From an uncultured Roseburia sp. (GTDB taxonomy: Bacteria > Bacillota > Clostridia > Lachnospirales > Lachnospiraceae), in NCBI GenBank assembly GCA_947649645.1, contig CANSSP010000006.1:62001-126000 (forward strand): a stretch of 64,000 nucleotides of DNA, written 5' to 3'. The notes beneath the pieces are model-generated. The model worked only from the letters and a program-made list of their open reading frames with translations. It ran no database searches and was not told where the DNA came from. A program made the translations under genes and the position numbers. Shown here piece after piece: positions 1-64,000 of the stretch; the first letter of the stretch is position 1; every line of letters begins with the position of its first letter.

Positions 1-56
1 ATGTTTGCGAAAATAAGGGTACAAATTTTTGTGAGAAAGACGGAAGGTAATGATAA

Positions 57-1928
57 ATGAAACAATTGATCAAGGACAGGCAGTTGTTTATACGCAGAAT
101 ATTTTTAATATGTTATGATATGCTGGCAGTATTTACGGCCGGTATGCTCGCATTGCTTGTAAGATTTGATTTTCACCTGAATGCGATACCGGCACAGTAT
201 CTGGATGAAGTCTGGGGTTCATTGCCGTATCTGATGATTTGTACGGTTATTATTTTCTGGTTTTTACGGCTGTATTCCAGTCTGTGGAGTTATGCAGGAG
301 CACTGGAGATGACGTATATTGTGTCGGCATGTATCTTAGATACATTGTCGTCTGCGGCTGTAATTCTTGCTCGTAACTGGGGCGATATGTTTCCGGTTCC
401 GAGAAGTTTTTATATTTTGTATGGGATTTTTTTGGTAATACTTGTAATTGGATGCCGCTATTCTTACCGGGCACTCCGGGCGGCTAAGAATATGTATAAA
501 AACGGTGCTTATCGGCGCAATGTGCTTGTGATTGGTGCGGGAGATGCAGGAAATCAGCTTATCAAAGAAATAAATAACAGCAGTTATGTCAAAAAACGTG
601 TTGTGGGTGTTATCGATGATGATAATACGAAGATCGGAAATTATATTCACGGTGCAAAAGTGGTAGGAGATCGCAACAGTATTTTGGAGAAGGTGCAGGA
701 ATTACATGTACATGAGATTATTGTCGCTATGCCGTCTGCTTCGCCAAAGCAGATGAAAGGGCTTCTTGATGTATGTAAGGAAAGTGGTTGTGAATTAAAA
801 CGCCTTCCCGGCATCTATCAGCTGGTTAATGGTGAAGTGAGTGTAAATAAGCTAAAAGATGTTGATGTCAATGATCTTCTTGGGCGTGACCCTGTCTGTG
901 TAGATTTAAATTCTATTATGGGATATGTGTCTGGTAAGCGTGTTATGGTTACCGGGGGAGGAGGGTCGATTGGCAGTGAATTGTGCCGACAGATTGCGGA
1001 TCACAGGCCCAGTCAGCTGATTATTGTAGATATTTATGAAAATACCACATATGATATTCAGAACGAATTAAAACAAATCTATCCGGAACTGGATCTGGTG
1101 GTGCTGATTGCTTCCGTGCGAAATACAAAGCGTATGCAGCAGATTTTTGAAAGCTACTGCCCGGAAATCATTTATCACGCCGCGGCGCACAAACATGTTC
1201 CATTGATGGAGGACAGCCCGAATGAGGCAATTAAGAATAACGTTCTTGGGACCTGGAAGATGGTAAAAGCGGCAGATGCGTTTTCGGTGAAGCGTTTTGT
1301 GCTGATTTCTACCGACAAAGCCGTAAATCCTACAAATATTATGGGGGCGAGCAAGCGTATCTGCGAGATGATCGTGCAGACCTATAATAAGAGATCGGAT
1401 ACAGAGTTTGTGGCAGTACGGTTCGGGAATGTACTGGGAAGTAATGGCAGTGTGATACCATTGTTTCGCAGGCAGATCGAACAGGGGGGGCCAGTTACGG
1501 TCACGCATCCGGACATTGTCCGGTATTTTATGACAATACCGGAGGCGGTGTCTCTGGTTTTACAGGCGGGTGCGTATGCGAAAGGTGGTGAAATATTTGT
1601 TCTTGACATGGGAGAACCGGTTCGTATATTAGAACTGGCAAGGAATCTGATCCTTCTGTCCGGACACAGACCGGATGACGATATTCCGATTATATTTACG
1701 GGATTACGGCCGGGTGAGAAGCTTTATGAGGAAATGCTGATGCGGGAAGAGGGGATGCAGGAGACAGAAAACAGGCTGATTCATATCGGACACCCGATTG
1801 AGATGGATGAAGAGAAATTTCTGGAACAGTTGGATGAACTGAGCGGATATGTGGTGACGGAACCGGACGATATCAGAGATTGGGTAAAAAAGATTGTGCC
1901 GACATATCATCCCGAAGAGGGAGCATAA
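57..1928 (+). CDS. Membrane-anchored nucleotide-sugar 4,6-dehydratase/epimerase, CapD/PglF/EpsC type
   Basis: N-terminal TM segments, two Rossmann regions (VIGAGDAGNQL; VMVTGGGGSIGSEL), and ISTDKAVNPTNIMGASKR motif typical of the family. Confidence 0.93.
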   Translation: MKQLIKDRQLFIRRIFLICYDMLAVFTAGMLALLVRFDFHLNAIPAQYLDEVWGSLPYLMICTVIIFWFLRLYSSLWSYAGALEMTYIVSACILDTLSSAAVILARNWGDMFPVPRSFYILYGIFLVILVIGCRYSYRALRAAKNMYKNGAYRRNVLVIGAGDAGNQLIKEINNSSYVKKRVVGVIDDDNTKIGNYIHGAKVVGDRNSILEKVQELHVHEIIVAMPSASPKQMKGLLDVCKESGCELKRLPGIYQLVNGEVSVNKLKDVDVNDLLGRDPVCVDLNSIMGYVSGKRVMVTGGGGSIGSELCRQIADHRPSQLIIVDIYENTTYDIQNELKQIYPELDLVVLIASVRNTKRMQQIFESYCPEIIYHAAAHKHVPLMEDSPNEAIKNNVLGTWKMVKAADAFSVKRFVLISTDKAVNPTNIMGASKRICEMIVQTYNKRSDTEFVAVRFGNVLGSNGSVIPLFRRQIEQGGPVTVTHPDIVRYFMTIPEAVSLVLQAGAYAKGGEIFVLDMGEPVRILELARNLILLSGHRPDDDIPIIFTGLRPGEKLYEEMLMREEGMQETENRLIHIGHPIEMDEEKFLEQLDELSGYVVTEPDDIRDWVKKIVPTYHPEEGA

Positions 1929-1952
1929 GGATAAAGTTTTCACGGGAAGGAA

Positions 1953-2624
1953 ATGGCACGATCGGGGAAGGAGAAGAGGATGAGAAAAAGGAGAAAACAT
2001 GTATTGACAAAGCGTCAGCGAATCTATATGAAAATAAAGCGGGGAATTGATTTTTGTCTGGCATCTGTGGCGATTGTACTTCTTTCACCGGTGTTGCTTG
2101 TAATCAGTGCAGCGATCAGACTTGATTCGCCTGGTCCTGTACTTTTCAGGCAGAAGCGTGTCGGCATTCACAAAACTTATTTTACAATCTATAAATTTCG
2201 TACAATGCGGACGGACACACCGAAGGATATGCCGACGCACCTGCTTGAGGATCCCGATGCATTTCTCACAAGGACAGGAAAATTTTTGCGAAAAACCTCT
2301 CTGGATGAGCTGAGTCAGCTTTATAATATTTTAAGGGGAGATATGAGTTTTGTCGGTCCCAGACCTGCACTCTGGAATCAGGAGGATCTGGTTGCGGAGC
2401 GGGAGCGGTATGGGGCCAATGATGTTCTCCCTGGCCTTACAGGCTGGGCCCAGATTAATGGGCGCGATGAGCTCGAGATTCCGGTTAAGGCAAAGCTGGA
2501 CGGCCAGTATGTACGGCATATGTCACTCTGGTTTGATGTAAAATGTTTTCTGGGGACCTTTGGTGCAGTGGTGCATGCTGACGGAGTCGTGGAAGGCGGA
2601 ACTGGGAAAAAGCGTGATAGATGA
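1953..2624 (+). CDS. Initiating undecaprenyl-phosphate sugar phosphotransferase (bacterial sugar transferase family)
   Basis: KRGIDFCLASVAIVLLSPV ... SPGPVLFRQKRVG ... YKFRTM ... DELSQLYNILRGDMSFVGPRPAL; the true start may be downstream (ATG ~1980). Confidence 0.93.
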   Translation: MARSGKEKRMRKRRKHVLTKRQRIYMKIKRGIDFCLASVAIVLLSPVLLVISAAIRLDSPGPVLFRQKRVGIHKTYFTIYKFRTMRTDTPKDMPTHLLEDPDAFLTRTGKFLRKTSLDELSQLYNILRGDMSFVGPRPALWNQEDLVAERERYGANDVLPGLTGWAQINGRDELEIPVKAKLDGQYVRHMSLWFDVKCFLGTFGAVVHADGVVEGGTGKKRDR

Positions 2625-2681
2625 GTACGATAACTTTTTTACAAATCTGCAGGTCTCATTGCGTTACTGCAAAACTATGGC

Positions 2682-3635
2682 ATGGAGGAAGAAATGAAAA
2701 GAGTACTTATCCTTGGTGTAAACAGTTATATCGGCACTTCTTTTGACGCATACGTAAAACGATGTCAGAGGGGGCAATTCTGTGTGGATTGTGTCAGCCT
2801 GCACGGCAGTGACTGGCGGAATATGGACTGGTCTGTGTATGACAGTGTAATAAATGTCACAGGAAAGGCACATGCCGATCTGCATCGTCTGGGTGAGACA
2901 GAGAAGAGGGAATACTATGAGATTAACTGCGGACTGGCCTGCCGGACAGCGAAAAAGGCAATATCGGACGGAGCAGGACAGTATATTTATCCGAGCAGTA
3001 TCATCGTTTACGGTGACAGCAGTAACAGGCAGGAGGCCAGAGTTATCTCACTGGATTCGCAGCCGGCGCCTTCTAATTTTTACGGAGACAGTAAATGGAA
3101 GGCAGAACAGGGGCTGCAAAAAATATTTTCCAAAAGAAAAAGCAGGACCCGGCTGGCTGTTCTGCGTCTTCCGATGATTTATGGATCGGGTTGCAAAGGA
3201 AATTATCAGACGCTGGCAAGGCTGGCAAAAAAAATTTTTGTATTTCCGGACTATAAAAATCGTCGAAGTATGTTATATATAGAAAATCTTTGTGAGCTTA
3301 TCTGTCTTCTGATTGAAAATAACGAAGAGGGACTTTTTTTTCCACAGGATGAAAAATATGTGTCGACCTCCCGGATGGTTCAGCTTATTGCGGAGGAACA
3401 TGGAAGACGGATTACATGTGTGAGCGGGCTCAATCCGGTCATCGATGCCGCAAAGCGTTTTCCCGGCAGGATCGGAGGAATTGTAAAAAAGGCGTTTGGA
3501 AGTCTGACGTATGAGAAGGGGATGAGCGTATATCCAAATGGAGAGTACCGTAAGTATACGTTAGAGGAGAGTATTCGCAGGACGGAAAGAGGGTATTCTT
3601 TTTTCCAGGAAGGGCAGCTTAGGGGAATGAAATGA
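2682..3635 (+). CDS. NAD-dependent sugar epimerase/dehydratase
   Basis: SDR-like N-terminus, YPSSIIVYGDS...NFYGDSKWKAE motif. Confidence 0.85.
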   Translation: MEEEMKRVLILGVNSYIGTSFDAYVKRCQRGQFCVDCVSLHGSDWRNMDWSVYDSVINVTGKAHADLHRLGETEKREYYEINCGLACRTAKKAISDGAGQYIYPSSIIVYGDSSNRQEARVISLDSQPAPSNFYGDSKWKAEQGLQKIFSKRKSRTRLAVLRLPMIYGSGCKGNYQTLARLAKKIFVFPDYKNRRSMLYIENLCELICLLIENNEEGLFFPQDEKYVSTSRMVQLIAEEHGRRITCVSGLNPVIDAAKRFPGRIGGIVKKAFGSLTYEKGMSVYPNGEYRKYTLEESIRRTERGYSFFQEGQLRGMK

Positions 3636-4369
3636 GGATCAGTATTATTACAATAGCCTATAATAGTGAAAAAAGTATCGGAGGCACAATAGAAGCCGTT
3701 CTGGCACAAAAGGAATCCGATCTAGAGTATCTGATTATAGATGGAAAAAGCACAGATAAGACGGTTGAAATTGCGGAGGGCTACCGGTCGCAGATGGAGA
3801 GGGCCGGTGTTGCGTATTCAATCGTCAGTGAACCGGATAAAGGAATCTATGATGCTATGAATAAAGGAATCCGGCTGGCCGGTGGCGATATTATTGGCAT
3901 TATAAACAGTGGAGACTGGTATGAACCTGGCACGATAAGTCTTGTGAAAAAATATTTTGCGAAGAAGAAATGTGATTTAATGTTTGGGAATATCCGGATT
4001 CACCGGAAAGGCGGCAATTCTTTCGTGAAGAAAGCAAGGATACGCAGGTTTCAGACTTCCAGAGACTGGAATCATCCGACCATGTTTGTGAAAGCAAGGC
4101 TTTATAAGGCGTATCCGTTTTTGTGCAGAGGGATTCATGATGATTATGGTTTTTATCTGAAAATGAGGAAGATGGGAGTGAAAATTCTGGCTGTCGATGA
4201 CGTACTTGCAAATTTTGAGATGGGCGGCGCGAGTAACAGAAAGAGTTTCGGGGAGGCAGTAAAACGAATCAGAGACAGATATCGGTATTGTTATCGTGTG
4301 AATGGGTATAGCAGGTGGTATTTTCTGGAGTGTGTGGCGATTGAGGCGGCGAAGTATATGATAGGGTAA
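3632..4369 (+). CDS. GT2 family glycosyltransferase
   Basis: ISIITIAYNSEKSIGGTIEAVLAQ...YLIIDGKSTDKT...SEPDKGIYDAMNKG. Confidence 0.92.
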   Translation: MRISIITIAYNSEKSIGGTIEAVLAQKESDLEYLIIDGKSTDKTVEIAEGYRSQMERAGVAYSIVSEPDKGIYDAMNKGIRLAGGDIIGIINSGDWYEPGTISLVKKYFAKKKCDLMFGNIRIHRKGGNSFVKKARIRRFQTSRDWNHPTMFVKARLYKAYPFLCRGIHDDYGFYLKMRKMGVKILAVDDVLANFEMGGASNRKSFGEAVKRIRDRYRYCYRVNGYSRWYFLECVAIEAAKYMIG

Positions 4370-4377
4370 GGAGTGAT

Positions 4378-5598
4378 ATGAGGGTTTTTCAGATAAATAC
4401 AGTGTATGGTTCGGGGAGCACGGGGCATATCGTGGCAGATTTAAAGCATATTATGGAGGATGCAGGAGAAGAGTGTTTTGTTGCGTTTGGGCGTGGGCGC
4501 AGCGAAGAGTGTTATACAAGCTGCGTGAGCAATAAAGCTGATCTGTACTGGCATGCCTTATTTACCCGTATCACAGATCGTACCGGACTTTATTCTGTTC
4601 ACGCCACGAAACGCATGATTGGTCTGATAAAAAAAATGCGGCCGGATATAATTCATCTTCATAATATTCACGGATACTATCTGAATATTAAGATGTTGTT
4701 TCATTTTTTTAAGGAATATGGGCGACCGGTTATCTGGACGTTTCATGATTGCTGGCCTTTTACCGGGCATTGTGCTTACTTTGAGAAATATGGAAAATAT
4801 GAATTGTGTAATAAATGGAAAAAACAATGTGAGAAATGTGACCGCATTTCCGAATACCCAAAAAGTCTGACAGACGGATCAAGAAAGAATTATATTCATA
4901 AAAAAGAAGTATTTACAGAATATGGGAATATAAGTATAGTCACCGTTTCTGATTGGTTAAAACAACGGGTGAATGAGTCATTTCTGGCAAAGTTTCCGGT
5001 TTACACGATATATAATGGTGTGGATCTGAATGTGTTTAAGCAATGTGATTCTGAGAAATTACGAATAAAATACAATCTGGAAAAAAAGAAGGTGGTACTT
5101 GGTGTGGCCAATATATGGTCTGGATTAAAGGGATTGACGGATTTCATTCAATTGGCAGGGGTGTTGGATAATACAGAGTATCAGATTGTATTGTTAGGGG
5201 TAGATGAAAAGGTCCAAAAAAACATTCCATATCAAATTCTCGCACTCCCAAGGACGGAATGCGTAGAAGAACTGGTAGAATGGTATAATACCGCAGAGGT
5301 GCATTTCAATGCCAGCAGGGCAGAGACATTTGGCATGACGGTGATTGAATCGCTTGCATGCGGGACGCCGGTTGTGTCGTATAATATTTGTGCGATGAAA
5401 GAAATTCTTGATGCGTCTTGTGGATATCTTGTAGACAAAATCGGAGATGTAAAGGAAGCTGCACGGTTTATTAGGAAGTGTAATAAGCCTGAGATGAAGC
5501 CGTCATGTATTGCCAGAAGTGTGGCGTTTGAAAAGAATATGCAATATCGGAAATATATGGCACTGTATAAAATGATTTTGGAGAAAAGCAGGGGATAA
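4378..5598 (+). CDS. GT4 family glycosyltransferase
   Basis: IIHLHNIHGYYLN; C-terminal NASRAETFGMTVIESLACGTPVVSYN. Confidence 0.92.
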   Translation: MRVFQINTVYGSGSTGHIVADLKHIMEDAGEECFVAFGRGRSEECYTSCVSNKADLYWHALFTRITDRTGLYSVHATKRMIGLIKKMRPDIIHLHNIHGYYLNIKMLFHFFKEYGRPVIWTFHDCWPFTGHCAYFEKYGKYELCNKWKKQCEKCDRISEYPKSLTDGSRKNYIHKKEVFTEYGNISIVTVSDWLKQRVNESFLAKFPVYTIYNGVDLNVFKQCDSEKLRIKYNLEKKKVVLGVANIWSGLKGLTDFIQLAGVLDNTEYQIVLLGVDEKVQKNIPYQILALPRTECVEELVEWYNTAEVHFNASRAETFGMTVIESLACGTPVVSYNICAMKEILDASCGYLVDKIGDVKEAARFIRKCNKPEMKPSCIARSVAFEKNMQYRKYMALYKMILEKSRG

Positions 5599-5601
5599 AA
5601 A

Positions 5602-6558
5602 ATGCGTGTATCGGTATGTATGGGGATTTATAATGGAATGCAGTACCTAAAAGAGCAGCTGGAGTGTATCAGAAAGCAGACGAGGAAACCGGATGAAGTT
5701 ATATTATGCGATGACGGTTCCACCGATGAGACACAGAAATTTCTGTACACATATTTAAAAAGCCATCGGGATACTTCGGACTGGAAACTGATTCTGAATG
5801 AAAAAAATAAGGGATATCCGGAAAACTTTTATTACGTCATGGATTTGTGCAGCGGCGATATCGTTTTTTCTGCCGATCAGGATGACCTCTGGGATCCCCA
5901 TAAAATAGAGCGCATGTGCAGGATTATGGAGAAAGAGAAAGAGATAAAGGTTCTCGGGTGTTCTTATGGACTGATTGACAGTGAGGATAAGGCGATCCGC
6001 ACGGTAATGGCGCCTGGCACGAAAAAAAACAGGCGGACGAGAAAACGGATATCCCTGGAAAACGTTTTTTATAAGTATGAATGGCCTGGTATGGTGCTTG
6101 CTTACAGAAATGCCTGGTATCAAAAATGTGTTGCGCAAGAGTGCGATGATAGGAGTACATTGCGGAAGATTCCGCATGATTTTCTGCTTTGTGTGCGGGC
6201 GGCGGAAGAAAAGGGATTTTATCAGATCGAAGAGAAACTGGCTTTTCACAGACGTCATGACAATAATACAGGAAAAGAGGAGCATAGATTTCATCGTCTG
6301 TTGAAGAAAAAAAGAAAGCTGGATGAGATTTCTGAGTATAGAAGGATGCTGGACAGGCTTTCGGATGGGAAAGTAATGCGGACGGGGGAAGGACAGCGGG
6401 TTCTGGAGAGTAAGCGTCTGGCGATGGAAAGCCGGTATGAGGCGCTGGTATCGGGGAAGATCAGTGCTGTGTTGAAAAGTGCGTGGAAATGGCGGAGTCA
6501 GGTTCGGGTTGCTACGGTAGTTTGTGATATTGTAATTGTGAGACAAACTGCCAGATAG
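5602..6558 (+). CDS. GT2 family glycosyltransferase (rhamnosyltransferase-like)
   Basis: VSVCMGIYNGMQYLKEQLECIRKQ...ILCDDGSTDET...FSADQDDLWDPHK. Confidence 0.92.
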   Translation: MRVSVCMGIYNGMQYLKEQLECIRKQTRKPDEVILCDDGSTDETQKFLYTYLKSHRDTSDWKLILNEKNKGYPENFYYVMDLCSGDIVFSADQDDLWDPHKIERMCRIMEKEKEIKVLGCSYGLIDSEDKAIRTVMAPGTKKNRRTRKRISLENVFYKYEWPGMVLAYRNAWYQKCVAQECDDRSTLRKIPHDFLLCVRAAEEKGFYQIEEKLAFHRRHDNNTGKEEHRFHRLLKKKRKLDEISEYRRMLDRLSDGKVMRTGEGQRVLESKRLAMESRYEALVSGKISAVLKSAWKWRSQVRVATVVCDIVIVRQTAR

Positions 6559-6804
6559 AAAAGTTTTTACAAAATTACTTACATTGAAACTGGAAGGTTA
6601 AGGGGAACATTTAATCAAAATGTTATTTTTGGTTGCAATTTTTTAGAGTATCGTTTAGAATAGATGCGAATATCAATTGTTGAATTTGTAGTGTTACAGG
6701 AATGTTGACTGACAAAAATGATTTTGGTATGCAGAGATTGGATGTTTGATTTTTTGTAGATTAAATATAGAAATTTGGAGTTTGGTTATAGTCTGGAGGG
6801 AAAA

Positions 6805-7644
6805 ATGGTACAACCCTTGGTTTCAGTTATAGTCCGCACCTGTCAGCGGCCAGAAGTTTTGAGAGTAGCTTTGTGTAGTTTGGAAAATCAAACATATAAG
6901 AACCTTGAAGTCGTGGTAGTTGAGGATGGGGATAATGTATCTGAGGAGCTCTTGAAAAAAGAATTTTCAAATTTAAATTATATATATAAATGCACTGGGG
7001 AAAAAGTCGGAAGATCAAGAGTGGGAAATATCGCGTTGGAACTGGCTGGTGGCGAGTATTTAAATTTTTTAGATGATGATGATGCTTTTTTGCCAGAGCA
7101 CATTGAATCTCTGGTAAGAGAACTTATTGGTGGCAAAGAAAGGGTTGCCTATAGTATTGCTGAAGAACGACAGATTGTAGTAAAATCCACGATGCCATAT
7201 TTATATAATGTTAAAAGAAAAACAATTCGCTATCATCAATGCTTTAATCGTATGCTGCTTTATTGTTTTAGTTATCTTCCAATTCAATGTGTGATGTTTC
7301 ATAAAAGCCTGTTTGAAGAATTAGGAGGATTTGATGAAAAATTAGATAATTTGGAGGATTGGGATTTGTGGGTAAGATACTCAACAAAAACTGATTTTGC
7401 GTATATTGATAAAGTTACATCTTATTATCATGTTCCATATAAGAATGAGATCAAGAAAAAGCGTTTAGCGAAATTCAAGAGTTACTATCCTTATTTATAT
7501 TGTAAATTTGAAAATTATAAGGTGGAAAGTAACGTTGCAAGTTTAAATAGGGATGTAATGTATATAATAAGAGAATATAAAACAAAAGGATTGATCCGGT
7601 ATCTCAGAATGTTTTTCCGAGCCGTATTTTATGGCGAAAGATAA
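6805..7644 (+). CDS. GT2 family glycosyltransferase
   Basis: VSVIVRTCQRPEVLRVALCSLENQTYKNLEVVVVEDG...NFLDDDD; ATG at 6805 preferred over the TTG at 6775. Confidence 0.9.
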   Translation: MVQPLVSVIVRTCQRPEVLRVALCSLENQTYKNLEVVVVEDGDNVSEELLKKEFSNLNYIYKCTGEKVGRSRVGNIALELAGGEYLNFLDDDDAFLPEHIESLVRELIGGKERVAYSIAEERQIVVKSTMPYLYNVKRKTIRYHQCFNRMLLYCFSYLPIQCVMFHKSLFEELGGFDEKLDNLEDWDLWVRYSTKTDFAYIDKVTSYYHVPYKNEIKKKRLAKFKSYYPYLYCKFENYKVESNVASLNRDVMYIIREYKTKGLIRYLRMFFRAVFYGER

Positions 7645-7665
7645 TATATTGAATAGGAGACTATT

Positions 7666-8451
7666 ATGATTCGTAGTTTGATTAGAAATAAAAAAACTAT
7701 ATGGGAATTAGGAAAGAACGACTGCCGGGCAAGATATTCATCGTCCATATTAGGGGCAATATGGATGATTCTGCAGCCTTTGACAAATATGCTGGTTATC
7801 TGGCTTGTTTTTGAAGTCGGTTTTAAAGCATCTAATTTATCTGAGGATGTTCCTTTTATAATATGGTACATGCCGGCTTTTTTGGTCTGGAATTTTTTTC
7901 AGGAATCGTTAAGCCAGGCATCGGGGAGTTTGCTGGAATATAGTTATCTGGTTAAGAAAGTTAATTTTGAAGTGGAAATTATTCCACCTATTAAAATTGT
8001 TTCAAATTCTTTTGTTCATGTTTTTTTTATGTTTTTTATTATATTTGTGAATTTTTGTTATGGGAAAATGCCTACAATTTTTTATTTGCAAGTGTTTTAT
8101 TATTATTTTTGTGCTGCTGCACTGGCATTGGCATTCGGCTGGTTTTTCTCGGCTTTTGCACCATTTGCAACAGATATAACCAATGTTGTGGCAATTATTC
8201 TGCAAATAGGGTTCTGGATAACACCAATTTTTTGGGATCCATCATCTTTGACAGATACAGCGATGTTTATTTTGAAACTTAATCCAATGTATTATGTTTG
8301 TATGGGATATCGTGATTGTTTTGTGTATAACATGCCGTTTTATAAACATCCGTTACTTGCGTGCTATTTCTGGTTTATAACAATAAGTATATGGTTTATA
8401 GGAACCAGATTATATAAAAAATCGAAAAAACATTTTGTGGACGTGCTTTGA
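7666..8451 (+). CDS. wzm: ABC-2 type polysaccharide exporter permease (Wzm-like)
   Basis: RARYSSSILGAIWMILQPLTNMLVIWLVF, multiple TM segments, adjacent to Wzt-like ATPase. Confidence 0.9.
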   Translation: MIRSLIRNKKTIWELGKNDCRARYSSSILGAIWMILQPLTNMLVIWLVFEVGFKASNLSEDVPFIIWYMPAFLVWNFFQESLSQASGSLLEYSYLVKKVNFEVEIIPPIKIVSNSFVHVFFMFFIIFVNFCYGKMPTIFYLQVFYYYFCAAALALAFGWFFSAFAPFATDITNVVAIILQIGFWITPIFWDPSSLTDTAMFILKLNPMYYVCMGYRDCFVYNMPFYKHPLLACYFWFITISIWFIGTRLYKKSKKHFVDVL

Positions 8452-8470
8452 TAAGGAGATTGTTATTATT

Positions 8471-9781
8471 ATGCAGACGAATGGTGTGTCAATAAAAGTT
8501 GAAAATGTTACAAAAGTGTATGATCTGTATAGTAATTCTCAAGATCGTCTGAAAGAAATAGTAAGTCTGACAGGAAAGAAATATCACAATGAATATTATG
8601 CTTTAAATGGGATCAGTTTTTCAGTTGGAAAAGGAGAGACTTTTGGTATTATAGGAACAAACGGTGCAGGTAAATCTACATTATTGAAGTTGATTACCGG
8701 CGTTGCATCTCCGACAAGCGGTAAAATAACAGTGAATGGAAGAGTCTCTGCTTTATTGGAATTGGGAGCAGGGTTTAACCCTAATTATACTGGGATACAA
8801 AATATATATTTAAATGGTGTTATGATGGGGTATTCCAGAGAAGAAATGGAGCAGAGGGTGAACCCGATTGTTCATTTTGCAGATATTGGAGAATTTATTA
8901 ATCAGCCTGTAAAGACATATTCGAGCGGGATGTTCGCGAGACTGGCATTTGCTGTTGCTATTAATATTGAACCAGAGATATTAATAGTCGATGAGGCATT
9001 ATCTGTAGGGGACGTGTTTTTTCAGAATAAGTGTTATAAAAAGTTCGAAGATCTGAGAAAAAAAGGAGTGACTGTAGTATTTGTATCTCATGATGTAGGA
9101 ACAGTAAAACAATTGTGTTCAAAAGTGTTGTGGATAGAACATGGTATACAGCAGATGGTTGGTGACAGTGTAGAAGTGTGCAATGAATACTCTAATAGTA
9201 TTTTGAGTAAAAGAGCACAGGAATATAAAGAAAATTTGAATAATGTAATTAGTACAGAGTCTGATCAGAGTAAAAAAGAATATCTGGATTTGGAGGAGTA
9301 CCCTGAAATTGAATATACGAATGAAAGTATTTTGAATGAAGAGGTACAGATTATTTCTGGTTTTCTATCAGATAAAGCAGGAGAATGTGTTTCTTCGTGT
9401 AAAGCAGGGGAAATATATACATTATCTATTGTGTTTTCTTCGGAGCGAGATATAGCTGAATGTATTGCAGGATTTGTAATCGAAACGGTAAAGGGACTTT
9501 GGGTTGTTAATTGTAATAGTCTGATTTCTGGAAATAAAGCGGGATTTGCAGTAAAAAAGAATTCTGTGAATAAAGTGAATTTTCAATTTGAAATGCCTCA
9601 ACTGGTAAATGGTGACTATATTATTGGAATTGCAATTTCTGAAGGTAATATCTTGGATTTTAAAGTGCTGACATGGTTATATAATGTGTTGTATCTGCAG
9701 ATTACTAATGTTGGAGGAAATGATGGCATTTTGCACTTAGATACACATGTTCAGATTTATAGCAGGGAAAAAGAAAAATGA
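8471..9781 (+). CDS. wzt: Polysaccharide ABC exporter ATPase with C-terminal Wzt-type carbohydrate-binding domain
   Basis: Walker A GTNGAGKST, signature YSSGMFARLAFAVA, Walker B ILIVDEALSVGD, ~170 aa C-terminal extension; ATG at 8471 preferred. Confidence 0.92.
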   Translation: MQTNGVSIKVENVTKVYDLYSNSQDRLKEIVSLTGKKYHNEYYALNGISFSVGKGETFGIIGTNGAGKSTLLKLITGVASPTSGKITVNGRVSALLELGAGFNPNYTGIQNIYLNGVMMGYSREEMEQRVNPIVHFADIGEFINQPVKTYSSGMFARLAFAVAINIEPEILIVDEALSVGDVFFQNKCYKKFEDLRKKGVTVVFVSHDVGTVKQLCSKVLWIEHGIQQMVGDSVEVCNEYSNSILSKRAQEYKENLNNVISTESDQSKKEYLDLEEYPEIEYTNESILNEEVQIISGFLSDKAGECVSSCKAGEIYTLSIVFSSERDIAECIAGFVIETVKGLWVVNCNSLISGNKAGFAVKKNSVNKVNFQFEMPQLVNGDYIIGIAISEGNILDFKVLTWLYNVLYLQITNVGGNDGILHLDTHVQIYSREKEK

Positions 9782-11196
9782 GTAAATATGATTTTGGATA
9801 TAATTTAGAGCCGGGAAGTACCAATGAATGGGCATATAGGAATATCGATGAAAATATGAAGGTTCTGGAAGTGGGGCCTGCTATAGGAAATCTCACATAT
9901 CATCTAAGTAAGGTGAAAAAATGCATAGTCGATATTGTTGAAATAGACGAAGAAGCTGGTCAGAAGGCAAAAAAATTTGCTAGAAATGCTCTGATTGGAT
10001 GTTGTGAAGGGGATTTAAATAAAGATATCTGGTATGGAAGAATAAATGAAGAAAGATATGATATCATTGTGGTTCTTGATGTATTAGAGCACTTGCAGGA
10101 TCCGGAGCGTATATTGAGACTGTTAAAAGGATTATTGAACACCAGTGGAAAAATTCTTTTATCAATTCCAAATGTGGCGCATAATGCAGTCATAATGCAA
10201 TTGCTTGATAATCGGTTTGACTATACAGATCTTGGGTTACTTGATAGAACACACATCCATTTTTTTGCTTATGATTCTATTTTGAAAATGATAGAGAATG
10301 CTGGATTGAATATTTCAGTAGCAGATGCAATAAATAAGGTTGTAAATGATACTGAAATTGATTGTTCTTTCTTAAAACTTCCAATTGAAGTCGACTATTT
10401 TCTGAGAACGAGGAAATATGGTGAAGTGTATCAATATCTATTTGAACTCCGTTTAAGAAATGAAACTATAGAGAATTGTATAGATAAAAATCATTTATGC
10501 GAGTCGCTTTATGATACAAAAATATTGGTTAATGGTTTGATTGAGAACCTTGTGAATATAAAAGTGGATCCTGAAAATATAAAAGTAGATTTTGATTTGC
10601 TGAATTATCATGAAGTGAAGAGTCTGAGATTTGTCCCTTATGAAGGTGCCTGTCTGGTTTCCAGACTTAAGGCAAGTGTTATATATGATGGTAAAACAGA
10701 AAAGGTAATTCCTAACTGGTCTTCTGGTATAAAAGTTGATGATGAGAATTGGATTTTATCAGAAGAGAACCACGAAATCAATTATCTGCTTGGTAATGAT
10801 GCAAGGAGATTCCGGATTGAATGTAGTTGCAGATTATTGAACGAAACCATACATGATGCGTTTGAGAAACAGGAGAGAATAAAAAGCGAAACCGCGAATG
10901 ACTTAGAAAGTCGTATGAAGCAATTGCTGGAAAATATATCGGAAAAGAATCAGAAAATAGATTGTCTGATGGAAGATATTGCTATTAAAGATCAGACGAT
11001 AGTGGAGCAGAACAATTCAATAAACAAGCAACAATATTCGATAAGTGAAATGAAAGAAACGATCGATTCCATCACATTACTGAATGAGAGAATAGATATG
11101 GAATTGACGACATTAAAGAACTCAAGATGGTATAAAGTGGTAACAAAGGTAAAAGAGCTTATACAGCTGATAAGGGGAGGATTATGGAAAAAGTAA
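9778..11196 (+). CDS. SAM-dependent methyltransferase with long C-terminal coiled coil
   Basis: MKVLEVGPAIGNLTYHL...DIIVVLDVLEHLQDPERIL; heptad-like C-terminus (RMKQLLENISEKNQKIDCLMEDIAIKDQTIVEQ). Confidence 0.85.
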   Translation: MSKYDFGYNLEPGSTNEWAYRNIDENMKVLEVGPAIGNLTYHLSKVKKCIVDIVEIDEEAGQKAKKFARNALIGCCEGDLNKDIWYGRINEERYDIIVVLDVLEHLQDPERILRLLKGLLNTSGKILLSIPNVAHNAVIMQLLDNRFDYTDLGLLDRTHIHFFAYDSILKMIENAGLNISVADAINKVVNDTEIDCSFLKLPIEVDYFLRTRKYGEVYQYLFELRLRNETIENCIDKNHLCESLYDTKILVNGLIENLVNIKVDPENIKVDFDLLNYHEVKSLRFVPYEGACLVSRLKASVIYDGKTEKVIPNWSSGIKVDDENWILSEENHEINYLLGNDARRFRIECSCRLLNETIHDAFEKQERIKSETANDLESRMKQLLENISEKNQKIDCLMEDIAIKDQTIVEQNNSINKQQYSISEMKETIDSITLLNERIDMELTTLKNSRWYKVVTKVKELIQLIRGGLWKK

Positions 11197-12020
11197 GTGT
11201 AATTATGCCCTGTTATAATGATGGTATATATATTAAAGAGGCAATTGAGTCGGTAAAAAGACAGACATATCCAGATATAGAATTAATTGTGATAGATGAT
11301 GGTTCTGATGACAAGCAAACGATTGATACATTACAGGCGATGAAAGATGAGATTGTTTTATTGCATACGGATCATTTAAGGCCGGCAGGGGCAAGGAATT
11401 ATGGGGTCAGTAAAGCTACGGGGCGTTATATAATGCCGGTTGATTCGGATGATATAATCGATAAGACTTACATTCAGAAGGCAGTTGAAATTATTGAATC
11501 AAAAGAAAATGTGGGCGTAGTTTATTGTGAGGCGGAGCTGTTTGGAGAAAAAACAGGTAAATGGGAGCTGCCTGCTTATTCTTTAGATAAAATGTTATTG
11601 GATAACATTGTTTTTGTTACTGCATTGTTTTATCGGGAAGATTGGGAGAAAGTTGGTGGTTTTAATACACATATGGTGGCAGGAATGGAAGACTATGATT
11701 TCTGGCTTTCCATTTTAGCCTTGGGAAGAGATATATATCAGATTCCCGAAATATTGTTTCATTATCGAATTAAGCCGACATCCCGGACGACAGGATTTCA
11801 GTCTGATTATGTGCAAATGCAGAATACATATAGACAAATATATGATAATCATAGAGAGTTTTATGCGGAATATTGTGAGGAATATGCTAAAATATTGAGA
11901 GATGCATTGGTAGAACAAGTTGCTATAAGAATGAAATATGAACGAATTTTTGAAAAAGTACAAAAATATTACAGATATCCTGTTATTGGAAAAATTATAA
12001 AAAAGATTATTGGCACTTGA
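11184..12020 (+). CDS. GT2 family glycosyltransferase
   Basis: VSVIMPCYNDGIYIKEAIESVKRQTYPDIELIVIDDGSDD...GARNYGV. Confidence 0.93.
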   Translation: MEKVSVIMPCYNDGIYIKEAIESVKRQTYPDIELIVIDDGSDDKQTIDTLQAMKDEIVLLHTDHLRPAGARNYGVSKATGRYIMPVDSDDIIDKTYIQKAVEIIESKENVGVVYCEAELFGEKTGKWELPAYSLDKMLLDNIVFVTALFYREDWEKVGGFNTHMVAGMEDYDFWLSILALGRDIYQIPEILFHYRIKPTSRTTGFQSDYVQMQNTYRQIYDNHREFYAEYCEEYAKILRDALVEQVAIRMKYERIFEKVQKYYRYPVIGKIIKKIIGT

Positions 12021-12042
12021 AAAGATAGGAGAAATTTTCAGT

Positions 12043-13143
12043 ATGATAATATTTACATCAATTTGCACTAATTACGCACATAAGGCAAGAACGTTAGCGG
12101 AATCAGTAAAAAGAAACATTCCGGATGCTCGTTTTTTTGTTTGTCTGACGGAGAGATCTATACCGGAATCAATGCAGTATGAACATTTTGATAAAGTAAT
12201 TTTGGCTAAAGATATGTGGCCTGGCAATTTTAACAGATATATTTATAAACATGCAATCGTTGAAGCGTCAACTGCTGTAAAAGGACATTTCTTTAAGTAT
12301 TTAATAGATAATTATCCGGAAGAGAATAAATTTGTTTATTTGGATCCTGATTGTTACGTTTATTCTGATTTTGTGGAACTGCGTGAGTTATTGAAGTCGA
12401 GGCCAATTATCTTATGTCCGCATTTGCTTCAGCCGGGTAATATAGATATGGAATTATCGTCAACTGCGCATGGAGTATATAATCTGGGTTTTTTGGCAGT
12501 GAACAGAAGCGAGGAAGCAGTCAGGTTTATTAATTGGTGGGCGGATCGACTATATTTATTTTGTTATGATGATATTTTGAGGGGGATATTTACAGATCAG
12601 AAATGGATTGATCTTGCGCCATGCTTTTTTGATGTGGAAGTGTTTAAGCATCGGGGATATGATTTCGCCACATGGTCTTTGCTTGATTGCGGGATGACAA
12701 AAGAAAGCGATGGATATTATGTAAAAGGAGCTCCCTTGCGATTTATTCACTTTTCGGGATATGGAGCGACGATAGAAAAATGTATGAATGACTGGTTGCC
12801 AGAGGGAGAGCATCCTTTTAAGGAGCTTTATCGAAACTATTCAGAAATACATGAAAATAATAATAAGGATCAGGTTTCCCGTACAGAATGGAGTTATGGT
12901 CAATATTATTCTGGAGAAAAAATTGATGATGCTCTTCGCATAATGTATCGTAATAATAATGATGTGATGTTTGGGATTGAAGATCCGTTTGCTTTGAGCA
13001 ACGTGGAGCTGAAACAGCTTTTTTTGAATGATAATTCTAAAAAAACATATGATAAAATAACAAAATCAATAAAAGATGATGGTGTAAAAAAGACTATTTT
13101 GCGAGGAATGAATTTTGTAAAAAGAAAAATGAGTAAAGAGTAA
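12043..13143 (+). CDS. GT8-like glycosyltransferase
   Basis: IFTSICTNYAHKARTLAESVKRNIPDARFFVCL...KFVYLDPDCYVYSDF (DXD-like); ATG at 12043 preferred. Confidence 0.7.
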   Translation: MIIFTSICTNYAHKARTLAESVKRNIPDARFFVCLTERSIPESMQYEHFDKVILAKDMWPGNFNRYIYKHAIVEASTAVKGHFFKYLIDNYPEENKFVYLDPDCYVYSDFVELRELLKSRPIILCPHLLQPGNIDMELSSTAHGVYNLGFLAVNRSEEAVRFINWWADRLYLFCYDDILRGIFTDQKWIDLAPCFFDVEVFKHRGYDFATWSLLDCGMTKESDGYYVKGAPLRFIHFSGYGATIEKCMNDWLPEGEHPFKELYRNYSEIHENNNKDQVSRTEWSYGQYYSGEKIDDALRIMYRNNNDVMFGIEDPFALSNVELKQLFLNDNSKKTYDKITKSIKDDGVKKTILRGMNFVKRKMSKE

Positions 13144-13203
13144 TTTGTAGCTAATGGTCAGGCTATATGACGAATATAGCGGTTGAGTCTTTGGAGATGT
13201 AGA

Positions 13204-14312
13204 ATGGATATGCCAGATAAGGTATCTGAGAGTGGTAGAGAATCAAATATTGAACTTCTTCGAATTGTGTCGATTATGGGGGTTATAATACTTCATTATA
13301 ATAATGCCGGGATTGGGGGGGGGGGGCGCAATATGTAGTAAATTATTCACTTAATTACTGGATACTAATTATTTTAGAGTATTTATTTATTGGTTCAGTT
13401 GATTTGTTTGTTATAATAAGTGGTTATTTTATGTGCAACTCAGATCAGAGAGAGATGACAAAACCTTTGTCACTCCTTATTCAGACTGTCATTTTTTCTG
13501 CAATTACATATATACTGAAAGTGTTTGAGGGAGGTATTGTGTTTTCTGCAGAGGGTATGGCAGGTGCATTGCTTCCATGTAATTATTTTGTTATATTGTA
13601 TATAGTTTTATATTTGATTTCGCCCTTTGTAAATATTTTGATAAAGAGTTTAGATGAATCACATTTTACTTACTTCATGCGTTTGTGTATATTTTTATTT
13701 GCTGTATGCCCTAGCGCTGTTGATATTTTAACTCAGATCACGCATAAAGAATGGATGGGATTATCTACTGTGGGTATGTATGGAAGCCAGTATGGTTATT
13801 CTGTTGTTAATTTTATTCTGATGTATTTAATAGGAGCATATGTCAGGTTTAAGGAATATGAGTTTAGCAAGGTAAGTAAATTAAAATTGTTAACATTACT
13901 CGGATGTATTCTTGTTGTCCTTATAATATGGGGAAATATAAATCCATTAACGGCACAGGAATATTGTAATCCTGTTGTTATTTTTGAGAGTGTTACTATT
14001 TTTTTATTATTCAAGAGAATGCATTTTGGCGAGATTAAGTGGCTGAATAAGGTTGCGGAGGGAACATTTACAGTATTTCTGTTACATTTGGTATTTTTAG
14101 AAAAATTTGATATAAAAAAAGCTGTCACAGGAAATTGGATGTGGATGATATTACACATTCTGGGAGTGGTAATTTTTATTTATTTTATCTGCTGGTGTAT
14201 ATTTTTAGCGTATAAATGTATCATGGACGGAAAGACTGTGAGATTGTTAAAAGGGAAAATATTGCGCATGACGGTAGGAAGATATAAAAATAGCAGTTCT
14301 GACAATTGGTGA
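13204..14312 (+). pseudogene. Acyltransferase-3-family gene frameshifted at a 12-G tract (predicted phase-OFF, not necessarily dead)
   Basis: ATG 13204 reads MDMPDKVSESGRESNIELLRIVSIMGVIILHYNNAGIGGGGRNM*; after a +1 shift the frame continues AQYVVNYSLNYWILIILEYLFIGSVDLFVIISGYFMC... to 14312. Confidence 0.85.
13315..13326 (+). repeat. Homopolymeric G12 tract inside the acyltransferase coding sequence
   Basis: gattGGGGGGGGGGGGcgcaat counted directly. Confidence 0.95.
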
Positions 14313-14330
14313 TTGTATAAAGGAGCGGAG

Positions 14331-16688
14331 ATGGAACAAAAAATAAGTAGGCACAAAGAGCTGATAAAGCGCATGTCCAGGATATGTTTGATTATTTTAT
14401 TTGAAATAGTAGTCTATGGTATTTTTAATGAATTGAAATCTGAGATAAAAAGTCTGTGCGTTTTTATTATGTGTATGGCGCCTTTTTTGATTTGGTTTTG
14501 CTCTGAAAAATATATTGAGATGAATATTGATATTTTTTCTGAAAACAGAGACAGTCGGACAAAGAATGCTATAGATATGTTTGTTCTGGCCGTTGATGCA
14601 GAAATCATCGCTCTTTTTTTTGACAGAATAATATTATTGCTTCTATACAAACTGGTAGCTGCATACGATATTTTGTTAAAAGGATATTTAGAACAAATAC
14701 GTTTTTTTTCATTCTGGCGGATTCAATATTGGTTTATATTTATATTTATTATACTGTTAGTGTTCTATCTGGGATTTGAAAAGAGCTTTCAGAACCGATA
14801 TATATTGGCGGCGGTTTTATTTATTTATCTGGTTATGGGACAATATCATGGTTCATCAATTGGTTATCTCTCTGGAATGCTGGTTGAACACACTGAAAAC
14901 TATGACAAGACAACATTGATCGGTATAAATCAGGGATTGAGAGGGGATGAATGGGCAGTAGATTTGCCATTAAGCATAGGTCAATGCTATAGCGATGAAA
15001 AATTTCCTTATTACAATGATAATCTGATGATTAATGGTTGTGATGTTATGGTATCAGCAAAGCTTCCGGTGAACGATGTATTGGCTTTATTTAATCCGCT
15101 TAAATGGGGATATTATTTTTTACCAATAGAGAATGCCGTAGCTTTTGGATGGTGGCTTCCATTGTTTGCTGTATTTCTTTCTTCCATTGATATGATGTAT
15201 GAATTATGCAGGAAAAAGAAAGTATCTGTTGCGTATGGGGGAATGATTTTATTTTCACCATGTGTACAATGGTGGTATAGTATTTCGGTTCTTATATTTT
15301 CGGGTCAGTATCTTATTGTTGCATTAAATAGATTTCTGGTAGAAAAGGGGAAAGTAAAAAGAATATTGCTGACAGCGTTTGCATCTCTTTGTGCTAATAC
15401 GTTTATGTTTGTTATATACCCTGCATGGGAGATCCCATTTCTTTACTTTTTTTTGATTCTGATTGTATGGGTATTTTGGAGGAATTGGGAAGGTAAGCCC
15501 TTAAAAAAAGAAAATATTTTAGCATATTTCATGGTATTGTTGTCTTGCATGGCTTTTGGAATCAGATTTCTGCTTTTGTCTGGTGAAGCTATGCAGGTTC
15601 AGTTGAATACGACTTATCCTGGTAATATACGAGCGTGGGAAATGGTTCCAATTGATATATTTTTATTACAGATAATTAATGTATTTATGTCATTTGGAAA
15701 ATATTCAACATATATGAATAACTGTGAGATTAGTCAGTTTTATGGGATGTTTTTCTGGTCTTTTATTTTATGGATTAGTATAGTAAGAAAAAAAGCAGAG
15801 AAAATTAGGGAGAAAAGATTAATATCAATATTAGTAATATTCAATTTACTGTTATTGTACTATATTTTTGGTCCCCAATTACCGCATTTATATAATATAA
15901 CTCTGCTTTCTTTTTCATATCCAAGAAGAATGCTTTCCCTTTTTGGGTATTCTTCGATGGTTATTTTGATGTTATTGTTAGGCTGTTGTATAGAAAACAA
16001 AATGATTGATAAAGGAAAGGCAAAGATTTTTGCGGCTGTCTGTTTTGTTATTGTAGCAGGTATAGCTGTAAATAATAATATAATAAGAGAATATGTAAAC
16101 GGAAGTATTTTGTTTTTTGTGTTTGTAATTGTAGTGATTGGCATTTGGGCATATACTGGTTATACAATTATTTCGGGTCATAGTCTGAAAAGAGGGATAA
16201 CTTTTCTGTTAGTTATTTCAGTGGCTTCATCAGCATTTGTAAATCCTGTACAGCGTGGATTGGATGATTTATTCGAAAGTTCATTAATATCAAAAATATA
16301 TGAAATAAGTGAACAGAGTACTGGACGGTGGTTAGTTAGTGGTAATTCTACAATTTCTAATATTGTCACAGCATGTGGGATCAAGAGGCTGACGGGAACG
16401 TACGTTTATCCTGATATTCCAATGTTTGAAATCATAGATCCTGACCATGATTATGAGGATAGCTGGAATCGATATGCTCATATTGATATGGAATTGTCAA
16501 ATGAAAATCGTATTGAATCGTTTGGGGCTGGTCTTAATGTTGGTATAGACGTAGAGACGGCTCAAAAGCTAGATGCAGAATATTGGGTTATCAACAGAGT
16601 AGTCGATACAAATATGTTTGAAGGTGTTGACATAGTTCAGATATATAATAGTGCTGAATGGTATATATATAAATTAATCTATAAATGA
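14331..16688 (+). CDS. Large polytopic membrane protein, possibly a GT-C-like or polysaccharide-associated protein
   Basis: Many hydrophobic segments, conserved-looking RGDEWAVDLPLS motif after the first TM block; locus context. Confidence 0.55.
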   Translation: MEQKISRHKELIKRMSRICLIILFEIVVYGIFNELKSEIKSLCVFIMCMAPFLIWFCSEKYIEMNIDIFSENRDSRTKNAIDMFVLAVDAEIIALFFDRIILLLLYKLVAAYDILLKGYLEQIRFFSFWRIQYWFIFIFIILLVFYLGFEKSFQNRYILAAVLFIYLVMGQYHGSSIGYLSGMLVEHTENYDKTTLIGINQGLRGDEWAVDLPLSIGQCYSDEKFPYYNDNLMINGCDVMVSAKLPVNDVLALFNPLKWGYYFLPIENAVAFGWWLPLFAVFLSSIDMMYELCRKKKVSVAYGGMILFSPCVQWWYSISVLIFSGQYLIVALNRFLVEKGKVKRILLTAFASLCANTFMFVIYPAWEIPFLYFFLILIVWVFWRNWEGKPLKKENILAYFMVLLSCMAFGIRFLLLSGEAMQVQLNTTYPGNIRAWEMVPIDIFLLQIINVFMSFGKYSTYMNNCEISQFYGMFFWSFILWISIVRKKAEKIREKRLISILVIFNLLLLYYIFGPQLPHLYNITLLSFSYPRRMLSLFGYSSMVILMLLLGCCIENKMIDKGKAKIFAAVCFVIVAGIAVNNNIIREYVNGSILFFVFVIVVIGIWAYTGYTIISGHSLKRGITFLLVISVASSAFVNPVQRGLDDLFESSLISKIYEISEQSTGRWLVSGNSTISNIVTACGIKRLTGTYVYPDIPMFEIIDPDHDYEDSWNRYAHIDMELSNENRIESFGAGLNVGIDVETAQKLDAEYWVINRVVDTNMFEGVDIVQIYNSAEWYIYKLIYK

Positions 16689-16781
16689 TTGTGAAAAATT
16701 TGTTGATTATGTTTTGAGTCTATTAAAGTGAGAAATGAGTTTTATGATATTTTTGTTGATGTATTTTTAGAAAGGCGGATT

Positions 16782-17492
16782 ATGTGTATGAAAGTACTGG
16801 CTATTATTCCTGCCTATAATGAGGAAAAAAGTATATTGGGCGTGATTCAGAAATTGAACAGTGATTGTGCAGAAATAGATTACCTTGTTGTCAATGACTG
16901 TTCGAGAGATAATACATTATATGTTTTGGAAAATGCAAGCGTGAAATATGTATCTTTGCCATTAAATCTTGGAATTGGGGGAGGAATTCAGGCAGGGTAT
17001 AAATTTGCATTGCGAAATGATTATGATATAGCGGTTCAGATAGATGGTGACGGACAGCATGATACATCCTTTTTGAGAACCGTTACAAAACCTATTGAAT
17101 CCGGAGAGGCTGATATAGTAATTGGTTCAAGGTTTATTGATAAACAGGGATTTCAGTCGTCTGGTATGAGGCGTATAGGAATTCGATTTCTGAGTTTGTT
17201 AATACAGGTTTGCTGTGGAATTAAAGTGCATGATGTTACAAGTGGGTTTCGTGCAGTTAATCGTAAATTTATCGAGGAATATGCAAAAGAGTACCCTATA
17301 GATTATCCTGAACCGGAGGCAATTGTCAAGGCTTCGGTTCAGGGGGCCAGAATATTAGAAGTACCGGTTATAATGAAAGAGAGAGAGAATGGTACAAGTT
17401 CAATTTCAGCATGGAAATCAGTGTATTATATGATAAAAGTGTCTCTGGCAATTATATTATGCAGACTTTCAAATAGTAGAAAGGAACATTAG
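16782..17492 (+). CDS. GT2 family polyprenyl-phosphate (dolichol-phosphate-mannose synthase-like) glycosyltransferase
   Basis: VLAIIPAYNEEKSILGVIQKL...NLGIGGGIQAGYKFA...VQIDGDGQHD...DIVIGSRF. Confidence 0.92.
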   Translation: MCMKVLAIIPAYNEEKSILGVIQKLNSDCAEIDYLVVNDCSRDNTLYVLENASVKYVSLPLNLGIGGGIQAGYKFALRNDYDIAVQIDGDGQHDTSFLRTVTKPIESGEADIVIGSRFIDKQGFQSSGMRRIGIRFLSLLIQVCCGIKVHDVTSGFRAVNRKFIEEYAKEYPIDYPEPEAIVKASVQGARILEVPVIMKERENGTSSISAWKSVYYMIKVSLAIILCRLSNSRKEH

Positions 17493-17493
17493 A

Positions 17494-17853
17494 ATGACAG
17501 GTACATTGAGGGTAATTCTTATAGTTGCGCTTTTGTTTTATTTTATAATTGTTTTTTTCCTTTTAAAAAAGAGACGGCTGGCTTTAAAGTATTCATTGCT
17601 GTGGTTGTTTATGGGAATCACAATGACTATGCTTGTGGTTTTTCCAAGGCTTCTGGAAATATTCTGCAGATTGTTTGGAATTGCCGATACAATGAATGGC
17701 CTGTTTACTTTTGCCATTGGTTTTATTCTTATGTTGTTGATGGCATTGACCTCAATTGTTTCGAAACAAAGTGATAGAATCAAGGAACTTGTACAAGAAA
17801 GTGCATTAATGGAGAAGAGAGTGCGGGATCTGGAGAAGGAAATACAGAAGTGA
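17494..17853 (+). CDS. DUF2304-like small membrane protein
   Basis: Three TM segments plus a charged coiled C-terminus, directly downstream of a DPM-like GT2, the usual pairing. Confidence 0.75.
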   Translation: MTGTLRVILIVALLFYFIIVFFLLKKRRLALKYSLLWLFMGITMTMLVVFPRLLEIFCRLFGIADTMNGLFTFAIGFILMLLMALTSIVSKQSDRIKELVQESALMEKRVRDLEKEIQK

Positions 17854-19079
17854 AAAGAAATGTTTTGTGGAATACAGCAGGTAGTGTATTTTATTGTGTG
17901 TGTCAATGGCTCATTACAGTTATTGTTGTTCGGCTATCTTCTTACGAAAATGCAGGTTATTTATCGTTAGCGATGACAACAAGTAGTAGTTTTTCAACCA
18001 TCTCCTTGTTTAGTATGCGCAATTTTCAAGTGTCTGATGTGAAAGGAGAGTATAATAATGATGTTTATGTGGGGAGTCGTATTTTAACATGTTTTTTTGC
18101 TCTGGTATGTTGTACATTGACAATTTTAAGGGGGAACTCATGTTATCAGATCATATGTATAGAAGCATTTATGGTTGTCAGGATTGCTGAGGCGATTGTA
18201 GATGTGATGCATGGAATTGATCAGAAGTATGATCATTATGATTTTATAGGAAAATCATACATCATTCGAGGAATTATTACGGTTTGTTCATTTACATTTA
18301 CGCAGGTGGTTTTGGGAGATCTGGCCATCACACTTTGTGTGATGGCATTGCTCAATTGTATGGCTGCTTTTTTGTTTGATTGGAAAAAAACTTATAATCT
18401 GGATTTCTTTCGACCATTAGTATTAGATAAAAAGGTATGGGAATTGCTTGGAAAATGTTTTCCGATTGTTATTTTTTCTTTTTTGCTTAGTGTGGAAAAT
18501 TTATTGCCAAAAACAATTTTACAACAGCAATATGGGGCAGAAGAGTTGGGAATTTATTCTTCTATAGCATCACCAACGTTGATTGTTCAGGTTTTTTCGG
18601 CAGTTGTTTTTAATCCGTTTTTACCGGCTCTTTCAGAACTATACTATAGGGGAGAAATAAAGCGATTTAGAAAGATGCTCCATAGAACTTTCTTATTATT
18701 GATAGGAATGTGTGTTATAGTAAATATAGGTGCTGCGATCTTAGGACGTTTTGGGCTGACTTTACTGTTTGGCAGAGGAATACTGGAGTATTATGATTTG
18801 TTTTTTCCGATTGTATGGTGTACTATTTTAATAGCGATCATCTGGATTGTTTCTGCAGTTCTTGTGGCGCTCAGACAGATTCGCTGGCTGTTAACCGGTA
18901 TGATTTTTGATTTTTTGATATGTGTGAGTCTGGCACGCAGATTGATTGAATGTTATGGAAAAAACGGGGTGAGTTTCGTGCAGATTATTGTCTATCTGGC
19001 TTACATTATCTTTATGGTAATAATATGCGAGATGGTGCTATATAAACAGGAGAAAAAATGCAGAGAGGAGAAAAGTTAA
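17850..19079 (+). CDS. Polysaccharide flippase (Wzx/MATE-like)
   Basis: ~12 TM segments, start overlaps the upstream gene, locus context. Confidence 0.75.
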   Translation: MKRNVLWNTAGSVFYCVCQWLITVIVVRLSSYENAGYLSLAMTTSSSFSTISLFSMRNFQVSDVKGEYNNDVYVGSRILTCFFALVCCTLTILRGNSCYQIICIEAFMVVRIAEAIVDVMHGIDQKYDHYDFIGKSYIIRGIITVCSFTFTQVVLGDLAITLCVMALLNCMAAFLFDWKKTYNLDFFRPLVLDKKVWELLGKCFPIVIFSFLLSVENLLPKTILQQQYGAEELGIYSSIASPTLIVQVFSAVVFNPFLPALSELYYRGEIKRFRKMLHRTFLLLIGMCVIVNIGAAILGRFGLTLLFGRGILEYYDLFFPIVWCTILIAIIWIVSAVLVALRQIRWLLTGMIFDFLICVSLARRLIECYGKNGVSFVQIIVYLAYIIFMVIICEMVLYKQEKKCREEKS

Positions 19080-19083
19080 GAAA

Positions 19084-19878
19084 ATGTATAGAGGAAGAGA
19101 TCATACATTTTTAATATGTGCGTATAAAGAAAGCCCATATCTGGAAGCATGTATAAAATCATTGTTGAAACAGACAGTTAAAAGTCATATCTTAATTTCT
19201 ACATCGACACCATGCGCATATATAACCACGCTTGCAAAAAAATATAAACTTAGTGTTATGGTCAACGACGGGGAAAAAGGTATTGCGCACGATTGGAATT
19301 ATGGATATAAACGGACAGAAACTCCGCTTGTTACGATTGCACACCAGGATGATATTTATTTGCCGGAATTTTTGGAAAAATCGCTTGATGTTATTAATGA
19401 TTCAAAAAAACCATTAATTGCATTTACCGATTATGGTGAATTGAGAAATGGTAAAAAAGTTTATAACACTAATTTATTGAAGATAAAAAGAGTATTGCTA
19501 TTTCCTTTGCGTTTTAAAATATTCAAAGGAAGCAGGTGGATGCGAAGGAGAAGCCTCGCATTTGGTTCTGGCATTTGTTGTCCGTCCGTGACCTATGTTA
19601 AGCCGAATTTGCCGGCGCAGGTGTTTGAGGCAGGATACAGAAGTGATGTTGACTGGCAGGCATGGGAACGTCTGTCAGGATTGAAAGGGGATTTTTTATA
19701 TTACAGACATCCTTTGATGTTACATCGTATTCATGAAGACTCTGAAACGTCTCATATTATTGCGGATAACCAGAGAAGCAGGGAAGATTATGAGATGTTC
19801 TGCAGATTCTGGCCGAAATCGGTTGCAAAAATATTGGCTTTTTTTTATAGCAGAGGCGAAAAATCAAATAGTTTGTAG
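19084..19878 (+). CDS. GT2-like glycosyltransferase
   Basis: FLICAYKESPYLEACIKSLLKQT...VNDGEKGIAHDWNYGYKR...AHQDDIYLPEFLEK. Confidence 0.85.
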   Translation: MYRGRDHTFLICAYKESPYLEACIKSLLKQTVKSHILISTSTPCAYITTLAKKYKLSVMVNDGEKGIAHDWNYGYKRTETPLVTIAHQDDIYLPEFLEKSLDVINDSKKPLIAFTDYGELRNGKKVYNTNLLKIKRVLLFPLRFKIFKGSRWMRRRSLAFGSGICCPSVTYVKPNLPAQVFEAGYRSDVDWQAWERLSGLKGDFLYYRHPLMLHRIHEDSETSHIIADNQRSREDYEMFCRFWPKSVAKILAFFYSRGEKSNSL

Positions 19879-19900
19879 AACAGGAGAAGAGGAGAGCAGA

Positions 19901-20962
19901 ATGATTGAGTGGAAAAATTGGAAACAGTATAAAAATAATTTTGAGAAAAGTAAAGAATATAGATCTGTATTAGTATATGGAGATGAAGTAAACAGTGACA
20001 TTGACATCGCTGTTATGATTCCGACATTTAAGAGAAGCAGGTTTTTGAAACAGGCAGTTGATAGTGTTCTGAGGCAAAAAGGAGATTTTAAATACACTAT
20101 TTTTGTTATTGATAATTGTGATGAAATTGATAAAGATACAGATGATCTGATGAGGGAATATTGTGAAAAAAATGATTGTATAAAATACTATAGAAATCAA
20201 AAAAATCTTGGTATGTTTGGAAATTGGAATCGATGTATAGAATTGGCACCGACTGCCTGGTTTTGTATTTTAAATGATGATGACATGCTGAAGGAATCAT
20301 TTTTAGAAAAGATTATTCCTGTGACACAACATACAAGTTGTGGACTTTTTGGAACTTATAGGGAATTATTAGACGAGAGGGCAGATGAAGAAAAGCGGAA
20401 CAAAATTGAATATGGATGGATTACAAAAACAGGAATAGATTTGTTTATTCGGATGAATGCTGGAAGGATTATTCCAATGGTGTTGAAAGATGTGGTATAT
20501 AACAGGCATTTTCCGTGTAATCCACTTATTCTGAATAAAGAAAAAAGTATGAAATTGGGAGGCTTCAATGATGAATATAAGCCGTTTGCGGATATGGTAT
20601 TTACGGCTAATATGTTTGCAAGGTATGGTGCCTGCATTTTGCCGGATCGATTGACCGTATGTCGATTTTCTCAGAACGAGTCCACAAAAATGGAGGTATT
20701 GTGGGCTATTATGGAAATTGCTTCTGGACTTGCGGTCTGCGCTGCAAAAGAATTGGGATATGACCGTTCTAATGTGGAGAAGGCCAGACAGGAAGCGGTT
20801 CTGATTGAGTATAATATTTTTCCGTCTGTAAAACATAAAATAGATTTTGAGGATGTGATTTTAAAGTTTAAGCTGAATTCCAGATATAGAAATGTATTAT
20901 TTCGGAATTTTGTTATGTTAAAATATAAACTGGGATGGGCGTTTCTTTTTATTAGGAAATAA
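19901..20962 (+). CDS. GT2 family glycosyltransferase
   Basis: DIAVMIPTFKRSRFLKQAVDSVLRQK...NLGMFGNWNRCIELAPTAWFCILNDDD; ATG 19901 preferred over 19733. Confidence 0.9.
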   Translation: MIEWKNWKQYKNNFEKSKEYRSVLVYGDEVNSDIDIAVMIPTFKRSRFLKQAVDSVLRQKGDFKYTIFVIDNCDEIDKDTDDLMREYCEKNDCIKYYRNQKNLGMFGNWNRCIELAPTAWFCILNDDDMLKESFLEKIIPVTQHTSCGLFGTYRELLDERADEEKRNKIEYGWITKTGIDLFIRMNAGRIIPMVLKDVVYNRHFPCNPLILNKEKSMKLGGFNDEYKPFADMVFTANMFARYGACILPDRLTVCRFSQNESTKMEVLWAIMEIASGLAVCAAKELGYDRSNVEKARQEAVLIEYNIFPSVKHKIDFEDVILKFKLNSRYRNVLFRNFVMLKYKLGWAFLFIRK

Positions 20963-20999
20963 TAGTATAAATTTTACGAAAGGTAGTGTGCAGAGAGGG

Positions 21000-21782
21000 A
21001 TGAAAACAATAATATTAGCGGGTGGTTTTGGGACCAGAATATCTGAAGAAAGTCATTTAAAACCAAAGCCGATGATTGAAATCGGGGGAATGCCGATTAT
21101 GTGGCATATTATGAAATTATATTCGCATTATGGTTTTAATGATTTTATTATTTGCGCAGGTTATAAGCAGTATATTATTAAAGAATATTTTTCTAATTAT
21201 TTTATACACAAAAGTGATATTACTTACGATTTTACAACAGGAAAACATGATATGATCATTCATAATAATTCGGCGGAGCCATGGCGGGTAACTGTAGTGG
21301 ATACCGGGTTAAATACTATGACGGGGGGACGGATAAAAAGGGTGAAGAAGTATCTTGGGGAAGAGCCGTTTATGGTGACATATGGCGATGGTGTTTCAGA
21401 TGTTGATATTGAGAAATTGTTATTGTTTCATAAATCGCATGGAAAACGTATGACTCTTACGGGAATACAGCCGGAAGGGCGGTTTGGGGTCATGGGATTT
21501 GATGGAGAAGATAGTGTGCGCGCATTTCATGAGAAGCGCAAGGAGGATAGCGGATGGATAAATGGTGGTTTTTTAGTATGCAACGCAGAAGTGCTTGATT
21601 ATATTGAAGATGATACGATCACATTAGAACGGGAGCCGATGGAAAAGCTTGCAGAAGAGGGAGAACTGATGTGTTATAAGCATTATGGATTCTGGCAATG
21701 TATGGATACGCTTCGCGATAAAGAAAAATTGGATAAGCTGTGGGAAGAAAATCGTGCTCCATGGAAGGTATGGAATGAATAG
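21000..21782 (+). CDS. rfbF: Glucose-1-phosphate cytidylyltransferase
   Basis: MKTIILAGGFGTRISEESHLKPKPMIEIGGMPIMWHIMKLYSHYG signature; paired with the CDP-glucose 4,6-dehydratase downstream. Confidence 0.95.
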   Translation: MKTIILAGGFGTRISEESHLKPKPMIEIGGMPIMWHIMKLYSHYGFNDFIICAGYKQYIIKEYFSNYFIHKSDITYDFTTGKHDMIIHNNSAEPWRVTVVDTGLNTMTGGRIKRVKKYLGEEPFMVTYGDGVSDVDIEKLLLFHKSHGKRMTLTGIQPEGRFGVMGFDGEDSVRAFHEKRKEDSGWINGGFLVCNAEVLDYIEDDTITLEREPMEKLAEEGELMCYKHYGFWQCMDTLRDKEKLDKLWEENRAPWKVWNE

Positions 21783-21814
21783 TCAGGTGATTAAATTGTA
21801 TAATTAGGAGAGTT

Positions 21815-22818
21815 ATGTTACAGAAGAGCACAAACTTACATTTTTCCCGTTTTATAGCGGCGATATTGGTTATTTTTTCACATTCTTTTGTCATTACTCA
21901 AGGGAAAGTATCCGATGAGTGGCTGTTTAAATTAACAAAGGGACAATTAGATTTTGGAGCACTTGCAGTTGCCGTATTTTTTTTAGGGGGGGGTATTTGG
22001 CTGCAGGTGCAATGAATAAATACTCCGGTCTGAGAAAATATCTGACTGCACGTCTGGTAAGAATATTGCCGGCGCTAATATTTGTGGTGATCTGTTGTGT
22101 ACTTGTGGGCAGTATTATTTCGAGCTATAGTTTTTTTGAGTATTTTAAAAATGCTGAAACATATCGGTATTTGTTAAATGGATTTATGATATTACAACAC
22201 AACCTTCCGGGAGTGTTTGAGGAAGCGGTATATATACCAACAGTAAATGGTTCGTTATGGACGCTTCCGGTAGAGTTTTTATGTAATATTATGTGTTACT
22301 TAGTGTTTCAATTGGGTTTTTTTGATGAAAAAAAATTTGTCTGGACAGTTCCTTTCGTTTTATCAGGTACGATATTGCTTATCAGGGTCGGGCTTAAGAT
22401 TCCAATTATAAAAGAGGTTCTTGGTCCATGTCTGTTGTTTTATATAGGGATTGTTTATTGGATTTATCGTGAGCGGATAAAGTATGATATCAGATATATG
22501 GGAATAGCTGCTGTCTGTCTGGCTGCATGTTCTTTAGCCGGAGTGCTTCAAATCGGGCTGCTTATTTTTTTTCCGTATATTATGTTGAGCTGGTGGTTTA
22601 AAAGCAGACAACTGTTTTGTCGGATTTCGAAACTGGGTGATTATTCATATACGATGTATTTATGGGGATTTCCTGTACAGCAGTTTATAGCAGAAAGATT
22701 TAATTGGAATGTATCACCTTATATGAACACGTTTATTGCTATACCTGTCTGTTTTATGTTAGCATTTTTTACGTATTATTGTATTGAGAAACCAGGTAAA
22801 AAATTATTCCAAATGTGA
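21815..22818 (+). pseudogene. Acyltransferase-3-family gene frameshifted at a G8 tract (predicted phase-OFF)
   Basis: ORF 21815-22015 (LHFSRFIAAILVIFSHSFVITQG...GALAVAVFFLGGG) and ORF 21997-22818 (AAGAMNKYSGLRKYLTARLVRILPALIF...) become continuous if the tract gains one G (FFLGGGYLAAGAMNKYSGLRKYL). Confidence 0.88.
21986..21993 (+). repeat. G8 tract preceded by T8A inside acyltransferase CDS
   Basis: gtaTTTTTTTTaGGGGGGGGtatttgg counted directly. Confidence 0.93.
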
Positions 22819-22855
22819 AATAGCGAAGATTTGATTAAAAAGGAAAGGAAAGGCC

Positions 22856-24151
22856 ATGGAAAGAAATATTATATTGGGGGGGGGTATAGCAGGTCTGGCA
22901 GCTCACCAGCGATTAAAGGAGAACGGAATATCTTCAAAGTGTTATGAGCAGGACGGGCAGTGTGGTGGTTTGTGTGCGAGTTTTTCAATTGGTGGATTTA
23001 CATTTGATAAATTTGTGCATTTGTCTTTTACGAAAGAAGATGCGGTTAAGGATGTTTTTTCAGCAAGTACAGAATATATAACGCATCAGCCGGAAGCCAT
23101 GAATTATGCGGATGGAATGTGGATCAGGCATCCTGTTCAGAATAATCTTTGCGGATTACCTGTGAAGGAAAAAGTTGAGATAATTAAAAGTTTTGTAAAT
23201 AAACCGGAAGCAGATAAGATCGGCAACTATGAAGACTGGCTGAGGGCGCAGTATGGGGATTATTTTGCAGAGAAATATCCGATGCGTTATACGAGAAAAT
23301 ATTGGGGTGTACATGCTGATGAAATGGGGACGGACTGGGTAGGTGAAAGAATGTTTGTGCCAGAGCTGGAGAAGGTTTTGTATAGTTCATTTGTTACGAG
23401 TACAGACAATGTTTATTATGCAAAAGAGATGCGATATCCTGTTAAGGGAGGATTCTACGCATTTATAGCGCAATTAGCTGACACAGACGATGTTTTACTT
23501 AATAAAAAAATGATTCGTATTGATGAAAAAGAAAAAAAGGTACACTTTTCGGATGGCGATATTGTCGCATACGATAATCTGATTTCAACGTGTCCGTTAC
23601 CTGAGGTTGTAGATTGTTTACAATATGCGGATAAAGCAGTCAGGGAAGCTGCTGGCAGGCTGAAATGTACATCCGGGTATATTATTTCGATTGGGCTGAA
23701 TAAACAGAAAAGTTTTCCTGCTCTATGGTTTTATATTTATGATGAAGATATTCTTCCGGCAAGAGTACATTCCCCGAGTATGAAATCAATAAATAATGCT
23801 CCGGTGGGAAAATCATCATTACAGGCTGAAATATATTTTACCGGGGGAAAATGGACAGAGAAACAGGAAGAGGATATTTTGAATCAGACAATTTCAAAAT
23901 TGATATCAATCGGATTATTTTCAGAGGACGATGTTGAAATCAAAGATATTCGGTATATGAAATATGCAAATGTTATCTGTGATCAGGTAATTGATAAAAA
24001 CAGAAAGGTTGTTACAGAATATTTAGATGAAAATGGTATAATAACAGCAGGGCGATTTGGAGAGTGGAGATATTTTTGGAGTGACCAAAGCTTTCTGAGT
24101 GGAAAAAGAGCGGCGGATGTTTTAAGTGAGAGGATAAGCAAACGAAATTGA
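22856..24151 (+). CDS. FAD-dependent UDP-galactopyranose mutase/protoporphyrinogen-oxidase-like oxidoreductase, currently in frame across a G9 tract
   Basis: NIILGGGIAGLAAHQRLKENGISSKCYEQDGQCGGLCAS dinucleotide-binding fold; the G9 tract encodes the glycines. Confidence 0.85.
   Translation: MERNIILGGGIAGLAAHQRLKENGISSKCYEQDGQCGGLCASFSIGGFTFDKFVHLSFTKEDAVKDVFSASTEYITHQPEAMNYADGMWIRHPVQNNLCGLPVKEKVEIIKSFVNKPEADKIGNYEDWLRAQYGDYFAEKYPMRYTRKYWGVHADEMGTDWVGERMFVPELEKVLYSSFVTSTDNVYYAKEMRYPVKGGFYAFIAQLADTDDVLLNKKMIRIDEKEKKVHFSDGDIVAYDNLISTCPLPEVVDCLQYADKAVREAAGRLKCTSGYIISIGLNKQKSFPALWFYIYDEDILPARVHSPSMKSINNAPVGKSSLQAEIYFTGGKWTEKQEEDILNQTISKLISIGLFSEDDVEIKDIRYMKYANVICDQVIDKNRKVVTEYLDENGIITAGRFGEWRYFWSDQSFLSGKRAADVLSERISKRN
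22876..22884 (+). repeat. G9 tract at codons 7-10 of the UGM-like gene
   Basis: atattGGGGGGGGGtatagc counted directly. Confidence 0.93.
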
Positions 24152-24186
24152 ACAAAGTGAGAGGAGGGAGAAAATTGTTTTTTGAT

Positions 24187-25242
24187 ATGTCATTTTATAA
24201 GGGAAAGAAGGTTTTAATCACAGGACATACTGGTTTTAAAGGTGCATGGATGTGCCAGGTTCTGCTTATGGCAGATGCGCAGGTTACAGGATATGCATTG
24301 GAAGCGCCGACCTGCCCAGGCCTTTTTGATCTCTGCCATTTTAGGGAACAAATGGATTCCATTACAGGAGATATTCGCGATCTGGCACATCTGAAAAGTG
24401 TTTTTGAGAAAGTTCAGCCGGAGATTGTTATTCATATGGCTGCGCAGCCTTTGGTACGTGAATCTTATAGAAATCCGGTTTATACCTATGAAACAAATGT
24501 AATGGGGACGGTTAATGTGTTGGAATGCGTCCGAATGTGTCCTTCTGTAAGATCATTTTTAAATGTGACGACAGATAAGGTATACTTAAACAGGGAATGG
24601 GAATGGGGATATCGCGAAAATGAAGAATTAAACGGTTATGATCCATATTCTAATTCTAAGTCATGTTCCGAGCTTGTCACTGGCAGTTATCTGAATTCTT
24701 TTTTTATGGATGCGAGTGTTGCTATATCTACTGCGAGGGCAGGGAATGTAATTGGCGGTGGTGATTTCGCTTTAGACCGGATTATTCCCGACTGTATCAG
24801 GGCGGTTGAAAAGGATGAGGATATTATTGTCAGAAATCCGTTTTCGGTCAGGCCGTACGAGCATGTACTGGAGCCGGTTGTAGCGTATCTGATGATTGTG
24901 AAAGCGCAGTATGAAGATAAGAGATATGCAGGGAGCTATAATGTAGGACCGGACGAGGTGGATTGCTGGACGACTGGCGATCTGGTTACTCTGTTTTGCA
25001 ATAAGTGGAATACTATGACCGGGAAAAATGTTAAGTGGATTAACCGCTATGATGGTGGACCACACGAAGCCGGTTTTTTAAAGCTGGATTGTTCCAGACT
25101 AAAGAGAACCTTTGGATGGAAACCACGCTGGAATGTTGAGACTGCGATGGAGAAGATTGTTGAGTGGTCCTATATTTATCTCAGACATGGCGATGTTGAT
25201 GAGTGTATGAAACGACAGATTGAACAATTTTTGAATGGATAG
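24187..25242 (+). CDS. rfbG: CDP-glucose 4,6-dehydratase
   Basis: YKGKKVLITGHTGFKGAWMCQVLL...MAAQPLVRESYRNPVYTYETNVMGTVNVLE. Confidence 0.94.
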   Translation: MSFYKGKKVLITGHTGFKGAWMCQVLLMADAQVTGYALEAPTCPGLFDLCHFREQMDSITGDIRDLAHLKSVFEKVQPEIVIHMAAQPLVRESYRNPVYTYETNVMGTVNVLECVRMCPSVRSFLNVTTDKVYLNREWEWGYRENEELNGYDPYSNSKSCSELVTGSYLNSFFMDASVAISTARAGNVIGGGDFALDRIIPDCIRAVEKDEDIIVRNPFSVRPYEHVLEPVVAYLMIVKAQYEDKRYAGSYNVGPDEVDCWTTGDLVTLFCNKWNTMTGKNVKWINRYDGGPHEAGFLKLDCSRLKRTFGWKPRWNVETAMEKIVEWSYIYLRHGDVDECMKRQIEQFLNG

Positions 25243-25399
25243 ATTGTTATGTGATTTTTTGGAAGAATTTATAGTATATTCAAACTGTAAAGGTGGGATA
25301 CTGATGTATAATTTACTGAAAATAAAGGGGAAATATTGATATTTAAAGACAGATGTGATAATCTAAAAAAAATATATTTGTAAAAAGAGGTGAGTAATC

Positions 25400-25492
25400 A
25401 TGAAAACAAAGACAGAATTGTCCCGGCGTATGGAATATCAGGAAAATTTTTCAATATGGATAAAAAACTCAAATCTGGACAAGCTCAGATAG
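25400..25492 (+). CDS. Possible 30-aa small ORF (MKTKTELSRRMEYQENFSIWIKNSNLDKLR)
   Basis: aaagaggtgagtaatcATG: plausible SD spacing; no homology known to me. Confidence 0.3.
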   Translation: MKTKTELSRRMEYQENFSIWIKNSNLDKLR

Positions 25493-25548
25493 TATCTTAT
25501 AAATTCCATACACATAAAATGATGTGTACACCATTTTGGAGATGACAG

Positions 25549-26826
25549 ATGGACTTGATCAGATTATATTACGATAGCAGGGATATCCGGCCCTATATAA
25601 TTCTGCGCCATTTTCTCAGATATCTTGGGTATTATATAGAGGAAGTGACGGAGCGTTCCAACACCGGAGGACAGGAGTCTGTTGCAGATATTTATATTAT
25701 GAGCAATCTTTACATGGAAGGGCAGAGTCGTCGTCTTGATATCGAAGAGGATAAGACGATATTTGTCCTCAAAGATGGGTGGGAAGCAGACAATAGTCTG
25801 ATAAGTTGCGTGCCGTATCGTCTCGAAATCACTGACGAGGATTTTTTATTTGCATTTATTGAGAAATTGCTGGAGATTATAGAAAAGCGAGAAAGCAGAT
25901 GCCCGTCAATGATTCGGAGTGATCCGGACTGGAAAAAGATTGTAAGGAATATTGCTGAAGCCTATCTTAAGAGCAAACTGCTGTGGGCGGAACTATTTAC
26001 ACGTTGTTTTTATAAGCAGCCGACATTGTACCGCAATGCAATTGTAAAGTATAAGAAATTTATAGAGGAAATCGAGAAGCATAAAGGGAATGTGCAAAAT
26101 GCAGATCTGTTAAGATATGCGTTGCTAAATGCAAAGTATGAGGCGAATCTTATCAGCAAAAAGAACTTTTTTGAATATCATTTTTCGCCAGATGAGTTAC
26201 TTCAGGAATGCAGCAGTCTGCTGGAGAGCTATCCAGGGAACGAAGAGCTGTATTTGTTGAAGGCAGACATCATGTACGAATTGCAGGATCGATGGCTGGG
26301 GGCGTGTGATGAATATCTGGTGCCGTCGGTAGCACACTGTGCATATGTATATTATAAGCGGGGACGGATTTTTAGGACGAAGCTTAAAGAGCCGGATATC
26401 GCGCGAAAAATATTGGAATATGGGATTGAGCTAAAGGGGGATTATTATTGTGCGTGGTATCAGCTTGCTTCCTGTTATGAGGATATGGGGAAATTTGCAG
26501 AGGCGATAAAGGCTTTTCGGCATATTTGTACAATTCTGATGAAGAAATACGAGAGACATCTCTTGTCACCCCAGGAGCTGGAGTATTTTTATAAAGCTGT
26601 GATGAAAATTGCAGTGATCTATAAGACAAAGCTGGAAGATTATACCTCCGCATATGCATATGGCGATCTTGCGGACGAGATCCGTGAGGAGAATGCGATA
26701 GATGGATATATGGAACAGATGTGGAATGAAGATAATGATAATGATGAGAATAAAGAAAAATTGAAAAAGATTATTTATGAGACGATAAAGGAACATGTAA
26801 ATTTAAAGCTTAAGGAAATATGTTAG
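25549..26826 (+). CDS. RADAR-associated protein: N-terminal alpha/beta (possibly TIR/flavodoxin-like) region plus TPR-like helical repeats
   Basis: IRLYYDSRDIRPYIILRHFLRYLGYYIEEV...KTIFVLKDGW N-terminal pattern; C-terminal GRIFRTKLKEPDIARKILEYGIELKGDYYCAWYQLASCYEDMGKFAEAIKAFRHI is TPR-like. Confidence 0.65.
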   Translation: MDLIRLYYDSRDIRPYIILRHFLRYLGYYIEEVTERSNTGGQESVADIYIMSNLYMEGQSRRLDIEEDKTIFVLKDGWEADNSLISCVPYRLEITDEDFLFAFIEKLLEIIEKRESRCPSMIRSDPDWKKIVRNIAEAYLKSKLLWAELFTRCFYKQPTLYRNAIVKYKKFIEEIEKHKGNVQNADLLRYALLNAKYEANLISKKNFFEYHFSPDELLQECSSLLESYPGNEELYLLKADIMYELQDRWLGACDEYLVPSVAHCAYVYYKRGRIFRTKLKEPDIARKILEYGIELKGDYYCAWYQLASCYEDMGKFAEAIKAFRHICTILMKKYERHLLSPQELEYFYKAVMKIAVIYKTKLEDYTSAYAYGDLADEIREENAIDGYMEQMWNEDNDNDENKEKLKKIIYETIKEHVNLKLKEIC

Positions 26827-26846
26827 AGCAGATGTGGAAATTACTT

Positions 26847-26883
26847 TTTAAGGAGAATCAAGGTGAAAATGATTCTCCTTAAA
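26847..26883. other. Perfect 14-bp inverted repeat (9-nt loop) between the TPR gene and rdrA
   Basis: TTTAAGGAGAATCA-aggtgaaaa-TGATTCTCCTTAAA; no T-tract after it on the + strand. Confidence 0.8.
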
Positions 26884-26929
26884 TAAAGAAGAAGAGGAAA
26901 AGAACTTTGAAATACAGGGGAGAAGATAA

Positions 26930-29392
26930 ATGGAAGAGCAGAGTATAAAGTATTGTATCTGGAATAATGCGAACAAGATTGTCAGTGAAGATCTTGACAA
27001 TATTGATGATTTGATTTTTAAAAGAGTTTATCTGGAAGCCGATAAAATGCTTTTTGATATCGTGCAGGAGGGGCAGGCACGGCAAGGCAGGAAGAAATAT
27101 GCCTGGGGTTCCGGGGATGGACAGATTGCAAATATAATTTCATTTTTGGGAAGGCGCGGAAGAGGAAAGTCATCAGCGATGCTTTCTTTTTATGCATACC
27201 TTGAGAAACTACAACTACAATCGAAATGTGGCTGGAGTGAGTTTAAAAAATGTGAAAATGGAGGAATGAATGCGATAAAATTTATTCAGATGACATGTAT
27301 TGATGCGGCGATGCTCACGGAGCGGGAATCCTTGATTGATGTGATTCTGGCAAAAATGTGGGATACTTTTTCCGAGAATAAAAGAGAGTTTTCTTCCCAT
27401 ATGGATCAGGGTGATTATGAATATCGGGTTAGGCGGGTAAGAGAGCAGTTTGAGCGGGTGCGGGAGGCATATCTTGTAATAAACAGGTCCAGACAGAAGA
27501 CGGAGGATGACATCCCGGCGGCAAGCGCGCTTCATGAACTTGCCGGCAGCATAAATCTGAAGGAAAAGCTGAGTGAACTGATCGGGGATTACATAAAGCT
27601 TCTGAATTACGATGTGAATACGGGGCATACGGTACCGGGATATCTGGTACTGGCAATTGACGATGTGGATATGGCGGATGGAAATGCATGGGAAGCGCTG
27701 GAGCAGATGCGGCGCTTTCTGAGTCTTTCAAAGGTGATTATATTTATGACGGCGGATATTGATCGCTTGAAATGTGTCTGTGAAAAGTGCTGCGAAAAAA
27801 CGTATCTGAGTAAGGATAAGGAGGGACTCTCATGTTTTGTGAGTGATTATCTGGAGAAGGTACTTCCGCTGAACCGGCGGATTCTTATGCCGGAAATGAG
27901 TGAGGATCAAAAACCAATTAGGATTGAAGAGAGAAAAAATGAAAATTCGGGGTGGAAATGGGAATGTAAATGTGAAAAGGAAATAATTCTTGAATTGCTC
28001 GCTAAGAAGTGCGGCATTTATTTTGATGGAGAAAAACGCAGACGGCATTTTTTGCAGAACGATTCTCTGAGGAGTCTTGTTAACTATTTTAATGAGGTTG
28101 TAAATATAAGGGAAGAGGCTTATGTTGTGTGGCTGAAAAAAGATCTGCAGGAGCGTCTGATTGAAAAAATTAAGAAAGAAGAGCAGAAGTTGTTTTTAAA
28201 AGATCTAATCCATCGGGACTATGAGGAGGTGGGTGATCTTGTGATCAATTTTATACGAAAAGAATTGCGTAATATTGAAAATAATAAGGAGTTGCATCTT
28301 TGGGATGGGAGTCTGGGTCAGGTTTTATATGCGTGCAGTCTGCTGGAAGCGGAAAATGCTGAGAGTGCACCGTTTGTAAATTGTATATTGTTGTTTTATT
28401 CAATTATTATGAGGCAGCTTAAAAATAATCAGGAACTTCAAGAGAGGGTAATCGGTAACAGTGTATTTGGGGTATGGGAATACAGTGTGCTGACGCCGAC
28501 AACGCAGGTGACAGACTATATCAGTGGGTTTGAGAATAAGGCAGCTCTTGTATTCATGCTTACTGAAGAGATAGGGGAAATGATACGAGGACATAAAGCG
28601 GAGGAGGCTGTAAAGAAATTGACCAAAGAGCATAAAGCGGAGATACTGGCATGGCTGTATACGATGCTGTTTGTCAACATCGAAATGCCGGTGAGCGGGA
28701 GCTTTGACTTTGAGGCGAAGGCGAAGGGGGGGTTTTTTGATCAAAAGGGTAAGAATGGAGAGGATGCGCAGGAATCAAAAAGCGATGAGGGTGCAGAGAA
28801 GGCAGCAGTGAGCACTATTACTGTATGTCCACTCGTGCGGGCAGAAAAGGGTCTGTTTGGCTTTTTATACAAGAGTCTGAACCAGTACCGGGAAATCCTG
28901 CAACAGTTGTTAAAGGATTGTGTATTTACATTGTGTGACAAGGTTTTTGATGAGGCGGAAGAGATGTGTACACATGAGATAAAGATGAAAATATTTGATG
29001 AGATGACATATATTAAAGATATGGGACTGGAAGAGAGCGAATCTGCACATTTGGACTTACTTCAGAGTACGGAAATTCTTTATGATTTGGGAAAAGAGAT
29101 AGAGCGAGAGAGAGCAAACAATCTAGGATTGGCAAAAAAAGAGAAAGTGTATGAGAAACTGTCGCCTTTGTATCGTTTGATTCGGGATAAGCTTTGCAGA
29201 ATAGATAGGAATTATAAGAATAAAGTGAATGTGGAGACGAATTTTGAGAAATCTTTCTTAAATCGTATGCAGACAAAGATTTTTCTGGGGGAGTCACCGA
29301 TACCAGAGGATGTGAAGGAGAAGTTCCAGGAGACATTTTCTAGTGTGTATTGGGATAGTGACACAACAGTCAGAGTGTATTTAAATAAATAG
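26930..29392 (+). CDS. rdrA: RdrA-like P-loop ATPase of a RADAR-type anti-phage system
   Basis: Walker A IISFLGRRGRGKSSAMLSFYAYLEKL, Walker B YLVLAIDDVDMADGNAWEALEQMRRFLSLSKVIIFMTADIDRL, directly upstream of an RdrB-like deaminase. Confidence 0.85.
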   Translation: MEEQSIKYCIWNNANKIVSEDLDNIDDLIFKRVYLEADKMLFDIVQEGQARQGRKKYAWGSGDGQIANIISFLGRRGRGKSSAMLSFYAYLEKLQLQSKCGWSEFKKCENGGMNAIKFIQMTCIDAAMLTERESLIDVILAKMWDTFSENKREFSSHMDQGDYEYRVRRVREQFERVREAYLVINRSRQKTEDDIPAASALHELAGSINLKEKLSELIGDYIKLLNYDVNTGHTVPGYLVLAIDDVDMADGNAWEALEQMRRFLSLSKVIIFMTADIDRLKCVCEKCCEKTYLSKDKEGLSCFVSDYLEKVLPLNRRILMPEMSEDQKPIRIEERKNENSGWKWECKCEKEIILELLAKKCGIYFDGEKRRRHFLQNDSLRSLVNYFNEVVNIREEAYVVWLKKDLQERLIEKIKKEEQKLFLKDLIHRDYEEVGDLVINFIRKELRNIENNKELHLWDGSLGQVLYACSLLEAENAESAPFVNCILLFYSIIMRQLKNNQELQERVIGNSVFGVWEYSVLTPTTQVTDYISGFENKAALVFMLTEEIGEMIRGHKAEEAVKKLTKEHKAEILAWLYTMLFVNIEMPVSGSFDFEAKAKGGFFDQKGKNGEDAQESKSDEGAEKAAVSTITVCPLVRAEKGLFGFLYKSLNQYREILQQLLKDCVFTLCDKVFDEAEEMCTHEIKMKIFDEMTYIKDMGLEESESAHLDLLQSTEILYDLGKEIERERANNLGLAKKEKVYEKLSPLYRLIRDKLCRIDRNYKNKVNVETNFEKSFLNRMQTKIFLGESPIPEDVKEKFQETFSSVYWDSDTTVRVYLNK

Positions 29393-29402
29393 AGGGGATG
29401 GG

Positions 29403-38811: not shown

Positions 38812-39574
38812 GAGAACAATTTACTTTCAACGCGCAGAGAAAGCCTGGGCGCCAACGACGGATATGAAACTGAATGCATATCTGAACGTTCTGCGTTATG
38901 TAAAAATGCCGGTGCAGGAAAAGCTGCTCAATATTGCATCGGGCGGCGAACTTCCGTGCTATAAGGGAGGCGGATTTGAGGGGAACCGGGTTGGGCAGGA
39001 GGAAAATCTGGCATATACCCTGGGATTGTATTATGAAAAATATGAACACGACTGTCCGAAAGCTTTTTACAGGAATGTACTGAAAAATCTGAAAATGAGA
39101 ATTTCTCTGGTGCTCATCTACACCGACCTGCCGATGATATGCTGCGGGGTGGGAGGAGACGGCTGTTCTCTGATTGTGATCAGCCCGTCCGACGGGGAAT
39201 ACCGCAGGATTGACGCAGAGGCGTGCCGCGGCGCATGCGGACGGTGGAAGCTTGCGGTCTTAAATGTCCCCGGGATGGTAAAAATGAAAGGTCTGGGGAT
39301 ACGGGAGACGATCGCCTCAGCCGCGGCACTGTATCAGAAGAGATTTTATTTTTTCAGAGACCGGCACTATATGGACATGACCGGGGCCGCGTTTTTTGAG
39401 CACTGCAGAAGTACGGGATTAAATCCAAAAGAACTGCCGGGATTTCTCTCGCACAGGGAGAGGCAGTTAAAGTGGCTGTATGACATGTCTGCCCTGGCGC
39501 AGAAATGGATGCCGGAACAGGACATGTCTTACCTTGGAGAAATCATGAAAATGTATGAGGCATCGACAGACTGA
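38798..39574 (+). CDS. Conserved-context hypothetical protein
   Basis: Long ORF overlapping the thioesterase stop; lies between the thioesterase and BtrH-like genes. Confidence 0.6.
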   Translation: MTMCKRTIYFQRAEKAWAPTTDMKLNAYLNVLRYVKMPVQEKLLNIASGGELPCYKGGGFEGNRVGQEENLAYTLGLYYEKYEHDCPKAFYRNVLKNLKMRISLVLIYTDLPMICCGVGGDGCSLIVISPSDGEYRRIDAEACRGACGRWKLAVLNVPGMVKMKGLGIRETIASAAALYQKRFYFFRDRHYMDMTGAAFFEHCRSTGLNPKELPGFLSHRERQLKWLYDMSALAQKWMPEQDMSYLGEIMKMYEASTD

Positions 39575-39588
39575 GACGGGGAAGAAAA

Positions 39589-40644
39589 ATGAAACTGGAT
39601 CCAACACTTGGAAATTACTGCCGGTCGGTGGCTCTGTCGTCGGTTGTAAATTATTACGGATATTCATTGTCGGAAGCGATGTGTTTTGGGATCGGAGAAG
39701 CGTTTGATTTCTGCGGTTCGGATATACGTTTTGGGCGAAAACGGGTTTACAAATGTTTTGCCGGAAACAATGAGAATGATATTTTTCGCTTTTCGGAGCA
39801 GATGAAGATGAAAGTGGAGATGTACCAGCCCAAAAACAGAAAAGAAACCAGAAGACAGATCTGTGATCTGATTGAGCAGGAAAAACCGGTCATAGCCAGG
39901 GTTTCAATTGACAAATACATGCGTTTTCTGCCCGGAATGGCGACGGATAATCTCGAGACAATGAAAGCGGTATTTCGCATTATAAGAGGGTCGGTTGGGA
40001 ATCATGTGACCGTTATTTCAAATGCGGGCAGAGAGAAAGTGATGATCCATGAGCCCAATCTGATGTCGCCTGTTTTACTGCCATGGGAGAATCTGTTCCG
40101 GGCGATGAATCCCGGAAACGGGCTTGTAAGACATCCATCCAATACATTGTATGTCATTACGCCCTTAGTCCCTGCAGAGGAAATGGAAACGGAAGAGAAA
40201 ATGCGTCCGGTAATCTGGAATGCAATCCGGAATAATATGAAGAATTACCTTTACAATCAGAGTACGTGGGCGGGAGTCAGACAGGTTCAGGTCTGCGGGA
40301 GAACGCTTCTGAATATGGAAAATAAAGACAAGTTCGCAAAAAACGCAGTTCTGTTTCGCTTTTTTTGTGATATAGCGACAGGAGGAGGCTTTTACAGAAG
40401 GCTGTACGCAAGATTTTTAAGAGAGGCAAACGACCGGTATCTGAAGGATGATGTGATAGAAGGCGTGTCGAAGAAATATTTTGCCTTAGCGCGCAGATGG
40501 AGCCGCCTGTCAGGAAACGTGATGGCATACGCGCAGGAACCGGATTGGAGCCGTTCTGGTGAGCTGTGGCAGGACTGGGAGGAAATCAGCCGGCTGGAGG
40601 AAGAACTTGCGGGTCTGTTATATAAAAGGAGTGCGGACAGGTAG
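39589..40644 (+). CDS. BtrH-like acyl-ACP:amine acyltransferase / papain-fold protein (copy 1)
   Basis: GNYCRSVALSSVVNYYGYSLSEAMCFGIGEAFDF; VGNHVTVISNAGREKVMIHEPN; ATGGGFYRRLYARFLREA. Confidence 0.75.
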   Translation: MKLDPTLGNYCRSVALSSVVNYYGYSLSEAMCFGIGEAFDFCGSDIRFGRKRVYKCFAGNNENDIFRFSEQMKMKVEMYQPKNRKETRRQICDLIEQEKPVIARVSIDKYMRFLPGMATDNLETMKAVFRIIRGSVGNHVTVISNAGREKVMIHEPNLMSPVLLPWENLFRAMNPGNGLVRHPSNTLYVITPLVPAEEMETEEKMRPVIWNAIRNNMKNYLYNQSTWAGVRQVQVCGRTLLNMENKDKFAKNAVLFRFFCDIATGGGFYRRLYARFLREANDRYLKDDVIEGVSKKYFALARRWSRLSGNVMAYAQEPDWSRSGELWQDWEEISRLEEELAGLLYKRSADR

Positions 40645-41181
40645 ATGAAGCAGGAAGCGGAAAATATGATGGCGGTGGCAACCTTTTTATTCAGACTGCT
40701 GCAGGTGAACGATAACCGGAAAGAGGTACAGGAAGAATTCTGCCAGTGCATGTGCAGACTGAAACGGCTGATGGAAAAGGAGGCCAGTGACGAACTGTTT
40801 TTTATAGAGTCTGTTCTGCGCAGAAGTAATATTGCCTGGCTTGTGATGGACGGCATGAAAAACAGGAGTAATTATGTCACGTTTCGAAACATTGTAAAGG
40901 AGCGTCCGGTTCTGATGCTTGTCAGGAACTCCACGCTGCGGATGTTCAGGAGGAGCGGTGCAAAGCCTGAGGAAGAGCTGGAATATGCGTTTATATGGGT
41001 GGAGTACGTGACGGGCGGAGCTTATTTTCTGCATATCGGCGGAGAAAAGCAGACAATTCGTCAGCCGGGACTGTTCTGGATTTATCGCAGGGAAAAGCAC
41101 AATTTTCACAGCAGATATTATGTGTGCGCGGCAATACAGGCTCCGGAAGAAAAAGGCTGTGAAGCGGATGGGGAACGTTAG
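40645..41181 (+). CDS. Hypothetical protein between two BtrH-like genes
   Basis: ATG directly abuts the upstream stop; co-directional; no recognisable domain. Confidence 0.55.
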   Translation: MKQEAENMMAVATFLFRLLQVNDNRKEVQEEFCQCMCRLKRLMEKEASDELFFIESVLRRSNIAWLVMDGMKNRSNYVTFRNIVKERPVLMLVRNSTLRMFRRSGAKPEEELEYAFIWVEYVTGGAYFLHIGGEKQTIRQPGLFWIYRREKHNFHSRYYVCAAIQAPEEKGCEADGER

Positions 41182-41183
41182 AG

Positions 41184-42203
41184 ATGAAAATGATCAGAAA
41201 GATATTGCAGGAGAGCGTGATGGGCTCTAACTGTGCGACGACGGCTTCGAGGATTGTACTGAAATATTACGGATACGATTTTTCGGAAGATATGGTTTTT
41301 GGCCTGGGAGCCGGTCTGGGCTTTATTTATCAGTATTATGCGGATACAGAGGAGTATTTTCTGTCCGGAAAAAACGAGAGTATGGAGCTGAATCTTGCTC
41401 ATGCACTGGGGGGAACGCTTCTGACAGGAAGTTTTGACGACGGGGAACGTGCATGGCAGTGTGTCAAAGAACTGATTGACGATGACGTGCCGGTAATTTT
41501 AGATTTGTCGATTCTGCATCTGCCTTATTTCAGACCGTATGCAGGCGAGATCGCCAATATCGGTTTTGGTCTGCACAATGCGGTTCTGATCGGATATGAT
41601 GATGCGAAGCGTGAGGTTCTGCTGCTTGATCATCGCTGGAGTGAACCACAGGTGGTGAGCTATGAGGATCTGGGAAAGGCGAGAAACCGGGGGGAAGGGA
41701 ATGTGAGCGCGCGAAATGCGTATAAGGCATATGCGCTGTGTTCTCCGGCGGCGCAGATTCATCCGGATTTGTTTTTTGCGCTGCGGCTGACAATTAACAG
41801 GATGAAACATCCCTTTGCGTATAAGATGGGACTGGCGGGGATAAAAACGTTTCACAGCGAGATAAAATTACTCTTTGAGAAGGGACTATACGCACAGAAG
41901 CGTGAGGAGATTCTGGCATATTCATACCTTATGGAAAAACTGGGCACCGGCGGAGGGAATTTCAGGAGAATGTACGGTCGTTTTCTGAAGGAGGTGGCCG
42001 GCCGGATCCGGATGCCGGAGCTGGAGAGCGCGGCCGGAATATATGTAAGGCTGGCAAAAAGGTGGAAAGAACTGTCGGTTACGCTGGGCCGGATGCCGGA
42101 CCAGCCGCAGCTTCTCACAGCGTTTGACGCGCTCATGTCTGAAATAGAAACGGATGAGGCGGAAGGAATTGAATCATTGGAAAGGGTAGTGGAAAAGGGA
42201 TAA
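41184..42203 (+). CDS. BtrH-like acyl-ACP:amine acyltransferase / papain-fold protein (copy 2)
   Basis: GSNCATTASRIVLKYYGYDFSEDMVFGLGAGLGFIYQYY; GFGLHNAVLIGYDDAKREVLLLDHRW; GTGGGNFRRMYGRFLKEVA. Confidence 0.8.
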   Translation: MKMIRKILQESVMGSNCATTASRIVLKYYGYDFSEDMVFGLGAGLGFIYQYYADTEEYFLSGKNESMELNLAHALGGTLLTGSFDDGERAWQCVKELIDDDVPVILDLSILHLPYFRPYAGEIANIGFGLHNAVLIGYDDAKREVLLLDHRWSEPQVVSYEDLGKARNRGEGNVSARNAYKAYALCSPAAQIHPDLFFALRLTINRMKHPFAYKMGLAGIKTFHSEIKLLFEKGLYAQKREEILAYSYLMEKLGTGGGNFRRMYGRFLKEVAGRIRMPELESAAGIYVRLAKRWKELSVTLGRMPDQPQLLTAFDALMSEIETDEAEGIESLERVVEKG

Positions 42204-42208
42204 GAGGA

Positions 42209-42637
42209 ATGGATAAACGTATTATTTATGATACATTGCCGCACCGATACCCGATGCTGTTTGTGGATGATATTTACGAAACAGAGTTCGGACGGTACGT
42301 GCGCGGGGTGAAAAATGTAAGCTGTAATGAACCGTGGGTGACGGGACATTTTCCGGACAGTCCGGTATTTCCGGGAGTTCTGATCATAGAAACCATGGCG
42401 CAGATCGGTGGTTTTCTGTTTTACAGCAGGGAACGGGAGGCATCGTTAAAAGCGTACCTTTCCAGAGTAGACGAGGTAAAGTTTCTTCAGAAGGTGTTCC
42501 CGGGAGATCAGATAATCGTGGAGGCGGTGCTGGTTGAAAAGTTTTCACGGTATGTAAAGGCAAAATGTACGGCGGGCGTAAACGGGAAAACGGTGGCAAA
42601 GGCTGTCATTACCTATTTTTTTGACGACGATATTTAA
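42209..42637 (+). CDS. fabZ: FabZ-like 3-hydroxyacyl-ACP dehydratase
   Basis: LPHRYPMLFVDDI...GHFPDSPVFPGVLIIETMAQIGG. Confidence 0.93.
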   Translation: MDKRIIYDTLPHRYPMLFVDDIYETEFGRYVRGVKNVSCNEPWVTGHFPDSPVFPGVLIIETMAQIGGFLFYSREREASLKAYLSRVDEVKFLQKVFPGDQIIVEAVLVEKFSRYVKAKCTAGVNGKTVAKAVITYFFDDDI

Positions 42638-42649
42638 GGAAAGAATGGT

Positions 42650-43708
42650 ATGCATATGAAAGAAATCCAGATTATAGGAATCGGTATGATAAACAGGACC
42701 GGAAACACGATAGATGACGTGTGGAATTGTCTGACAAGCGGGACAACTGTGGAAAATACGACGGGAAAGGCGGAATATGTCTCTGTACTTCCGCTGAGAA
42801 GGCAGAGGAGAATGAACCGGTATTCGGATATGGCCGTATACGTTTCATACAAAGCGCTGGATGACGCTGATATCGCAGTGGACAGCCTGGATCCGTATCG
42901 GATCGGCACGATTTTTTCCACCGGGTACGGGCCGATGGAATCCAATCTGTCTTTCGCGGGGATGGTATTGGACGGGGATCCGGATCTGTGCAGCCCTACG
43001 GTATTTGCCAATACCGTATCCAATGCGTGTATCGGACATGTCTGTATGAATTTAGGCTGCAAGGGCGTCAGCACGATTGTAATGGGAAGCAACAGTGTCG
43101 GATATGCGCAGATGCTGCTGGATAAAGATGACGCCGATTATATTCTTTCCGGCTCCGTTGAGGAATACAATGAAGCACTGTATCAATGTCTGAAACACAA
43201 TCCATATTCGGCGGATATCGACATCGCGGAGGCGGCAGTCGGTTTTCTGCTGACGAAGGAAGAAAAGAAAGATGCATATTGCCGGCTGATTGACTTTATG
43301 GAATGTGATCTGGGGGCTTATCCGCTCATCAACAGGGCGGAAGCGTCTGACATAAAAGCGGTGGAAACAGCCCTGGGACATTTTCTGGACAAATGTGATT
43401 TTCCGGTCGACGCTGTGTTTTCTGCCGGCAATAATTCCTGGTTTGATAAGTACGAATCCGGGATGCTCCGGCGTGTGCTGGGCAAAGAAGTCATTTATGT
43501 CGACGGGTTAAAAAAATATGTGGGAGAGACGTTGGGATCATCGTTGTCGGTATCGATTGCGGTTGCGGCTGTGTGCCTGAAGAAACAGACGATACCGGAA
43601 AGTCTTGCCGGGATAAAGACGGAAGGCGCGGCTGTGAGAACGATTCTGGTGACGGGATATGACGTGACGGGAAATTATGTGGCATATCTGCTGTCCGGCC
43701 GGGAATAG
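42650..43708 (+). CDS. Chain-length-factor-like, probably non-catalytic ketosynthase homologue
   Basis: KS-like fold motifs but [17 protein letters not shown] in place of the STACAS Cys motif, and GNNSWFDK in place of HGTGT. Confidence 0.78.
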
Positions 43709-43811
43709 AGGAGGAAGATTGAAAATTGAAAATTTTCAATCCCAGGTTTGTGTCTGTGCGGCATCCACAAACTTGATATGCGCAAAAAGCCGCGCAGAAA
43801 TGGGGTTAAAT

Positions 43812-44564
43812 ATGGAAGATTCTGGTTTCAGGGATAAAAAGATCATTGTGACAGGAGGCTGTGCGGGCATCGGCAGGAGTATCACTTTAAGGCTCTTAAA
43901 GGCGGGCGCCAATGTGGCCGCGACCTACCATTCCTCAGCGCAGGGGGCGTCGGAGCTGGAAGCGGAGGCGAGAGCGTATGAAGGGGTTTTGCACACCTGC
44001 CGGATGAATGTCTGTGATGCGGATGAAGTGCGTATAAAAATGGATGAAATGATCGCAGGTTTTGGAGATACCGTAGACGGCCTGGTGAACAATGCAGGTA
44101 TTACAAGGGACAGGATGTTTTTTATGATGCAGGAGGAGGACTGGAACAGCGTTCTTGACACCAATCTCAACGGTACATATCACGTGATCCGAAGGGTGCT
44201 TCTGCCGATGCTTCAGGAAAAAAAAGGCTCTGTTGTAAACATCAGTTCCGTGAGCGGACTGACGGGAGTGGCGGGACAGGCAAATTATTGTGCATCCAAG
44301 GCGGCGATGATCTCTCTGACAAAAACGCTTTCCAAAGAGTTTGCCGGTAAAAATATCCGGTTCAATGCCGTGGCCCCGGGGTATATCAACACGAAGATGA
44401 TACGCCGGATGCCTGCGAAGGCGCTGGAGCAGGTCGTGAAAAAAATCCCCATGGGACGTGTCGGAGAACCGGAGGAAATCGCGGAGGTCGTTCTGTTTCT
44501 GCTCAGCGATGCTTCCGGTTATATCACGGGACAGACGATTGTGGCCGACGGCGGTCTGACCTGA
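43812..44564 (+). CDS. FabG-like 3-oxoacyl-ACP reductase
   Basis: [23 protein letters not shown]...[14 protein letters not shown]...[20 protein letters not shown]...[13 protein letters not shown]. Confidence 0.93.
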
Positions 44565-44595
44565 TTTTGCCACAGAGCAGAAAAAGAGGCTGATT

Positions 44596-45318
44596 ATGGA
44601 GGAGAAAAAGACGGTTATCGTTACAGGCGCCAATGGCGGTATCGGCAGAGTGGTTGTCGATAAATTGCGGCGTGACGGGTATGAATGCATCGCGGTTGAT
44701 AAAGAGGAGCAGGTATCCGCACTGGAGGGAGACGGCACAGAGGTGATCTGTGGGGATCTCACCTCCGACGACATCTTTGAGCGGCTTGAGGTGGTGCTGG
44801 GGCGCAAACGCCGGATTTATGGCGTTGTTTTCGCGTCAGGCATTATGCTTCCCGGAATGGTGACGGAGTCGGGGCAGGAAGACTGGGAGAGGACACTGGA
44901 TGTCAATCTTACGTCTGTATTTCGATTTACAAAGCTGCTGCTGCCGTATCTGATGCAGAATAAGCCGAGCCATGTGATTGCGATTGCGTCGCATCTGGGC
45001 GTGGTGGGTTCTTACGGCCTGACGGCGTACAGTGTGAGCAAGGCCGCCCTGATCGAATTTGTAAAATGTGTGGCGCTGGATTATGGAGACGCCGGGGTGA
45101 TGGCCAATTGTATCAGCCCTGGATTTATAAAAACAAAAATGCTGGATCGGGCGGTGGGCCGGTTTGCGGGCAATAAAAAGTGGATGTTTGCAACCGGGGG
45201 AATGCCAAAACAGCATATTGATGTGGAGGATGTGGCAAATCTGATTTCTTTTCTGCTGACACAGAACAGTATGAACGGAGAAAACGTTGTGATGGACGCA
45301 GGCTACAGTGTCAGGTAG
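44596..45318 (+). CDS. SDR-family reductase (second FabG-like)
   Basis: KTVIVTGANGGIGRVVVDKLR...YSVSKAALIEFVKCVALDYGDAGVMANCISPGFIKTKM. Confidence 0.92.
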   Translation: MEEKKTVIVTGANGGIGRVVVDKLRRDGYECIAVDKEEQVSALEGDGTEVICGDLTSDDIFERLEVVLGRKRRIYGVVFASGIMLPGMVTESGQEDWERTLDVNLTSVFRFTKLLLPYLMQNKPSHVIAIASHLGVVGSYGLTAYSVSKAALIEFVKCVALDYGDAGVMANCISPGFIKTKMLDRAVGRFAGNKKWMFATGGMPKQHIDVEDVANLISFLLTQNSMNGENVVMDAGYSVR

Positions 45319-45357
45319 CGTATGCCTTTACAGGAAGTTGCGGCGTGGAGGATTACA

Positions 45358-46707
45358 ATGAAAAAAAGAGACGGGGAAAAAGTATGGAATGCTTTTAAGC
45401 AGATGAAGGATTATCTGGATAAAAGCATCCGGATTATCGGGAAAGTGGATTCCGATAATTATTTTACGGATATAAACGGAAACAGGATGTATGACGGCGT
45501 TTCTACCTTGCTCAATACCAATATCGGGCATCAGAACGCGGAACTGATTGAGGTGATAAAGGAACAGCTCGAACTTCTGGATAACGCGACTTTATTTACC
45601 TGTACGGGCGGAGTTGCAATCCGGTGTTCGGAAAAACTGTGTTCACTGAGTGACGGGCATTATTTTTCCACATTTTTTACAAACAGTGGTTCGGAAGCCT
45701 GCGATACGGCGATCAAAATTGTTCTGAAATACTGGAAGAACAAAGGAGAGGACAGAAATATCATCGTATCTTTAAAGGGCGCTTATCATGGATCTGGTAT
45801 CGGGGCGATGATGCTGGCGCACGGTGGATATCACATGGAAGACTATTCTCTGCAGTATGATCACATGCACCAGGTTACAGTGCCGGATCCGCTGGAAAAA
45901 CCGACAGGGATGGAGGAGGAGGCGTGGATTGATTTCTGCGTCGACGAATTTATCAGTTATTGCGACGAAAACACCGGAAATGTGGCCGCGTTTTTTTTCG
46001 AACCGGTTCAGCTCTCAAACGCCGTAAACGTTCTCCCCGGGAGTTATGTGCAGAAAATGTGTGATGTCTGCCGTCAGCGCGGCATATTGATTGTTGTAGA
46101 TGAGGTTGCCACGGGGTTCGGGCGGACAGGGGACTGGTTTGCCTCGCAGTATTATGGTGTGTGGGGGGATCTGATGATGCTGGCCAAGGGAATTACTTCC
46201 GGGTATATCCCCATGGGAGCGGTGATGGTGACAAAAGAGATTTACTGTCAGTTTTACGGTAAGACTGCTGAGGGCAGGCAGTTAGAACATGGATATACGA
46301 CAGGCGGTCATCCTGTAGCCTGCGCCGCGGCTATAAAGAATATGGAGCTGCTGGCAAAGAACGGCTGTCTGGAAAATGCGCGCGCGTGTGGCCTTTATCT
46401 GCTCGCCCGGCTGAAGGAAAGTATCGGACAATCGGATTTTGTCACGGCCGTCCGTGGAAAAGGGCTGATGATCGCTGTCGTTTTTGAAGATATTGTGATA
46501 AAATCAATGGAAGACTGGGGGATTGCAGAAATACTGACCAGCTTTCTGATGAGAAAAGGCGTTCTGCTGTATCCGGACGATCGGAATATCCTGATTATCG
46601 CGCCTTGTCTGAATGTCACGCGTGAGGAGTGCGACAGAATTGCAGACGCGGCGGGGACTGCGGTTGCCAGGCTGGAGTTTCTTCTCGGAAAAGCGCAGAG
46701 CAGATAA
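45358..46707 (+). CDS. Class III PLP-dependent aminotransferase
   Basis: FFTNSGSEACDTAIKIV...LIVVDEVATGFGRTGDWFAS...LMMLAKGITSGYIPMGAVMV; ATG 45358. Confidence 0.94.
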   Translation: MKKRDGEKVWNAFKQMKDYLDKSIRIIGKVDSDNYFTDINGNRMYDGVSTLLNTNIGHQNAELIEVIKEQLELLDNATLFTCTGGVAIRCSEKLCSLSDGHYFSTFFTNSGSEACDTAIKIVLKYWKNKGEDRNIIVSLKGAYHGSGIGAMMLAHGGYHMEDYSLQYDHMHQVTVPDPLEKPTGMEEEAWIDFCVDEFISYCDENTGNVAAFFFEPVQLSNAVNVLPGSYVQKMCDVCRQRGILIVVDEVATGFGRTGDWFASQYYGVWGDLMMLAKGITSGYIPMGAVMVTKEIYCQFYGKTAEGRQLEHGYTTGGHPVACAAAIKNMELLAKNGCLENARACGLYLLARLKESIGQSDFVTAVRGKGLMIAVVFEDIVIKSMEDWGIAEILTSFLMRKGVLLYPDDRNILIIAPCLNVTREECDRIADAAGTAVARLEFLLGKAQSR

Positions 46708-46717
46708 GGGAGCCGGA

Positions 46718-48130
46718 ATGAGAAAAGAGACAGGAAAGAAGTATGATGTAATCATTGTGGGAGGCGGAATTACAGGGCTATTGAGCGCGGCGATTCTCTC
46801 CGGAGCGGGAAGACGGGTACTGGTTGTGGAACGTACCGGTGAGTTTGGCGGTATGTTGAAAATGATAAAATACAAAGGGGAGGAGTACTATTTCGGGGCG
46901 CATCATATTGCGGGAACGGACGCGGACAGTGTGACGGGCGGCGTATGGAAAGCGCTTGGGATGGACGTGCGGGAGGATTTTGAAGAGGTGACGCACATGA
47001 GGCTTCTGACCGCCGGTAAAAGCCTTATGATTCCTTTAAAGCTCGGAGAACTTGAAACGTATATAAAAGAGCGTTATCCCGGCGAGACAGGAACAGAAGA
47101 TTTTTTTTCGCGCTTAAGACGATACCAGACCTTTTTTCGCGAGGGCGATCAGAAAGGGCTTCTTAAAATGTTTCTGGAGCATTCGCAGACGACGTATTAT
47201 GAGCTGTTAAGGAGTTATTTTAAGCAGGATGAAGCAGTCAGGATTCTGGCGATGCTGGGGCCGGGCTACGGCGGTATCGGCATACAGGGGCCTGCTTTTA
47301 ACAATCTTAGCCTTCTGCTCTCCTATAGTCTGGGATCCGGGCGTTTTAAGGAAGGCAATACGGGGGCGGTGAAACGCCTTATCGCGCTGGCCAGGCAGCA
47401 TGGCTGTGTTTTTCTCAGTCACACCGACTGCGTTGATATTAGGGTGCGGGACGGCAGAATACGGGGAATTGTATGTAAAACGCCGGATGGAACGGAAGAA
47501 TATGAAGGAGAAAATCTGTTATTCGCGTCATATCCGTTTGCGGTCCTTAAGCCATATCTCAGCGGGACGAGGCTGGAGAAAAAACTGGAAGGTTTTCACC
47601 CGGGACCGTCGGTGATCCGGGTCTGCGGACGGCTTGCCCGGATTCCGGATTCTTTTGCCGCAGATACGGTGTATATGGGCGGTTATGGGGCGGAGGAACT
47701 GGATAAAAATATTTTTCTGGAAGATCGTCTCACAAAGCTTCCTGTCTGTATGATCTGCGTCTACAGGGAAGCCGGTACCCCCCGGTTTCTGCTTACGTTC
47801 CAGGTGCAGGCGGACAAAAAAGTCCGCATTGCACAGGATAAACTATTGCAGTTGATCAAAAATGAGCTGCCGGAACTGGCGGAGCAGATCACAGACTGCT
47901 TTGTTTTGTATGATGATGTGTACCGGTCTGTGACAAATACTGCGTGGGGATCGGTTTTCGGGTGGCAGAGGACGCCGTATGTCTATCTGAATGCAAACGT
48001 ATATACACCGTGCATGCCGGGAATAAAGGGATTGTATATAGCGGGAAACTGGTCGACGGATTATGGTGTCTATGGGGCCTTAAGAACGGCCCGAAAAGCG
48101 TGTGAAGCGATGATGAAGAAAAAAAGCTGA
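46718..48130 (+). CDS. Phytoene-desaturase-like FAD oxidoreductase (1)
   Basis: KYDVIIVGGGITGLLSAAILSGAGRRVLVVERTGEFGGM; C-terminal PGIKGLYIAGNWSTDYGVYGALRTARKA; ATG 46718. Confidence 0.85.
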   Translation: MRKETGKKYDVIIVGGGITGLLSAAILSGAGRRVLVVERTGEFGGMLKMIKYKGEEYYFGAHHIAGTDADSVTGGVWKALGMDVREDFEEVTHMRLLTAGKSLMIPLKLGELETYIKERYPGETGTEDFFSRLRRYQTFFREGDQKGLLKMFLEHSQTTYYELLRSYFKQDEAVRILAMLGPGYGGIGIQGPAFNNLSLLLSYSLGSGRFKEGNTGAVKRLIALARQHGCVFLSHTDCVDIRVRDGRIRGIVCKTPDGTEEYEGENLLFASYPFAVLKPYLSGTRLEKKLEGFHPGPSVIRVCGRLARIPDSFAADTVYMGGYGAEELDKNIFLEDRLTKLPVCMICVYREAGTPRFLLTFQVQADKKVRIAQDKLLQLIKNELPELAEQITDCFVLYDDVYRSVTNTAWGSVFGWQRTPYVYLNANVYTPCMPGIKGLYIAGNWSTDYGVYGALRTARKACEAMMKKKS

Positions 48131-48131
48131 G

Positions 48132-48839
48132 ATGGGAGAAAAAATGATTCGGGTTAAAAATGTGGTGAAGACGTATGCGGACGGAGAAGGAAAGGTTTAT
48201 GCGTTAAACGATGTGAGCCTGGAGGTGGAGGAAAAGGATTTTATGGTGATTCTGGGACCATCCGGTTCTGGAAAATCGACGCTGATCAATATTATGTCGG
48301 CCCTGGACCGCTGTGACCTGGGCAGGGTGCTGTATGACGATCTGGATATCACACAGTTAAATGAAAAGAGGCTGACTGCGTTCAGGAGGGAAAAGGTCGG
48401 ATTTATATTTCAGTCGTACTATCTGCTGCCGGATTTAAATATTGAAAATAATATCCGCATGGGGGCCAGTCTGGTACATAATGACGATTATGGTGAGATC
48501 ATTGAAATGCTCAATCTTAAGGACTTTTTAAAGAGGATGCCGTATCAGTTATCCGGCGGCCAGCAGCAGAGGGTTTCGATCGCGAGGGCGCTGGCGAAAA
48601 AACCAAAGGTTCTTTTCTGCGATGAGCCGACAGGGGCACTGGACGAAGAGCACGGCAAACAGGTGCTCGCCCTTTTACAGAAATATCAGGAAAATAATAC
48701 CGTCAGCATGATTGTTGTCACACACAACCAGGGAATCGCGGCGATGGCGAACAAAATCGTCAGGGTAAACAGTGGAAAGATCGTGGAGGTTCAGGAAAAC
48801 GATCACGTGGTTCCTGCCGCAGAAGTGAGGTGGGCCTGA
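48132..48839 (+). CDS. ABC transporter ATPase, MacB/LolD type
   Basis: Walker A LGPSGSGKST, YQLSGGQQQRVSIARALAKKPKVLFCDEPTGALDE. Confidence 0.95.
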   Translation: MGEKMIRVKNVVKTYADGEGKVYALNDVSLEVEEKDFMVILGPSGSGKSTLINIMSALDRCDLGRVLYDDLDITQLNEKRLTAFRREKVGFIFQSYYLLPDLNIENNIRMGASLVHNDDYGEIIEMLNLKDFLKRMPYQLSGGQQQRVSIARALAKKPKVLFCDEPTGALDEEHGKQVLALLQKYQENNTVSMIVVTHNQGIAAMANKIVRVNSGKIVEVQENDHVVPAAEVRWA

Positions 48840-51112
48840 TGAGGGGAATGTTCTTAAGCCTGGTAAAGCGCAATAAACGAAATATCGGTGGTATATTCGT
48901 TATCGTGTTTCTGACCGTTGCGCTTGGCGCCTGCTTTCTGGAATCCAATCAGCATATGGAAGAAGGCCTCGGGCTTCTGGAGGAATGCAATCCGCAGGAT
49001 TTTACATTTTTTCCCGATGTGAAGAAGGATGAGCTGATGGAGGCGGAAGGGGATTACCAGAAGGCGGCCGATCAGAAGGCGGAAAAACTGGCGGAAACGT
49101 ACCAGTTTACATGGGAAAAGCGCGAGTATGTCGTGCTCTGGGACAGGGAAAAAACGATCAGAATGTATCCTGAGGACCGGAAGATCGATCGGTATCAGCT
49201 GGTCGAGGGAAAGTATCCCAAAGACGCCGAGGTTATGATCGATTACAATTATGCGATGGAAAACGGGCAGAGGGTGGGGGATGTCTTTCCGATCGGGAAA
49301 GATATTTATACCATATCCGCCATCGCGGTGCTGCCGGATCAGATTTCTCCCGTTGTGGACAACACGGGGAAGATGTATGACGAAAAAACACAGTGTATCG
49401 TGGTTGTGAAAGAGGATGCGTTTGAGCAGTATACAAAGTCAAAGACGGTGAATGTCACGTATGCAGGCCTTTTCCCGCAGGACGCGGAGAGAGACATACA
49501 GAAAATGAAGCAGGACGAGAATTTTCATCTGTTCCTGGAGAGCACAGAAAACCCGCAGATTCTGTCGGCCGTAAATTCGCAGAAAACGATGAACCAGATT
49601 ATTATGGGATTTTCCATGGGCATACTGGGCTCTGTTACGGTCCTGCTGCTTCTGATTACCATCAGTGGACAGATCAGGGAAGAGTATAAAAACCTCGGTG
49701 TGCTCAAGGCGCTGGGATATACCAGTTTTGAAGTGTCGAGGAAGTATCTGTTCTATTTTTTTATTGTCGGCATTCCGGCAGTGGCAGGGTATGCTGCCGG
49801 ACACCGGCTTGCAGATCTCTTTTATGAACTGGTATTCGGAACGTTTTCTGTCCCGTATGTCCGCAGGGGAATTGTGCCGGAGAATCTGCTGGTCCTGGCA
49901 GTTATTCCGACGCTTATATTTACGGCGACTGCATTTTTGTGGGCGATGATAAAAGTAAGAAGACCGGCTCTTGTGATGATATATAATGAAACAAGTGCCG
50001 CGGCAAACAGGATCGTCGTCTGGCTTAATAAAAAAATACAGTTTTCGGATTACCTGAAAGGAGTCAGGACTACGCTGCTTTTTTCCAAAACTGCGGTTCT
50101 GGCGTTTGTCTTATTCGGCGGGTTTGCGCTGGGAGTCCAGATTCAGTTTGCATACACCACGTATCATATGACGGCAGGTATCAAAGATCTGGTGCTGAGT
50201 GAATATCACTATGAGAACGATGTCCGGTTCATTGAAACGCAGGATGACGAGACAGCGTATCAGGACAGTCTGAAATATCTGTGCGAGCCGGTCCGTTTAA
50301 AGACAGAAGCGGAGGATGTGTTTTATAATCTCAATCTCTGCGTGATTGACGATAAAAATACGCGTATGCTTCATCTGAATGATACGGAAGGAGTCGAGAT
50401 AGAGATCGGGCGGCTGGACGGGGTTGTTATCAACCGGTGGATGCATATCAGGTATGGTCTGCAGAAAGGAGACGCAGTCTCGATCGTATTAAAGGATAAG
50501 GAGTATCAGACGAAGATCGGCGCAGTCTCGCAGAGCGTATATGGGAGCAATATTTATGTGGGAAAAGCGCTGGCGGTGAATCAGTTTGAACTGGAGGCAG
50601 ACGCCTATAACGGAATCTATACGGATAACGATATTGTTTTTGACGAGGATCTTTATCTGAGCGTGACTTCCAGAAAAGAAATGGGAGAGACGATTGAGCG
50701 GTCGACCGGTATTTATGTGATTTTATCTGTGATGCTTTTTATCTGCGGACTTGTGGTCGGTTTTATAACGCTGTCCCTGTCGCTGGCCGGGGTGGTAAAC
50801 GGAAACCGCAGATATATTGCGCTTATGAAGATGTCCGGATATACGTTAAAGGAGTGTAATCTGGCCGTGATCGACGGATACAGAATAGTGGCTGTGGCCG
50901 GTTTTGTTATTTCCGTTCCGTATACGATCGTGCTGTGTACGGTCATGTTCCGCATTATTTCTGCAAATTCGGATATCGCTTATCCTGTCAGTATCAGTCC
51001 GGTTTCCATTGGATGCTGTCTGCTGCTTACCGTCGGGATTGTGGAGCTGATTTTATGGTATTTTAAGAGGAAACTGCAAAAGATATCATTCCGCGAAATA
51101 ATGGAAGGGTAA
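48839..51112 (+). CDS. ABC transporter permease, FtsX/MacB type
   Basis: FtsX-like TM organisation (EEYKNLGVLKALGYTSFEVSRKYL; MKMSGYTLKECNLAVIDGYRIVAVAGFV), adjacent to MacB-like ATPase. Confidence 0.9.
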   Translation: MRGMFLSLVKRNKRNIGGIFVIVFLTVALGACFLESNQHMEEGLGLLEECNPQDFTFFPDVKKDELMEAEGDYQKAADQKAEKLAETYQFTWEKREYVVLWDREKTIRMYPEDRKIDRYQLVEGKYPKDAEVMIDYNYAMENGQRVGDVFPIGKDIYTISAIAVLPDQISPVVDNTGKMYDEKTQCIVVVKEDAFEQYTKSKTVNVTYAGLFPQDAERDIQKMKQDENFHLFLESTENPQILSAVNSQKTMNQIIMGFSMGILGSVTVLLLLITISGQIREEYKNLGVLKALGYTSFEVSRKYLFYFFIVGIPAVAGYAAGHRLADLFYELVFGTFSVPYVRRGIVPENLLVLAVIPTLIFTATAFLWAMIKVRRPALVMIYNETSAAANRIVVWLNKKIQFSDYLKGVRTTLLFSKTAVLAFVLFGGFALGVQIQFAYTTYHMTAGIKDLVLSEYHYENDVRFIETQDDETAYQDSLKYLCEPVRLKTEAEDVFYNLNLCVIDDKNTRMLHLNDTEGVEIEIGRLDGVVINRWMHIRYGLQKGDAVSIVLKDKEYQTKIGAVSQSVYGSNIYVGKALAVNQFELEADAYNGIYTDNDIVFDEDLYLSVTSRKEMGETIERSTGIYVILSVMLFICGLVVGFITLSLSLAGVVNGNRRYIALMKMSGYTLKECNLAVIDGYRIVAVAGFVISVPYTIVLCTVMFRIISANSDIAYPVSISPVSIGCCLLLTVGIVELILWYFKRKLQKISFREIMEG

Positions 51113-51123
51113 AAGGTTTTGTT

Positions 51124-52656
51124 ATGACGATGAGAAAAAGAAAAGTCGGGATTGTGGGCGGCGGCATCGGCGGTATCTTTACGGGGGCGCTGTTATCGAA
51201 CAGAGGGTATGATGTTGAAATTTTTGATAAGAATCCGATTCCGGGGGGATACTGCCAGGCTTTCGGGCGGAAGGGATATCGCATTCACCCCGCTGTTCTG
51301 CGCATCGGGTCGAAAAGCTGCGCCGACATGGTGGACGGGTACTGTGAGCAGGCCGGTATCGGCCGTCTCAGGTGGACGCGCTACAGGGAATATTATCAGT
51401 TTGGCGATGACATCCGGATTGATCAGTGTACAGACCGGATGGATCTGGAGCTGATCCGGTATTTTCCGGAAGATGCAGAACAGATCAGGGCTTTTTTTGC
51501 GGAAATAACGGAGCTGTATCAGATTATGAATAAGGTATTTGCAGCTCATATGACATTCCGGGGGCTCTGCGCGTCGGAAATCAAAAAATATATTCCCAAT
51601 ATATCCAGAACGGCAAAGCAGTTTGTGGAACAATATTTTGACAACGTTCTGTTAAAAGAGATCATTCTTGCGATGCTGGAGCTGGACGAGGAAAGTGTGG
51701 CGCTTGCCATTCCGATGACTTATTTTGAAATCAAGGGGCAGGGGGAGTACTATGTTCCGGAGGGAGGCGCATACCGTATCATCTCAGAATGTGTGGAGCT
51801 GATTGAGAAGAACGGGGGCGTGATACATAAAAATACTGCCGTCACAAAGATCTGCACAGAGAATAACCGGGTTACCGGAATCGTGGCGGATGGGAGAGAA
51901 TACGTCTTTGACGTGCTTGTCTCCGGCATTGATATCAACAAAACATACCGGAATCTGATCGGAGAAAAATTTGTTGAAAATAAAAAAATGCTGCATGATC
52001 TGCAGTGTAAATGGAAAATATCGAAATCCTGCTTCAGCATCTGGCTTGGATTTGACCGCACGCTGGAGGAACTGGGTGTGGATTCCGGCTCCGTGATCTG
52101 CTATCCGGACAAGGAGAACATCGGAAAAGTGCGGAAAATCATGCAGACACAAGGGGAAAGACTGCCGGACGGTTACTGGTATCAATGTTTTACCGCATTC
52201 AGCCGGGATGCGTCGTCCACTCCGGCAGGAGGGGCACAGATGTGCATCGGCATATTGGTGCCTTATGATTTTGAAAATCACTGGTGGGCGGACGGGGTGT
52301 ACGCAGAAGAAAAACAGCGGCTGGTGGGACATGTGCTGGCGGATGTAGAGAAGCGTTATCCCGCAATCCGGGGACATTATGTTTTTGTTGAGGCGGCGAC
52401 GCCTGTCACCTATGAGCGGGAATGCGGAAATACAAAAGGAGCTTATTTAGGGTTTGAGAAATACCAGGATTATGTATACGACCGCTCCAGACATCAGAAT
52501 AAAGGTATGTCGGAAGGGCTCTTTTTTGCAGGCCACTGGGTATCTGTGATTGGCGGAGTCAACGGTGTGATGCAGGAGTGTGTAAAGACCGGCAATCTGA
52601 TTATGCAGGAGTATCCCCTGTGCGATCATATGCAGGAATATATTCTGTTCGAATGA
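51124..52656 (+). CDS. Phytoene-desaturase-like FAD oxidoreductase (2)
   Basis: KVGIVGGGIGGIFTGALLSNRGYDVEIFDKNPIPGGYCQAF; GLFFAGHWVSVIGGVNGVMQECVKTG. Confidence 0.9.
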   Translation: MTMRKRKVGIVGGGIGGIFTGALLSNRGYDVEIFDKNPIPGGYCQAFGRKGYRIHPAVLRIGSKSCADMVDGYCEQAGIGRLRWTRYREYYQFGDDIRIDQCTDRMDLELIRYFPEDAEQIRAFFAEITELYQIMNKVFAAHMTFRGLCASEIKKYIPNISRTAKQFVEQYFDNVLLKEIILAMLELDEESVALAIPMTYFEIKGQGEYYVPEGGAYRIISECVELIEKNGGVIHKNTAVTKICTENNRVTGIVADGREYVFDVLVSGIDINKTYRNLIGEKFVENKKMLHDLQCKWKISKSCFSIWLGFDRTLEELGVDSGSVICYPDKENIGKVRKIMQTQGERLPDGYWYQCFTAFSRDASSTPAGGAQMCIGILVPYDFENHWWADGVYAEEKQRLVGHVLADVEKRYPAIRGHYVFVEAATPVTYERECGNTKGAYLGFEKYQDYVYDRSRHQNKGMSEGLFFAGHWVSVIGGVNGVMQECVKTGNLIMQEYPLCDHMQEYILFE

Positions 52657-52685
52657 TTGCTGGCCAAAAAAGGAGATGAAGAACA

Positions 52686-53738
52686 ATGAAAGCCTGTATA
52701 CAGTTGTGGAAACAGATTTATGTCCATAATAACGGCCGGGTCTGGTTCTGCTGTATGAAACCGTCGCGCACGCAGAAAATCGATCTGCAGCATTGTGTTC
52801 CCGAAATGGCGGCGGACATCATAAATTGTGACGAAGTGTATCGGATCCGCCGTGAGATGATGGAGGAGAAGCTGCCCAATTTCTGCAAGGGCTGTATGAT
52901 GCTTAAGGAATATGAAAATGTGCGTGATTTTGCAGAAGAACTGTACGAGGAAGGCTGTATTTCACAGATTACGGATAATATCGGGCAGATCTGCCGGATC
53001 GATCATGTGGACGAGCTTTTTTTTGAGATAACGACCAGGTGTAATCTCAGATGTGTCTACTGTCTGCACAGCACATCCGCTTTTAAGGACTGGATTGCCG
53101 ATCTGGGTGTCGGGAAATTTTTTGATCTGCTGGATGTCCTTATCAAAGTGTGGGGTGTCAGAGAAATATCGACCACCGGTATCGGAGAGTTTACGCTGGT
53201 TGACGGCTGGACGCGGATCATACAGACAATCAGGTCGGCGTATCCCGGTTTAAGGATTTCTCTTTTTTCCAATTTTGCAAAAAGGTTATCTGACGAAGAA
53301 ATTGACACACTGGCGGAGGCAGATAAAATTTATGTGAGCTGTGATACCGTGAACGCGGAGCTGTTCCGCTTTTTAAGAAGCGGGGATCTGGATATTCTTC
53401 TGGACAATCTGGCGCGGCTGAACCGGTGCAGGGAGAAAAGGCACAGCGGGCTTAAGATTGCAATTGCCGCGGTGGTAAATTCTAAAAATCTGGATTATTT
53501 AAAGGAGCTTCTGGAATATATCATCGGGACAGGGTGCGCGGACGAGCTGAATCTGACGCCGATGACGCTTCCGATGCCGGCGGCAAAGACGCTGGACGTA
53601 TACCCTGTAAATATATTTTTTCATACGGAAAAGGAGACGCAGGTCGCGGCTTTGCTCAGGGAGCTGTACGACAGGGGGAAAAAAGAAGGAATCGACGTAA
53701 ACTGGTCGGGCGATCTGCAGAATTTTTATGCGCAGTAG
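52686..53738 (+). CDS. Radical SAM protein with additional N-terminal cysteine cluster
   Basis: FFEITTRCNLRCVYCLHS (CxxxCxxC); N-terminal WFCCMK...HC...FCKGCMML. Confidence 0.88.
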   Translation: MKACIQLWKQIYVHNNGRVWFCCMKPSRTQKIDLQHCVPEMAADIINCDEVYRIRREMMEEKLPNFCKGCMMLKEYENVRDFAEELYEEGCISQITDNIGQICRIDHVDELFFEITTRCNLRCVYCLHSTSAFKDWIADLGVGKFFDLLDVLIKVWGVREISTTGIGEFTLVDGWTRIIQTIRSAYPGLRISLFSNFAKRLSDEEIDTLAEADKIYVSCDTVNAELFRFLRSGDLDILLDNLARLNRCREKRHSGLKIAIAAVVNSKNLDYLKELLEYIIGTGCADELNLTPMTLPMPAAKTLDVYPVNIFFHTEKETQVAALLRELYDRGKKEGIDVNWSGDLQNFYAQ

Positions 53739-54366
53739 TGTTCTGGCCGCCTCGATAAAAAGGGGGTGTTTCCGCCGGGAGAAGCATGTGATTGTGCTGC
53801 GCGGGGAGACGGTGCCGTATTTGGACCGCTGCCTGCTGCACACAAAAGAACTTCCGCATTATCTGTGGAGAAACAGGAAAAGAACGGAATATCTGAGCGG
53901 CAGATATGCATTGAAATCTCTGTTGTCGAGAGAGCTGGGAGTGGAATATGCAGATCTGTGTATTCTGAATGAAAGATACGGGGAGCAGTCCGGAAAACCG
54001 CGGCTTTATATCAATGACGCGCCGGCAGATTATTCCGTTTCCATTTCACACGACGCCGGAATTATTTTCGCCTGCTTTGCAGATCACGATATCGGGGCCG
54101 ACGTGGCGGCAGAGAGGGGGAACGCCGGTGCGGGCAGGGCATGCCTTGACTGGGCGATCGGGGAGGCATTTACGAAAGCGCTGGGGATCGGCCTTAAGTA
54201 TGGGATTCCTTCAGTAAAGACGGATTCCATGGATCGGGAAAAAGGTATGGTAGAACTGGAGGTATCGGAAAAAGTGCTTTCCTGTGCGGGGAGGTATTCC
54301 GATATCTCTTTTACGTATGAGATGCGGGAACAGGCAGTGTTTGTGATATGTGAGCTGATCGGGTAA
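53728..54366 (+). CDS. 4'-phosphopantetheinyl transferase (Sfp-like)
   Basis: RYALKSLL...GKPRLYINDAPADYSVSISHDAGIIFACFADHDIGADV...WAIGEAFTKALG. Confidence 0.85.
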   Translation: MRSSVLAASIKRGCFRREKHVIVLRGETVPYLDRCLLHTKELPHYLWRNRKRTEYLSGRYALKSLLSRELGVEYADLCILNERYGEQSGKPRLYINDAPADYSVSISHDAGIIFACFADHDIGADVAAERGNAGAGRACLDWAIGEAFTKALGIGLKYGIPSVKTDSMDREKGMVELEVSEKVLSCAGRYSDISFTYEMREQAVFVICELIG

Positions 54367-54555
54367 TCAGATCACACGGCTGTCTGTCCCGCATGATCTT
54401 TCTGGGAGTCTGGTCTGAATGTGTCACACACTCTTGTGCACCGCCTTACTTTGTGATAAACTGATTGTGGAAAAATAAGGAAGTTCCCGTACACACGGAC
54501 AGGATGCAGACGGCGCGGCGTCAACGGTATCATCGCGCCGGCATAGGAGGATACG

Positions 54556-55251
54556 ATGGCGAACAGAGACGGTATTATAACAAGGGAAGAGTTAAACCTG
54601 ATTCTTCTTCTGGACAATTCATACTCGATGGTGAATGGGCGCATTGCACAGCTCAATCATGCGATCCCGACGCTTAAAAATACGTTGATGAAAATGGCGG
54701 AAGACGAATGTGTCGATATAAAATTGCGTATCATAGCGTTCAGCGACGAGGCTGTGTGGAAAGTGGGCACGGTTGAGAAGGGCGAAGAGATCGGCGCTGT
54801 GGTCTGGCAGGATCTGGACGTCGTCGGCGGGACGAGCACGCCAAAGGCGATCAGGGAGGCAAACAAGGCGCTCAGAAAGCAGTATCTCGGCGCGCATGCG
54901 CTTCATCCGGTTGTGATCCTGATCACGGACGGGTACTGCAACCCGGGAGAGCATGGGGATTATCTGGACGCGATCGGAGAGATGAAGCAGAAGCTTTCCG
55001 GAAATACGGGAAAGGAAAAGGTCACGAGAGTGGCGATCGGCGTTGAGGATTATAACAGGGACGAGCTTGTGGAGTTTGCGTCTGTCGGACTGATTGCAGA
55101 CCAGCAGCAGCCGCTGATTTTTGAGGTGGATAAAGCGATGGACCTGGGCAGCGTGATCAACTGGGTCGCAGTGAGCAGCATGTATTCCAGTATTACCGAT
55201 GACGAGGATGTGATTGACCTGGGGGACCCCGACTGGGGAGAGGACGAATGA
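54556..55251 (+). CDS. TerY-like von Willebrand factor A domain protein
   Basis: LNLILLLDNSYSMVNGRIAQLNHAIPTLK (MIDAS DxSxS), GGTSTPKAI, VVILITDGYCNPGE. Confidence 0.88.
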   Translation: MANRDGIITREELNLILLLDNSYSMVNGRIAQLNHAIPTLKNTLMKMAEDECVDIKLRIIAFSDEAVWKVGTVEKGEEIGAVVWQDLDVVGGTSTPKAIREANKALRKQYLGAHALHPVVILITDGYCNPGEHGDYLDAIGEMKQKLSGNTGKEKVTRVAIGVEDYNRDELVEFASVGLIADQQQPLIFEVDKAMDLGSVINWVAVSSMYSSITDDEDVIDLGDPDWGEDE

Positions 55252-55337
55252 TAAAAATGGGAAAGAGGCATCAGAGATATCGGTGTCTCTTTCTTTCATT
55301 ATAAAAAATACCATATAGGCGGGAGGCATAAGGTGGG

Positions 55338-57092
55338 ATGGAGGATCCGGTTTTAAATCTGGAGGATTGCGGAAACGTTGACATGCCGGGCTTAGAGTGC
55401 GGCGCTTTTTACGCGAGAAAACGCGGGAGCGGTCACGTTGCGGGAAACAGGCCCTGCCAGGACTTTTGCATTGCAGGAGAGATCGCACCGGAGCTGTTTT
55501 TTGCCGCTGTGGCTGACGGGCACGGAGGGGAAGCATATACCAGAAGTGACATCGGCGCGCGTCTGGCCTGTGAGGAGACGGCGCGGCTGGCGGAGGAAAT
55601 CTGCGCGGAAATGAAAAAGAGAGGAGCAGACGAGGACGAGCTTGTCGCGGCGTTTTCAGGCCGTGCGCTGAAGGCGAAGCTGGTTGAACGCTGGCGGCAG
55701 GCGGTACTGGAAGATTATGAAGCGCACCCGGACGAGGAATGTGGCAGAAGACAGATTATACGGAAATACGGGACGACGATTTTATTTGTGGCTGTCACCA
55801 GGAATTATTATGTGCTGGGACAGCTTGGCGACGGCGCGATCCTCCTTTTTGACGGACGGGGGCACGCGCAGCTTTTCAGGCGGCATGCCGCGAAGGTGGG
55901 TTCGAAGACGAGCTCCCTGGCCTCAGAGCGGGGAATGTATGCCCTCTTTACGGATGTCTATGAAAGAAGACTTTTTGATCACGTCCTGCTTTCGACCGAC
56001 GGAATCTATGACAAACTGGATCGGGAGGATTCGTTTCTGCGGTACGCCAGAACGCTCGCGGTGCAGATACAGGAGCGGCCAAAGCATCCTTTTACGGTGG
56101 AAGGCATCGACGTGTCGACAAAGACGGGGGACGACTGTACGGTCGTGCTTGTGCACCCGCAGCCGGAGGGAGCGCAGAAGGTACATTCGCAGCAGGAAGC
56201 GGCGGAAGCGCTTTTCGGACTAAAAGAGTTGAAAAGAAGAGGGTATGAAAAAATCGTCTTTGAGCGCGTCTGCGGCGGAACGATTGTTTTATCCGCCGAA
56301 AAAGACAGTCAGATTTATGAAATTCATATCGGGGGAGGAGAACCGTCCCGGGGGGCTGAAAAGAGGGATGTGGATGTTGCGGGATGCAGACTTCTTGCGC
56401 ATGTGGATGAATGTCTGCTGCCGGACGGAAGGTGTGTATCCTTTTATCGCGTGCCCGAAGGCGCCAGGAGTTTTTATGAGCTGTATGAGAACGGGGAAAT
56501 GCTGGAGAAGCGCTATCTGTCCCGTCTTATGGATGCGGAAACGGACAGCCGTTATTCGAACGAATACTGGCTGAAAGTATTTGAAAATCTAAGAAGCCTG
56601 GAACAGTACCTGTGCGCGCGAAAAGCCGGGTGTACAAAGGATTTTGTGCGGACGCTGCGGTTGAAAGACGACGGAACGCTGTACTGCTTTGACGACGGTA
56701 TCCGGTGGGAGGGAGGAGGTCCGGACAGAGGGGATTCTGGCCGGGTAAAGGAGATGTCGGCTTTTCTGGGAAAGCTCCGGTGCGGAAAGCTGCAGTGCCC
56801 CCTGTATGAATGTATGGATCAGGGGCAGACTGTAAAATTCCTCCATCTGGGCGGGGAGAGCGCCCCGATGCTCCGCGTCACCCGCAATCCCGAAAAACAG
56901 ATTTATGGCCTTTGGAATATATCGGACCGGCCCTGGGAGATAAAATACCCGAAGGAAAGAGTGATTGAGCCCGGCGAGGTATTGCGGTTAAAGGGAAATC
57001 AGACTTTTTATGTCGCCTGTGGGGAAGAGGACGTGCTCACGGAAGCGGATCCGTCCGGTGGTTTCGTGCGCTATGAGACAGAATTGTTTTAA
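55338..57092 (+). CDS. PP2C-family Ser/Thr phosphatase with C-terminal extension
   Basis: GSGHVAGNRPCQDFC...FFAAVADGHGGEAY...VLGQLGDGAILLFD...HVLLSTDGIYD. Confidence 0.88.
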   Translation: MEDPVLNLEDCGNVDMPGLECGAFYARKRGSGHVAGNRPCQDFCIAGEIAPELFFAAVADGHGGEAYTRSDIGARLACEETARLAEEICAEMKKRGADEDELVAAFSGRALKAKLVERWRQAVLEDYEAHPDEECGRRQIIRKYGTTILFVAVTRNYYVLGQLGDGAILLFDGRGHAQLFRRHAAKVGSKTSSLASERGMYALFTDVYERRLFDHVLLSTDGIYDKLDREDSFLRYARTLAVQIQERPKHPFTVEGIDVSTKTGDDCTVVLVHPQPEGAQKVHSQQEAAEALFGLKELKRRGYEKIVFERVCGGTIVLSAEKDSQIYEIHIGGGEPSRGAEKRDVDVAGCRLLAHVDECLLPDGRCVSFYRVPEGARSFYELYENGEMLEKRYLSRLMDAETDSRYSNEYWLKVFENLRSLEQYLCARKAGCTKDFVRTLRLKDDGTLYCFDDGIRWEGGGPDRGDSGRVKEMSAFLGKLRCGKLQCPLYECMDQGQTVKFLHLGGESAPMLRVTRNPEKQIYGLWNISDRPWEIKYPKERVIEPGEVLRLKGNQTFYVACGEEDVLTEADPSGGFVRYETELF

Positions 57093-57118
57093 TTCCGGAC
57101 AGAAAGGAAACGATACGT

Positions 57119-58462
57119 ATGAAAAAAGGCGATATCATCACGGGAGAAAACGGTGAACAGTATGTGATTGTAAAATCTCTGGGGAAGGGCGGACAGGCGA
57201 AAGTCTGGAAGGTGCAGAATGTCGGCACAAAGCAGTATTACGCGTATAAATTTTATAAACGTAACCCGTACGATATCAGAGAGAATATCGAAACGCTGAT
57301 CGGAAAAGGGCAGCTTCGGGATAAAAATGGAAATGTGCTGAACACGGCGATATTCCCGCTTTCCATTGTGGAAGGGGAAGGGGATTCTTTCGGCTATATT
57401 ATGGAACTGGTGGATCTTAAGGATTACACGACGTTAAAAAAGGCATGGGCGAGACCGGAGCTTTATCCTTCCTGCGCCGCGCTCTGCCGTATCGTTAAAA
57501 ATATGTCTTCTTTTTTTGAGGCGCTCCATTCTACGCACGGCATGTGTTATAAGGATATTAACGAGGGAAATATTTTTTTTAACCCCGTGACCGGCGACGT
57601 GAAAATTATTGACAACGACAATATCGCATATCCGGGAAAAGTCACAATCAGCGGCACCTACGGATACCGTGCTCCGGAAATCGTCCTTGGAAAAAAGCCG
57701 GACGAGAGGTCGGACAGTTTTTCGTTTGCCGTTTATATTTTCCGGCTGCTGGTCGGAGGGTATCCTTTCGAGGGGAGTTATACCAGGGAATATTGCAGAA
57801 AACATGACGTATGCGAGATCGACGTGCAGAAAGTGATCTATGGGACGGATGCGGTGTTTATCTGGAACCCGTATGACCGGCGCAATTCCATCGAAAACAG
57901 TGCCGATGAAAAATGGGAGGCGCAGGCCAGGATCTGGAAAAGGCTTCCGGCACGGATTCAGAATCTTTTTATCGATACGTTTGTCACCTATCTGCCGGAA
58001 GAAAAACGGGCGGAACGGCCATCGGACGAGGCCTGGGGGGACGCTTTCGCCGATCTTAAGACCGGGCTTTTAAAGTGCCGGGCATGCGGATGCGTCACGT
58101 TTGGCGGGAGCGGCCATTGTTTTGAGTGCGGTGCGGCTGTGCCGGTGCGGCGGCACAGCATTGTATTTAAGGTTCTGAGTGCCGGTGAACCAAAGCGGGA
58201 GACAAAGCTTTATGTGGCGGATGTTTTACAGGGCACAGAGATTTCGAAACACCTGCCCGGCGGAGATTTTTTAAAAATCCTTTACAATAAGCCGGCTGCA
58301 AAAGTCGGTATCCGGAATGTAAGCGGGCTGACGTGGTGTGTGATCGGGCGGGACAAAAGCATGACAGACTGTCCGCCGGGCAGCGTGTTTGCGGTGGAAG
58401 AAGGAATGATGATACGCATTATTCCGAAAACGGCGCAGTTAAATGTTTTGCGGGTGGAATGA
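57119..58462 (+). CDS. Ser/Thr protein kinase with C-terminal zinc ribbon
   Basis: YVIVKSLGKGGQAKVWKVQN, MCYKDINEGNIFFNPVTGDVKIIDNDN, GTYGYRAPEIVLG; CRACGCVTFGGSGHCFECG zinc ribbon. Confidence 0.9.
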   Translation: MKKGDIITGENGEQYVIVKSLGKGGQAKVWKVQNVGTKQYYAYKFYKRNPYDIRENIETLIGKGQLRDKNGNVLNTAIFPLSIVEGEGDSFGYIMELVDLKDYTTLKKAWARPELYPSCAALCRIVKNMSSFFEALHSTHGMCYKDINEGNIFFNPVTGDVKIIDNDNIAYPGKVTISGTYGYRAPEIVLGKKPDERSDSFSFAVYIFRLLVGGYPFEGSYTREYCRKHDVCEIDVQKVIYGTDAVFIWNPYDRRNSIENSADEKWEAQARIWKRLPARIQNLFIDTFVTYLPEEKRAERPSDEAWGDAFADLKTGLLKCRACGCVTFGGSGHCFECGAAVPVRRHSIVFKVLSAGEPKRETKLYVADVLQGTEISKHLPGGDFLKILYNKPAAKVGIRNVSGLTWCVIGRDKSMTDCPPGSVFAVEEGMMIRIIPKTAQLNVLRVE

Positions 58463-58476
58463 AAGCGAGGAAACGT

Positions 58477-64000: not shown

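Follow-up and report, generated by a model that had tools for sequence, protein, structure and literature searches.

The stretch of DNA analysed here, 64,000 nucleotides from the draft genome of an uncultured Roseburia sp. (contig CANSSP010000006.1, positions 62,001 to 126,000; hereafter the window), probably contains, within a single surface-polysaccharide cluster, a small group of slipped-strand contingency loci. Three genes of this cluster, two for acyltransferases and one for an FAD-dependent oxidoreductase, carry a poly-G tract, and both acyltransferase genes are out of frame as assembled. The tracts and their frames, the unity of each interrupted gene, the family identity of the products, their clustering and the recurrence of such tracts in relatives are established. 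Slipped-strand phase variation is the best-supported reading of the tracts; that their length varies reversibly within the population we infer. The genes, frames and tracts of the polysaccharide cluster described below are on the plus strand.

A G12 tract within an acyltransferase-3 gene

The initial annotation had reported a G12 tract, followed within a few codons by a stop, in a phase-variable acyltransferase gene that is currently OFF. Both the tract (13315..13326) and the stop (TAG at 13336-13338) are present exactly as it described them. The frame opening at ATG 13204 (13204..13338) ends ...HYNNAGIGGGGRNM after 44 codons, which include TM1 and the R-X10-H motif, and the gene is thus OFF as assembled. 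When tract lengths of 8-16 G were tried in silico, the frame reached the stop at 14310-14312 only with 10, 13 or 16 G, in agreement with the earlier claim that 10 or 13 G restores it to 14312; with either of these lengths a single acyltransferase-3 of 368 or 369 amino acids (acyltransferase 1) is predicted. The downstream frame (13305..14312; 335 amino acids) is otherwise uninterrupted up to its own stop and includes AQYVVNYSLNYW...IISGYFMC, identical to the sequence quoted in that annotation.

The assignment to the acyltransferase-3 family proved sound. The read-through product matched Pfam Acyl_transf_3 (PF01757) over model positions 3-324 with 64.3 bits, above the curated cut-off of 31, whereas the downstream part alone scored 48.6 bits. 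Alignments with homologues from the family's other genera begin at residue 8-12 of the upstream piece and run into the C-terminal region, and these homologues span the tract site at full length; the tract itself comes immediately behind the TM1 histidine, at a point where Gly-Gly occurs in several of them. By these scores and alignments the upstream and downstream pieces are one gene.

The R/K-X10-H motif of TM1 is present in acyltransferase 1 (R20-H31), as is VDLFVIISGY, and the RxxR of the first cytoplasmic loop is absent. R-X10-H has been reported to be essential in OafA/OafB, and RxxR and VxxFFx(I/V/L)SG(F/W/Y) are each common to many, not all, acyltransferase-3 members (PMC9558356). Since R-X10-H lies upstream of the tract and VDLFVIISGY downstream, neither piece is likely to form a working enzyme alone. 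No close relative of the downstream frame was found among 85,000 species genomes, and the best matches to the gene among 299 family genomes were only ∼31% identical, so that no comparison of tract length among orthologues could be made and the FAD oxidoreductase gene was taken as the codon control.

Two further tracts in the same cluster

It had been overlooked that the G12 locus belongs to a set, which includes a second broken acyltransferase. This acyltransferase-3 gene of the same cluster (acyltransferase 2, ATG 21815) is interrupted at a G8 tract (21986..21993) directly preceded by T8-A. Its upstream frame (21815..22015) consists of 66 codons, contains R-X10-H and ends in TGA at 22013-22015, while the downstream frame (21931..22818; 295 amino acids) is otherwise uninterrupted up to its own stop. 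Addition of one G yields a 334-amino-acid product, and 6 G is also in frame, with one residue less. The read-through product matched PF01757 over model positions 5-323 with 68.7 bits (cut-off 31), compared with 42.6 bits for the downstream part, and the homologues continue through the tract site at full length.

The motifs of acyltransferase 2 are again divided between the two frames, with R12-H23 of TM1 upstream and RLVR downstream. The G8 tract lies inside the FFxxSG motif and, with one G added, the spacing is that of the AVxxFFxxSGxL segment of homologues; the sequence there is VAVFFLGGGY, with Gly replacing the usual Ser, and one homologue (L114) likewise has GG at this point. One substitution in the corresponding motif of Legionella Lag1 abolished activity (PMC9558356). 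A simple hydropathy scan found six and eight strong segments in acyltransferases 1 and 2 respectively, in a family with about ten transmembrane helices. No G run above 6 was found in the homologues of the two acyltransferases that were examined.

Directly after acyltransferase 2 lies the gene for the FAD-dependent oxidoreductase (22856..24151; Amino_oxidase / NAD_binding_8), which is in frame (ON). Its G9 tract (22876..22884), 7 codons past the start, encodes LGGG of the Rossmann motif. Relatives of this enzyme are spread over many phyla, and the longest G run at the LGGG motif in any of 51 homologues was five; the G9 is therefore not explained as a by-product of the protein motif.

All three tracts are contained in the surface-polysaccharide cluster (57..25242), whose genes were identified partly by Pfam matches and partly by reading of ORFs. 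It encodes sugar-nucleotide enzymes, glycosyltransferases, a nucleotidyltransferase, a GDP_Man_Dehyd-type dehydratase, an ABC exporter ATPase with Wzt_C, a DUF7657 membrane protein and a flippase-like protein. Elsewhere in the window, 33427-54366 holds a large fatty-acid/polyketide-like cluster, judged from ORFs only, with a carboxyltransferase-like fusion, ketosynthases, thioesterase- and dehydratase-like proteins, reductases, flavin oxidoreductases, paired C39-like proteins, an ABC transporter and a phosphopantetheinyl transferase.

Long G runs across the genome and alternative explanations

The genome is a 3.07-Mb draft in 41 contigs, in which a poly-G artefact occurs at the end of at least one contig. 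The G12 tract exceeds in length every other G run of the window and, with the poly-G/poly-C tail that ends contig C7 excluded, every other one found in the genome. In 162 kb of the genome, both strands counted, G runs of lengths 4-7 numbered 487, 116, 11 and 4, and the counts flattened at lengths 8-12 (3, 1, 1, 0 and 1). A first-order Markov model predicted 0.016 runs of at least 12 G over the whole window and 0.0009 over the surrounding 20 kb. The tracts are longer than chance would give, and gain or loss of a single unit alters the frame; there are several in the genome, and they are enriched in genes for surface structures, as contingency loci are. A length beyond chance at a frame-altering position agrees with the earlier description of the placement of the G12 tract as the classic slipped-strand signature.

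Runs of at least eight G occur at seven places in the 3.07 Mb, six of them plausible. Three of the six are within the 9.6 kb of the window described above (P about 6e-4 for uniform placement) and four are in glycan genes. The fourth is a G10 on the minus strand of contig C8 (13983-13992; L030 2984-2993), out of frame in a gene for a PIG-L-type deacetylase. The gene has genes for a CMP-sugar transferase, a formyltransferase, NeuC and NeuB as neighbours and a flagellin gene close by, in what is a nonulosonate/flagellin-glycosylation island, which makes it a surface-glycan gene also; the consequence of this frame break is less certain, because the Pfam domain of the deacetylase ends ahead of the tract. 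The G17C12 at C7:139651-139679 (L029 3152-3180) lies 82 bp from the contig end and was left out as probably an artefact of reads or assembly. The two remaining plausible runs are G8 and in frame, in genes that look ordinary; one is at C7:30441 in the linker of an apparent substrate-binding lipoprotein and the other at C15:43508 in a protein rich in repeats.

Both acyltransferases are broken in the one genome of the species, as would be seen had they been permanently lost through chance indels in G runs, leaving undecayed pseudogenes of fixed tract length. Such loss is unlikely: the downstream frames are otherwise fully open over 335 and 295 amino acids, the breaks in the two genes fall at the two rarest kinds of site that the genome has, next to a gene with an in-frame G9, and a different glycan island shows a third break of this type, in the deacetylase gene.

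Errors of assembly or sequencing in the tract lengths, with the genes in truth always in frame, are quite improbable. A G12 is difficult on any platform, and contig C7 does end in a poly-G/poly-C tail. However, all 60 of the A/T runs of at least seven within long ORFs of the window are in frame and frame breaks occur only at G runs, which argues against a homopolymer-prone sequencing platform. The tracts lie in mid-contig, flanked on either side by correct gene sequence, and long G tracts would remain unusual even with counts off by one. A run of eight G is short enough for reliable short-read sequencing.

Joining of the frames at the level of RNA or the ribosome, by transcriptional slippage or programmed frameshifting, would supply some full-length enzyme without a change in DNA, and homopolymer runs of such length can support polymerase slippage, with T8-A preceding the tract of acyltransferase 2; this is hardly credible, given that the homologues have no conserved tract or slippery arrangement and that such joining cannot operate at the promoter-spacer tracts of relatives.

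With slipped-strand phase variation as the preferred reading, the earlier claim that the acyltransferase is phase variable gains from its context, namely several surface-glycan tracts, another broken acyltransferase, a neighbour with G9 in frame and poly-G tracts across the genus and family, although the switching itself is deduced from sequence. The interpretation in the initial annotation is likely to be right, and broader than was stated.

Predicted switch states

Under slipped-strand phase variation, gain or loss of a single G at replication would shift each of the three genes into or out of frame independently. Acyltransferase 1 (G12) would be in frame with 10 or 13 G and acyltransferase 2 (G8) with 9 or 6, while the FAD enzyme would be in frame with its present G9; the assembled state would correspond to both acyltransferases OFF and the FAD gene ON. 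The substrate of the acyltransferases is presumably the glycan of the cluster, and glycan O-acylation, the reaction proposed initially, is suggested by the enzyme family and the neighbouring genes. As either frame alone is without motifs that the enzyme needs, the polysaccharide exported in the assembled state would miss two acyl (probably acetyl) groups.

Comparison with known phase-variable systems

Phase variation of an acyltransferase-3 (AT3) is described for oafA of Haemophilus influenzae in PMC9558356 and PMC11868660, and the window resembles it in the AT3 family and, as predicted here, in the switching ON and OFF by frameshift of an O-acetyltransferase for surface sugars. The H. influenzae gene acts on a Gram-negative lipooligosaccharide, whereas here a polysaccharide cluster of Clostridia would be concerned, with two AT3 genes and a neighbour bearing tracts. 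Such switches are classic in pathogens such as Campylobacter, which has many poly-G surface genes (PMC8437040). The capsule, LOS and flagellin-modification loci of C. jejuni contain clustered poly-G genes that are ON or OFF independently (described in part in PMC8437040), and the genome of the window also has poly-G in a flagellin-glycosylation island; however, it belongs to another phylum and has far fewer tracts, and its switching is predicted.

Homopolymer tracts, especially near the 5' ends of genes, were proposed as a means of reversible gene inactivation in PMC2831843, where the passages covered emphasise poly-A and poly-T and describe no poly-G switches for this lineage. Invertible promoters, cited in PMC11868660 for gut Clostridia and Bacteroides, likewise bring about phase variation of gut-bacterial surface functions, but through recombinase-driven inversion, whereas slippage is proposed here. 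A word search of that 2025 review of phase variation gave neither Lachnospiraceae nor Firmicutes, and Clostridioides only in connection with invertible promoters and a signal transducer. No slipped-strand phase variation or contingency loci were found for Lachnospiraceae, Roseburia or Firmicutes in the open-licence literature that was searched. The kind of switch is already known; its use in this lineage, promoter spacers included, is apparently undescribed.

Poly-G tracts in relatives

We lean towards the view that a whole gut-type family of Clostridia, probably Lachnospiraceae to judge by gene content and the very many genera it comprises, has a poly-G contingency programme not described before, which combines frame switches in glycan genes with tracts in the -35/-10 spacers of promoters for secreted and cell-wall proteins. 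If so, single cells of a gut-type lineage would differ in the acylation of their surface polysaccharide and in their surface proteins, with relevance to phage attack, antibodies and host recognition, and in draft genomes the switched genes would appear as pseudogenes or split ORFs, with their functions under-counted as a result.

G runs of at least ten were present in 26 of 63 genus genomes; some are contig-end junk, and many are within genes and out of frame as assembled. As identified by reading of the sequences rather than by a family scan, out-of-frame G tracts occur in glycosyltransferase-like proteins (L089, L092), and another species of the genus (L086) has three G10-G11 tracts in 9 kb (5931, 7057 and 14713); a single asparagine-synthase-like gene contains two of them, and the third falls close to the end of a NeuD-like acetyltransferase gene. 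On a 3.6-Mb contig, by the same kind of reading, an out-of-frame G10 stands between both halves of an HsdS-like specificity subunit (L082 2416-2425), and may possibly switch the specificity of DNA methylation.

Homopolymers between the -35 and -10 boxes are known from porA and opc of Neisseria and from fim of Bordetella. Tracts in the same position were found in relatives, where G8-G13 fills the spacer (L205-L250, near position 1501), as in TTGACA-N9-G11-TAAAAT. The relatives differ in having many unrelated promoters, known from sequence alone, in which the G run abuts the -10 box; this held at nearly all sites examined, with spacers mostly of 18-20. No promoter-spacer homopolymers were found in the window's own genome, nor was a homologue of the poly-G-promoter surface protein.

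A pattern search recovered poly-G promoter spacers from 12 of 63 genus genomes (none with a reversed-pattern control), 49 of 397 family genomes (four with the control) and 13 of 234 good-quality genomes sampled across the class. Poly-C occupied the same promoter position in one of the 63 genus genomes. An N-terminal hydrophobic segment, scored by a crude hydropathy test and not a signal-peptide predictor, was present in 28 of 39 genes behind poly-G promoters compared with 89 of 311 control ORFs from poly-G-promoter genomes (Fisher P 2e-7). Genes behind these promoters include those for a sortase, a LytR-CpsA-Psr protein and an MBOAT acyltransferase. What appears, from its product and the next gene, to be the same promoter in four species carries G11, G8, G10 and G8.
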